A stretch of DNA of 64,000 nt, from NCBI RefSeq assembly GCF_029227915.1, contig NC_079878.1, positions 930,001-994,000 of the forward strand. Direction: 5' to 3'. Within the stretch, counting starts at the first letter, position 1; every line of letters starts with the position of its first letter. The translations under genes were made by a program, and so were the position numbers. The DNA comes from Hydractinia symbiolongicarpus (Eukaryota > Cnidaria > Hydrozoa > Anthoathecata > Hydractiniidae). Under the pieces are notes generated by a model. The model had not been told where the DNA came from. It did not search any database and worked only from the letters and a program-made list of their open reading frames with translations. This document shows, piece after piece, positions 1 through 64,000 of this stretch.

Positions 1-1339
1 CTCGCAAACTACAAGAAGATCTAAATAGTATAGTGCAGTGGTCTAATAATACCCTGTTGAAATTTCATCCAGATAAATGTGTTGCAATGAGAATAACTAC
101 AAAAAATAGACTATCAGGTCCATGCAATTTCGTTATGAATGGTTCCGCCCTTAGAAATACAAGTTGTGAAGAAGATCTTGGTGTATTAATAGATAACCAT
201 CTAACATTTTCAAACCACATTTCATCAAAGGTTAAAAAAGCAAATCAGATTATGGGCTTGATTCGAAGGACATTTGACTATATGGATAATGAAAACTTTG
301 TCTTGTTGTTCACATCTTGTCAGACCACATATTAAGTATGCTAACACAGTATGGTGTACATTCTTGAAAAAGGACATGTTGATTGTGGAAAACGTACAAC
401 GTAGAGCTACGAAAATGCTCCCAGGTATGAAGGATTTAACATATGATAAAAGGCTCAGGTTACTGAAACTTCCCTCATTATTCTACAGAAGATATCGAGC
501 AGATATGATTGAGACATTCAAGATAACTAATAATGTTTATGACGAAGCTGTTACTGAGAACTTGTTATTGCCAAAATTGTCTAACACCAGAGGACACGAT
601 AAAAAGCTGTAACTTGGATTTGCGAAAGTTCTCATTCACGAATCGTGTAGTGACTTTATGGAATTCTTTACCTGAGGACACAGTGTCATGTAACACAGTA
701 AATCAATTTAAAATGAAGCTAGACAAATTATGGTCTGATAAAGACCAATTATATTATTATGATCTGGATATTACTAATTTCATATATTAGATAGGGAGGA
801 GTGTCTTTGTGAATGGGGTGTTTGAACAATTTTTTTTTTTTTTTTTTTTTTTGAGATTAACCTCACTAATTTCGTTATTATCATACTCTTTTCTTGTTTG
901 TTTGTGTTTGTTTGATTGTTTTGCGATCATTTTTTTTTTTTAATTGCCTTTTTTTCAAATTTTATTTATAATCTAAAGCAAAGTTAAATATTTTACAAAT
1001 TACATTTTAAAAAGTATTAAAAATTTAAAATCATAGTATTTCATGCCTGGTACACAGATGTATTCGAAATCGCAGTGTAAATGTATTTACTCAAATTGAC
1101 TGAGAAGCCTCCTTGTTCAATTGCTTTTAGGTAGCTGCTATAAGGTTTATTCAAATCTTATCCATGTTCTTTACCGAGCTTCCATTCTTGTCCAGGGAGT
1201 TTATTATTTAATTATTTTTATTTTCTGTTTTTTTTTTGTTTTTTTTTTTGTTTTTTTTTATCTATTTATTATGAGCTGACCCTAGAGGTTGTTGTAACCT
1301 GAAATTATTGTCAGAATACACTATACTATACTATACTAT
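1..1339 (+). mobile_element. Decayed CR1/L2-like LINE, 3' part
   Basis: Three overlapping frames (33-335, about 340-612, 602-790) together read as the C-terminal half of a non-LTR reverse transcriptase. Visible are LLKFHPDKC, EDLGVLIDNHLTF, then a thumb-like region, and the closing block FTNRVVTLWNSLP followed by a Lys-rich end and a stop at 788. At least two frameshifts separate the pieces, so it is dead. The catalytic ADD box is not in the window. The 3' region holds T-rich runs (830-850, 930-950, 1230-1260) and ends in about four copies of ACTAT (1317-1339), a short tandem-repeat tail as in CR1/L2 clades. Clade assignment is by resemblance only. Confidence 0.8.
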
Positions 1340-3534
1340 TAAAGCTGGTAAAAAATACACTACTTAAGCTACATTCAGAAACATCAAAACAACTCCAAAA
1401 AGATTTAGGCAGGAATGAATGAAATTATTCACAAAAAAGTTACAAGAATAGTGAAATCTTTCTCAATGACAATGGTAATATTATAACAGATCAAATAAAA
1501 GTAGCAAATAAATTTAATCAATTCTTTGGTGACATTGCTAACAAGTTAGTTGAAAACTACCAAATTCAAATACCAAATTTCAAGATTACTTAAAAAACCC
1601 TAATGAACACAGTATATTCCTAAATGAAGCAGAACCAAGTGAAATAGCAAAACTGCTTCTAAATCTGCAGTTATCTATGATATATCCCCTAAGGTACTAA
1701 AAATAGGAGCTTATACTTTATGCGTCCCACTGACACAGCTTTCTAATAAATCATTTGAACTTAATCCCGATCCATAAGGCAAATTCTAGGCTAGAAGTAG
1801 GCAACTATAGACCAATTTCACTATTACCCCTTATTAGCAAGATACTAGAAAAGGTCATGTATTCCAGACTGATAGAATTCTTTAAACATGAAAAAATACT
1901 TTGTAATAGACAATATGGATTTCAAAAAGGTAAATCAACAGAAATGGCAATTCTAGATCTACAATCTATAATCATTGATTCACTGGAGAAAGGAGAAACA
2001 CTGTGTGGTATATTCTTGGACTTTGCTTAAGCCTTCGATACCGTCAACCACAACATTCTTATTCAAGAACTCGAATACTATGGAATTAGGGGAAGAGCTG
2101 GTAATTGGATATCTTCATATCTATGTAACAGCCAACAATGCGTTTCAATCCAAAATAACACTTCTGAATTAATTACAATAGAAATTGGAGTATCACAAGG
2201 CAGTGTGCTAGCGCCACTGCTCTTCTTAATTTATGTATAAGTGACATTGTCAAAGTCTCTGACATTATCACTATGTTCTTGTTTGCAGATGACACTAGTA
2301 TTTTTTACTCAAATAAGAATAGAGTAGAATTGGAATGAATTTTGAATATAGAATTGAACAAGCTATCTGATTGGCTTACAGCTAATAAACTTAGCCTAAA
2401 TGTAGGAAAATCTACTGTCATAATATTTAGACCAAGGAATGCAAAAAATAACCTGGACTCTAACCTGAAAATACTGATATGCAAATAAAAGAAACTGACT
2501 GCGTTAAATATCTCGGTATCTTAATAGACAACAAAATTATATTCACCCAACAGACATGCATAATAAATCAGAATTGAATAGAGGAAACTATCTGCTTGCA
2601 AAACTCAGACACTTTGTTCCACACCAGTTACTTAAAAGCTTATACTATGCTCATTTCCATTCATTTTTAGGTTATGGTATCCTAGTATGGAGCACTACTG
2701 TACAAGGTTACCTTCAGGATTTAAGCAAAACACAAGAAGGCTGTCAGAATAATGAACTTCTGCAATAAAACTACTATAACAGCTCCTTTATACAAGGAAA
2801 TGAATATATTACCCAAAGCTACTAATGTAAAATTAGCATCAGGGAAATTGATCTGGAGAATCTCTAACAATTGCGTAGCTGACAAAAAAATGTTTTTCGA
2901 ACATGGTCTCCTAATTAACAAAAGAGATAAGGAAAAAATTATCAATCCTCATAGAAACACAGAGGTAGCCAAAAGCTTTATAACATATAAAGGAGTAATC
3001 AATTGGAATCGTGGCATTCCAAGTACAATAAAAAAAGCAAATTCTCTTGAAACCTTTAAGAAATCTTACAAACAACATCTTCTTGCAACAATTTAAAATA
3101 AAAAAAAACCTGAAACCAAATATCATTGTAATCACTCATTTTAACTACTCTGTATTCCTAACATGTTTCTACATTCTAAAACACTACTATACAGATTTTT
3201 ACTAGAATCAGTCTTTGACCCGTGTCATCACATAACCGCTTTCGCTGCGCCCTGCATGAAAAAAACGGAAAACAAATTGGTACTGAGCTTGTTAAATCTT
3301 TCATGATTTTTCTCAGTATCAACAACCTAAATATGTTGTCTTCTTTAAACTATATATTTCTAGTGTATATTTTTCCTATGGAATTGGTCATACGTTTTTA
3401 TAGTGAAAGTTATATTTCTATAGTTGTTAAATATACTAAATATATTTTATTGTATAAATTTAATATATATATTATATAGTATTTGTAACATGGTTAACGG
3501 CTGAAATATATACATTCTACTCTACTCTACTCTA
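1340..3534 (+). mobile_element. Decayed LINE with reverse transcriptase
   Basis: A second non-LTR element in the same orientation begins where the first one's tail ends. Recognisable blocks in order: NYRPISLLPLISKILEKVM (about 1800-1860), RQYGFQKGKST (about 1908-1940), GIFLDFA near 2005-2030, GVSQGSVLAPLLFLIYV (about 2190-2235), the catalytic FADDTSIFYS (about 2283-2312), KYLGILIDNKI (about 2508-2540), and the thumb/C-terminal region up to a stop at 3094. In-frame stops and frameshifts occur throughout. The 3' end is a CTACT-type pentamer array (about 3516-3534), parallel to the ACTAT tail of the neighbour. The two copies differ in sequence, so they are probably different subfamilies. Confidence 0.85.
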
Positions 3535-3712
3535 TTTTTTAAACAATAGTAAACAGACTCATGAATATTAAAATATTATATGGGATTGTAATGTAGCTCA
3601 GGGATTGTACAGTTACAGGATTTTATTAAGAAACATTTTGTATTTATTTAAATTGGGTTGTTTAAATAAAGCTGTTTCTGTCAACAAACAATATATATAT
3701 ATTACATACATA

Positions 3713-3760
3713 TAGATGCATCCTATATCGGTACACATGTGCAGATATAGGATGCATCTA
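3713..3760. repeat. 48-bp near-perfect palindrome
   Basis: Perfect 17-bp arms (3713-3729 and 3744-3760, the left arm reading TAGATGCATCCTATATC) flank a 14-nt centre that itself contains the palindrome CACATGTG. As RNA or single-stranded DNA this would form one long hairpin. It lies in non-coding AT-rich sequence, so it is either a foldback-element remnant or a hairpin RNA. There is no evidence of function. Confidence 0.85.
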
Positions 3761-6700
3761 AAATGTCAAACAAATGATGACACAACAAACCATTAATTTA
3801 CATTACTTCTCCTATTGCATTTATTTATTATCATTGCATTTAAAACATAGCTCATGTATTCAAAAATGTGAAAAGAATTAATGTAAGAAAGCTCTTTGGT
3901 ATCTACCCCCTATTCAACTATAGTACATATTTTTCATTAAGCTTCAAAATTCAGAAATTAATTTTGTTAAAAAACGGTTTCTGATTCCAGATTATTAAAA
4001 GAGAATTAAATCAGGTTTCTAAAACTGGGCTATCTACCTAATCCAGAACCAATGAGTTAATGATGTCACTAAAAACCGTTTAAACTTCATTATTCCTGTA
4101 ACTGTTTGTCTAAAAGCACATAATTATGTAAATTTTCCTGATTGGATTTTCAGCTGTATATATAAAATGGAAGTATTTGGTATCAAATTTTGTCAATATG
4201 CACATGAATTCATGCCAATGTCATCAAGATTTTAGTTTTCACAATGGTAAAAGTGTTTTTGCGGGCGTTTTACCCCCCCCCCCCCCATTCAGTTTTCATA
4301 TTTCCTTTCTAAAACGCTAAATTATGTATTTATGCCCTTGGAAAATGACAGTTGCAGTAAACTCCACTCTTCACTAACATCTGTTAAACATTTAGATTGT
4401 GACAATGCATTTGACAACAATTTCCTATTTGGGTTCATTTAATTTCCTTGATTCACTGTATTGTGAGATTTTCGGACCATTTCTTTGTTTAGTTTGGTAG
4501 ACCCCCTTTCTTTTTTTTCCAATTATTTACATCAGTGTTTTTAGGTTCTTTGTTTTTAAGTCCTCTCATTTAGATGTCCTCTGTATATTTTACAAGGTAT
4601 ATATTTTAAAAGATTGATTTGTTGATGCAAGTGACCATATCAGTAAGGTCATGCCCAGCATTTTGCTTTCTCAAGATCGAATTGGTTCACAATCTGCTAG
4701 CTTGATTGAATAAACTCTTGTAACAAACTGTTTTCGCATGATGTCATGATCCTTAGCTGTCACTGGCCCCAAACATAGCACTTTTGTACATGTTAATGTC
4801 TTTGAGAATGTTTTTTTTTATATGAAAATACTATTGTTTGTGGAAAATATTACAGAATTAAGCAAAAGGAGACAAAAGAAAAAAACAAAATTTTCTTCCA
4901 ATTATGCTATTGGATTGTTAGAGATCTCTCACAAAGCTGGAAAGACTACTGCTTGAAAATGCATAGGAACTATTTTAAACATCAATAAAATTCAGTTCTA
5001 AAATTGTAGCACCTGAGTCAATAAAACTGTGACAATATTTTAAGCGTCTGTTCAAACATCTCCGAATCTTCTCAAAGACAATAGGATTCCTAAATCTCAT
5101 TTTTTGCTGTTACTTTTTTAAATTAAACTTTAAACTATTTGTTATTAAACAAACAAAAAATGTCAATGGGCTGTTACCTATTCTTATGTTATTTTGTTTT
5201 GTGGACCAGAAATTTAAAAAAATATTTCTTCTGAGGTTTATTCTATTTTAAAACAGTGTGGCAATTCTGTACAGTCCAATAATCCGGACAACATGCACTT
5301 CATAAAAATATATGGGCGAGCTGTATGGTACAGAATTAGTGAAGCTTATCACATTAAAATATGATTCACTGTTGCTTTAGTTACAACTTTATTTCAATTT
5401 CTTTTCTCTTTGATTCTTTTTTCGTAGGTGCTATAATATCTTAATTTTAAAGAAAAACTTAGAGGTAAAGTGTTGTGACATTTTCACCTGCTAAGAATAT
5501 TATTTTTTTAAACATTTTCAATTGAAATAAGGTCAATTATGTAACTGCTTTATATATCACTGAACTTCAATCGAAATGATCTTTTAATAAATATTTTGTG
5601 AAAATGCAACGCTGTATATAAAATCCAGCTTTAAGTTTTGCTAAAACTTAATTGTGCTTTTAAAACATTAGTTAATAATAGTTAACTAATAATATAAAAT
5701 TATGCAATTTAAAAACATGACTATAAAGTGATAAATAAATTCCAAAAATTACTCTTTTGAAAGGGTGTTAACTAATAAAAATTATTTTATATTTGACAGC
5801 TTTATAGAATTGATTTGAAATGTAGTGTCTTAATTCTAGTTATAAATACTTTATAACTTTATTCATGTCGATTAGGGAAATAGTATGAACAGGTCGATTA
5901 ATATTGTATGAACGAAATTGAGTTGTATACATGAATGTATGATAAAATAGAAACGAATCTCCAGAACTGAATGGTGCTTTCACCATTTACAGAGCTGAGA
6001 AGCAAAGCAGAGAAGCTTTTCTTTACGTATACTCTGAGAGGGTGTGCATATGTATAGGACATATATTTTAAAGTATTTTATGAGTATATATTTGTGATTC
6101 AACGGAAATGATTGTGGCTGGGTAAGTGTGTAACTATATTTCAACCTTCTCTGTGTGTCCTGCAAAATAGTAAACAAAGTAAAATTTAATAGTGAGTTTT
6201 AGTATCCTCAAGTGATCTAATTCTTTTAAAACGTTTTGTGAAAGTTAATAGCAACATTAAGTATAATTTGATAGGTAAATATGTTTTAGTAACTAAATGT
6301 TAGATAAAATGCAATTCTAGATTTAAAATAAAATTTGGAAGACATCACAGTAGCTTTTGAAGACATCACAGTATAAACTGGACCTTAGGTATCCTGCAAG
6401 AACTATACTCATAGCTTGATAACTTAACCTCATACAAAGCATCTCAATAAGAACTGTATTTACTTATTGAATAGCAAGCTTGTCAGAGAAAATACTTTTA
6501 AAGTTGTTTTGAATTATCTTCTATTGAATTTATAACAAAGGGTATTCTAAACATCACAAGTAATCATATTTTTTAACCTAGTAACTCTCATTAAATTAAT
6601 TAACATTATTAAAATGTAATTGCTAATAACACACTACCTAACAAGTTATGTCCAAGCTGTTTTTTATAATTATGTATGAACAAAAACTATGAATTTGTAA

Positions 6701-7415
6701 TAAACATGATTTCGAATCACAATCATACGTAAGTTGTTTTTATTCACTGCAAAACTTGTTTTTAAAATTTACTTTGTACAGGAAAAACGTTGATTTTGTT
6801 ACTTTTATAGTATATATTTATTGTAATGATTTAATAGTTTGGTTGTTGCATAAAATTCTAGTAGCAACAGTCTTTTATTGTTTGCTTCTAAATTAGTTTG
6901 TTTACAGAAGCAAATAAAATTTTTATGTTTTTTTCTTTGTAATTTAGTTTGTCCATATCTTAGGCTCTAACAACAAAGTTGTCATGACTATTCTTTTTGT
7001 GAATCTAAAAACATAAGAAATGTCACTCCATTACATGTGCAAGAGCTCGTCTTCCCTAAATTTAGTTTTAAGCTGTTTTTAAGATTCACAACTTATAAAA
7101 CTTTTATAAGCATCTATTTCAGTGATAAATTATTTAAACATGACTACAACTCATTCTCATAATTTTAATTCACTCTTTAATTCAACAATTGTTTATCTTC
7201 TATTAGTGTGGTGTATTAACAACATTTACTGCTTTTATGTGTAACATAAAAAACTCTTTAAGCTTTTTACGTAATGTGATTTGTGCATGACTTGAGATTT
7301 TTTATCATGCATGTAAAAAATTTAAAATGTGCTTATGGTGCCATTGCTGCTTTTATTCCTAATAAGATTGTTTATTTTTTTATTGGTTCAGAAATGCAAG
7401 TAAAAAAATAAAAAA

Positions 7416-7470
7416 GCAAACAAACAAATAAATAAATAAATAGTAAATAAATATATGTAAATAAATAAAA
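7416..7470. repeat. (AAAT)n/(AAAC)n low-complexity tract
   Basis: Simple tetranucleotide repeats CAAA and AATA with interruptions. Nothing else is visible here. Confidence 0.8.
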
Positions 7471-8117
7471 ACTTTGAACTCTAAAAGACTGAAAGTTTAA
7501 AATCCACATGCAACAGATCTTGTTTACATTCTTAGTCCTTAAAAGAAACTATCTTTTTATAGCTAGAAAAGCTACCTTGATATCAAGAAATAGAATGTTA
7601 AACTTGCAAAGAATGACAGAAAATGAATCTAGCAGTAATCAAGTTAATTCTATCAGAAAAGTGAATTTATAAAATAGGATTTCGTTTATATTTAAGTTAT
7701 GTTTGCATTGAACAAAATAATTGTTTAATAAATATAATTTAAATTTTGGAAATTCTTTTTATATCTTTATCATTATATAATTGTTAAAAAATACCTCACC
7801 CTTAGAAGATGTAGACGATTTTCTAACAAAGTTAAGATTTGCTTAACATATAAAACACTAAACTTTCCAAATTTTTTTTTAAATTTTTTTTGAAAAAAGC
7901 TAAGTACAGGCTAGAATTTTTTTGTTTGTTCTAAAATTTTTGGCCTAAATTAAAGCATTCATGCCCTTAAAATTTGCAAATTTCAAGTTTGATCTAATTT
8001 GAGTTATTTCTCAGCATATTCTTGATCAGCCTTTAACAAAAATTTATAATCTAAATTTAACGCAATGCTGAAAATTCTTTATACCATAGACAACAGAATC
8101 ATGAGCCACCAAAAGGC

Positions 8118-11100
8118 ATGGATCCTGCATTTCGTGGTATCAATGCAAAAGCAGGACTGACAGTGTGGAGAGTTGAGGTGAGAATATTTTCTTTCTTTGG
8201 ATAAAATTTGTTCTTTTTAAAATTCATATGCTTGTTCATATTCCCCAATTCTTGTTCTGTTATTTTCTTTTTTTCTCTTTCTTTACTATAAATGAATAAA
8301 CAAATCAATCAATAGATGAATGAATAAATGTGCAAACGAAGAAATAAAAACTTCTTGTTCCTTAAATATTGTTATCACTTTTTCACTTTATGTTAAAATT
8401 TAATTTCTAGAATTTTGGACTTAATAAGCTACCCGAAGCACAATACGGTCAGTTTCATGATGGCGATTCCTACCTTGTCTTGCAGGTATACTCGAATTAT
8501 TAAATCAAGTGTGAATATATTTTACTCATGTTAAATAAATCATAGATTAAATCATGGATTAGATGTAAACATAGATAAATGTCGAATAATTACATGATGC
8601 AAAAAATTTTTTTCTTGTATGCACTTGCTTTAATTTGAAGATGACCTGATAATATAAGTTTGCACAAATTTATTATTTTAAAGGCTGAAGGGAGACAGAG
8701 TCCATACAACTACCATGTTCATTTTTGGCTTGGAAAGAAAACATCTCAGGTGACACAATAACATTCATATTTTATATAACTGCAACTCCTGTAAGATACC
8801 GATCATTAATGTCCCAAATTTATCAATATTTTTTTGTTCTTAAAATAAACCACTTGTAACTATGCAGGCTGAATTAAAGGATTTCGAACTGACTAATTTG
8901 AAGACAACCTTATAAACAATATAAGACCAGCCCATATTTCCATTATGAGTCATTCTACTTATACTTACCGTCAAACACCAAAATTAGAAGTTCTGTCAAT
9001 TGCTTAACCAACCTTTTTATTGTTCACATGACAACAATTTTTAATTTTTTGTAACTTTGGTCTTGAGTTATGAGATCTAAAAGAAGATAACCATTTTTTA
9101 TTAATGAGTGTGTTTTCTTATTATTTATTTATCAATGGTATTACTAAAGATCTGTTTCCATGTAAAAGGGGAACATAGTTTTACATGATTTCACATGGTT
9201 ACATTTCCCCATTCCATATTCCATACTGTTACTTAAAATTAATGAAGATTTTGTTTAGTAAAAATCTCCCGACCTTTATTTCTATAAAAACCTTCCAACC
9301 TAAACTACATTAGTGTAAACTGCAAATGGGAACAATGATAACCTCTGGGGAAAATTCCAACTTTTAATTGTTTTTAAAAAGGTTAGGTTAGCTTTGGTAA
9401 CCCGTTATTTTATTTTAAACAGGATGAAGCTGGCACTGCAGCATTAAAAGCTGTTGAATTAGATGACGTTCTTGGTGGTGCTCCAACTCAATACAGAGAG
9501 GTAAAATAGAAGGCATATTTTAATTTTCATAATGACCAACCAGTAGCCTTGTGGTAGAGCATTCGCTTCTAGTGCAGGAGGTCTTGAGCCAAGTCATGCC
9601 AGAGAATATAAAGTTAATCTATCTTTTTGCTTAGCGTTCAGCATGAGAATAGGAGAATAGTTATCTAGTAGGTTGTCTAGTTGAGCGATTGATGTGGTTG
9701 CACGACTTTTGCAGCCCACATAGAGCTTTAAATGCACTAGGATCCCCTTCAGTTTAACAATGATTGAAAGCTATATGGAGACTCAAGTCAGTTAATAAGA
9801 TTAGTCATGGAAGAATATGATATAAATAAATTCGCAATTTTTGAGTGTAAGAGAAAAAAATTAATTTCTTTTCTATCTAATAAGGCGTTCTTAAATTTAA
9901 TTTTTTTTAACAAAAAAATTGTTGTGGAACTCTGAAATCATTAGGGCTTTGAATGCAACAATACTGGTACCAACATAACATTTCCTGTAGTCGAATTCTA
10001 AGTTTATTATAAAATTCCTATAAATGTCTTAAAATTCTCATAAAGTGTATCACATGAATAAGATAGTTAGGGTATTCAAGTACTTTCGCTCAACGTAGAC
10101 ATTACTTAGACAATACTTTTTCTGGAGAGCATATTTTTATATAATGTTTGCTTATATCTTAAGATTCAACATCATGAAAGCAGAAGATTTGTCTCGTATT
10201 TTCCAAAAGGTCTCAAGTAAGTTAGGTTTTTGTTAATGCTTAACTAATAATCTCATGTGTTAGTTTTCGTTTGGTCTTGTGTTGACAAATTATGTTCAGT
10301 GAGGTCAGATTTCCTTCCTGAAGACTTGGAAAGATTTTTTTTTGTAATAAAACCAATGTCTGATGAATTAATATGTTGAATACTCTCTATTTAAATCTTT
10401 AGCTGATGTTATAAAGTAGACTATGAGAATTTTTTCAAAGATTGGTTTGTTGTGATTAATGTTTATTTTTGTAGATACGCTGAGGGTGGTGTAAGAAGTG
10501 GTTTTAAGAAAGTCGAAAAACAATCTAGAAAACGATTGCTGCAAGTAAAAGGGAGAAAAAGACCAAGAGTTTTTGAGGTATTTGTTGTTGTTATTGTTGT
10601 TATTGTTGTTATTGTGGTCGTTAAACGAACTTTGGAATGTATTGCTATTAGTGTTAATCCAGGACAAATAGTCCTTCGGTGTTGACGTCATAAAGAAATG
10701 TTTTTCAATTAGAACTCGAAATTGAAAGAACTTATATAATCATTTTCTTTCCCTTTTTAACGTTTAGGATCATGTTGTTTGAAATTTTTAAGTAAAAGGT
10801 TTTAAAAAATGAAAGTACACGTTGAATTTGAGAGAGATGTTTATTGAAGCTTTATATTTCACCACCTTTTAGACAGAATTGTAATATTTATATGAAATTG
10901 CTTTTTAGGTTCCCTTGCATTCTGATTCATTAAACAGAGGTGATGTGTTTATTCTTGACAATGGTGCGAAAATTTGGGTGTGGTGTGGAGCAGAAAGTAA
11001 CCGTGCTGAACGAAGAAAGGTATGCACATGCTGTGAAAGCTCTATTTTAGCTTTATAGAAGTACCAAATAAAGTCACAGCCTTTTCAATTCGATTTTTCA

Positions 11101-14100
11101 CAACTGCAAAAAAATTTATATTTTTATTTGCTTTTTTTCTTAATACGGCAATTTTTGACGCTGACGTAAAATTAGAAATAGCTGTATTTATGTACCTTAT
11201 CATGCGTTGGAAATCATGCATAAATAAGCGTGAAGAATTATCTTCCCTTAAAGGCCTATCTCCATTAGATGATATTTATTACGATCAACGGAAAGTGAAG
11301 AAACACATCTCAATGAAATTACATTTTAGAACGATTTTTTCAAATTCAAGATGACTGAGTTAACATGCGTTACATGTTTTTACTTCGAAGAAGACTGCTA
11401 TTACATTATTAATATTTTTTATAATTCATATTAATATGGGGGGGGGGTTCACATTAGAATTATAAAAGCATGCTATAAATTTAAAGCGTGCTTAATAATG
11501 TGAACGCATTTTTGCTTTATTAAAATGCCTTTCAAATTATGTTTACTTGCTTTAACATGCTTCAAATAAAGCAAAAATTAAGAGTGCTTCGAGGCACTCT
11601 TTATTTTTGCCTTAGCTGCTATAAGTGCATAAAACAATAGAATAAAAATTATGCACAAATATTTGAGTATTAAAAGTGAGGATTTTGAGCGGGTATTATG
11701 AAAGTGAAAGTTCATTCGTATGTGAGAAAAACAACAACATGATCGTTTTATTTAAATTTTTTTTACAACTCTCGCTTTGATGTTACCGGCAACTTGCTTT
11801 AGTCAAAGCATGCTTTATTTTAATACTAAGCATGCTTTATTCTAGTGTGACCCCCCCTATTTGCTTGATTTGTACTAAGAAGTTGCAGAACTAATTCTGA
11901 TAACACAACACGACTATACCCTTCGGCTGCCATCTTTAAATTATTCTTAAAACATTTTGCTATTTGATTTTTTTCTACCTTTTGTATTGGGATAAAACTT
12001 GACGATCGCTTATTCCTTAAAGAGCAGTAGAAACCATTCCTACTTTTCGGCAGCCGATTTTTTTCTTTTTTGCATGTGTCGTCACGAAATATTTAACGAT
12101 CGTCGTGACAATCATGTAGTGGAGATCCTCCTTAAATGTGTGTTATTTTTATTTTTTAAAAACCTATATAAATGTGACTTGAATCCTGAGAATATGAGAA
12201 AGTGATACCTCCATTGGGGTGTACTATATGCTGTGACCAATAGTGAATATAGTTTATAAGCGCATAAAAAGTTGTTTGTTTTTGTTTTTACAATGCTCTC
12301 ATGTTTACCTTGTAGGCAACAGAGATTGCACGTGCTTTACGTGATAATGACAGAGCGGGAAAATCACATGTTATGGTTGTCGGTAGGTACTGCATGTAAT
12401 TCTCACATAGCTCAATCCTTCTATTGTGGTTGAAGATGAGTATAAAGAGTGTTTTTAAAACTTGTGATTCGTTATATAGATGATGATCCGATGGCGCGAC
12501 CACAGAAGGACAATAAGAATGACAGCCTGTCGTTATTCTATAGTGACCTAGGGTCATATGGACGAATTAAACCAGCAGGCGAGCGAGGATCTGATGAAAG
12601 AGTTGAACGTGAAAAGATGGGAAATACAACGCTACACAGGTAAACACTAAAAACTCAAGTCAATGAAATGTTTACTGTATGTATTCTGTGTTTTGAAATC
12701 AATAAATAAATGCTTCATCACTCATGCTAGTATGCAAATGCCTCTAAAATTGTCAGAGGTGAATATTTTAAGCCTGTTCAACTTATTTGTGATTTGTTAG
12801 AAGTAGGAATACCAATAAGTAAATAATTTTTTTTTTAGATTTGCCCCATAGATTTTCCTTAACTTTACGTTTTACACCCCAAATAGTGGAAAAGTTTAAA
12901 AATTCCTCACCCTCGATAACACTTCATATATCAAAAAACATGTGATAACTTTAAAATGTATTTTACTGTTGTTAAGACCATGTGATTTACGTGATAACTG
13001 GTGGAATGGTTCTTTTTTTTCAGAGTATCAGATTCCAGTGGGCAAATGAGAGTCACTGAAATCGCCACTGGCAATCTTAAGTACGAAATGTTGGATACAG
13101 CTGATACTTTCATTCTCGACCAAGGTGGCACGGCGTTGTATGTTTGGGTTGGTAAGAAGTCAACAAAAGAGGAGAAGTTGCAGGGTATGAAAGTAGCTGT
13201 TAATTTCCTGCGCAGTAAGAAGTATCCTGACTACACACAGGTTACCATGGTAAAGCAAGGATCTGAGCTTTCTTTGTTCAAACAATGCTTCGTTAACTGG
13301 CCACAAGCGGTGATGAACTTTCAAAATAAAACCTATCATGCCGGTCGAGGGATTGGTGAGTATTTTCTATGTAGTTGTGGGCAAAACCGCCCCACAATTC
13401 CACCGTCATAACTCCTGTGATTAGGTTCTTATGAAAAGTGCTTACGTTTTGTAAAGAGGATGAACTGGGTTACAAAACAGACCAAATATGTAGGTCCTTG
13501 CCTTAGCCACCAATTGCAACTCAATATTTAAAATAAAGCTAAATATTTTTTGACCAAAAAAGACCTTTCAAAAACATGTGTGAATTCTTTGAATTGGGTA
13601 TATCCTAGCTATTACATAATTTTTGTTGTTGCTGTTGTTGCTGTTGATCCTTGTTTGTTTTTTATTTTTTATTGTTTTTGACCAAATCCCAAACATTAAC
13701 TTAATAACAATAATTTTTAGCTCAAGTTCAACAAACAAAGTTTGACGCAGCAACCCTTCATCAGCGACAAAAACGTCAAGATGAGAAGATGTTTGATGAT
13801 GGAAATGGAAAAATTGATATATGGCGCGTTGAAAACTTCAAATTGGTTCCACAACCTAAAGAGATGTTGGGAACTTTCTTTGGTGGAGATTGTTACGTTA
13901 TTCTCTACACTTACCAGAAGAACAAGAAGGAGATGTATCTTATATATTACTGGCTGGTATGTTTATTTTTGCAATTTATTCTCCACAATGAAGTTTCAAA
14001 ACAATGCTAATTATTTCGCAAATATTTGATGTTGGGGGTGAATTCAATGCATAGAGGTTTAAGAAGAATAAAAGCAAATGAGACTATATTTCTCGTTTGT

Positions 14101-17086
14101 TGTTTCAACTTTTTTTTTGTTGTATCCAAGGGGTTCGAACAGTTTGTTTCTAAGTAACATTTACGAAACTGAGTGGATATTAGTTAAGAATTTGACTTTT
14201 GAAGTGAGGGGACAGAAAAAATACCACCCTAACACTGCCTAGCCATTCTTTTTAGGAAACTGAATTTTTTTACAAAGACTTCTTTTCCCTCTGTAAACCT
14301 AATGAGCACCAGATATTGTCTTCATAGAATCATATAAAACGTCATGACTATTCTGTATAGGGCTTAGACAGCACTGCAGATGAACAAGGGACTGCAGCCG
14401 CAATGACGGTAAAGATGGATGACAGTTTGGGAGGGGCTGCTGTACAGGTTAGTATTTTTGATATTTTTGCGAAAGTCATGTATCTGCTTTGCGTCTGCTT
14501 ATGGTCTTATATTGACATTGCAATATGGCGACACACAGATGGAAAATGAAAAACTCTAGCTGTCCCTCGATAAAATGGATTTAAACTTTTTTTTGTTTAT
14601 AGACTTTTTATTTTTCGGGTTAACTTTTTATAACCAAAACTTGAATTTGAATTATTTTGAAACAGGAATATTTTTAGTAACATTGTTTTGTTTTTTTTTG
14701 TATTTCCGATATATTTTCACAAAATAAGGAAATAATTACGCTCTTAAAAAGGCGGGGAAAAAATCAGTATATCGTATTTTTTAAAATTCTTTTTAAAAGG
14801 CAACAAACTGGAAATGGTTACTTACTGAATATAGTTTTTTTTAGATTCGCGTAGTTCAAGGTAAAGAACCTGAACATTTTTTGAAAATATTTAAAGGAAA
14901 GATGATTGTTTACAGGGTAAGACCTCTTTCTTCTTGTTTTTTACTGTTCTAAACAATTTCCGAACATTTATAACCGAATCAATACCAACAAAATTGGTAA
15001 TTTTAAACTTCATCATTTTCTGATTTTTATAAAATGCGATACTTCCCAGGGTGGAAAATCGAGCGGATTTCGTGGACATCAAGCGGAAGTACAACAAAGT
15101 GGAATACCTCGCTTGTTTCAAGTTCGAGGAATGGGTGCTGACAAAAAGAAGGCTCTCGAGGTAACAAAAATAGATTGTATTTATGAGTTATCCTTTATCT
15201 ATTTGTATGACTTCTTTGATATTCGTTAGCGCTGTTTGATTTACACTAATACTCTGGTTCGATATTTAGATATTCTATATCCGCCATAGTGTCTTCTTTT
15301 TTACTAGTAGGAAAAACCCCAGCATATGCGTTTTTCTTAAGTTTGTCTTAATTAAACCTGATTTTATCTTTCAACATTTCATATTTTTTTAGGTAGAAGC
15401 AGTTGCTGCGTCACTTAACTCCAACGATGTTTTTGTCTTGCTTACACCACGCGAAGGATTTCTGTGGTACGGTAAAGGGTGTAGCGGTGACGAGAGAGAG
15501 TTGGGTAAAGAGTTGGCCGCACGCATTGCACCACGATTTGCAGAAGATTTCACAAAAGTTTTAGAAAATAAAGAGCCCGCTGAATTCTGGGATTTGCTTG
15601 GCGGACCAGGAGAATACTCAAGCGGACACTATTTTGAGGTATGTAAAAGTTTTGACTTAGCCAAATTCACTTTATTGGAGATTTCCTTGATCTCGATGCT
15701 TGCATAATCAAGAGTGTCAATTTGAAAGTGTTATAAAAGATATTTAGTGAGTGAGAAATTTCTCAGAATCTTAACAGCAAATGGAAATTTTTCAGACTTT
15801 GTATTATCCGTAGTGCGATGTTTCCATACGAGGCCTTTCGTCAGAGCAGATTGCTAAAAAGCATCCTCGATGTAAAATGATATAACATCTTTTATTTTCC
15901 TTTTTCAGCAAGAGATACCAGAATACCCACCCCGTCTCTTTTTATGTTCGAATGCATCTGGAAGATTCGAAGTGGAGGAGATCTTTAATTTCACCCAATC
16001 AGATATGGAGTATGACGACATCATGTTATTAGATACGCATGATAGCATATTCATATGGGTCGGAAAAGATTCCAATACGGTTGAAAAGAAGGAAGCAATG
16101 CGCACAGCCATTGTAAGTACATTTTATGTGTTCTCACTTGCAGATGGTTTTATTGAGACTATCACACTAACTTTGTTGGTCCTAAGTGGGCATCTTAAGG
16201 TTACAAACATAAAGGGTGGTAAAATATTAGGGCCCGTGAAAAATTTTAGACTGCAAAGTTTGGGCCAATGAAGCAAGTTCTCGGAGAGATTACCAATATC
16301 ACATCCATTTTAGAGGACTCATAAATGAGCATTGCGTATGATTCTATGTGTAATGTTTAGGAATATGTTAAATCGGATCCAGCAGGGCGAGATCCTGACA
16401 GAGTACAAATCATGGTAGTGAAACAAGGATTCGAACCTCCACAAATGACTGGATGCTTTCCTTCTTGGGATGACAATGTATTTGCTGTGAGTTGTTGTCA
16501 TGTTTTCGTATTTTTCTTTCCTATTTTTTCTGAAGTAAATAAAAACACCATTGTCTCGAATAGGCGAGACTATAGATTTTCGGTGTTTTAATACGTTTTT
16601 CTTTGTATTTATAGCATGGGAAAAGCTACGAAGAACTAAAACGCGAGTTAAACGACGAAAACGCGGGTGTAACTTTCGTGCAAGAGGAATTAAGCAAGTT
16701 TTCCTTTGATCGGAAGTATCCATTGAAGGTTTTACAGCAAGAAGAAGTCCCAGAAGGTGTCGACCCGACGAGAAAAGAGGTAAATGTTTAAAAAGCTCTA
16801 TGTGGGAGCGTTTGAAAAACTCCGTCTGTGCGTACAAAAATTTACACTCAACTTCAAGGAAGCCTTCGATTGTTTATAACAGGTGCATCTTTTTACAACG
16901 AGCTTCCTGTAAGTAACACAATTCAGTGAGATTTTGTTAAAATACTTTACTATATTTTTATTGTTTTTTTAGTACTATTTAAGTCCTGAAGAATTTCACG
17001 AAGTGTTCGGCATGTCTTTAAATCAGTACGAAGGTATACCACAATGGAAGAAAGACATTCTGAAGAAGAAATTTTCATTGTTTTAA
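8118..17086 (+). CDS. Villin: six gelsolin repeats plus headpiece
   Basis: Actin filament capping, severing and bundling protein. Coding exons: 8118-8177, 8411-8485, 8684-8749, 9423-9500, 10164-10216, 10475-10577, 10909-11019, 12316-12382, 12480-12639, 13024-13355, 13721-13956, 14361-14447, 14845-14916, 15050-15160, 15393-15638, 15909-16112, 16361-16486, 16615-16779, 16973-17086. These join in frame to about 821 residues, close to vertebrate villin (about 827). Repeat 1 shows [31 protein letters not shown] and LDDVLGG. The basic, presumed PIP2-binding strand [10 protein letters not shown] opens repeat 2. Repeat 4 has [13 protein letters not shown] and [11 protein letters not shown]. The last exon is a headpiece, [14 protein letters not shown]...[13 protein letters not shown], which keeps the actin-binding Lys cluster. 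The start Met at 8118 is the first in the frame of this exon. The frame stays open to the acceptor at 8096/8097, so an upstream coding exon is possible. Headpiece loss distinguishes gelsolin, so villin or advillin is the better name. Confidence 0.95.
9537..9790 (+). mobile_element. tRNA-derived SINE-like insertion in villin intron
   Basis: The head reads like a decayed tRNA: an A-box-like TAGCCTTGTGG at about 9543 and a B-box-like GGTCTTGAGCC at about 9580, followed by an unrelated body. It sits in the intron after the exon ending at 9500. The 3' boundary is a guess. Confidence 0.45.
11438..11857. mobile_element. MITE with about 45-bp imperfect terminal inverted repeats
   Basis: The left end is a G-run followed by TTCACATTAGAAT and a stretch with GCATGCT. 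The right end is its inverted partner: GCATGCTT motifs, then ATTCTAGTGTGA and a C-run. The match continues about 45 bp with small gaps. The interior (about 330 bp) has no ORF. The flanks (AATAT on the left, TATTT on the right) could include a 3-bp TAT target duplication. It lies in the villin intron between exons 10909-11019 and 12316-12382. Confidence 0.75.
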
Positions 17087-17760
17087 TTTATTATCCACGC
17101 ACACTAGATCTTTGCTAGAATGTTTCTCAATTAGTATATTTATTTGATTTTGCCTCGATTAATAATCATTCTGTTTTGATCAATAATTTGTGTTGATGTC
17201 GACCGAAATGTTTCAGGCTGCCATTGTGTGTGCCCGTACTGCAACGTCTTACTTGCGTACAGACACACAGAATTGCATGCTGTTTGGTGCAACCATAATC
17301 GTCCATGGTCATACTTCCCTTTAATTATGTTATCATAAACTCACTTTGTTTTCTTTTGAATAGCTGTATATTTCTTTTTCATGTACATATACATTATAGT
17401 AAGCATCTATTTAGTTAATGCACATTTCACCTGTTTATCTCCACAATAATTACCAGCTGTGTATTTATTATCTCCGTAATGTTTGTGGTAGTGGTATTTA
17501 TTTATCTCCCTTATATTATTATTATAATTCTAGGTAGTATTTTTTGTGTAAACAGCGCCTTAAAAAAGTGCGTATTTTTTATTGGTCTACTTGAATTGTT
17601 ATTATTACGAAATAGATTTCATTAAATTTGATGTTGTCTATTATGATTTATTCTATTTTGCGAATTACATATTTTTGTGAAGCAACAACCTTTCTTAAGA
17701 AGAGCCAGTCATATTGATCACCGTGAAAAAAGATGCATTTATTATTTATGTATGACAAGA

Positions 17761-17916
17761 TGCGGTACGTATGCTACACTAAGTAGATTTTTTAGGCTCG
17801 TTTTACGCTAAGTGATTTTCTTTAAAAAAACTGCTTCATGCGGTACGTATGCTACACTAAGTAGATTTTTTAGGCTCGTTCTACGCTAAGTGATTTTCTT
17901 TAAAAAAACTGCTTCT
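17761..17916. repeat. 78-bp tandem duplication
   Basis: Two adjacent copies (17761-17838 and 17839-17916) of a unit starting TGCGGTACGTATGCTACACT differ at about one position, so the duplication is recent. The unit contains GCTACACTAAGTA and, later, TTACGCTAAGTGA. Confidence 0.95.
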
Positions 17917-18099
17917 GTAAACAGGAAGTTTTAATCATATTTTTCTTTGGTCCCTAGAGGATCTCGAAAAAAGCATCTCGTGATATTACTTTACTGCGAA
18001 AACTACAGTGCTAAGGAGTTAATATTAAATATTGAAGAAGAAATCTTAAAACCTCTAATGACGGTCCGCAACTCTTTTATATATAAACTACGATTGTAA

Positions 18100-18166
18100 T
18101 TGGGAACGAAACAAAAAGGATTGGGAACGAAACAAAAAGGATTGGGAACGAAAAAAAAAAGGATTG
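18100..18166. repeat. 21-bp minisatellite, three copies
   Basis: The units at 18100-18120, 18121-18141 and from 18142 begin TTGGGAACGAAA. The third has an expanded A-run. The open minus frame across it is a by-product of a 21-bp period. Confidence 0.9.
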
Positions 18167-18565
18167 GAAATAAGTGACATTGGAAATATAAAATGGTTTT
18201 TGGGACCAAAGTATTAGTCATTATTCCAAGCTCCAACAAAGGTAGAGCAAATGAATACAGAAAGGTTATAATTTATTAGACATTTCTTTGCAGCAGAAAG
18301 AAAGCATATTCGAAGCAGGCAAGGAAATGTGGAAAAATGTTGTTTTGTTAGGAGCCAGCTAAAATTAAGGAATCTGGACCATAATTCAGTAGCACATTTT
18401 AAATAACTCTACCATCATTAAGCTAGATATAAAACAACCTTGTTTGAAGGGCATTTTATCTACTCCATAACGGTTAAGGGGCTCTGGAAGGAGGATGGGA
18501 AATAAAGATTGATAAAGATGTTTTGATGGCCTTACTTATGTGTCATATTGTCATTTAATCTAAAA

Positions 18566-18608
18566 TAATAGTTAACCTTCGAACTTAAAGTTCGAAGGTT
18601 AACTATTA
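18566..18608. repeat. 43-bp palindrome with 3-nt loop
   Basis: Perfect 20-bp arms 18566-18585 and 18589-18608 around TAA. The arm includes AGTTAACCTTCGAACT. It is a short, nearly loopless inverted repeat in the convergent intergenic region. It could act at the RNA level in either 3' UTR, or be a foldback remnant. Confidence 0.9.
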
Positions 18609-18912
18609 AAGCCACCTGGTTAATGTTTATTCTTGAGCTTTAAATCTCTCCAGAATTTATGGTGAAGTCATTCAAGTGCTTTAAGGGAACGGCCGACAAG
18701 CGTCTAGTTGTAAGTGACGAAAAAGAGAGAAATTAGACATGGAAAAATACATATACATAAAGTTACCTTTAAATAAATTTTACAAATATCCCTTTTTTAA
18801 AACATTCCTTTATCATCGCACCAAAAAGGACTACTATTCCGACTATTGTGCTGTAGGCTCGATTCCAGTCCCGAAACAAACAAAATAAAAACGCAAGAGA
18901 ATTTCTTAATGT

Positions 18913-21900
18913 TTATATGGTATCAGATATTTGAGCACACCAAGCATTTTTGTAATCATGTGTGTAATGGCACGGTGTGAGACAGTAATCCGCTTCCACT
19001 AATTCACCGACGAAACGAGCGTTCGGGCCAGTCCATCCCCACCAGCATTTGCATTTACCTACAAGAACAAAAAATGATTGATAAATGATAATTTCTGCAT
19101 TATTCAGGTTGATCATGTCAGGGGATCCTTAATAACATTTTATCATCCTCGTTCCAAGAACTCTTTTTTTTTGCTTTTTTATATTAGGCAATATCAAAAA
19201 ACGAAAAGAAGAGTCCTAGGAATGAGGTTAAACGTTTAACTAATTTCCAATTGGTCTTTGGAAACCGCTTATCTTCTTATTTTCTCAGACGGAATACTTC
19301 TCGCCGTAGATATACAAAAAAGACAAAACCATTTTGAGAAAAAGTATATGAACCAATTCATTTGTGCGATGAATTACTTTTACTTCAAAGTGTAATCTGA
19401 GTATATCAATTTAAGTACATGTTACTGAAAAAAACTTTCAAAGAAGCTATGGAAGACACTATGTACAAATTCAATTACTTACACAAAATACCTTAAAATA
19501 CATTGAGCACAGAGCAGTGTTCGTACTAGAAAAGCGCTAAAGTAAACCTTTGACCCCCTTTCATGGATCTTTTAACTTAAGTATTGCATCAAATGGTAGC
19601 GTCTTCAAAAAACAAGTATAGTGTTATTCTACATACCGTTGGCAAGGCATTGAAAAGGAAATACACAGCGTGGATTGCATTTTGATAAACACCGTGAAGA
19701 ATAAGGAGTACACGTCCATAAACAGTGATCAGCCTCAACCTGTCCAATGACATTCACGCTTGGTATTGGATTCGGGCCTGTGTTCCCCAGGCTGCATAAA
19801 CATTTTCCTGATGGTAAACAGCGGCCTTCAGGTCGATTACACATGCGATTGCATAGACTTTTAACACAGCTACTATTCTGAGCTAGAGAGGGAATAAACA
19901 GGGATATGAATCAGGTCTTAATATGAAACGTAGCATAACAGTAAAACTTTATCAAAACTTATTAAATCTAGTTCAGCAAAGTTTCGCGACCCGTTAAAAT
20001 TTCTTCTTGTAAAATATACAAAAGTCAGCCATTAGCGAAAATTAATTTCTACCAAGAAAAATAAATTAAAATCGCCAGATTTAGTACTGTAATACTTTGT
20101 GGATCTTGGTTTAGTGGTTATGCAGTGCGCTTCGTACGTAACGTACGTAGGTACGTTGTTCAGTTGCGGGCATGTTTAGCAAGTGCTTTTACAAAAACTA
20201 TGGGTAAACATGAAATGTAAGAAAAAACAGGGTAGGTACTGCCGATGTATACCTAAGATATAATATTTGGAATAATACTAATCGTATATGAATAGGAAGG
20301 TGTTAGGAATGTAAGGAAATTATTCACTTAAATGATCCCAATAGAATATGCAGATCTTGTAGTAAGAAATAAGAGCCTTGACTACCCAAACTACCCAGAC
20401 TGGGTCATTAATAGGCGATAGCCGCTCAATCTAAAACTGAATTTCCTAAGTCATTTCACTAATTTAGTGAAAGAGCATTAACTCGATGGGGAACTTTATA
20501 GCATCATGACAATATTTCGACAACGTCATCATGCCATAGTCTTGGACTCAACGAAAATTTCCCTTTTTTCATCGGGGCGATGAAAAATACCTAAAATTTC
20601 TGGACGAGCTTGCGTGAAGATCACAAAATATACAGAAACAGGTGTGTATCAACTGCATTATTTCTTTGTTCCACTTGTCCTAACTTACATTGGATTAGAT
20701 GTCCATTTTTTGTTGAGTTTAGTGGAGAACGGAAACAAGGTGGTTTCGTAACCTTGACGTTCTTTCTATTGATTACCATGGCGCCTGGCAATATTCATCC
20801 AATCAAAGTGCGTTTCTGTTGACGTCATGTTCAAAACCGGCCAATTAAATTTTCTTTACATCTAACCTATTTGACGTCAAATATGTGCAAAGAAAGCTTT
20901 AACTTCAGTACTTACTTTGTCAAGAAGATTTAGACAAGTACTTGAAATATTTGAGCGGAAAGAAGAAAAGAAGAAAATATTTCAGAATGTATAGCAAATA
21001 TAGAGATATATCTGCAAACGTGAAGAACCTACGAACATGTGGTGCTTGTTATGAGCGTCCCATTTTCTTTTGCGATGACGATTTTAGAATACATGAGAGG
21101 AATTGTCATCGCTCATATCAAGAAGAGGAAAAAGAAGATTTAATAGCTATTAAATCACAATTGTCGCTTTTAACCAGTCTTTTGAGCAGACAAAGCAACA
21201 TACATTACCCAGTCTGTAAAGAGAGTAAGGAAGAAAGGCGGAAAGACGTTGAAGAAGAAATTATCTGCATAAAGAGACGAATGGTTGGATTAGAAAGTGA
21301 AGTAGATGCTTTGAAGAAAACTTGCATGTGTAAATGTTTACTACAAGTTGTAGAAGGTATGTGTTCATCTTGCGTAAAACTGGAGAAGACACAAAATGTT
21401 GTGAACGAAAGTCAAAATGCAGGAGTTTTCAAAGAAGTGGAGGAGTTTAAGTTGAGGAACAAGTTGCTGCAAAATGAATTGGAAAACAAAACAAAGGAAT
21501 TCAATCAGATGAAAGAACAAAGATCTAATGACAAGAAAAAGTTGCGAAAAATGAAAGATTTGTTTGATGCAAAACATAAGAAGATGGAAAAGATGGAAGA
21601 AGAGTTAAATGCTGCTCAAAAAGATAAGATAGAAATGACAAATTGCGTTGAAAGTGTGAAACAAAAAAATCTTCGCATCAAAGGTCAATTGAATACTGAA
21701 CGACAAAGAAGACAAAGCTGTTCTCTAGATGAAGCAAATGATCAAAAGGAAAAGTTGCTAAAAGTTGAGGGTGTTTGTAAATCTCTACAAGAAGAGGTAA
21801 GGAAGTTAAATGATGAAAAAATGGAGTATGTAGCAGAAGTTGAACGATTTAAATCTCTTCTTCGTGACAAGGAAGCTTCAATGAAGCAGTTGCAAAGCGA

Positions 21901-24900
21901 TGCTGACAATCTTACTGCAACAAAGAAAGAAAAAGAAGAGTATGAGATGGAAATAAAGAAAGTCAATGCATTACTTGTTAAAAAGTTCGATGCTTTTAAA
22001 AAGTTGAAAGTGCGTTGTGAAGAGCTTGAAAGGATTATCGAAAATAAAGAGCGAAGTGAAGAAGAACTTAAGTTAATGAAAATTCTTCTTGCCGAAAAAG
22101 ATGGATTGGTGAAAGAACTGCAAGATTACGTAAAAGAGAAAGAACAGCAGGTCCAACAAGAAATCAAATTGCAAAAACAAAGAGATTGTGAAGTTTCTAC
22201 CCTTCTGAAAAGGGTTCAAGATTATGAAAATGCTGTGGTAGAGTTAAAAGCAAAAATCGACGAGTTGGTAAAACAGCTAGACGACAACAACAACCAAAAG
22301 AATTTGATTTCCTTTAGCCTTGCAGAAAAGAAGAATGATTTAGAGGAGCTTCGTGATCGATTAAGATGTTTTGAAGAACAGCATAAAACATCGATGTCTA
22401 TGATCCAAAAGTTGAGTGAAGAAAAGCGTCATATTTCCGACGACTTGACAGAAATTGAAGATGAAAACAAAAAATTGTTTAATAGCAAAGCAGATCTTCA
22501 ACTGAAACTTGACGAGCTGAATGATAAACTCCAGGATGCAGTTCAGGATAAGATGAAGACAGAGGAAAAGTTGAAAAGAATGGATGAACTCGAACAAGAA
22601 CTGTTTGAAGTTAACAAAGGCAACAAACTTTTACAAGCACATAAAGAGGAGTTAATGACAGAGTTAACTCAAATGACAGATAAAATAAAGCACCAAGCTG
22701 AGAGATATGAATGGAGATTGAATGTAGCCGACAAGAATGTCGATGAGCTGGAAAAAGAGCTTGCTGATGTAAAATGGAGTTTAAAAAAAGCTGACAGAGA
22801 AATCAAAGATTTAAAATTGGAACATCGAGACATGCTAAGTGCGGCTGAGCAAGTAGAGAAGTTGAACAAAGAATTTACGTTGGAGGAGGAACAGTTCGAA
22901 GAGATGTCGAAGAAATTAGAAGAGAAAAGTCAAATAGTGAAAGAGATAGAAGAGAAGAATGAAGAATATGTTAACACCAACGAGAAGTTGAAAAAAGAGG
23001 TTTTGGAAAAATACAAATGTCTTGAGATTGCCAACAAGAAAGTTATTGATCTAGAAATCGATTTAGAAAAAGTTAAAAATGACTGCACAAAGAAAAGCGA
23101 AATGACGAAGCAGCTTACAACAGAATTGCAAGAAAAAGAAAAAGTGTCTGCAAACCTCGAAAAAAAGACGTTGCTGCTACAGGAATCAGAAGCAGAACTT
23201 GAAAAGGCTGAAGAAAATATCACCACCTTAAGCAAGCAGCTTTCTGATTTGCAAGAAGAATTGGATAAAGCTCAAAGAGATTTTTCAAAAGCAAGCACTG
23301 AATGCGAGAGTGAGGAGCTTGATAAGTTGAAACAACAGAACGAAATTTGTGAGTTGAAAAAGCTTGAGTTGGTTCAAAACAAAAAGGACTTGGAAGAAGA
23401 GTTATCTCATCTTAAAGAAGCGCATTCATTATGCGATGGCCATAAAAGAAGATTAGAGAAGGATAAGGATAACATACACAAGAAGCTTCACTCAGTTGAA
23501 ACTGAACTGAATGCAACTCTGCATGATTTTGAAAAGACCAAACACGATTTAAAGACATTGCAAATTGAAGTAACACGCTATGAAAATCTTGTTAAGAACT
23601 ACAAAGAAGAAAAGAATGAAGCCAAGAGTTTAAGAAAAAAAGTAAAAGAATTAGAAGCAAAGGTATTCGAACTTAACGCTACCTGTGAAATGGATGTCTC
23701 AGAGAGGTAAGTACTACAGTATTTTACTCATGGTTTCATTTATGTGATCATGTTTCACCTTTGTAGCTATTTTTTTGGTTGTAGCCATTTTAAGTCCTAT
23801 TTAATAACTTAATTTTCTTTCTTGTTAAAATAGCGACGACAATATACCAACTCCAAAAAGAGACTGGGGAGAGAAAAACATGAAAGAGCGCGAGAATGAA
23901 GAAAGGAGGGATGCTTGTGTTTCTGACAATATTGAGCTAAAATTTCAAGAAATGGAATATAAGGAGATAGTAAATATTCAGAAGAATACTAGTGATGGAG
24001 ATAATGGGGAGAAAAAGGTTGCCTCCATCAAAATTGATAAAATAAAGAGCGGTATGACAGAAAATAACGAAGTCAGAGTAGAGATCCTCACATCAACTGG
24101 GAACAAAGATGAAGTTGACAGTGATGCATCAACAAGTGAGACAGGATTAATACAACCAATTTCGGGAAGTATCAACATGCTTGCAGCTGTTGAAGAAAGA
24201 TGTGAAGAATCTGTAGCAAGTGATGTTTCAACATGTTTTAAAGATGATGAAGATGACATTTGTCCTTCATCGGATGATGACGATTCGAATGAATCGTTTG
24301 AAATTGAAGATGATGAAATGGTCATTTCAGACAACAGTGCAGAGGATATAATGATTGATACCAGTCAATCAAATGAAAGTAAATATTTTTAATTTAATTT
24401 TTTGCACAACCTAGTCCTTATATTTATATAGTGAAGATTTAGTTAATTAACACAAATTTTTTGACACGTTTTTTGTAATTAAAGGTACAGGAAATGATGA
24501 AGAACTTACAGTGAACATCAAAGAAGACAAAATTGAAAAACATTGTTTACAAGCGAACAACATTTCTATCTCTTCTAATAATGATGAAGTTGACATTTGT
24601 CCTTCATCGAATGATGACGATTTGAATGAATCGTTTGAAATTGAAGATGATGAAATGGTCATTCCAGACAACAGTGCGGAGGATAAAAAGATTGACATCT
24701 GTCAATCAATTGAAAGTAAATATTTTTGACTTAGCTACTATGAACAACCAAACCTTTATGTTCTTACTTAAACAATTAATCTTACATTAAGATTTAAACG
24801 AATTCCACGAATTACAGATAGAAATGTTATTTTATAGGAAAACTTACGGTAAACATCAAAGAAGGTAAAAATGAAAACCAAAGTTTACATTCTTCTAAAA

Positions 24901-27900
24901 ATGATGAAGGCGATAAATGTCCTTTATTGAATGATGACGATTTGGATAAATCGTTTGAATGTAAGAAAGATGAAATGGTCATACCAGACGACAGTGCAGA
25001 AAATAAAATGATATTTACATGCCAGCCAAGCAAAGGTAACAAGTTACTTTATTCAATCATCTCAATGTTCGCGAAAAATATGCAAAAAGTTCATTAGAAC
25101 ATCTATATTTTAGTGTCGCCATTTTGTAAAATAAATTATTACTTAAAAATTTATTTTATAGCTAAGACGATCAAAAACATCGAACAAAAAGACGATGAAC
25201 TATCGTCCTATGAAGACAGCAACTTTAAATTGTTATCAAATCCATCATCACTGTGTAAAAAGTTATCCCCTCTCTCAATATCAAAGAATAGACTGGGAAA
25301 ACTTCCACCATTGAATCATAAACAAGATAGCAGTGTGTTTGACCTTCCACCACTACCTGTAACTGGTTCGTCGTCAACTTTGATAAACAACAAAGATTCT
25401 GCAACTCAAGAATGTCAACTGCTTGCTGAAAACACAGATAATGACAATTCCACAAAAGATGAATTCAATGATGCTTCGAAAGGTGGCAATATTGATATTT
25501 TTATGTCAACAAGCAACGATGTCGAAGCGGATGCTAATTTATCAATGGAAAAACAACATGAAGTTGACAGTGATGCATCAACAAGTGAGACAGGATTAAT
25601 ACAACCAATTGCTGGAAGCCTCAATATGTTTTTAGCTCCACAGTCAAAAAATGATAAATTTGATGAAAGTATCAGTGAAGAGATTGGAGAAGAATGTGAA
25701 GAATCTGTAGCAAGTGACATTTCTACTTCTTTCAAAGAAGATGAAGTTGACATTTGTCCTTCATCGAATGATGACGATTTGAATGAATCGTTTGAAATTG
25801 AAGATGATGAAATGGTCATTCCAGACAACAGTGTGGAGGATAAAAAGATTGACATCTGTCAATCAAATGAAAGTAAATATTTTTGACTTAGCTACTATGA
25901 ACAACCAAACCTTCATGTTCTTACTTAAAAAATTAATCTTATATTAAGATTTAAACGAATTCCATGAATTACAGATAGAACTGTTATTTTATAGGAAAAC
26001 TTACGGTAAACATCAAAGAAGATAAAACTGAAAACCAAAGTTTACATTCTTCTAAAAATGATGAAGGCGACAAATGTCCTTTATTGAATGATGACAATTT
26101 CGATAAATCGTTTGAAATTAAGAAAGATAAAATGGTCATTCCAGACAATAGCGTAAAAGATATAGTGATTGACAACTGCCAATCAAAAAAGGGTAAGAAA
26201 CGTCTTGCCTCACACAAATAAGCATAGAAAACTCTATAATAGTGTGCAAAAATTATTTCAGCAATAAAAGTAAATTTTATTTACTATAGGCAATACCAAC
26301 AACAACATCGAACAAAAAGACGACATGTTATCGTCCTATGAAGATAGCAACTTTAAATTGTTATCAAATCCATCATCACTGTGTAAAAAGTTAGCACCTC
26401 TTTCAATATCAAAGAATAGATTGGGAAAACTTTCACCATTAAATCATAAACAAGATAGCAGTGTGTTTGACCTTCCACCACTACCTGTAACTGGTTCATC
26501 GTCAATGTTGATAAACAACAAAAATTCTGCAATTCAAGAATGTCAACCACTTGATGAAGTTTCAGATCATGACATATCGATTAAAGATGAATTCAATGAT
26601 GCTTCAAAAGGTGGCGATATTGACATTTTTATATCCACAAGCAACCATGTCGAAGTGGATGCTAATTCTACAATGAAAAAACAAGATGAAGTTGACAGTG
26701 ATGCATCAACAAGTGAGACAGGATTTATACAACCAATTGCTGGAAGCCTCAATATGTTTGCAGCTCCACAGTCAAAAAATGATAAATTTGATGAAAGTAT
26801 TAGTGAAGAGATTGGAGAAGAATGTGAAGAATCTGTAGCAAGTGACATTTCTACTTCTTTCAAAGAAGATGAAGTTGACATTTGTCCTTCATCGAATGAT
26901 GACGATTTGAATGAATCGTTTGAAATTGAAGATGATGAAATGGTCATTCCAGACAACAGTGTGGAGGATAAAAAGATTGACATCTGTCAATCAATTGAAA
27001 GTAAATATTTTTGACTTAGCTACTATGAACAACCAAACCTTTATGTTCTTACTTAAACAATTAATCTTACATCAAGATTTAAACGAATTCCATGAATTAC
27101 AGATAGAAATGTTATTTTATAGGAAAACTTACGGTAAACATCAAAGAAGGTAAAAATGAAAACCAAAGTTCACATTCTTCTAAAAATGATGAAGGCGACA
27201 AATGTCCTTTATTGAATGATGACGATTTGGATAAATCGTTTGAATGTAAGAAATATGAAATGGTCATTCCAGACGACAGTGCAGAAAATAAAATGATATT
27301 TACATGCCAGCCAAGCAAAGGTAACAAGTTACTTTATTCAATCATCTCAATGTTCGCGAAAAATATGCAAAAAGTTCATTAGAACATCTATATTTTAGTG
27401 TCGCCATTTTGTAAAATAAATTATTACTTAAATTTTTTTTTTATAGCTAAGACGATCAAAAACATCGAACAAAAAGACGATGAACTATCGTCCTATGAAG
27501 ACAGCAACTTTAAATTGTTATCAAATCCATCATCACTGTGTAAAAAGTTATCCCCTCTTCCAATATTAAAGAATAGGCTGGGAAAACTTCCACCATTAAA
27601 TCATAAACGAGAAAGCAGTGTGTTTGACCTTCCACCACTACCTGTAACTGGTTCATCGTCATCTTTGATAAACAACAAAAATTCTGCAATTCAAGAATGT
27701 CAACCACTTAATAAAGTTTCAGACCATGAAAAGTCGATTAAAGATGAATTCAATGATACTTCGAAAGGTGGCGATATTGACATTTTTATGTCAACAAGCA
27801 ACCATGTCGAAGCGGATGCTAATTCATCAATGGAAAAACAAGATAAAGTTGACAGTGATGCATCAACAAGTGAGACAGGATTTATACAACCAATTGCTGG

Positions 27901-29854
27901 AAGCCTCAATATGTTTGCAGCTCCACAGTCAAAAAATGATAAATTTGATGAAAGTATTAGTGAAGAGATTGGAGAAGAATGTGAAGAATCTGTAGCAAGT
28001 GACATTTCTACTTCTTTCAAAGAAGATGAAGTTGACATTTGTCCTTCATCGGATGATGACGATTTAAATAAATCGTTTGAAATTGAAGATGACGAAATGG
28101 TCATTCCAGACAATAGTGCAGATAACAAAATGATTTTGACATGTCAGCCAAGTAAAGGTAACAAGTTACTTCATTCAAGTATCTTAATGTTTGCAAAAAT
28201 ATTATGCAACAAGTTTATTAGAACCATTGTATGTTAGTGTCGCCATTTTGTAAGATAAAATGTTATTTAAAAAATTTACCTTGTAGGTAAGACGATCAGA
28301 AACATCGAACAAAGAGACGATGAACTATCGTCCTATGAAGACAGCAACTTTAAATTGTTATCAAATCCATCATCACTGTGTAAAAAGTTAACACCTCTTC
28401 CACCATTAAATAATAGATTGGGAAAACTTTCACCATTGAATCATAAACGAGATAGCAGTGTGTTTGACCTTCCACCACTACCTGTAACTGGTTCATCGTC
28501 AATGTTGATAAACAACAAAGATTCTGCAACTCAAGAATGTCAACCGCTTGATGACGATGACAGTAACAATGATGATGATGACGTCAATTTTGATGACATT
28601 GATGCGTTGCTGTTGGATTTAGATGAATTTGATTCGAAACGAGCTAATAAAAACCCAAAAGCTTATTGAAAATCAGAAGTTCGAACTTTAAAAAAATCAA
28701 CTCCGTATATTTGTTTGTCTCATGTTAGTGTTGTGACGTCATATATGTTGTGCTGTTTTAAAAATTGGGTCTAAAAAATACAAAAAATATATTTATTTAT
28801 TTATTTATTGCTAAACTTGTGCTTGTTTTTCATGCGATTAAAATTTGGATACACCAAACTGAATTCTGTGAAATTTAAGCAAGCTTTTCGTATTCATTTT
28901 TTAATAGTTTATTGAGATTATGCAATGTGGAACTTTTAGATATGCATGCAATGGAATTAACTACACCTATTTTGGTTCATCATTATGTAGATTTTTAATA
29001 ATAAAGCAGCACTGTATTTCTGAAATAAAAAAAATACGCTGAGAAAAAAAACCCTGGGAAAGAAGCTGGTATAAGGACTAATAATAAAATGTCAAGTATT
29101 TTAAGTAAAAGTAAGTAATATTAATGTATGATCAAAAAAGTTAAATGAAAGAACTCGAGATCTGAACCATTGACCTGTACTTCCGAAGCCATTATAAGGG
29201 AAGATAACAGTTATTTGCAACCTCTTTCCCAAGTCCTCTATTTCTCTATTTGAGAATTGTGAAAGGGTGAATATTTATTGTTTTAGAAAAAAAACTCTTT
29301 ATGAGTGAAGATCTCGTAAACTCGTTCTTATGGGCTTAAACTTTTGTTACGAACGTTGGCAATGTACTGAAGTAATCGCTGTTGACGTATTTGACAAAAG
29401 TCCATGTTGCTATAAACTTCTCAGAAAATCTTCACGTCTCGTAATTTTTTTCTTTTCTAAAATCCACCATCTCCGTTATCTTTTTCCCTCCGTGTTAATT
29501 CCCTGTCACGAGCTAAGGTCTTTAACGTAGGGAGAAATTCCATCATAACGAAGGAGCGAGGGAGTTTATTATTATTTAGAAAAAAAATACGATATCATGT
29601 CAAGTTTTCTGCTTTTTCTTTATTTAAGAACGCGAAACCAGTACTAGTATTTCTAAACTTAAAGACGAAACAAATATAAAACAAAATCTATACAAATATA
29701 CACTATTTCCATTACAGAGAGTGTGTCCATTTATTTAAAAGCTCTGTGTCAAAACATTATAATATTAAGTACGAGTACAAGTGGAAAATATTTTACCTGT
29801 AATAATTCCAAACAGACATAGAGTAAACACACAGATTCTTAACATGTTTGTCAT
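18913..29854 (-). CDS. Secreted Cys-rich protein with two 8-Cys modules
   Basis: Three exons on the minus strand: 29854-29797 (signal peptide), 19882-19637 and 19058-18913. All junctions are phase 1 and the total is 450 nt, i.e. 149 residues plus stop. Exon 1 encodes a hydrophobic leader ending ITA, with a plausible signal-peptidase site right at the junction. The mature chain has two homologous modules, each with eight Cys. Each carries GKCxC, then TGPN, then VEADxCLxxC. The second module is split by the intron at 19636-19059 and is followed by one extra Cys. Exons 2 and 3 are well supported. Joining them to exon 1 across about 9.9 kb rests on phase, leader quality and arithmetic only. I recognise no named family; the C-x-C and G spacing is vaguely EGF-like. 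No activity is claimed. The coiled-coil gene on the plus strand lies entirely in intron 1. Confidence 0.6.
19883..20790. other. Non-coding stretch between Cys-rich exon and coiled-coil gene
   Basis: No exon is recognised. Near 20105-20160 a TTTAGTGGTTATGCAGTGCG segment resembles a tRNA A-box region, perhaps a SINE scrap. The rest is unremarkable. Confidence 0.5.
20799..20879 (+). promoter_or_regulatory. CCAAT/CRE cluster before the coiled-coil gene
   Basis: Two perfect CRE palindromes TGACGTCA (20820-20827 and 20872-20879) and two CCAAT boxes (20799-20803 and 20841-20845) lie within 81 bp, ending about 107 bp before the first ATG at 20987. CCAAT boxes bind NF-Y, and CREs bind CREB/ATF/CREM in animals. 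The density suggests the core promoter. Isolated CREs also occur at 10683 and 28734. Confidence 0.65.
20987..28669 (+). CDS. Coiled-coil protein with exon-duplicated acidic tail
   Basis: Ten coding exons: 20987-23706, 23834-24378, 24485-24715, 24838-25035, 25162-25872, 25995-26192, 26290-27000, 27123-27320, 27447-28157, 28287-28669. They total 6606 nt, 2201 residues plus stop. Start: the frame is open upstream (from about 20942) but the first ATG is 20987. Residues about 18-42 form a Cys/His cluster (CxxC, then Cys, His, Cys-His) resembling a zinc-binding knot; a second CxC...CxxC group follows near residue 110-130. Residues about 130-905 are near-continuous Glu/Lys-rich coiled coil. The remaining 1290 residues are acidic and Ser/Asp-rich, built from repeated exons. 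The module EVDICPSSNDDDLNESFEI plus MVIPDNS recurs in exons 2-9. The longer exons add a Pro-rich block (VFDLPPLPVTGSSS). The C-terminus is acidic with LLLDLDEF. I do not recognise the family; a cytoskeletal or nuclear scaffold is only a guess. Confidence 0.85.
24485..28440 (+). repeat. Tandem 1.13-1.16 kb genomic repeat carrying exon pairs
   Basis: A unit made of a 198-nt exon, an intron, a 711-nt exon and an intron is repeated three times, starting at 24838, 25995 and 27123, with further partial copies at both edges. Exons 24838-25035, 25995-26192 and 27123-27320 are each exactly 198 nt. Exons 25162-25872, 26290-27000 and 27447-28157 are each exactly 711 nt. Introns are also near-identical: the intron after each AGTAAATATTTTTGACTTAG donor matches over more than 100 nt. 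The duplication is therefore recent or homogenised. Confidence 0.95.
28670..29796. other. 3' flank of coiled-coil gene
   Basis: No coding exon is seen. It holds a perfect CRE (28734-28741) in the presumed 3' UTR, a TTTA repeat near 28790-28808 and the AATAAA at 29000. Short open frames here lack any protein character. Confidence 0.5.
29000..29005 (+). terminator. Poly(A) signal AATAAA after coiled-coil gene
   Basis: AATAAA about 330 nt downstream of the stop at 28669, the first canonical signal in the 3' flank that I see. It is the likely 3' end of that transcript. Confidence 0.5.
29797..29854 (-). other. Signal-peptide exon of the Cys-rich gene
   Basis: On the minus strand an ATG at 29854-29852 opens 19 codons of a typical leader (MTNMLRICVF, then a Leu/Phe/Ile-rich core). 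It ends one base into a codon at a CAG|GTAAAA donor. The next exon (19882) begins with two bases that complete Ala and then runs in frame. The assignment could be wrong if another secreted gene uses this leader, but no other acceptor candidate was found. Confidence 0.55.
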
Positions 29855-31640
29855 TGTCAATAATATTCTTGATGTTGTAAAACATTGTTGTTATTTGCTT
29901 AAAAAGTTTAACACATCAATTAAACGTTATATAACATAAAGCTATTGTTTATATAATTGTGTATTTTCATGTGTTTTTTCTCTGGATGACATTATTAAGC
30001 AGGAAACTATTTTGAATGTTTTTTTGTTTTCCGTGTTAGGTTCAGTTTCCCTTCTCAAAACGGTAATTAATGGCTAGGGAGGCAACATTAATTATTTCCT
30101 TAAACTTTAAAAGAAAGAATCCTTATCTGGCGGAATAAGATCATTTATGTTAATAAAAAAAATTTGTTCTAATGATTTTAATTTTCAGGATCAATGCATA
30201 TATACATGTTTAAAATATATCTAAAGATGTATTGAGTTAAAAAATACATGTTTTTAAGACATCCTCATCCCCAGGGCTTTTCTCAAGAAAATATCTAGCG
30301 CTGCCCTTAGAGGACCTTTAATACATCGAATCAACGAACTTTCGAAAAACGCTCCACCACAGCGTCGGTAATAAATATTTTTCACCAAGAAAAAATTCGC
30401 CACTTTTTATCAGGCTGTATATGAAAGATTGTCCGGTTTCCTTTAGTTTGCTTTATTCACACTAGTATATTGGAACTAGAATAGAAGTATAATGTATTAT
30501 AAGCTTAATCAATCTAGTATAATTTAAACTGGTGCGTCCTCGTCATTTATTAGCAAATTCATTTTGCTCCACTGACTTTCCGTCTTAATTTATTGACTGT
30601 TGATTTCTTTTGACTCGATCATGATGGCTTGATAATTCTCCGTATCGTTATCGCCATCTTAATTATCGACAATTGAGAGATTTTTACTGTACTTATAAGT
30701 ATAAAAATTAAGCATGAATTCTTTCATTGTATCAACATGTCAATATAAAGCGATGTCTTTGAAAGATTTTTTTCTGCTTGAATCACACTGAGGAAAAGCG
30801 CTAACTGATCGTGCATTTATTTTGGTCACGTGACCAAGTTTTTTTCTATCAGCTAGTATCAACAACATATTTAAACTTTAAACACAGTTGCCTGCTATGA
30901 CGTAGGTTCTAACCAATCACATTGCGCGATATTCAGAAATATTGATGCCGCCCTTTTACCCGGGTAATAATCCGTATTAAAGGAGGTCCTACTATGGTTG
31001 GGACCGATGGGGTACGAAAATGTTTAAACTTTCGTCCCCCTAGATTGGCTAAAACATACTTCAAATTTTGAAATATTGCGGTCGAAAGCCTTAACAAAAT
31101 ACAGGAGATTATGTATAGAAATATAGAAACGCCATATTTTATGTAAGATATATTTTAAAAATAAGCAATTGTAACATCGAAACAAAATAAAGATAATGCA
31201 GAGAAATGCTATAGTATATGTCAACTACCAGTCCTCCTTTGTACATTTTCCGAATACATGCTTTCTGTTGTCGTGCGATTGAACAAATGCGTTGGCAATT
31301 TTGATCAGGTCTAGTTGTCAGTCCTATCTTTCTGGAAATTAAAATCGAGATAGAGTTGAAACGAGCTGGAAGCATTGTTGATCTCATACAGAGCATATGT
31401 ATGTATTGATCAATTAATAATTGATTAAAACATATGATAACCTTATAAAAAACATCACTTCTTGGCAAAAAAGTGAAAAACTAGACCCTATATGTTGAAC
31501 AAGTCCACGGTAATATACAGCAAGCAAGACACAACCTCGCCCCAGGGTCTTGTGGCCCCTGAGCCCTTATAACGAAGTGGCCAGCTATTATAAGCTTCAT
31601 CAACAAGGCAAAATGCACTGGGAACGAGGCTGGCAAATAC
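29855..31640. other. Intergenic AT-rich stretch
   Basis: No gene recognised. It contains the E-box/CCAAT group near 30822-30917. Presumably the 5' flank of the Cys-rich gene begins here. Confidence 0.5.
30822..30917. promoter_or_regulatory. Promoter-like E-box palindrome, CRE half-site and CCAAT
   Basis: A perfect 16-bp palindrome TTGGTCACGTGACCAA (30822-30837) centres on GTCACGTGAC, the form preferred by USF and MiT/TFE factors. About 60-80 bp on are TGACGTAG (about 30898) and CCAAT (30913-30917). No start site or first exon could be attached. The nearest gene start is the minus-strand leader exon about 1 kb away. Confidence 0.4.
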
Positions 31641-31649
31641 AGTAACGTT

Positions 31650-31895
31650 TCATTAAAAATAAAGGAAGATTTTGGAAAGTATGCCTTAATCCATGGGACT
31701 CTAAATCCGCCATCGATAGTGTATACAAAATATTTACTCAAGAGAACAACCGTTAATGGATGGAAAGAGAGTTGCGAAAGGAACAAAAATAACCAGCTCA
31801 TTGCACTAACCCAAACAAAAGGAAGACCAAAGTGGATGATGAAACGTTGAAAAAAATCAAAGATATTATCGTTGGTTCACGCAGCATGTTGGTTT
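31650..31895 (+). pseudogene. Decayed DNA-transposon protein fragment
   Basis: One plus-strand frame reads EDFGKYALIHG, later TTVNGWKESCERNKN, then TKGRPKW. After a frameshift it continues with DDETLKKIKDII. This order (KYA...G, TV..WK, KGRP, then LD/ET..KI) resembles the N-terminal DNA-binding region of transposase-like ORFs common in invertebrate genomes. Stops and frameshifts make it non-functional. Family not determined. Confidence 0.4.
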
Positions 31896-32370
31896 TTGCC
31901 TACCTAACTTATCTACCTAACTTGGTCCGATTATAAGAAAAGAGTTAGCTTATTCAAGAAGCTAATTTTTCCAATCTTAAATACAAATAGAATGAGCTTG
32001 GATACCCAAAGGAGCAGTATTCATAAACTATAGGGGATACTTTCAATGGTCAAAATAACGTTGATATAGAGAAATTGTGCTTGGAAGACGATAGTGAGCT
32101 GGTTATCGTCCTGCATAACTTAACTAATAAGTCCTAGCCCCTTGATATTTTGATTAATCAGCAAGCAAAGAAGTTTGTCTCTCATAAATTCAACACGTGG
32201 TAAGCAGGTCGTGTTAGCGAGCAGTTGAAGAAATGTATGGCTCCTTTTACTGATGAGGTACACTAACTGCCACCCTGTCATGTTTTCATTTGAAAAATTA
32301 CAAATTAAAAAACGTATATATTTATGATTAAGTACGGCAGCTTGCACCGGTTAAGAACAGGGCAGAAAAT

Positions 32371-32605
32371 ACATAATCAGGGCAACATAATCAGGACAGG
32401 CCGGCTTATTACTCAAAAAATATTATTTGGCACTTATAAAAGGGACATATAATCAGGGCAGGCCAGTTTATATACGACAGTGTAATATTATTTCTCATTT
32501 ATTATAGAACGAACATAATCGGGGCAGGCCGACTTATGTATGACACAGTCAAATATTATTCGAGACTTATAGAACGAACGTAATCGGGGCCGACCGCTTT
32601 TATAT
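32371..32605. repeat. 65-bp degenerate minisatellite, about four copies
   Basis: The motif AATCGGGGCAGGCC (variants AATCAGGGCAGGCC, AATCAGGACAGGCC) recurs at 32389, 32451, 32517 and 32582, spaced 62, 66 and 65 bp. The linker contains ATATTATT and ACTTATAGAACGAAC. Related ATAATC...GG words continue to about 33050. Confidence 0.85.
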
Positions 32606-33370
32606 CATTCGTCATCACTTCTGACAAGCGAATAGCCCTGGTGGCAAAGTTGTTGTTGCTCTCAAATGAAACGAAATTTCGCGGCAAATACTAAATTTTG
32701 GGATTCGCAAGTTTAATAACTTTTCACCAAACTTAATTCCCGCAAAAAGAATAATTTAGGTTCCGTGAAATTTAGTTACTTCAAAGTATATTATGCTGAA
32801 ATGTATTTACTACAAGATTAGTTTTAAACTAAGAATTACGTCGAGACTTTTTTCTTCCGCCATCTCTAGTTTTTAGGGGTGTTCTATCTTCCAGAGAATG
32901 TTTAATTCACAAAAGTTCGAAGAAAATGCCAATCACAACCTGCCTGGCCAGCCATTATATCAGCGTTCATAATCCGGTCACCACTACATAACCAGTGCAA
33001 AAAAAAACATAATCAGATTATGTGTATAATCCGGCTGTCCCGGTTGTAAACAGGCCGTTTTCGCAATCTGGGCAGAACAGCTTTATGTAACGATTACACA
33101 TGCGTGGCCCCGCGCCCCATAACAGTAAATTTGGGTTTAAATTTATATTTTTTTATTAACGGTATGACCACGATTTTAAAATTTAGCGCGAATGAAAATG
33201 GCGATATAGTTCAAAAAATCAAAATAGTGCCAGGTAATCTTTTCAGTTTTTTAAATAATTATTTTGTTTAAAATGCTGCAAACTCTAAATAAATTCTACA
33301 ATGGTTATGCAAACCCTACATCATTTGATGAGAAACATCTCTTGTGTCTTGTGCACATAGCTAAGTACTA

Positions 33371-33450
33371 GAGCTAGCTAGCTAGCTAGCTAGCTATAGA
33401 TAAAGAAACTTTGATTGATTGTACACAACTAGCTAGCTAGTGTTGCTAGC
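33371..33450. repeat. (GCTA)n microsatellite
   Basis: A pure GCTA run at 33372-33396 and a second interrupted one at about 33427-33450. Confidence 0.95.
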
Positions 33451-33978
33451 TACAACATTGCTTGACACAATTTGTACTTGGAATCCAAACTCCTGCATTG
33501 TATCAGATGTTACTCTGGACAAGTTGAAATTAATCAAGAGTGGTTTTTTAGTATGTGTGGCAGGCACACAAGTGCCCTAGAGGTGTGCTTGGTAATAAAT
33601 CTTGATATTTTGCTAAGGTTTTTTTTATTTAGAACATAAGTAACAGAATAACATATATACAGAATATTTAATAACCGAATGTAACAGGATGATATAATAA
33701 CAGAGTGATATACAAATACAGTGCTGCTTTACTTTTTTGCTGGTCATTCAACCTCTGCAACCAATGCATATTTCCATTGCAGTTTTATCTCATAAATTCT
33801 GTAATAGCTATCTATTCTAAAGTTTGCCAAACTTTATCATTTTTTTAATAGCAAACCTTACTGTAACCAATTTGTATGTATATGTGACGTGCTATTGCAG
33901 GGCTCTTCCAGAAAAACCTGCATTATAGGGTCAACATTAATTTCTTTCGAATTTCATGACAATCTTTTTACATATGTT

Positions 33979-34446
33979 ACGAGGGTGCCGATAAGCCGCA
34001 TACGCCGTAAAAAGTGCGGGTGTTTTCGGGTGAGTTCGGCGTTTTGAAAAAAATGTAAGAATTCGCCCGAAAAAACCCGCATAGGCCCGAATAATGCCCG
34101 AAAAAGAAAAAAAAACAGACACTAATGTGATTCAAAAAAACTATAAAAATTAAAATAAACTTACTATGTGGTAGTGAAGTTCTTAAAAGAACTGTTTTTG
34201 ATGGTTTTTGATAAAGTTTACTTTATAAATAACTTATATATAAACTATATTAGCTTCTTTCTCTTTAGGCGCCTTCTTCACAAATATCGTCCGCATGGTT
34301 TGTTACAAGGAATTGCATTTCGGGAATGTTCCAGGCGATTTCAGGAAAGTGCGGGTGATTTCGGGGGGCAAACGCCAATTTATTCGAAAAGTCGCCCGAA
34401 CTCGCCCGTATATATGCGGGCCTTTGCGGCTTATCGGCACCCTCTT
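33979..34446. mobile_element. 468-bp hAT-like MITE
   Basis: Perfect 20-bp terminal inverted repeats: GAGGGTGCCGATAAGCCGCA at 33981-34000 and its complement at 34425-34444. Both ends are flanked by the same 8-mer CATATGTT (33971-33978 and 34447-34454), a target-site duplication of the length made by hAT transposases. Two GC-rich subterminal blocks rich in CGCCCGAA / TTCGGGCG surround an AT-rich core. No transposase is encoded. It stands out from the AT-rich surroundings. Confidence 0.85.
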
Positions 34447-35419
34447 CATATGTTCTATTACATTTAACATAGCAAAATGATTTTAATGATAGGATTTAGA
34501 GTGACAATTTCTTATGGGATTTCTTATATATAAAATGCTATAAAAAATCCTAAAATGTCTTAATTTTATTGTAAAAGCTCCTGAGAATCTCCTATTTTTT
34601 AGGGACATTCATTTGTCAAACTCTAGGGACATTCTTTTGTCAAATTTTGTATTGTGGAACATAAGTCCAAAATATTTTTATTCCGCAAGTTCTGTAGCTA
34701 TTTGACAGATTAAAAGAAGGACCTGACAGGAATAAAAGAAGGACCACAATAAAAAAGTTGCTATTAATTTTAAAGGCATGTTATAATCGCAGTTATGGGA
34801 CAATATGGACAAGTGAATGTTACCATAGCCCTGGATTAACCCTAGTTATGTAGGAGGAAGAGGGGAGATAGCATATTTTGTGGACCATTTATTATTGCAG
34901 GGAGTTTTCTTTCTGAGCAAGGACCCTAATTGGGCTACATAGCTAAAAAATAAATTGGAGTTTCACCTTAAAAAGTCTTAATACTTTTTTATGGTACTAC
35001 ATACTTCAAGACATTTAATGTTAATATAAAAGACTGATTTTTTATTATTTCTTTAAATCACCAAACAGAATTGCCTTGCTAAGTGCCAAGATGAATCGAA
35101 AGGCCGTGGTGTAGCCTTGAAATAATACAAAGAAAATTTTTAAATATGTGTTTTTATTAAAGAAGAAATAATGACTATACACATGGTTAAGACCAGGTGG
35201 AAAATTATATTAAAATCTGCCTGTTATGGCTGAATAACATCTTGTTTTTTTTGCCCCTGTATTATCTGAATGTATGAGCCGTATCCCAAGTTGTTTGTAT
35301 TATGAACAACTGCTAAGTATGTCATTGAATCTAGTATTTAAGTGGCTGCTCTGTCTTTGGGCTTTATCTAATTGAATACCGTCCCTGTACAGATCTCATT
35401 TTACATTTTTAGATTAAAC

Positions 35420-38400
35420 ATGAGTTGGGCACAGGACGAATGGAAGAATAACCTGCCCCACAATGCTTTGCTAAAAATTGATGGATTAGAAAGATGTGTT
35501 GAACAGTTGAAAAAAGACCAACAACAGAAAAAATTTCAGGTAGAATCACTTGAAGCTGCGTTCGAAAATCAAAAGAAAAAAACTGAGGAGCAGAAGTCGC
35601 AAGTAGCTATATGTAGGAAAGATGTGCAAAATTTAGAAGAACAATGCCGAACAAGTGAGGCAAATAGAGAAAAGGTTAGTATTATTTTCGAATTAAAAGA
35701 AAAATATTAGGCAGTTTTGGGTACATTACTTTGTCACAAGGAACTTGTATAAAAAATAAAGAACTATTTCGGTAGCTTAGATATATCAAGCAAGTATTTT
35801 TTTTAGAAATAACTAATAGAAGCTATAATAAAATTCTAACAAAAAACACAGATAAGCATGATATAAACACAACATCCACCCTTAAAGTCAACATTGTTAT
35901 CACTTACTTACTTGCACTCACACTTACGTACTAAACATTGTTAAATTAGTGAATCGTTCGGAAAATCAGGGGACAATCTTGGAAAGTGGTAGGAAAATTG
36001 CTGATAGAAAGACCTTTCAATATTGCACAAGTCTGAACAGAATAAATGAATATGAGTGGAACTTATTAAGGAATTAACAATTTTACAAGTAATGTCCCTT
36101 AGTCATATGATGCAAGGTTTTAATCATCTGTGTTTTATTTTCTAGGCTATATATGAGTTGGATGCTAAAAGGGCGCAATTAAGTTGCTTAGAAGGACAGT
36201 TAACAAAATACAAGCAGAATTTAGAAAAGGAAGTATCCAAGGCAAGTAAATTACAAGTAGAACTGGAACGAGAAGTGTTACAAAGAAATAAAGTTGTTGA
36301 TCAATTGCAGCAGAAAGACAACGGTACTATTTTTTATTAATGGAATAAATCTTTTTTATTCTTTAGTAAAACAATTCAATTTTATAAAAAAGTCTTCATT
36401 TCAAGATTTGCACCCAAGTTAGAAATTGCATGCTTTCCATGTCACCTAACCACCACTTCACCTTTTTCTTGACATCCTCGATTTTTGTGTTTGCAAGTTG
36501 CACTTTTCAGTAATTTAAATTTTCTAACAACTCCTAAATTTTTGTATGTGTTTTTTCCCCTTTATTGAAAAAAACAAAAAACCTCCTAAATTCTCCTAAA
36601 TATCCTAAAAAAAATGAGTTGCACTCATTGCAACAAGGAACCATGAAATGTTTGTGGAAATGAGAGCAATGTCAGAAATCTAAGGATTGTTGTATTGTGT
36701 CTACATAAGACTCAGAAAATGTCATGCTTAGCCTGGAAATGATGTATGTAGACTGGAATTTTTAATTACACAAAGTAAAATGAATGAATCAAGACATGAT
36801 TTGCTTTTCAAAGAATAAACACAATCAATTCTGTTTGACTGATTAAAAAAGGCATTTTTTGATAATGATTTCTTTTCAGTAAATTTAAAAAATAAAGAAA
36901 TAAAATTAAACATGCTCACGATTTGTTGTTGATTTTATCCTGCTGAAATCCACTAAAAAAGGACATCATCATCATCATCATTCTCGGCTTAACGTCCGTT
37001 TTCCATGCTAGCATGGGTTGGACGGGGTATATTAATGACCCTCTTCCAATAAACGGTCAAGATCTTCCTGATTCACTGCCCATGTCTTACTACTGTACAA
37101 CATAACACTTCTTACACAAGTCTCAAACAATCTACCTTTTAACTCAATTGACAAGACTCTGTTGGTCAACAAAGGAAGTAACTCTCTGAACTTTTTCCCA
37201 GCAGAACCTATCCTGCAAGTAAGACTTCTTCCAACACCCTTTTCACTGCCCAACATATCACCTAAGTAACAGAAGTTCTCAACTATCTCTAACGAACCAC
37301 TGTTGTACATCATTGAATCTGGAAATACTTCATTCTCTATAATCTCACCCTTGCACACATTGGAAATAAATCAGTATATCAATGTGGGGATCATTCTAAA
37401 CTAGTTTATATGTCACATGTAATTTCCTGATGAAGGTATAATAGTAGATAAAGGTCTACGGTGAGTAAAGACTAAAATGAGACTGTACCTACCTGATAAC
37501 AGTTGATATTCAGTAACAAATGTTTCGGCTTATCAGGTTTCAAATAACTATAGCTAAGATATATAAAAGCTATATATCCAAATAATATACCATCATTTCA
37601 AAAAATGAATCTATTAACACATGTCACTTGTTTTTTTTGTTCATTTTATAGATTTACAAAAACTTCAACAACGTCTTAAGTTAAGTAGTTCTGACGATGT
37701 TTTCTCATCTGACAAAGAAACAACTTCAAAGGTAAGTTTATTAAGATGTTTATTGGATGAGATAATATTCATATGCTTGAATACCAGGTTCTAATGGTAA
37801 TTACTATATAACCATGATTACGTTCTCACAATTTTAGATGGCAGGAGAAGTTGTGGATACACTTATCTCCTTTGATGAGCCAATGGCTCCTCCACCAAGC
37901 ACATTAGGTCATCCATCTGGCAATCTTCTAGATTGTAGCATAGCTACACCCATCAAAAATAACAAAAACAGCAGCACAGGCTCTCAGCACTGTACGTTTG
38001 ATATATTTGGTGGAGATGTTGAGATGAAGTCTGGATCAACTGGTGCAGTGAACAACAATGATTCCACAGACTGGAAGACGAAATGTACTGACCTTCAAAC
38101 GAAATTGAAATCTTTAGAATTCGAGATATCGTCTGAACAGAGCAAGTGCAAAGATGTGACTTTGAAATTTGAAAATTTAAAAGCAGAGCTGAATTCGAAA
38201 ACAAGTGAATGTCTTAAGGCTGAAAACGAAGTTATCAAGGTAAGAATCTGTTTGGTTTGCTGGATTCATGATAAAACAGGACTTAGTTAATGGCGAATTG
38301 ATCTAATCTAAACTTTGCACCTACAGAGAGAGCATCTTGGCTTGCATGCACCATTTTATACATTTGTTTTATGTACTTTTCTTTCCTTTCTTTTTATTTA

Positions 38401-41400
38401 TTTTTTATTTTTTTTATAATATTACAAAACTAAAAAACTTAATAAAGAAATATCAAATAAATCACGGAAAAAGAGTGTGGCTTTAAAAATTCTATTAAAA
38501 ACATGGTGTAAAACAACACGTGATTTATGAAGCCCTTTCATATTTTTTTGACATTTTATTATATCACAACTTTGTCTTTTTAGGTTTAGATCCACGTCTA
38601 TTATAAGTATAGGTTCCTTACACTTCACATGAATCAGGGTGTCTGCCAGACTTTGAAAACGTTGAAGGCAGAATAAGAGAGCTTAAAAAACCTATATTTT
38701 TCATTTTACAGGGAACCTTATAGTTTTGAAATATCAATAGTGTTAAAATATTTCTGTTTAGTAATGAAACATTGCCTCGTAGTAAGATATGGCTGCAAAA
38801 TAATCAACTTCCCATAGGTTTTAATGTTTGGTACTCCAACCTTTTGTTAGTTTTCGCATTACTTTAGTGCATACCTATAATGTAGGTATTTTCTGTAATC
38901 ACTTTAAAATTGAAAAAAAAATTGCTGATGTACAGTTTCTGGTTTTGCTACCTACTATTATTAGCTTCTTTTTATCTGTTTTGTTTGTGATCTTTGTTAA
39001 TAGCTCACAGCTTCTGTTGACGAGAAGGACAACAAAGTTTTACAACTTGATCAAAGTATAAAGCAACTTCAACAGCAATATGAATGCGAACGACACAACA
39101 CACAAGCTGCAATGAAAGCACAAGATGAGAGAATAAAAGAACAAGAAAAAAATATGAGGTTTGTTTTGCCTTATAACTTTAAAAACAGAATAGAAGTGCA
39201 TTTATATGAGTTCCCTCGTTGCTTATATAGTAAGGTGCACGAAAAAATGAGCACCTAGAAAATATTTTTACCTAGTGTTTACCCCTCATACCGTTCTTTT
39301 TTTTATTGAAATAAAGCTGTACTTTGCATTTTATCAGGGATAAACGCTGAGTAAATTTTGTTTTGTTTTGTACCAAACCTCTTTTCAGAATTGTTGGAAA
39401 ATTTAAGTAATTTATTTCAGGGAAGAATTGGCGCGTGATCAAAAATTAGCTGAAGACCAAGTTAAGGAGATGCAGAAAAGTTTAGTAGAAGTTGAGAAGA
39501 AATATAACGAGTCTCTGCGCGAGTATAAAACGTTGGAACGTAATCTCTTTCAAGCTAACCACGAGAAAGAAAGTCTAGTTCATACCGTGGAAGAATTGAA
39601 ACAAGAAGTGCCTCGCTTGAAATCTGAGCACCAGCACGTGTTGGCAGAAGTGAAAAGGGACCTGGAAGAGGCTCATAAGAAACAGATAGCTTCTTTTGAA
39701 ATTAGGCTTCAAGAGAAGCAGAGAGATAACGCAGTAATGGCGGACGAATACAATAAAGTTAAAAATGAAATATCTTTGTTGAACAAAGCATTAGCAGAGA
39801 TCAATGATAAATACATGAAAGCCATAGATGAGAAAAATAATGCGGAAAAGAGAGTAGCTCAGTTGAGCTTAGCTATGGAGGAGCTCAATCAAACATCCGT
39901 AGCAAAGCTGAAAGAAGTAGAAAAACAGCTGTCTGAGAAGCTGAAGGAAAAGGAGGAACACAATAGCTCGTTATCGAAATCAGTTCAAGAACACCTACAG
40001 AAGCTTGAGGAGTACCGTAAAGAAGTTGATGTTAAAAAACAGTCTGCGGAGGAGTACAAATATAAGTACGAGTCCGCAGAAGCGACGTTGAACAAATTGA
40101 AGAAGGAGAAAACCGATGTTGAAAAAGAATATGCTCTCCATATGAAAGATGCTGAAAAAAGAGAATTAGAACTTGTGAAATCTGCAGAAAGGGCCGAACA
40201 CGCCGAAAAGGTGATAAAAGAGCAGCATAATTTATTGCAAGTTCAAGTTGAAAAATCAAACCATGAGCTGTCTGTATTGAAAGAAAAGTTTAACAGCTCG
40301 TCAAACGCTCTCCAAGCGAAAGAGAGGGAATTGTCCTGTTTGGCCGAGCAATGCGAAGCCACCGTGAAAAAGTTGTCTCAGAAAGAAGAACAGCTAAAAG
40401 TTGTGGATGAAACAATCAGGAGGATTACTGAAGAAAGGAATAAGTATCAGAAGGAATTTCAAGAGTTTGAAGGGAGAATTGACAAAAAGAACACCGAAAT
40501 CGAAACCTTATCGACGTGTCTCGACGAAGTGAAAGCAATAGAAAATGAGTTGCAAGGTCGTGTTGGTGAACTGCACCGAGCTGTTGAAGAGAAGACAAGC
40601 AAGCTGGAAGCAGTATTGGTAAAAGAAAAAGAATGGAAGGTTGAACTAAACACGAAGGAAGGTTTGCTTGATGAAATGGGTGAAAAACTCCACAATTTAG
40701 AAGAAGAAAAAAACTCGCTGCTTGAGTTTGCAGAACAAAGGCAACAGGTTGTCACGCAGAGGGATAATCAAGTGCAAAAAATGACTGCTGAATGTGAAGA
40801 TCTATCCCGACGCTTGGAAGAGGAGGCAGAGTTTAAGAAGAGCTTGGAAGCAAAATGTATGGACGTGTCCACGAAATTGGATCAATCCCATCAAGCATTG
40901 CATGATAAATGTATGGAACTCAACAAAATGGAAAAAGAATTCCAAGAACAAGTAAGGCTTCTATTGTTTTTACTTTCTTTAAATTTTAGGCGCAGAACTT
41001 TTGTTTTCATTGAGCTAAATCGTACAATGCGAAGACGTCCATCTTTTTAGAGGTTGTTTGTGCAATGTGAGGTTTTATACAGGCGGGTATTCCGCCGTTT
41101 TGATACCGTTTAAATTTTGCGCTTACGCTCTAAAGCTTTGTAAGGGCTCACACAGCACCAAAAATGGCCTGATGCGCCGTACATACACAAATTTTTGTAT
41201 ATATTCAAACTAAACACCGTAACGGTCAGCAAATTTGTCCACGTCAACTAGAAGTCAAAAAAGAGGTCGTGAGTTCGATCTCCATTTAATGCAGTTGTCA
41301 AAATGTGAGAGAGTTCCATGAACTTTTGCACTTTGTTTACAAAATTTTAAACAATTTGCATTAAACGAATAACAAACAATGTCCATGGTGCGAGATAAAC

Positions 41401-44400
41401 TTTGCAACTTTAACTTACAGTGATATTTTGAATGAATATTTTGCAAATTTTTATGTTCTGACTTTTAGCTGTTTTGTCTCATTTTAAAATAGTTTGGAAA
41501 TAAAAACAATTCGTCCCGTATATCTTACCCAGGTAAACAATGCTAGGGGCGTTTTTTCCCTAAGTAGCTAAACAATGTTTAGGGCTATGTGCAAAAAATT
41601 AATTGTTTATAAAAATAATGAAAATGCTCTACCTCCCTACCAAAAAACATCTTTTATGTAGCTTGTAAGTTTTTCGTTCTAGTATGGAAACGCTAAAGAG
41701 GAAATCCAACTCGTTTTGAAGGAAAAAGAAAATCTTTTTGAAAAAATTCAGTCGCTTGAAGAATCTTTTGATGGTCTCCAGCAAATCAAATTGAGAACGG
41801 AAGCCAACATGTTAATGATGGCGGAGGATCGCGAGAGCTTATTGCAAGAGAAGAACGAGCTGAACACCAAATTTGAAGAAATGCAAAGCGAGGTGACAGA
41901 CGTCACCAATAAATACAGCCAGTTGACCAAACAATATGAAGAACTTTGCTCGCTTATTCAAGTAAAAGAGGAAGAAATTGCAACTTTTAAAGATAATCAA
42001 GTCAAGTTGGAGCAAGAACATCATTTTAAGGAACAAGAACTTAAATCCACCGTGAACGAACTCACCATGAAGAATGAAGAACTAGAAGAAAGTGTCTTAA
42101 CATTAACAAGTGAAAACGAGCAGTTTGAAACAAAGGCTACCACCATTGAAAAGGAATATAACACCATGTCAAGTGAGTTGTCATCTCTTAGTATTGACTA
42201 CGAAAAAATAAAGAGTGAACGAGACCAACTTTCAACAGAGAACCAAACGTTTAATGCTAAACTCGAAGAAAGTTCAGATCTTCTGCAAAGCAAAGACACA
42301 GCTGTGCAAGAATTGACGAAGCAGGTGGAGAGTTTGCGGGATGACATGCAGATGAAGACAAAATCTTATGAAGATCTCATGACAGAACGAAACAACGTGC
42401 AAGCCCAGTTGGAAATTACACAAGACGATCTCAACCAAATCAACGAAGCTCTCTTTCAAAAGCAAGAAGAATTGGACTGTGTGTCTTCAGAGTCGTCAGG
42501 TAAGATTGCAGAGTTGATGACTCGGGTAGAACAGCAAATTGAACAAATACAAGAGCTACGCGAAAGGATTGAATATCTAGAAGAAAAATTAAACGCCTTG
42601 GATAGTTTGATGAAAGAGAAAGAAGAAGAGTTGCGGCGGGCTTCTGAACGTGTTACAAAACTTGAAGAAGAACTGCAAGCATCGTCAGAACATGTCATCA
42701 AGTTGAGCAGCGATAAACGCTATGTTGAAGTGCAACTCAGCACCGCTTGCGGCGAGTTAGAACAAAAGTTGCGTATGATCGACGATCGTGACAATTCGCT
42801 TCTTACTTTGACTGAGGAAATGAAAAAGAACAATGAAGCATATGATAAAGACATGACGTCCAGAGATGAACAAATCAAAAACATGGAATGTAAGATGTCT
42901 TTTGTCGCAAGTGAGCTTCAGCAAGCGAACGACCTGCTTCAAACTAGGGAGGAAGACAACGAAGAGTTACTCGAAAAAGTCGAAGAGCTAATGAAAGAAT
43001 CGGACGAACTAAACGAAAAGTTAGCAGCTGAACAGAAGCTATCTGAAGAACAAAGATGTCTAACGCAGCAACTTGGTGAGAAGCACAAAATGACAGAGGC
43101 AATGTATACTGAGTCCAAGACGTACAGTGAGGAGCTGGAGAAAAAGATACGTGTCGGTGAAAGCAAATTAAGTGAGTTAGAGATTGATATCGATACATTA
43201 AATGATAAAATCGAATCTCTAGTAGTTAACGCTAATAAATTGGAGAGTGATTTAAGTAATAAAACCGAAGAATGCAACTCGCTACAGTCTGATTGTGAAA
43301 ACACTCGATGTCAATTCCAAGAATTAAGCATTGCGATGAAGAGAAAAGATGTTGAATTAAAATCATCTGCGGATGAGATCTTACAGCTTAAAAACGAGAA
43401 GTCATTGGCGGAGTCCATGTTGGCTTCAGCGAACGAAAAGTTCATGCTGACAGAAGAAGAACGGGTAAAATTACTTCAAGAGGCGGAGGAATTAAAACAA
43501 TGTTTAAAAAATACTGAAGCTTCCCTTGAAAACGCGAGAACGCTCCAGTCGGAAGTAAATAACAAAATGCAGGAGGATGCTCTCCATCATCATGATGAAG
43601 TTGAGAAAAAGGAAGATGAAATACGTGAAATGAAAGTACAAATGTCTGCATGCCAGTCTTCTGTTGAAACGCATCTCAATACTATAAACGTAATTAAAAT
43701 CAGATTTGAAGAGGAAAGAACTGCGCATCAAAACGAGGTTACCCGACTCTCAAAAGAAAACGCTGAATTACAGGAACGTTTGAATTATTTGGAAAATCAA
43801 ATAAAAATATTGCAGGAAAGTCTTAGTGAAAAAGAAGAAAGCTTAACTGACATGTTAAACCAGGCTGAAGAAACGGATGAGATACTCATGAAGCTTAGAA
43901 AGGAACATGACAGTGTGTCTAATGAAAAGATTGAAAACGAGGCTCGCCACCAAAAAGAGGTGGAACAATACCAAGACACGTTAAACAAAAAACAAGGCAA
44001 ACTGAAGGCTCTCATGGATAGCAATGATACTTTGCAGAACAAAGTTGTAATGTTCGCTGAGTTAATGGAATCTGTACAAAATAAACTGAAGCAGGAGCAA
44101 GACAGACATACTCAAGACAGCATAAAATGGAGTAAAAAGATGGCGGAACTTGAGGGCGTCTTAAAAGAGAAACACGCGGAAATAGAAACAACCTCTACGG
44201 AATTTGACCAATTGAAGACGAGCCATGGGAAAGAAGTTCATAAGTTGAAGTCGTTTGTCGCAAATTTGACTGACACTTTGAAAGAACGCGATGCACAACA
44301 TGAACAAGTTGTTCAAGGTTTAACAGAACAGTTCGAACAGAAACACCGCGAAATTCAAGAAGAGTTGGAAGTTAAAATCATGCAATATAACTCTCTGCAA

Positions 44401-47400
44401 ACGAACTATGACGAGAATGTGCAAGGGAGTGAAAAATCGTTGCGCGATAAAGAAGTGGTAATCAGTGAACTTAAGGAAGTTCTTTCGGAAAAGGAAAAAA
44501 GTATGGCTGAACTAGGATTGAACCTCAACAACATTCAGCTGCAGTTATCCAATGTGACATGTGAAAAGGAGCACCTTTTCTCAGAGCTTGAGAAATGCAG
44601 CAAAGATTTGCGTGCAGCCATGAGTCAGATTGATGCTGAAGGTTTGACTTTTAAAGAAAGAATGATAGAAGCGGATAAAGCGATAACTTCTCTCGAGTCG
44701 AATCATCAAAGCGAGATAGAAAGGTTTGAAAGTGAAATGGCGAGGTTAAAGGAAAAACAGGATGATTTGCAGGCGGCTAAGGAGATTCTTGAAAGCCGGT
44801 GTCAAAAATTGGAGGAAGAGTTTTCTACGAAGGAGGGAATATTTCAGGAAAGTGAAAGCAAGTCGGAAGCGCTTGGAGCAGCCTTAAAACAGCGAGAGAA
44901 CGAGCTGCAAGAAATGCAAAGTCGACATGCTGAAGAACGTAGTGAATGTGAAAACAAAATGTCTACCTTGCAGGGAAGCCTAAATAACACCCTTCAAAAA
45001 TTGGAGCTAGCTTGCAAAGAACACGAAACCGTGACGCAGAAATATGAATCCTTGGAAAAAGACATGGTTGTGAAGATTAAAGCTCTTGAGTGTTCTGTAT
45101 TTCAAAGTCGGCAGCAAGCCGACCTATTCAAAGCGGATATCGACGCAAAGGAGACTTTAATCTCTGGTTTGAACGAGGAAAGTGAGGAGTTAACCAATAA
45201 GAATCAAGAAATAGAGTCGTGCTATGAAGAACAGTTGAATGATTTAAATGATGCGTTATTGCAAACTGAGAAGAAACTCGAAAAAAAGTGCGAAGAAGTT
45301 GCTGAACTGACCAGTCGAGTCACAAATCTAAAGCAGGAAACATTGTTGTCTTCAACACAATCTGAACAAGAAAGGCAACACATGGAGGCAAACTTTAAGG
45401 AGCTGTTGAGTGAAAAAGAGCAAGTCATCTTGAAAGTAAATGGATTGTTAGAAGAAAAGAAAACATCGTTGTTAGAGAAAAATAAAGTTATAAAACAGCT
45501 TAATGTTGAAGTAGAGGAAAAAGAGGCATGTGCAACTTCACTTCAAGAAAAAATTAAAAACTTAACACAACAGTTCGAAGACGCCGTGACCACGTATGAA
45601 CAGCAGGCGGATGACATTAGGGCTTCGTTAAGTTCTTTTAAAAACGATAATCAGCTGCTTCAAGAGAAAATCGAGGATTTGAAAATTGAAGCACGAAATG
45701 AAAAAGAGACGATTCAGGGTGAACTGAACGCACGTGTAGATTCGTTAAGCTCGGAAAATAGTACGTTGGCAGAAACGATGAAATCCTTAGAACTATGTAT
45801 CAAGGAAAAAAATAATAAAGTCACTGAACTTTTAGAGAAGATTAAAGAAGATAAAAATAAACTTGAAAGTTGTGAAGATTCGATCAAAACTTTGACTGCC
45901 GAAGAATGCAGGTTAAAAGAGAAGAACGAAATTTTGAAGTCAGAAGTCCACACAGGATGCAAAGCGAAGGAAGAATTGGAAATTCAATGTTCGAAGTTGA
46001 CAGATCATCGCATATCTTTACAAGCTGAATTATCGACGACTAAAGAAGAATTGGACAGTGTGAATCTAGCTTTAAAAGCAAAGGATAGTGAAAACACTGA
46101 ATTAAAGGAAAAGTTAAAAGGACTCTACAACCTTAAGTCTGATCTTGACGGAAACCTTCGAGAACAAAGCCGTAAGCTTATTGATTTAGAGACTAGATTT
46201 AGAGATATGATGGAAAAAGTTAGCAAGATAAAGCAAGAAAGAGATGAACTCGTTGAAAAACTCACCAAAAGCGAGGAAAAAAACTTGCAACTCGAAAAAG
46301 ACGCCATTAGCACTCGCGAAAAGTTAGAAAATTGCAAAGAGACGTTGGAGCATGCTGAAAGCGCCTTGGTAGCCACAGAGACGAAATTAAACGAAGTATT
46401 AAGTTTATTACGACAAAGAGATGAAGAATTGAACGATGCGCTGGGAAAACACGAAGAACTGACCTTGCAACTTCAAAACAAAGAAACCGAATGCGTTTCT
46501 AACGTGGAAGATATTCGTAAGCTTCAAGAAAAGATCGAAAAGAATGAAATTATGATCAACGATTGTGAATGCGACAAACGTAGTCTTCAACAACAAGTCG
46601 ACGAATTGCGGGATGAAATCTCGTCAGTGCAGGTCTGCAAGGACGAACTTGCCGTTAATTTAAAAGAGAATATCGAACGCTTCACAAGTGAGAAACTGGA
46701 GTTAGTAAATAAGTTATCTTCTGCTGAAAGTGTGACCGCAGAAGTGAGTGAGGAGTTAGGTGAATGCAAAACAGTTTTGAACGTTTTAAAAGATGACATC
46801 ACTACGTTAACTGAACGTAAAGAAGATTTAAAAAAGCAAAATAAAATTCTCGCTGACAAGTTAAAGGAAGAAGAAAAACGAGCGGAAAAAGCTATTCAAC
46901 ATGGCGACGATTTGTCGATCAAACTAAAAGCGGTTCTAAGCGATAAGGACAGCGCAGTGCAGAGTTTAATCGACGAAAAAGAAAAATTGAAAACTCGAAA
47001 CTGTGAAATCAATGAGTTGTATAAAAATGTGTCGGCGGAAAAAGAAAATCTGAGCAGTCAGCTGGTAAACTTTTCGCGTGAGCAGAACCAAGCTGAAGAA
47101 GTGATCAGTAGCTTAAAGGTAGACAAAGAAGAATTGACTAAAAAGTTAGAAGACACGGAGAAGGTTCTCGAAGAAAGGGCAGCATTACAAGTCGTGTTAA
47201 AAGAAGAGTTGTTGCAGAGTAACTCTTTATGTGAAAGTCTTCAGCGAGAAACTTCAGAGGTTCAGCAAGCCGTTGAGAAGGAATTGAATGAACTAAAAGA
47301 GAACGTCGTAGAAAAAGATGATTGGCTCCGCGAGAAAGACCTTAAGATTGGAAAACTCGAGCAGGACATCGAAACTCTTAGAAAAAAATTGACAGAATCT

Positions 47401-50400
47401 GAGGATGCATTGAGCTACGCTGGAACCATGAAAGAGGAGTTTGCCACGCAGTTAGAGGACACGCAGAAATTGTTGAAAGCTGAACGGAAGGCTAGATGTG
47501 AAGCTGAACAGTTGAGTGAAACTCATCTAGAGACAATCAAAACATTAAAAGAAGAAGTTAGGAAAATTAAAGAATCTTTTGAGTATCTGACCACGGTCAA
47601 GTTGGAAATGAACGAAGAACTTCAGAGTAAATCCACTAAACTTGACAACGCCAAGGAAGAAAAAGAAACTGTTTTAAAACAATTAGAAACTTGTAAGGCA
47701 CGGTTGGATGATTTAGAAAGTAAAACTGTAAGAGAAAAAGAGTTGAATGACCAAGTCCAAAAGGAAAGGGACCATTTCAAGAGCGAGGTAAACAAGCTAA
47801 GAATCTGTTTCGACACGTTAAATGAAGAGAAACACAAGAACGTGGAAAATTTGAACCAAGTAAACATCAAACTACAAGAGATGCAAACCTTGTTAGATGC
47901 TAAACAGAAGGAAGTGCGTAAGATGGAGGAAGCGCTTGGAAATGAGAAAGAAAACAATGTGTGCCACAAAGCGGAGATTTCAAACTTGAATATAAGTCTA
48001 GTAGAAGCGCAGAAATCAGCAGAGAAAGAAAAGCGAAGAGTGAAAAAACTACAACACGATATGGAAAAGAAAGATCTCTCAATTAGTGAACTTGAGCAAC
48101 AACTTAATTCGCTTAACTGTCAACTCGCAACGAAGGAAAACGCGCTCAAAGAAACCGTGGAAAATCTCACGAGAGCCGAAAACACACTCTCTTTAGAGAA
48201 AGAGATGCATACCTCGAAGCAGGCAAAACTAGAAGAAATTAAAAAAAGTCTAATGCGTTCTCGCGCGCTTTCCTCCCAAGAGGATATTACTTCAGATAAT
48301 TCTAACTTAGACGAAACTATTGATTTCAACTCGCAGATACTCAAATTACAAGAGGAGATTGTAAAGGTATGGTTAATTTGTTTTCTTTTTGCATTTCCTG
48401 TTTAAATACTCTTCTCCGGTCTTTTTATAATTTTCTATGGTTAAAATTTTACAACGAATGATAATGCTAACTGAAATGGTAACTGCGAAAAGCAATCGGC
48501 AAATCCTATATATTTTCTTGGTTACTATAAATCTATTAGCAAGTAGAGTAAAAACTAGTGGGCTATACAAAAAAAGGTTTTTACTGTCAATGCATCTTTC
48601 TTAGCTTGAAAAGGACAAAAAGCAGATGGTGGAAGCAGCTGTTGAAGAAGAAAGACTTCGTATAGTTGAAGCATCCAAACAATTTGTTCTCGAGAGAGAA
48701 AAAGAAAACGAGACTCGTAACCAAGATCTTCTCGATGATATCAAGCTAAAAGAAAAGAAGATTACAAATCTTCAAAAAACGATCTCACAAAAAGAGGAGG
48801 AGTGTAAACAGTTCGAGTATATACTGAGCAAGGAAAAAGAAACGTACCAAGAGCTATTGAAAACATCCGAAGAAGAAAAAAACGTGACCAGCGTGACCGC
48901 ACCCGCTGAGCGTTTTAACGGAGATGAAATTAATGAGATGCGAGAAAGGCTGGAGAGGGCTAAATTACAGAATGAAGAGCTAAGAGGAGATTTTGCGAAG
49001 ACGGTAGATGATTACGAAAGAGCTAAGGCAAAGGAAAGTCGCGAGTTTGGTAAACTAAAAGAACAATGTGAAAACTTTAAATCGCTTTGCGAGAAGAAAG
49101 ACGTTGATTTGAAACGTTTAAAAGCTTTGACGATAGAGCCAAGACGAAACGAGAAATTACTGGAAGATTTGCGTGAAAAGTTAATGTCCTCGGATGAGAA
49201 ATATATCACGCTGGAATTCAAAAACGAAGACTTGCAGAATGCGTTAAAAAGCGCAACAAAAAAACACGAAATTGAAATGAGTGGAATCAGTAAAAAATTG
49301 TCTTCCCTAATGAAGGATAACGATCAATTGCGATTAAAACTTGAGGAAACCATGAAAAGGCTTTCCTTGCTTGAAAAGGAAAATTTGATATTAAAAAAAG
49401 ATTTAGCAGCGTATCCGTTTGCAAAAAACAGCATGGTATCGCCTTTAACGAGATCTTTATCTTCTTTGAAAGTGTTGTCAAGCGAAGATGATTCTACAAA
49501 CGATGTCTCTTCCATCCAAACCAACTCTTCCATCCAAACCGACTCGTCGCGAGTGCAATCTCAAGCTAAAGGGATTCTGAAAAAGTCATCTGAGACTCCA
49601 AAACGGAGTATGGAATCTACAGGTTGGTACAGGTGTAAACTTTTTTTATACAACTTTGCTTCCATTCTTTTCACTTAAGAAGAGGGCGGGGTAATTCCAC
49701 TTCAAACTCTTTGATTTTTCGTAGCTAAACTTTTAAAATACTGCTCCGTTGCTAAGCTTCGATTCTGCTAAGATGTTCAGGGATACACTTTGTCAGGAAT
49801 GTGAGAATTTTTTTTTTAAATTGTCAAAATGTCAGAAAAAGTCAAGAATATCAGGAACATTGCGTCAAAGCTATGATGTTTTTTTCAAGTATCAATATTT
49901 TGCTTTATTAATATACTTGTTGTTAAATGTACTTATAGGGTAATCTAAGGTTTCATTCCAATAACGAATGTGTTCTCAAACCAGAACAACTAGAAATATC
50001 AAAAAAAATATCGCTGATTCGCAAACGATTTGTTCTGTGGTTAGAATACTGACCGCGCTGATTGGTTGGTTACTTTCACTTGATCATTATCGGGAAACAT
50101 ATTTCTTGTTTTAAGCAAATAACTGCCGAAATTAAAATTTGAATATTACGCCTAGATTTTAGACTGAAAAAATGAGTAAATTTGAGGCTAAACTCGAAAT
50201 TAACTTTGCAAATTTTCAGTCTGGTCAGTTGCTGACCCAGATCACGTCCTGGAACTTTTACTCGCCTTATTAACCGAACAAAAGTGACATACAAACCAAT
50301 CATTATGAAGCATGATAATGTGCACGTGCTCTTAAATAAGTCGTGTATACTAAAATTTCCTGAACTTTCCCACTATATTTCTTTTATGCCATGTCATATT

Positions 50401-51806
50401 TCACCAAGTTCCATTGGCGGGGTTTAACCCGTTAGGGGGTAAAAGATGCACTGCAGATGTTTCAGAAGCGCTATGTCACTTAACCATAGAATGTGCCATA
50501 GATAGAACACTGTGTAATTTAAGCAAGTTTGTTTGAATCTAGATGTGTAGGCAACTTGACTACTACTTGTGATTTAGAAACGGATTTTTTAGTTCCGTAC
50601 AGACTTCCAATTTTCCAGTTGACTGTGTATATATTTATTTCTACTGCTTATTTTCTTAGAGAGTCTGTCATCAAAAGCCAACTCGAAGAGGACACGTTTA
50701 AACACCGTGATTGAGCATTCTAATGGTTACGAGACAAAAATTTCACCATCGTCGGCTACTGATCAAAGCGGAAGAAGAAGGTCGACGAGGCTTGCACGTA
50801 AACCATACAGTAGAGAGATGCCTTCCAGTTCTTCTGATGACGAGGTGAGTGAGACCTTAAGTGAGACCGAAAGAAGAGGGAGAGATACAATTTGTAAAAA
50901 TAAGTCCGCATAGTATATCATAAAATTGGAGTTCGTTAAAATAACTATCGCACGGAAGCTCATGGAAACCTTAGTACAAAAACATTTGTTCGCAAAGCGT
51001 TTCTTGATATCTCACAAAATAAATCTATAACAATAAAAAATAAATAAAAAAATTACTTGGGATCCAAATAAATCCTTTAAAACAAAATATTTTCCTATTA
51101 AATCGCAAAAATAAATCCAGAAAAAAGTTTATTTAGCATTAATCTATTTAAGATATGGTTGCAACCTTGTTTATTTGACGCCATAAAAAACATAAAAACG
51201 AGGTTGTTTAATCATGCTTTTATTATCTTGCATAGGTTCTGCAGAAGCAACTTTCGGGTTCAACCACTTCTCACCCTACGAAAGAAAATCCAGCACATGC
51301 TCGTGTTACTCGTGCACGTGACAAAGAAACGACACCATTGTCCCCCAAAAAGACAAATATTACAGATTTAAACTCTTCTCTAACGGTACCGAAAAAGCCT
51401 CATCGGGATCTTGGTATGCCGACAAGAATAGTTGGTAATAAAAACGTACAACAAGGTAAGAGTTTGTTCATTTTCTTCTCTGTCTGTTTGCTTGTCGGTC
51501 GGACGGTCGGTCGGTCGGTCGGTGGTGACACGAGACTTTGTTTATAAGTTCTGGCCGCCTTTGATCCTTTGAAAGGGTGACTAAATACCCAGTATAAAAG
51601 ATTTGACAAAATTCTCCTAAAGTCCTAATTAAGTTTTGTCCTTTATTCTAACATATCATTTTTAAATAGGCCCCTGCAGAGCGACGCGTTTAAATTCGAC
51701 TCGTAACGCAGATGCTGAAGTTACGAGCAAACATTCCGTAAAAGCTCGTCCGCCGTTACGGAGTGATGGTAACAGCGAACAGGAAGAAAAATGCAATATG
51801 CAGTAG
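35420..51806 (+). CDS. CENPF: CENP-F (mitosin) orthologue
   Basis: Eleven coding exons: 35420-35674, 36146-36323, 37652-37731, 37838-38239, 39004-39158, 39421-40951, 41683-48366, 48605-49622, 50660-50844, 51236-51455, 51670-51806. They total 10845 nt, 3614 residues plus stop (human about 3100-3200). The N-terminus MSWAQDEWKNNLP...ALLKI and FQVESLEAAFENQKKK match the conserved CENP-F N-terminus closely. The centre, mostly one 6.7-kb exon, is unbroken Glu/Lys-rich coiled coil. The C-terminal tail is basic and Ser-rich with two R-x-TRL blocks (RRSTRLARK, CRATRLNSTR) where vertebrate CENP-F has a similar TSPRLAAQK. The last residues are EEKCNMQ, a CaaX box; vertebrate CENP-F is likewise farnesylated at a C-terminal CxxQ. 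Known roles are outer kinetochore, nuclear envelope dynein recruitment and microtubule binding. The first ATG lies 8 nt after a splice acceptor, so the 5' UTR is split. Confidence 0.93.
36964..37358 (-). mobile_element. RTE-like LINE 3' fragment in CENP-F intron
   Basis: On the minus strand one frame (37358-37032) reads FCYLGDMLGSEKG, then RIGSAGKKFRELLPLL, KGRLFETCVRSVMLYSSKTW and NQEDLDRLLEE. This is the typical C-terminus of a non-LTR reverse transcriptase. It is followed by a conserved 3' end containing CCATGCTAGCATGG (about 37004-37017) and a (GAT)n tail (complement of CATCATCATCATCAT at about 36965-36979). It is 5'-truncated and lies antisense in the intron between exons 36146-36323 and 37652-37731. 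Confidence 0.85.
51494..51523. repeat. (GGTC)n microsatellite
   Basis: GTCGGTCGGACGGTCGGTCG-type run in the last CENP-F intron. Confidence 0.95.
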
Positions 51807-54000
51807 TGTTTTATTTATTTTTTATGTAAATATTTATCATTTTAACGAAATTGTTACGCACATGATTTTGTTGGAAACCCTCAATTCCAGCCTCCCCTAA
51901 TTATTTTACATCGGTAATAGCACGGAAACGAGGCTGATTTTCTGTATGTTTGAAATGTTTATAATATGTGTGATTAGTATCAACTTCGTATCCACTGCTT
52001 ACATAGTGGATAATTCAACTGTATATGTACGCTCTGGTACAGGCGAGAAAAAGAATGTATCCAGAATGAAATGAAATTTCCAGAATTAAACATTTTATAT
52101 TTTAATTATTTTGTCGTATTTTTGTCGTACCGGTGTTTTCTGGCTCGTGTCACCCCAAAATATTGAAAAGCTGACAGATGGAAATGAGACTCACGCGGAT
52201 GGAATTAAACTAAGATCAAGCTAAAGACATAAAAAAAAAACATTTTTTCTTTTCTCTGCATCAGCAATTTAAAGAAGCTCTTGCCAAAGTTACTGCGAGA
52301 TTTGGCATCACATAGGGCGACCTTTACCTTGAATTACTTAAGAAATCCATTTCCTGCTAAATAAGTTAATCTACGGCTTGTTGAATTTTGCCTTAAGTGT
52401 ATTCGAAGTTTTGTTATTATTCGTTTATAAATATTTGTTTTGTTGCGTTTTATTGCAAGAAAACAATGGTCCCAATAACCTTACATTAGATACACGAGAG
52501 TGGTAAAAACACGATTGATAGAAAATGACAATTTCCGCACGGGCTTCAAATTTATGTGTCTGTTATGAGTAGACAATTTTTTTAGGCGAACTATCCTGGG
52601 AACGAAGGTAGTAATCACATAGAATACCAACCACCTTAGGAAAAAACATGCGATTTTGTGTGAGTTGCCAAAAATCGCAAAAAAATTTATTCCGCAAAAT
52701 TTTTAGGTTTCAATCGCAAAAATTTATTCCGCAAAATTTATAATTTTCTACGTAAAAAATAACATGTTTGTATATTCTTCATGTTTCAATGCTACAAAAC
52801 TGAGAATAGAACAGTTTTCTATCAATTTTATCACATTCGATGACACGAGGAGCTTCTTTACAAGAAGACTGTACTCTTTCTTTTCTCTTTTCGTCTCACA
52901 CCTTGCTCGGGACTTCATAGTTTTTGGCCGTCAACCAAAAGGAAGTTAATAATTATACTACTACACAATAGTGATGACAAGAACGCAGAGTTGACGAAGA
53001 ACAAATTAACAGCATATTCAAAATACATTCATTGATGACTTTTAAAAGCTATTTTTTTGATAAGCATACGAGTAAATTGGGCTAGAGGACAATACGATAA
53101 GATTTTGCCCATTTAAGCTTGAAATTATGCCTAATTTTAAGACTTATTTGGATATATGATATTGCGTTTAATATGAGCGCCTTGGTTTCAGGCTATTTTT
53201 TAGACAGAGTTTCTTTGTGTAACAGTGTTTCTTTGTGTAACAGTATTTCTTATTTAATTTCGGAAGAAATAAAAGTAAGGGACAGACTTGGAAATATGCT
53301 AATTGTATGCTCATTTTTTTAAGAACATGAGTTTAAGTATGCTTTAAAGCTGGTTCACCCTTGTGACATAAGCGCGAACGCAAGAAAAAGAAAGTTAACA
53401 CCTTCCACGCAAGCAAAGGCTTGAAGCAAGATATCGAAAATTTTTGTCTTGCGTTTGCATTCACGTTTGCAGTGTGTGAACTAGAAAACGCAAGTGAACG
53501 CAGACGCATCAACAAACGCAAAAATATTCTCAATGATAAATTTAAAAAACAGAATTTGAAGTCAGAGATATTAAAAAAGTACTGGGAACGGAATTTTTCG
53601 AAGAAAAGCTGTGTGGAAGAAAAATTATTTTTAAAAATTCGTTTTGTAAGGATAAAAGGTATAAGAACGTAATTAAAGTGGCTTTGTGCTGATTACGATC
53701 GTCGTTTCTTAAGTATAAAAAACTAATAAAAAAAAATCGATTTTTTGATAAAATCAAGGTATACCGTCACCTCAATGCAACACGTGCACAAGAAACGACA
53801 CAGATGTTGCGCAAAACGGTTTATCCATAAAATAAATACGGTACAACAATATTGTTCCGTTTTTGACAAAACTAAATATATTTGTAAAAGCTAAACGCAA
53901 ACGTGGACGCTGATTATCTCCACTTGCACAATTTAAAAGACATTTGAATTCTTGGGTTTAGAATGAGGACGAACAACTACAGAATTTTGGCGTTAATTAG
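51807..54000. other. Convergent intergenic region, CENP-F to RPS26
   Basis: The 3' UTR of CENP-F starts here; the RPS26 3' end lies at the far edge on the other strand. A near-duplicate AATCGCAAAAA...TTTATTCCGCAAAATTT occurs twice (52673-52741, period about 39). A segment at 53345-53535 is rich in AACGCAA and has GGTTCAC near its start and GTGTGAAC near its middle, perhaps a foldback remnant. No gene is recognised. Confidence 0.5.
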
Positions 54001-54006
54001 TTTATT
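54001..54006 (-). terminator. RPS26 poly(A) signal
   Basis: AATAAA on the minus strand (TTTATT on plus) starts 9 nt after the RPS26 stop codon, implying a very short 3' UTR, as is usual for ribosomal protein genes. Confidence 0.7.
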
Positions 54007-54014
54007 TCAACTAG

Positions 54015-57000
54015 CTACGTTCTTTGTGGGGCTACAAAAGGTCTCTGTTGCGCTCCACCAAATGGTCTCTGTTGGGCTCCGCCAAATGGTCTAGGTGGTG
54101 CACCAGGCGCTCCAGGTGTCTGTCCTGGACGTTGCTGTCTGTTGTCATCACGCTGAAAAAAGAAAAATGTTGTTTATGTTTGCTGTTTCTGACTAACTTC
54201 AACAAAAAAAATTGTAGCCAATACACAACGATTCGTTAATATTTACCCTCATTCCGAATCTTGGCGGTGGAGTACGGATTTTTCTGTCTTCTCGAGATCT
54301 GTTACGCACAACCTTCGAATGGATAGCACAACTCACACAGTAGCTCAATTTTGCATACAGTTTAGGAAGTTGGTAACCTATAAACAAACAGAACTAACAT
54401 TACAAGTGACGAAGATGTATTTACAGACAACTAACATTCACGACAGGATGACATGATGTTGCAGACAAAAAGAATAAAAATGAAATTCAAGATGAAGAAT
54501 CTGCAGGTGTGCAATCTTACAGGTGTGTACACCATTATTTAGTCATGGCACTCAATAAAGGTGTGTGAGTCCACGGTGGAGAATGGTGATTAATTTAGCA
54601 TCGTTTATTAATCACTGCATATAAATAATGCACAATTACTCAAACAGTGCAGATTCAATATAACTAGTTTTCCTTATACAGCCGAAGGATTTCAGTAAAA
54701 AAAGGTTGACGGATTGGATTACCTAACTTATCCACTGTAAATTTGCAGTATGTATTTACCTTGTTTTGAGAAGCTAAACAATGTTTAGGGCAAAGTGAAA
54801 AAATCAATTGTTTATAAAAAAAAGTAAGAAATTTGTACGCCCAAAAATGGAATATGCGGAATAAACTTTTGCGGATAGAGACCTCAAAAGAGATATTGCA
54901 GAATAAATTTTTGTGGATGCAAGAAATTTGGTAAATCGAAAGTCAGGAAAAACCTAATTACTATCTCGCCTGCGAGGAGTATTTAAATACAGCTGTCCGT
55001 CCTAAAATGGAAATTTTTGGCTCTCTGAGCACCGACACGGGAGTAGTCGTGTGTTCGAATCTTATCTTGGTAACTATTTTTACTTTTTTTTTTCTTTTTA
55101 CTATCTCGCCTGCGAGGATAGGTTTCCAACTCGTAACCAACTAAATGTCCCAAATGGTCAATTGCAAAAAGGTATGCTGAACATAATAGTGACATCATAA
55201 TTTTGATTTTTGTCACCTAAATGTCATTTTAGGCCAAAATTGGTCTGAAATTAAAACTACTTTATTTTCGACAAAATTTGGCACAGATAACAAAAAAGTA
55301 TGCTAACATGATGGTGACATCAAAATTTTAATTCTTTGTCACCTAAATGCCGTTTAAGACCATAAACGTTTCAATCGCGCGACTTTTAACCATTAGCAGA
55401 AATTGTAGAATTGGGTCGCATTGTGGATGTTTCATAGTTGTGCATTTTTAATAGCGAGATAGTTTATGCAGCGCCTGCATCTTGTTTAGTATGAAAAACA
55501 TCTGTCTAATTTTAATTAAAAAATCAAATATTTTTATTTGGTCAGTAACAGATCAGTAAGGTTAGAAAACATGTGTTCACCAATTTTTAGAATATATCAG
55601 GGTTAAAAGAACTACGTCACGAAACATGATCCATGGTCCGAAACAAGACCACTGGAAATGCATACTTATTACTAAACACAAGCAAATTGGCTATGAAGGT
55701 GAATTTTGCATGAACTATTTTCTTTGATAACTAGTATCATCATGTCATTAAACAAAACCCAACTCCCTTAACTAGGCTAGAGTAAACATTATATCAATGC
55801 TTTACAACCCTGTCATGATTTTAAATGTACACTATTTTTTAGTCATGGTAACTCAATTTAGAATGCACATGAGTCCACGGTGGAGAACAGTGATTTATTT
55901 AGCAATGTTTATTAAATTTTACATATAAATAACGTAAAACAACTCAAACAGTGCAAACTTATTTAAAATTTGTTGTTTCTTGACCATCTAAACGATACTT
56001 CAATGGTAAAGTTAAGTAGGTAACATGTCAGGGGACCCTTTCCAGTCATCAGGTAAACTAATTACACAGGAGTGTATTGGTTTAATTGTTTTTCCACATG
56101 GTTTTTATTTTTCACAAAAAAATTTATTTACTGCGTGTTTACTATGTAAAACATGAAATGAAAGATTGCGTATATCCAAGTTCAACAACTTCTCATAGTC
56201 GCAGTTCAATGACGTTTTAATAAAAAAACACTATACTCCCTTGTAATGTACTGTGTACTCTCTTCGCTAAAACAATTTTAATTTTAAGAGAAAATAATAG
56301 CTTTTATTAAAAGGACTAAAATGTAACACATAGTCCTGGGGGGAAGAGATGGTTGTCACTATAAGCATTTCAGTCAGGAATTAATTCTGACTTTTGGTGA
56401 TCAATGTAGCTGTTTTCGGCAATGTCTCTTTAATAATAACCGTCGTCTGTCTGCCTGTGTGTCCACGAAAGCCGCGGCCCGTAACGGGAACACAACACAT
56501 ATTTTTGTTCACTTTGTTGCAACGGGTAAATTTAAAGGACTGGCGACCCCGTGGACCTTTTCCACGGGCTAATGACTAGTCTATATTATAATACCTGTAT
56601 ATGTCTCTCTGTCTGTCACGCAAAATGGTAGCTTAGCTGCACAAGTACGCACAGTATAAAAAGGACTGGCGAACCTGACGACTAGTTTATTTAATTTTCA
56701 GTTGGTTTCAATACAGTACCAACAAATGTAAACTCGACTATTTTACTACGACAATATATTTATTGAATGTACACTATTTTTTAGTCATGGTAACTCAATT
56801 AAAAATGCACCTGAGCCCACGGTGGAGAATAGTTAGTTCTTTAGCATCATTTTAAGACCTTGTTTTATGCAATAAAACAAACTCATTATTAAAACAATGC
56901 TGCATAACAAGAATTAAAAAATGTTGAATATCTTACTTTCATAAACGCTGGCCTCACTTAAATCTCGCACAGCAGCTGCTTCAACAATATTTCTTATAAC

Positions 57001-58405
57001 AAATTTTTTGATGGCCTTATCCTTGGGGACACATCGGGCACAGTTTGTGCATCGGACATATCGGACGTGTCCACGGCCACTTTTGTTCCGTCCACCATTC
57101 CTTCGCTTTTGTGTCTAAAAAAAGAAAATAATGAGAAATTGTCTTTGAACAATTTTAGGGTGACTTACAAATTGAAAAATACATGCTGAACGCCAATTCC
57201 ATGTTTAGATAACACAATGATTGCAAGAACCTTTTAACTTGTTGTTAAAAACCCTTGCTAAACTTGCGTTTAACTGAAACAAGTCAGTCAGGCCTGAAAA
57301 TTTGGCAGAAACGATCGTTTTGTTTTTGCAACATTTCTGCGAATCAATAAAGCTGGTAAGGATAAATCGTTTCCCTTGGAGAATATTTAAATTATAATCA
57401 TTTTATATTATAATATATATTATATATTTATATTATAATATTTTACTATAGAGTAGGTCTTGTCACTGACCAGGGGGATTATGAAATGGATCTCCACTTA
57501 TCCACAAGGTCCACTTGGAAGAAACGAAAAATGTTTTGATTGTTTCCGTCAGCTTCAAATCGCGGTAATGATGGATCGTTTCCCTAGAATCCATAAATTT
57601 TAAGGCCTGTCATTTATGGTAAAGTGTCTTGGTAAACTACAGTGCCTTTTTTGTGGTGCCGTAGATTAGTGGTTATAGCTGTCGTGCTCTGTGTGGGAGA
57701 CCGGATTTTCTGGGCCCTGTAAACTTGCCATGAGTACCCTAAAGAAATTAATTTTTACGGGAATTAATTTTTGCAAGTCTATATTATAATACCCATATAC
57801 ATCTGTCTGTCACGCAAAATCGTAACCGCATTAGCGAGACACGAAATGCAGGTAATAAAGGACAGGCTGAGCCGTGGATTTATCTATTTTTGTCAATTTA
57901 GGGAAAATTAGTTCTCACAAATTTTTTTTCAAATATATCTTGTTTGAATCAAAAAGTTTTTTCCATGTTTTTTCCGTCTTATAGCCAAAAGTGAGTCAGT
58001 CGGAGGACGCGAAATAACATATTTTTGATGGCGACCTAACATATATGGCACTTTCCGGCAAGTTGGCAGCCTCTTCCCAACTGATATTGCACAGGAAGAA
58101 CTGACACCAATCAAATCCTGTTTAATTTTAAGACACTGTAGTTTGATTAAATGACAAGTGCAGGTAAGGTAGAAGATGCCGTTTAAATGACACAGTAACT
58201 GCCAGAATGAAGTTTTTAATCACGCAAGGAATTTCTTCTATCCAGGATAAAAAGGTACTGGCTACATTTCTTTAGTTTCTAGCTCGCTAAATTGGCAAAT
58301 ACATATCTAATTCTCAGTATGAACAAATTTTGTAATAAAAATTTTCTGTCACGTTAATAAAGCTTGTATAACTCTAAATAAACGATCAGTTTGCACTCTT
58401 ACCAT
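54015..58405 (-). CDS. RPS26: Ribosomal protein eS26 with extended C-terminus
   Basis: Minus-strand exons: 58405-58403 (only the ATG), 57114-56937, 54377-54247, 54152-54015; 450 nt, 149 residues. The body matches eS26 throughout: KRRNGGR...[63 protein letters not shown] and VVRNRSRED...RTPPPRF. The two CxxC pairs that bind zinc are present. eS26 sits at the mRNA exit of the 40S subunit. Human eS26 is 115 residues; here the last exon adds about 46 residues, rich in Gly, Pro and Gln, with RPFGGAQQ occurring twice and then RPFVAPQ. Exon 1 ends exactly at the ATG. Intron 2 (56936-54378) contains three H/ACA snoRNAs in the same orientation. Confidence 0.95.
54523..54652 (-). ncRNA. H/ACA snoRNA, copy 1 (RPS26 intron 2)
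   Basis: Read on the minus strand: a 5' hairpin closed by GCACTGTTT / AAACGATGC with an apical TGCAT...ATGCA, then box H AAATTA, then a 3' hairpin closed by CACCATT / AATGGTG, then ACA three bases before the end (ACA at 54528-54526). The pocket strands in the 3' hairpin are CTCCAC and ACTAA, with upper stem CGTGG/CCATG. The upper stem base lies 15 nt before ACA. The sense strand matches the host gene. The pocket fits 18S UUAGU-UG-GUGGAG. Confidence 0.8.
55013..55078 (+). mobile_element. Possible tRNA-like SINE head
   Basis: CTCTGAGCACCGACACGGGA then GTGTGTTCGAATCTTA, a good B-box match, followed by a T-rich run. The A-box is poor. It lies between two copies of ACTATCTCGCCTGCGAGGA (about 54962 and 55099). 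Confidence 0.3.
55130..55400. repeat. Dispersed tandem repeat, about 126-bp unit
   Basis: Two units (GTATGCT at 55172 and 55298) with GGTGACATCA, TTTTTGTCACCTAAATGTC and ACAAAATTTGGCACAG. The same family forms a longer array at 61060-61475 in the prohibitin intron. Nearby GCGAGATAGT (about 55455) pairs with ACTATCTCGC (about 55099), perhaps terminal inverted repeats of the carrier element. Confidence 0.75.
55823..55954 (-). ncRNA. H/ACA snoRNA, copy 2 (RPS26 intron 2)
   Basis: Same architecture as copy 1: a 5' hairpin with an apical stem GTAAAA-type pairing that differs in sequence from copy 1 yet still pairs, box H AAATAA, a 3' hairpin closed by CACTGTT / AATAGTG (imperfect), and ACA at 55828-55826 followed by three bases. 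The guide strands CTCCAC and ACTAA and the upper stem CGTGG/CCATG then ACTCA/TGAGT are unchanged. Confidence 0.8.
56423..56579 (+). mobile_element. Non-autonomous Helitron-like 3' end
   Basis: It ends with a perfect 8-bp hairpin CCCGTGGA...TCCACGGG (56548-56568), then CTAATGA and CTAG (56576-56579). This is the arrangement of Helitron 3' termini (hairpin then CTRR). The 5' end is probably near TCTCTTTAATAATAACCG at about 56423. No Rep/helicase ORF is present. Confidence 0.6.
56580..56685 (+). mobile_element. Short Helitron-like element TC...CTAG
   Basis: It starts TCTATATTATAATACC immediately after the CTAG of the preceding element and ends in ...GACGACTAG at 56685. The same 5' sequence recurs at 57779 (TCTATATTATAATACCCATA ... 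CTGTCTGTCACGCAAAAT). The repeated start words show that it is a family. Confidence 0.6.
56765..56900 (-). ncRNA. H/ACA snoRNA, copy 3 (RPS26 intron 2)
   Basis: The 5' hairpin is closed by GCATTGTTTTAA / TTAAAATGATGC (12 pairs, two of them G-U, which form only on the minus strand). The apical stem is TTGTTTTA...TAAAACAA. Box H AAAGAA follows, then a 3' hairpin closed by ACTATT/AATAGT, upper stem CGTGG/CCATG then GCTCA/TGAGT (one G-U), ACA at 56770-56768 and three more bases. Guide strands are CTCCAC and ACTAA. It lies 36 nt inside the intron from the splice donor of the 57114-56937 exon. Confidence 0.85.
57650..57778 (+). mobile_element. tRNA-derived SINE-like sequence
   Basis: GTAGATTAGTGGTTATAGC is a good tRNA A-box region, followed by CGTGCTCT and GTGGGAGACCGG, where the B-box would follow but is decayed. 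It lies in RPS26 intron 1, directly before the Helitron-like start at 57779. Confidence 0.45.
57779..57875 (+). mobile_element. Helitron-like 5' end fragment
   Basis: TCTATATTATAATACCCATA followed by CTGTCTGTCACGCAAAATCG matches the start of the element at 56580. The 3' end was not located. Confidence 0.45.
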
Positions 58406-58831
58406 GCTTGCCACCGAAGGTACATATATAAAAGAGAGATATCCGAAAGAGAACGTTCCGAAGCATGGGCCCGACATTATTTGCAGCCGTGTTTGGCAAT
58501 AAGCTGAAAACTACAGGAGATGGGCGTCCGTTGTTAAAATTCATGTAGAAATTTATGCATCCCAGTAAAATTATTGCTACATGTATAAATATAAAACAAA
58601 ATAATTACTAAAAGGCAAATTAATTACATAGAAAACACTTAACTGTTTTTAAATTCTCTATTATTTAATTAAGTCTTTTTTTTGCCCCCCCCGTCTTAGA
58701 TTTTACATTGGTTTTGTGAGCTGGAAAAGCGAGGCAAATTTGTGCGTTTGAAAGATAGCTTCCCAACCTGATGTAACTTTCCAATGTGAGCACAAGGTCT
58801 AAATGCTAAAGCTCAACTCCAAACAGCAAGT
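58406..58831. promoter_or_regulatory. Divergent promoter, RPS26 (-) / prohibitin (+)
   Basis: Only 426 bp separate the two start codons, so both 5' UTRs and both promoters share this interval. On the RPS26 side, pyrimidine-rich stretches (TTCTCTTTC, TCTCTCTTTT on the minus strand) could supply a 5' TOP start. A C-rich block lies near 58686-58695. No clear TATA box was assigned on the prohibitin side. Confidence 0.7.
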
Positions 58832-61800
58832 ATGGCTGCAAAGGTTTTAAACACCATTGGTAAACTGGGTATCGGACTGGCTATCACTGGAGGAATCGTG
58901 AGCAATGCTTTATACAATGGTAGGCTGAAGATTTTTTAACTAGAAATTAAAAAAAAGGTTGCGAATCAGTTTGCAAGTTGCAAGCAGAATTAAGCTATCC
59001 AATACTTTATCCCTAGCGCTTCTTGTTTTTCTAGCGCTAACATCTTCCGAAATACATCAAAGTTGAATATCATAGCGTAGAAGATCCTTGGGAACGAGGA
59101 AGGGAAATGAACGCTCTCCTGCAGAACAATTCGTTGTGCAAAAACAGTTTTTTGTACCACCTTTTCCCACAGAATGATAAAAGTAAAAAGCACATTACAA
59201 AATTACACTTTAGTAGTATTCTGAAAAATTTATAATACATCGAGTTGTACAACCCACAGAACTTGGTCTTAACGTTAATGATTTTGTAGATGACCTTACA
59301 AAAAAATAGTATTTTTTTCACATAAAAATACAGGCACTAGAAGCCACAGTATCTGCTGGAACGAATTTCGAAAACTTGCGGGAAACAATTAAAACAAACA
59401 AATCAAAACAGTTTTTAAACTTTATCAAGATTTATTAAATAGCTTCAATTTTGGGCAGAAAAAACAATAAAGGTTTTGCTTTCTTTTCACCACACGCATT
59501 GGAAGATTACATCACTCAATCCAATTATACATAGTCTAAAAAAAAAAAAAACATTTTCATATAGTGAAGTTTCAAGTGCCTTTAAGGGATGGCCAAATCA
59601 ATGGAATTGAAAGTGCTGTTTTTCATCTCATAAATAAGGCAAGTTCAGTAAAGTATAAAAGAAAAAACTATGGCAACTTTACTAATTTTAGATTTTACTA
59701 ATTTTTAAATATTTTTTTTCAGGATTTGATTGATGCAAGGTCAAGGGAAATTAAATAAGTTTATTGTCCCAGACACATTAAAAAATACATGCGTCTTATG
59801 TTTCGTTTTTTTTTTCAACCAACATTAATGCAATCACCTAGAGGAAATTATAATTTCTCTTGCCTGTGTCATGCAGTTTGCTTAAATCAATGCACAACAC
59901 AAAGTTTTGAAGCTAAGTACACAAATACAAAAAATATTACAAGTGCTGAACTTTCGTAATTATATTTTGCAATCAGACCCTATTGAAAACTATGCTGAAT
60001 CATGTCTATTATTAAATTTATCCCTATAGAATAGCACCTTGGATAGGATTATTTGTTGGATGAATAAAATGACTGATAAATGGTTTATTGTAAATAAAAT
60101 GGAAATTTTTACACAAATAGTTTTAAAAATAATGAACTTTTTTATGTGGGTTGTTCTCAAACATACGGGGGTGGTGGACAAAAAAATGTGATGTAATTTC
60201 TCTTGGTCTATTATTCCTGAGAATGTTCTAAGATTACAAGCAGTTTCGAAAATGGCCACACCTTTTAGAGGACCTGTCTGGCTTGGGCATCCTTGGAGTT
60301 TTGTTTAAATGACAGTTTTAATGTCATTTTAAACCTTGTTTTCAGGGAGGGTGTGCGGACAACTAATTCCCATTGACAATTACATTGCTGTTGGTTTGAT
60401 AGCAAAAGTGGATATTTTTTTTAATTACTGTAAATAAAAATTGTAATGAAAAACGGTTGGTCAGCTCAATCTAACACCCAGAGCTATTTGTTTTGTTTGC
60501 ACCCTAACTACAGGTTTTCCTCTATCTGGCTATCAGTCAGGTAGTAATACAGCTTCTCCATATTTATTCTACAAATTACTTTCAATTCTTTTATATACAA
60601 AACAGAGCTAGGAGGTCGCTAGCCACCTTTCGTGTTTAAGCCATACCTTGATTTGGATAAAACTGTAAAATGGTAATATTGTATTCTTACATCCTCTTAG
60701 AAACAATAAAATAAAACACAGCTCGGCGCGTTATAATTCTACAAATTACTTCAATCTTTCTTTAGAAAAGGGTAGCTTACACAGGAGCTTTCCAATCCAA
60801 CTTAAATCTCCAGAAAAAGCACAACAACAGAAGAGCTTAAAATACACAAGTAAAGTCAATTAGAAACAGGACTAGCAATAAATTATTTTAAAAGAAGAAA
60901 ACAGTTTTAATACTATTATTGAATTTCCGCGCCTGAAGGCGTAGGAAATTCTTTAAAACCGTTGTTTTTTTCTTTCGGAGCATTTTTTGAGAAAAAATCG
61001 ACCCTGGGATTTCACGTTCTTCTGAGAGGAGGATAGTATTGGTATAACCGACTAACTAACTAACCCTGTCCCAAATGGTCAAACTCAACGTCACAGATTT
61101 AAACTTCGTACCCAAGCTCCCAAGTACTGGGAAGTCATCTAAATGACGTTTCAGGCCAAAATTGGTATTTGTTTTCGACAAAATTTGGCACAGTTAACAA
61201 AAAAAGTATGCTGAACATAATGGTGACATCATAATTTTGATTTTTGTCACCTAAATGTCATTTTAAGCCAAAATTGGTCCAATAATTAAAACTACTTTAT
61301 TTTCAACAAAATTTGGCACAGTTAACAAATGAAGTATGCTGAACATGATGGTGACATCACAATTTTGATTTCTTGTTACCTAAATGTCATTTTAGGCCAA
61401 AATTGGTCCAAAAATTAAAACTACTTCATTTTTGACAAAATTTGGCACAGTTAACAAAAAAAGTATGCTCCACAATTTTACTTCGCTCGCGAAGTTCAAT
61501 TGCATCACAATAATCTATAACTTTTCCACACCAATCTTTTTTACATGTTTAGCTAAGGGGTCTTTGAAAAAAATTTTGAGCCCTGTTAGCGAGATATCAC
61601 TACTAAAGGGGGGGTCTGAAGTTTGAAAAAAAAATCCGCTAAGGATTGAGAAATTTCAAAAATTTGTTCGTGGCCTGAAAATTCTTCGTCATTCGTGAGC
61701 AGAATTCCTGTCATCAATTCCGATAACTTTTATCTACAAAACACGCCCTTGAGCCTTCCAAGATTTATCCAAATGTGTGTATTTCACGGACAGAAATCCA

Positions 61801-63861
61801 CTAAAAGAGGGGGGAGGGGGTCCGAATCTTAGCGATATCCCGCTATCAGAGCCCAAAAAATTTTATTAAAAGGCCCCTGAGGCAATATGAATTAGTACCT
61901 TATAGTTAACCTTTGTCTCTACGTAAAAATACTAACCTTCTCGGTTCAGCAAATGTCACACCATACTTTTAAACTAATTACAGGTCCGTATATTTCATGG
62001 TAGCCATTATGATTTAAGGGAAAACATGCCATTCACCCAGTCACCTCTTCATAAATAGGGGCTAGATTTTTTTCAGAATCATTGTTTTCTAACTTCAAAC
62101 CTAACATATTGTATAGTTTCAGGGGATTTTTCGCCACATGTCATTTATGACCGATTATCTTGCATTTTTTTCTGGGCGTGCATCATATAACATGACGTAA
62201 TTGGAACCTCAAAAGATGCGTGTGGAAGAATGGAAACAATGAAAACATAGTGTAGAAAAAACATAGCAAGTACAGCGAAAAAGAGGAAGAGATCAACTAA
62301 CTGCTGTGTTGTAGGATGCACGAACAGCCAATACTTGTAAAACTGGAAAGTGACTGAATGTGATTCAAAAGGATTTATTTCATCATTCATGCACTGCAAA
62401 ACAGTTTCATTTTCGCTAAAAAACAAGATTAGATTGCACATATATGCTGTGCTCGGAGCGATACACCAAAAAACTCAAGCTTTGAATGCATGTTTTATTT
62501 GTGTCAATGTTAACATAAAAATTTGTGCCAGTAAATAATTACATAGCTTTTTTTAAAATTATTGTGATTAAATGTTGAAACCCAAATGTGGATTTTGTAA
62601 ACATTTTCCTCCGTGTCTGCTTGGTTTGTTTACATTTTTACCTCCAAATGTGCACGCGCATCAGGCATTACATAATCACTCGAATGCACACAAAAGTAAA
62701 TATCCAGACGACTGTAGTTCCATGTATTAAATTTGTTACTACTTGTGGTACAAACAATTAATTTCTTTGTTTAGGAATTCTGAAAGCTTTTTTTCCATTT
62801 GATATCAGCAATTACTAACAAAAAGGTAACAAGTAACCACCTGTATTTAGACGCTAACATTTATATCTAGCGTAAGATTACCGTCCTAACTACTGATTAT
62901 CTGAACACACACCATATTACTTCATGGTTTTGACTATAAGATTATTTTCTAATGTGAGATACATTGGACAAATTTTTTTTATTTTTATTATTGAAATAAT
63001 TGCACTACTTGGCGACTGGTCTTTGATAAATCTAGTAGCTGTTGCAAACAGTCGGTCTAGTTTCATAATAATATATAGGTTTGTTTAGTATTTAATGAAT
63101 GATTACAAAGATAACATTAAAATAAATAGAATAAAATCTTATACCCCCCACCATGCAGAAGTTTCTCATCTGTGATCTACCCCTGTGATGTTTTGGTTGT
63201 CAGTTTTTTCCATTTCTTGTTTACATGGTATTATGGTACATCCTAAATGTAAGGCTCAGGATATCATATAGCCATTCAGTGTTGCCGTTAAAAAAGGGAA
63301 GTTACCTAGAAAAGTGAAATCATGAATTAACACGTTTGCGTAGTATGCACAGTATACGCTATATAAATAATGAGAAAAAATATTGAATAGCACATGTAAT
63401 GAACTAATGGCTCAAGTGGACAAAATTTATGTGGGACTGGGAGAGCATGTAATGACTCAGCTATATGCTCTCGCTTCACAGGGTTGTGTGCATCTTTCTG
63501 TGTGCCAAGTATTGAGGGTCTTGGGTTTTTTAAAGTGTATTATACAGAACCAATCCAACTTGTGGTTTAGTTATTTTATTTTTTCTAGGCACTAGAATTT
63601 TTAAATTGCTTGAAATAAAATAGAAAAAGCATCATAGTTTACCCTTGCAGTTATACCACACTAATAAATATGAACTATACTGTAACCCTTTTTTTTTAGT
63701 GGAAGGTGGACACAGAGCTGTAATATTTGACCGTTTCAGTGGTGTTAGTCCTAATGTATCTGGAGAAGGAACACATTTTCTAATTCCGTGGGTACAAAGG
63801 CCTATTATTTTTGATGTCAGAAGTAGGCCAAGAAATGTTCCTGTTATAACTGGTAGCAAAG
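58832..63861 (+). CDS. PHB1: Prohibitin 1, first two coding exons (runs off window)
   Basis: Exon 58832-58919 encodes [20 protein letters not shown] and on to SNALYN. Exon 63700-63861 continues in phase with [30 protein letters not shown] and [14 protein letters not shown]. This is near-identical to animal prohibitin 1 and opens the SPFH domain. The hydrophobic N-terminus anchors the protein in the inner mitochondrial membrane, where PHB1 and PHB2 form ring assemblies. The donor after 63861 is GTATGT, and the rest of the gene lies beyond the window. Intron 1 is 4.8 kb and repeat-rich. Confidence 0.95.
60921..60951. repeat. Inverted repeat GAATTTCC...GGAAATTC
   Basis: Eight-bp outer arms and an inner CGCC TGAA GGCG stem. 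It may be one end of the dispersed element that carries the 129-bp array downstream. Confidence 0.6.
61060..61475. repeat. 129-bp tandem repeat array, three-plus copies
   Basis: AAATTTGGCACAGTTAAC recurs at 61181, 61309 and 61438 (spacing 128-129 bp). The unit also has GTATGCTGAACAT, GGTGACATCA, GTTACCTAAATGTC or GTCACCTAAATGTC, and GGCCAAAATTGGTCC. A degenerate partial unit precedes it. It is homologous to 55130-55400. Confidence 0.9.
62145..62415 (-). CDS. Candidate orphan coding exon, single-pass membrane protein
   Basis: On the minus strand, after a TTTTTTAG acceptor at 62417-62416, an open frame of about 90 residues runs to a stop. It contains [19 protein letters not shown], a hydrophobic span [20 protein letters not shown] and a polar end [11 protein letters not shown]. 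Codon and residue use look more protein-like than in other intronic frames here. It would be the last exon of a gene nested antisense in the prohibitin intron. No upstream exon and no family were found, so it may be chance or a transposon remnant. Confidence 0.3.
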
Positions 63862-64000
63862 GTATGTTATTATTGTTCATTTTTCTGTTCTAACTCGACT
63901 TCAATTCTTTTTTTACGAGGAAAAATTTGAGTTTTTTAAGGGTTTTTTTTGCGAAAAAACAGAAAACAAGGACTTTCCAGGTTTATGATATATATTATAT

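Follow-up and report, generated by a model that had tools for sequence, protein, structure and literature searches.

Three related elements, which we call S1, S2 and S3, lie in the second intron of RPS26, a ribosomal-protein gene, on the minus strand of the window (the whole 64-kb stretch of DNA that was analyzed). The exons of the window, joined in one reading frame, match Pfam Ribosomal_S26e at 7.1e-53. This match, the joined exons and the splice sites bear out the original prediction that RPS26 intron 2 is the host of all three elements. The intron is 2559 nt long, with its 5' splice site at 56936 and its 3' splice site at 54378. Among the best 120 of 2355 relatives of the RPS26 protein, few of which were named, Hydra vulgaris was 84% identical over 80% and Nematostella 80% identical over 74%. 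The top row of these 120 was a contaminant record (unverified) filed as Acipenser (73% over 85%), and a plant entry (47%) and a diatom-type entry (61%) were also matched. By these relatives the host is probably cnidarian.

54378..56936, minus strand: RPS26 intron 2, host of S1, S2 and S3; GTAAGA...TTATAG, flanking exons join in the RPS26 frame

Several other features of the window were noted in passing. A repeat of approximately 50 bases, TCTATATTATAATACC...TCTGTCTGTCACGCAAAAT, is found at 56578-56630 in intron 2 of RPS26 and at 57776-57824 in intron 1 (86-96% alike), and apparently belongs to a dispersed element. An exact 21-base direct repeat, TTACTATCTCGCCTGCGAGGA, occurs at 54958-54978 and 55098-55118 in intron 2, 140 bases apart, and could mark the ends of a small insertion. 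Elsewhere there are gelsolin repeats (12998-16271), tandem paralogous open frames on the plus strand (23829-28669) with the common stretch VDSDASTSETG.IQPI.GS.NM and an acidic tail, and very long plus-strand open frames of coiled-coil type (39407-49678; 547, 2240 and 357 aa), apparently the exons of a single large protein.

The three elements and their boxes, with fold z-scores relative to dinucleotide shuffles and scores against Rfam models, are as follows.

54523..54652, minus strand: S1, predicted H/ACA snoRNA, 130 nt, the 3'-most copy; fold z -2.26; SNORA4 31.5 bits, below cutoff
55823..55956, minus strand: S2, predicted H/ACA snoRNA, 134 nt, the middle copy; fold z -3.03; SNORA4 19.6 bits and SNORA40 23.6 bits, neither reaching its cutoff
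56765..56902, minus strand: S3, predicted H/ACA snoRNA, 138 nt; fold z -3.68; SNORA4 22.2 bits, below cutoff
54591..54596, minus strand: S1 box H, AAAUUA, unpaired hinge in the fold
55895..55900, minus strand: S2 box H, AAAUAA, unpaired hinge in the fold
56837..56842, minus strand: S3 box H, AAAGAA, unpaired hinge in the fold
54526..54528, minus strand: S1 ACA box, 15 nt from the upper stem
55826..55828, minus strand: S2 ACA box, 15 nt from the upper stem
56768..56770, minus strand: S3 ACA box, 15 nt from the upper stem

S3 starts 34 nt past the 5' splice site of the intron; at the other end, 145 nt separate S1 from the 3' splice site. Minimum-free-energy folds of all three elements gave a hairpin, a hinge, a second hairpin and a tail. 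Each has an ANANNA hinge between its two hairpins and an ACA followed by three bases at the presumed 3' end, so that the anatomy originally proposed for the three intron copies (hairpin, box H, hairpin, ACA) was recovered with its boxes located. In every 3' pocket, 15 nt separate the upper stem and the ACA, within the 14-16 nt expected of H/ACA RNAs; PMC7991803 describes this spacing as usually 15-16 nt in eukaryotes. The 5' pockets were not clearly delimited in the folds. The extents first proposed needed only a small correction, in that the third element reaches 56902. In Cajal-body H/ACA RNAs (scaRNAs), the CAB box is a UGAG in a terminal loop; in the folds of S1-S3, UGAG is present at stems and internal positions and never in a terminal loop.

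The elements were also proposed to be read from the host-sense (minus) strand. On this strand, shuffled sequences folding as well as the element were rare (2/200 for S1, 2/200 for S2 and 0/200 for S3). The same intervals on the plus strand had z-scores of -1.05, -0.84 and -2.55, with 29/200, 42/200 and 1/200 shuffles folding as well for S1, S2 and S3, respectively. S3 is therefore well folded on both strands, and its strand is fixed by the boxes and the host rather than by energy. With the boxes and host taken into account, the minus strand holds for all three.

The shape of an H/ACA RNA proves little by itself. We applied a shape filter to the 2694 ACA triplets on both strands of the window, and six passed: S1, S2, S3 and three others. 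The same filter passed 4 of 2458 and 7 of 2442 triplets in two shuffled windows, so shuffled sequence yields as many. A minus-strand candidate from the filter, with its ACA at 57720 in RPS26 intron 1, folds at -31.5 kcal/mol and has the hinge UUAUAAUAU; shuffles yield such candidates too. The guide strands behave otherwise: CUCCAC...ACUAA at the correct distance from ACA occurs three times in the window, compared to 11 times in 300 shuffled windows and never more than once in any of them. The joint pattern of guide strands and ACA spacing is more than chance.

The three elements are similar to each other and their surroundings are not. Pairwise identity was 0.71-0.78 for the elements versus 0.50-0.59 for the 100-nt flanks, against a baseline for random pairs with a mean of 0.52 and a 95th percentile of 0.58, which a single flank pair (0.59) slightly exceeded. 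The homology thus ends close to where the RNAs are predicted to end. In an alignment of the three, 94.9% of 98 cells pair, and sliding the partners reduced this to 31-47%. Two-sided changes were found at 5 of 33 pairs. Among five covariation measures, four were equaled in 1/500 shuffles and the other one, further pair types, in 95/500; with only three related rows, and a structure derived from those same rows, this is modest evidence. The claim that the 5' stems differ in sequence yet still pair stood for the lower stem, which pairs in 100% of cells, and less well for the upper stem, where only 81% pair and the fold of S3 itself differs. A search of the 64-kb window with a covariance model of the three (R1) revealed no fourth copy that rose above noise. 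There were seven hits up to an E value of 5, of which three were the training rows; the next was at 19144-19263 on the plus strand (22 bits, E 0.054) and lacks CUCCAC.

The 3' pockets, read from the folds and the target scan, contain the following guide strands.

54576..54581, minus strand: S1 3' pocket, 5' guide strand CUCCAC
54539..54543, minus strand: S1 3' pocket, 3' guide strand ACUAA
55880..55885, minus strand: S2 3' pocket, 5' guide strand CUCCAC
55839..55843, minus strand: S2 3' pocket, 3' guide strand ACUAA
56822..56827, minus strand: S3 3' pocket, 5' guide strand CUCCAC
56781..56785, minus strand: S3 3' pocket, 3' guide strand ACUAA

The original prediction called this pocket invariant, and it is: both guide strands are identical in S1, S2 and S3, with the ACA 15 nt away each time, and the flanks of the elements are at background identity. 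We scanned 1475 uridines for complementarity to it, in one complete 18S rRNA (L005, 1800 nt), 5.8S and two pieces of 28S (2485 and 671 nt); these rRNAs come from eukaryotic rDNA in records with bacterial titles and belong to eukaryotes other than the host species. For each of the three elements, the best uridine was 18S U1290, the site originally predicted, with 5+6 Watson-Crick pairs and a score of 13.5 (runner-up, 9.4). Guides shuffled from the S1 strands reached 13.5 at any site in 14 of 2000 cases. The pairing at U1290 in the rRNA of these other species is bipartite and leaves UN unpaired: the guide strands pair with 18S 5'-UUAGU-UG-GUGGAG, and the predicted target U precedes GGUGGAG in UUAGUUGGUGGAG. 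L006 and L007 carry the 13-base target motif in their 18S as well. The 18S of L005, with its length of 1800 nt and a 5S upstream on the opposite strand, fits a Saccharomyces-type repeat, and position 1290 is accordingly read in yeast numbering.

Two observations were made on the sequence records themselves. The loci L003-L007 are eukaryotic rDNA inside five genomes or MAGs with bacterial titles (e.g. Planomonospora, BMQD01000062.1), evidently contamination. In viral contigs, the 5' end of 18S was not found, and the gapped guide pattern matched four loci (L008-L011, with L010 and L011 showing the same stretch), none with an ACA at the correct distance, for which reason these matches are taken as chance.

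The predicted target is a known site of modification, a point on which the original prediction did not remark. In yeast, snR83 is required for 18S Psi1290 and produces Psi1415 as well; at ac4C1280 it competes with the ac4C guide snR4 (PMC9045821). A table in PMC3542256 places human ACA4 and 18S U1347 beside snR83 and 18S U1290, and lists an Entamoeba counterpart. In chicken, the 3' hairpin of ACA4, from intron 9 of EIF4A2, pairs through 7+5 nt with 18S-1305 (PMC2653536). The assignment of S1-S3 is stronger for this, and its novelty smaller.

The original prediction named a covariance search of the intervals as a check. The Rfam model SNORA4 (RF00394; cutoff 56 bits) matched all three elements, every time below its cutoff, with E values of 0.034 for S1, 0.67 for S2 and 0.19 for S3 (from searches of different size). 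For S2, SNORA40 scored above SNORA4 (E 0.024), also below cutoff. No Rfam family reached its cutoff anywhere in the window.

We conclude, with a probability of roughly 0.9, that S1-S3 are box H/ACA guide snoRNAs encoded in the intron, that they became paralogues through duplication inside it, and that they serve the predicted 18S U1290/U1347 site. Their place, fold, boxes, spacing, complementarity and paralogy are computed directly. Each snoRNA would be freed from the spliced and trimmed intron 2 of RPS26, and the freed RNA would then be bound by the H/ACA core proteins to form a particle. These proteins are dyskerin, NOP10, NHP2 and GAR1. The 3' pocket would pair with 18S 5'-UUAGU-UG-GUGGAG and the unpaired U would be pseudouridylated. 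The reason for three copies in one gene may lie in dosage or redundancy and not in different targets.

The last point bears on whether the elements are double guides, with 5' hairpins directed to other targets that vary by copy. The original prediction had allowed that the 5' hairpins could serve other sites, and the scan of 18S, 5.8S and the two 28S pieces gave no convincing 5' pocket target; only two results for S1 came near the edge. With a spacing of 12-17 nt, the 5' side of S1 pairs with 18S U121, which adjoins yeast Psi120, through 9+6 pairs (score 14.9), and 1 of 30 shuffled rRNA sets did equally well. With 14-16 nt, its best site was position 459 of the 28S piece L007c (13.4, 8+5 pairs), equaled by 2 of 30 shuffled sets. 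Because six such 5'-pocket searches were made, 1/30 or 2/30 is weak. The best site of S2 at 12-17 nt was the same U121 (score 11.4), but 13 of 30 shuffled sets equaled it, and S3 at this spacing was matched by 28 of 30. At 14-16 nt, shuffled sets did as well in 21 of 30 cases for S2 and 28 of 30 for S3. Moreover, the U121 pocket is 12 nt from box H and its register is one off Psi120, and the two strands that form it are base-paired to one another in the fold, in a stem that stays paired in all three copies. Copy-specific 5' targets are therefore unlikely.

A single functional copy accompanied by two decaying duplicates would also account for the triplicate. Cis-duplicates are common and some no longer guide, according to PMC2653536, and the SNORA4 scores of S2 and S3 are below that of S1. 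The elements have drifted to 0.71-0.78 identity, yet each retains both guide strands, the ACA and the spacing, and the boxes H all fit ANANNA, which makes decay improbable. It is far less probable still that S1-S3 are a dispersed mobile repeat that folds like an H/ACA RNA by chance. The same RPS26 introns do contain other repeats, and H/ACA-like shapes do arise by chance, but in the 64-kb window the covariance model of the three detected nothing further above noise, and all three are host-sense, share one intron and fit a uridine known to be modified.

If S1-S3 are paralogous guides, their arrangement departs from the usual one H/ACA RNA per intron and is mildly unusual. PMC11028025 describes animal host genes as carrying mostly one snoRNA per intron, and two snoRNAs in an intron as able to give sno-lncRNAs such as SLERT. 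Duplication of snoRNAs inside a host gene is ordinary (PMC2653536, PMC3412847), and in Drosophila 27 ribosomal-protein genes host snoRNAs (PMC2246290). With three H/ACA particles on one 2.6-kb intron, exonuclease trimming from the two sides could halt at S3 and S1, and there is a slim chance that a stable H/ACA-ended RNA of approximately 2.4 kb (56902-54523), or a shorter RNA likewise with two such ends, is made from RPS26. In that case an invertebrate ribosomal-protein gene would yield an H/ACA sno-lncRNA, and an internal cut would be needed to free single snoRNAs. The three-in-one layout makes intron processing, as a single snoRNA per intron or as hybrid RNAs, testable beyond vertebrates.

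Both guide and target belong to known kinds; what is mildly unusual is only the presence of three copies in one intron. S1-S3 are probably new counterparts of SNORA4/snR83, duplicated in cis; a narrow literature check found no earlier report of them. They would place a likely guide of a deeply conserved 18S pseudouridine in an RPS26 intron of a probable cnidarian. The predicted pairing is the one that defines the functional family of SNORA4/snR83 (18S Psi1290 in yeast, 1347 in human), and we call S1-S3 functional counterparts of these RNAs and not members of the Rfam family. Common descent is likely, since the same hairpin performs the same job.

Like SNORA4/ACA4 (RF00394), S1-S3 use the 3' hairpin for the same predicted 18S U (human U1347, chicken 18S-1305), and their sub-threshold matches run along the whole model. 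Unlike it, all three score under 56 bits, and the match of S2 is limited to 55824-55932 with SNORA40 scoring higher. Chicken ACA4 is one copy in EIF4A2, whereas here there are three in one intron of RPS26. Yeast snR83 guides the site predicted for S1-S3 but also Psi1415; U1415, one of the scanned uridines, was not among the top two sites of any 5' pocket of S1-S3. When S. pombe snR92 (RF01444) is aligned to S1, its pocket has the same letters, CUCCACC and GACUAAAU, but the score of S1 is 24.1 bits and the cutoff 80. Sponge RPL13A, as described in PMC3412847, is similar in that an early-branching animal has a duplicated H/ACA RNA in a ribosomal-protein host with the essential elements kept. There, one copy lies in each of two neighboring introns, whereas RPS26 has three in one, a clean case of triplication in which the guide strands are fixed and the remainder drifts.
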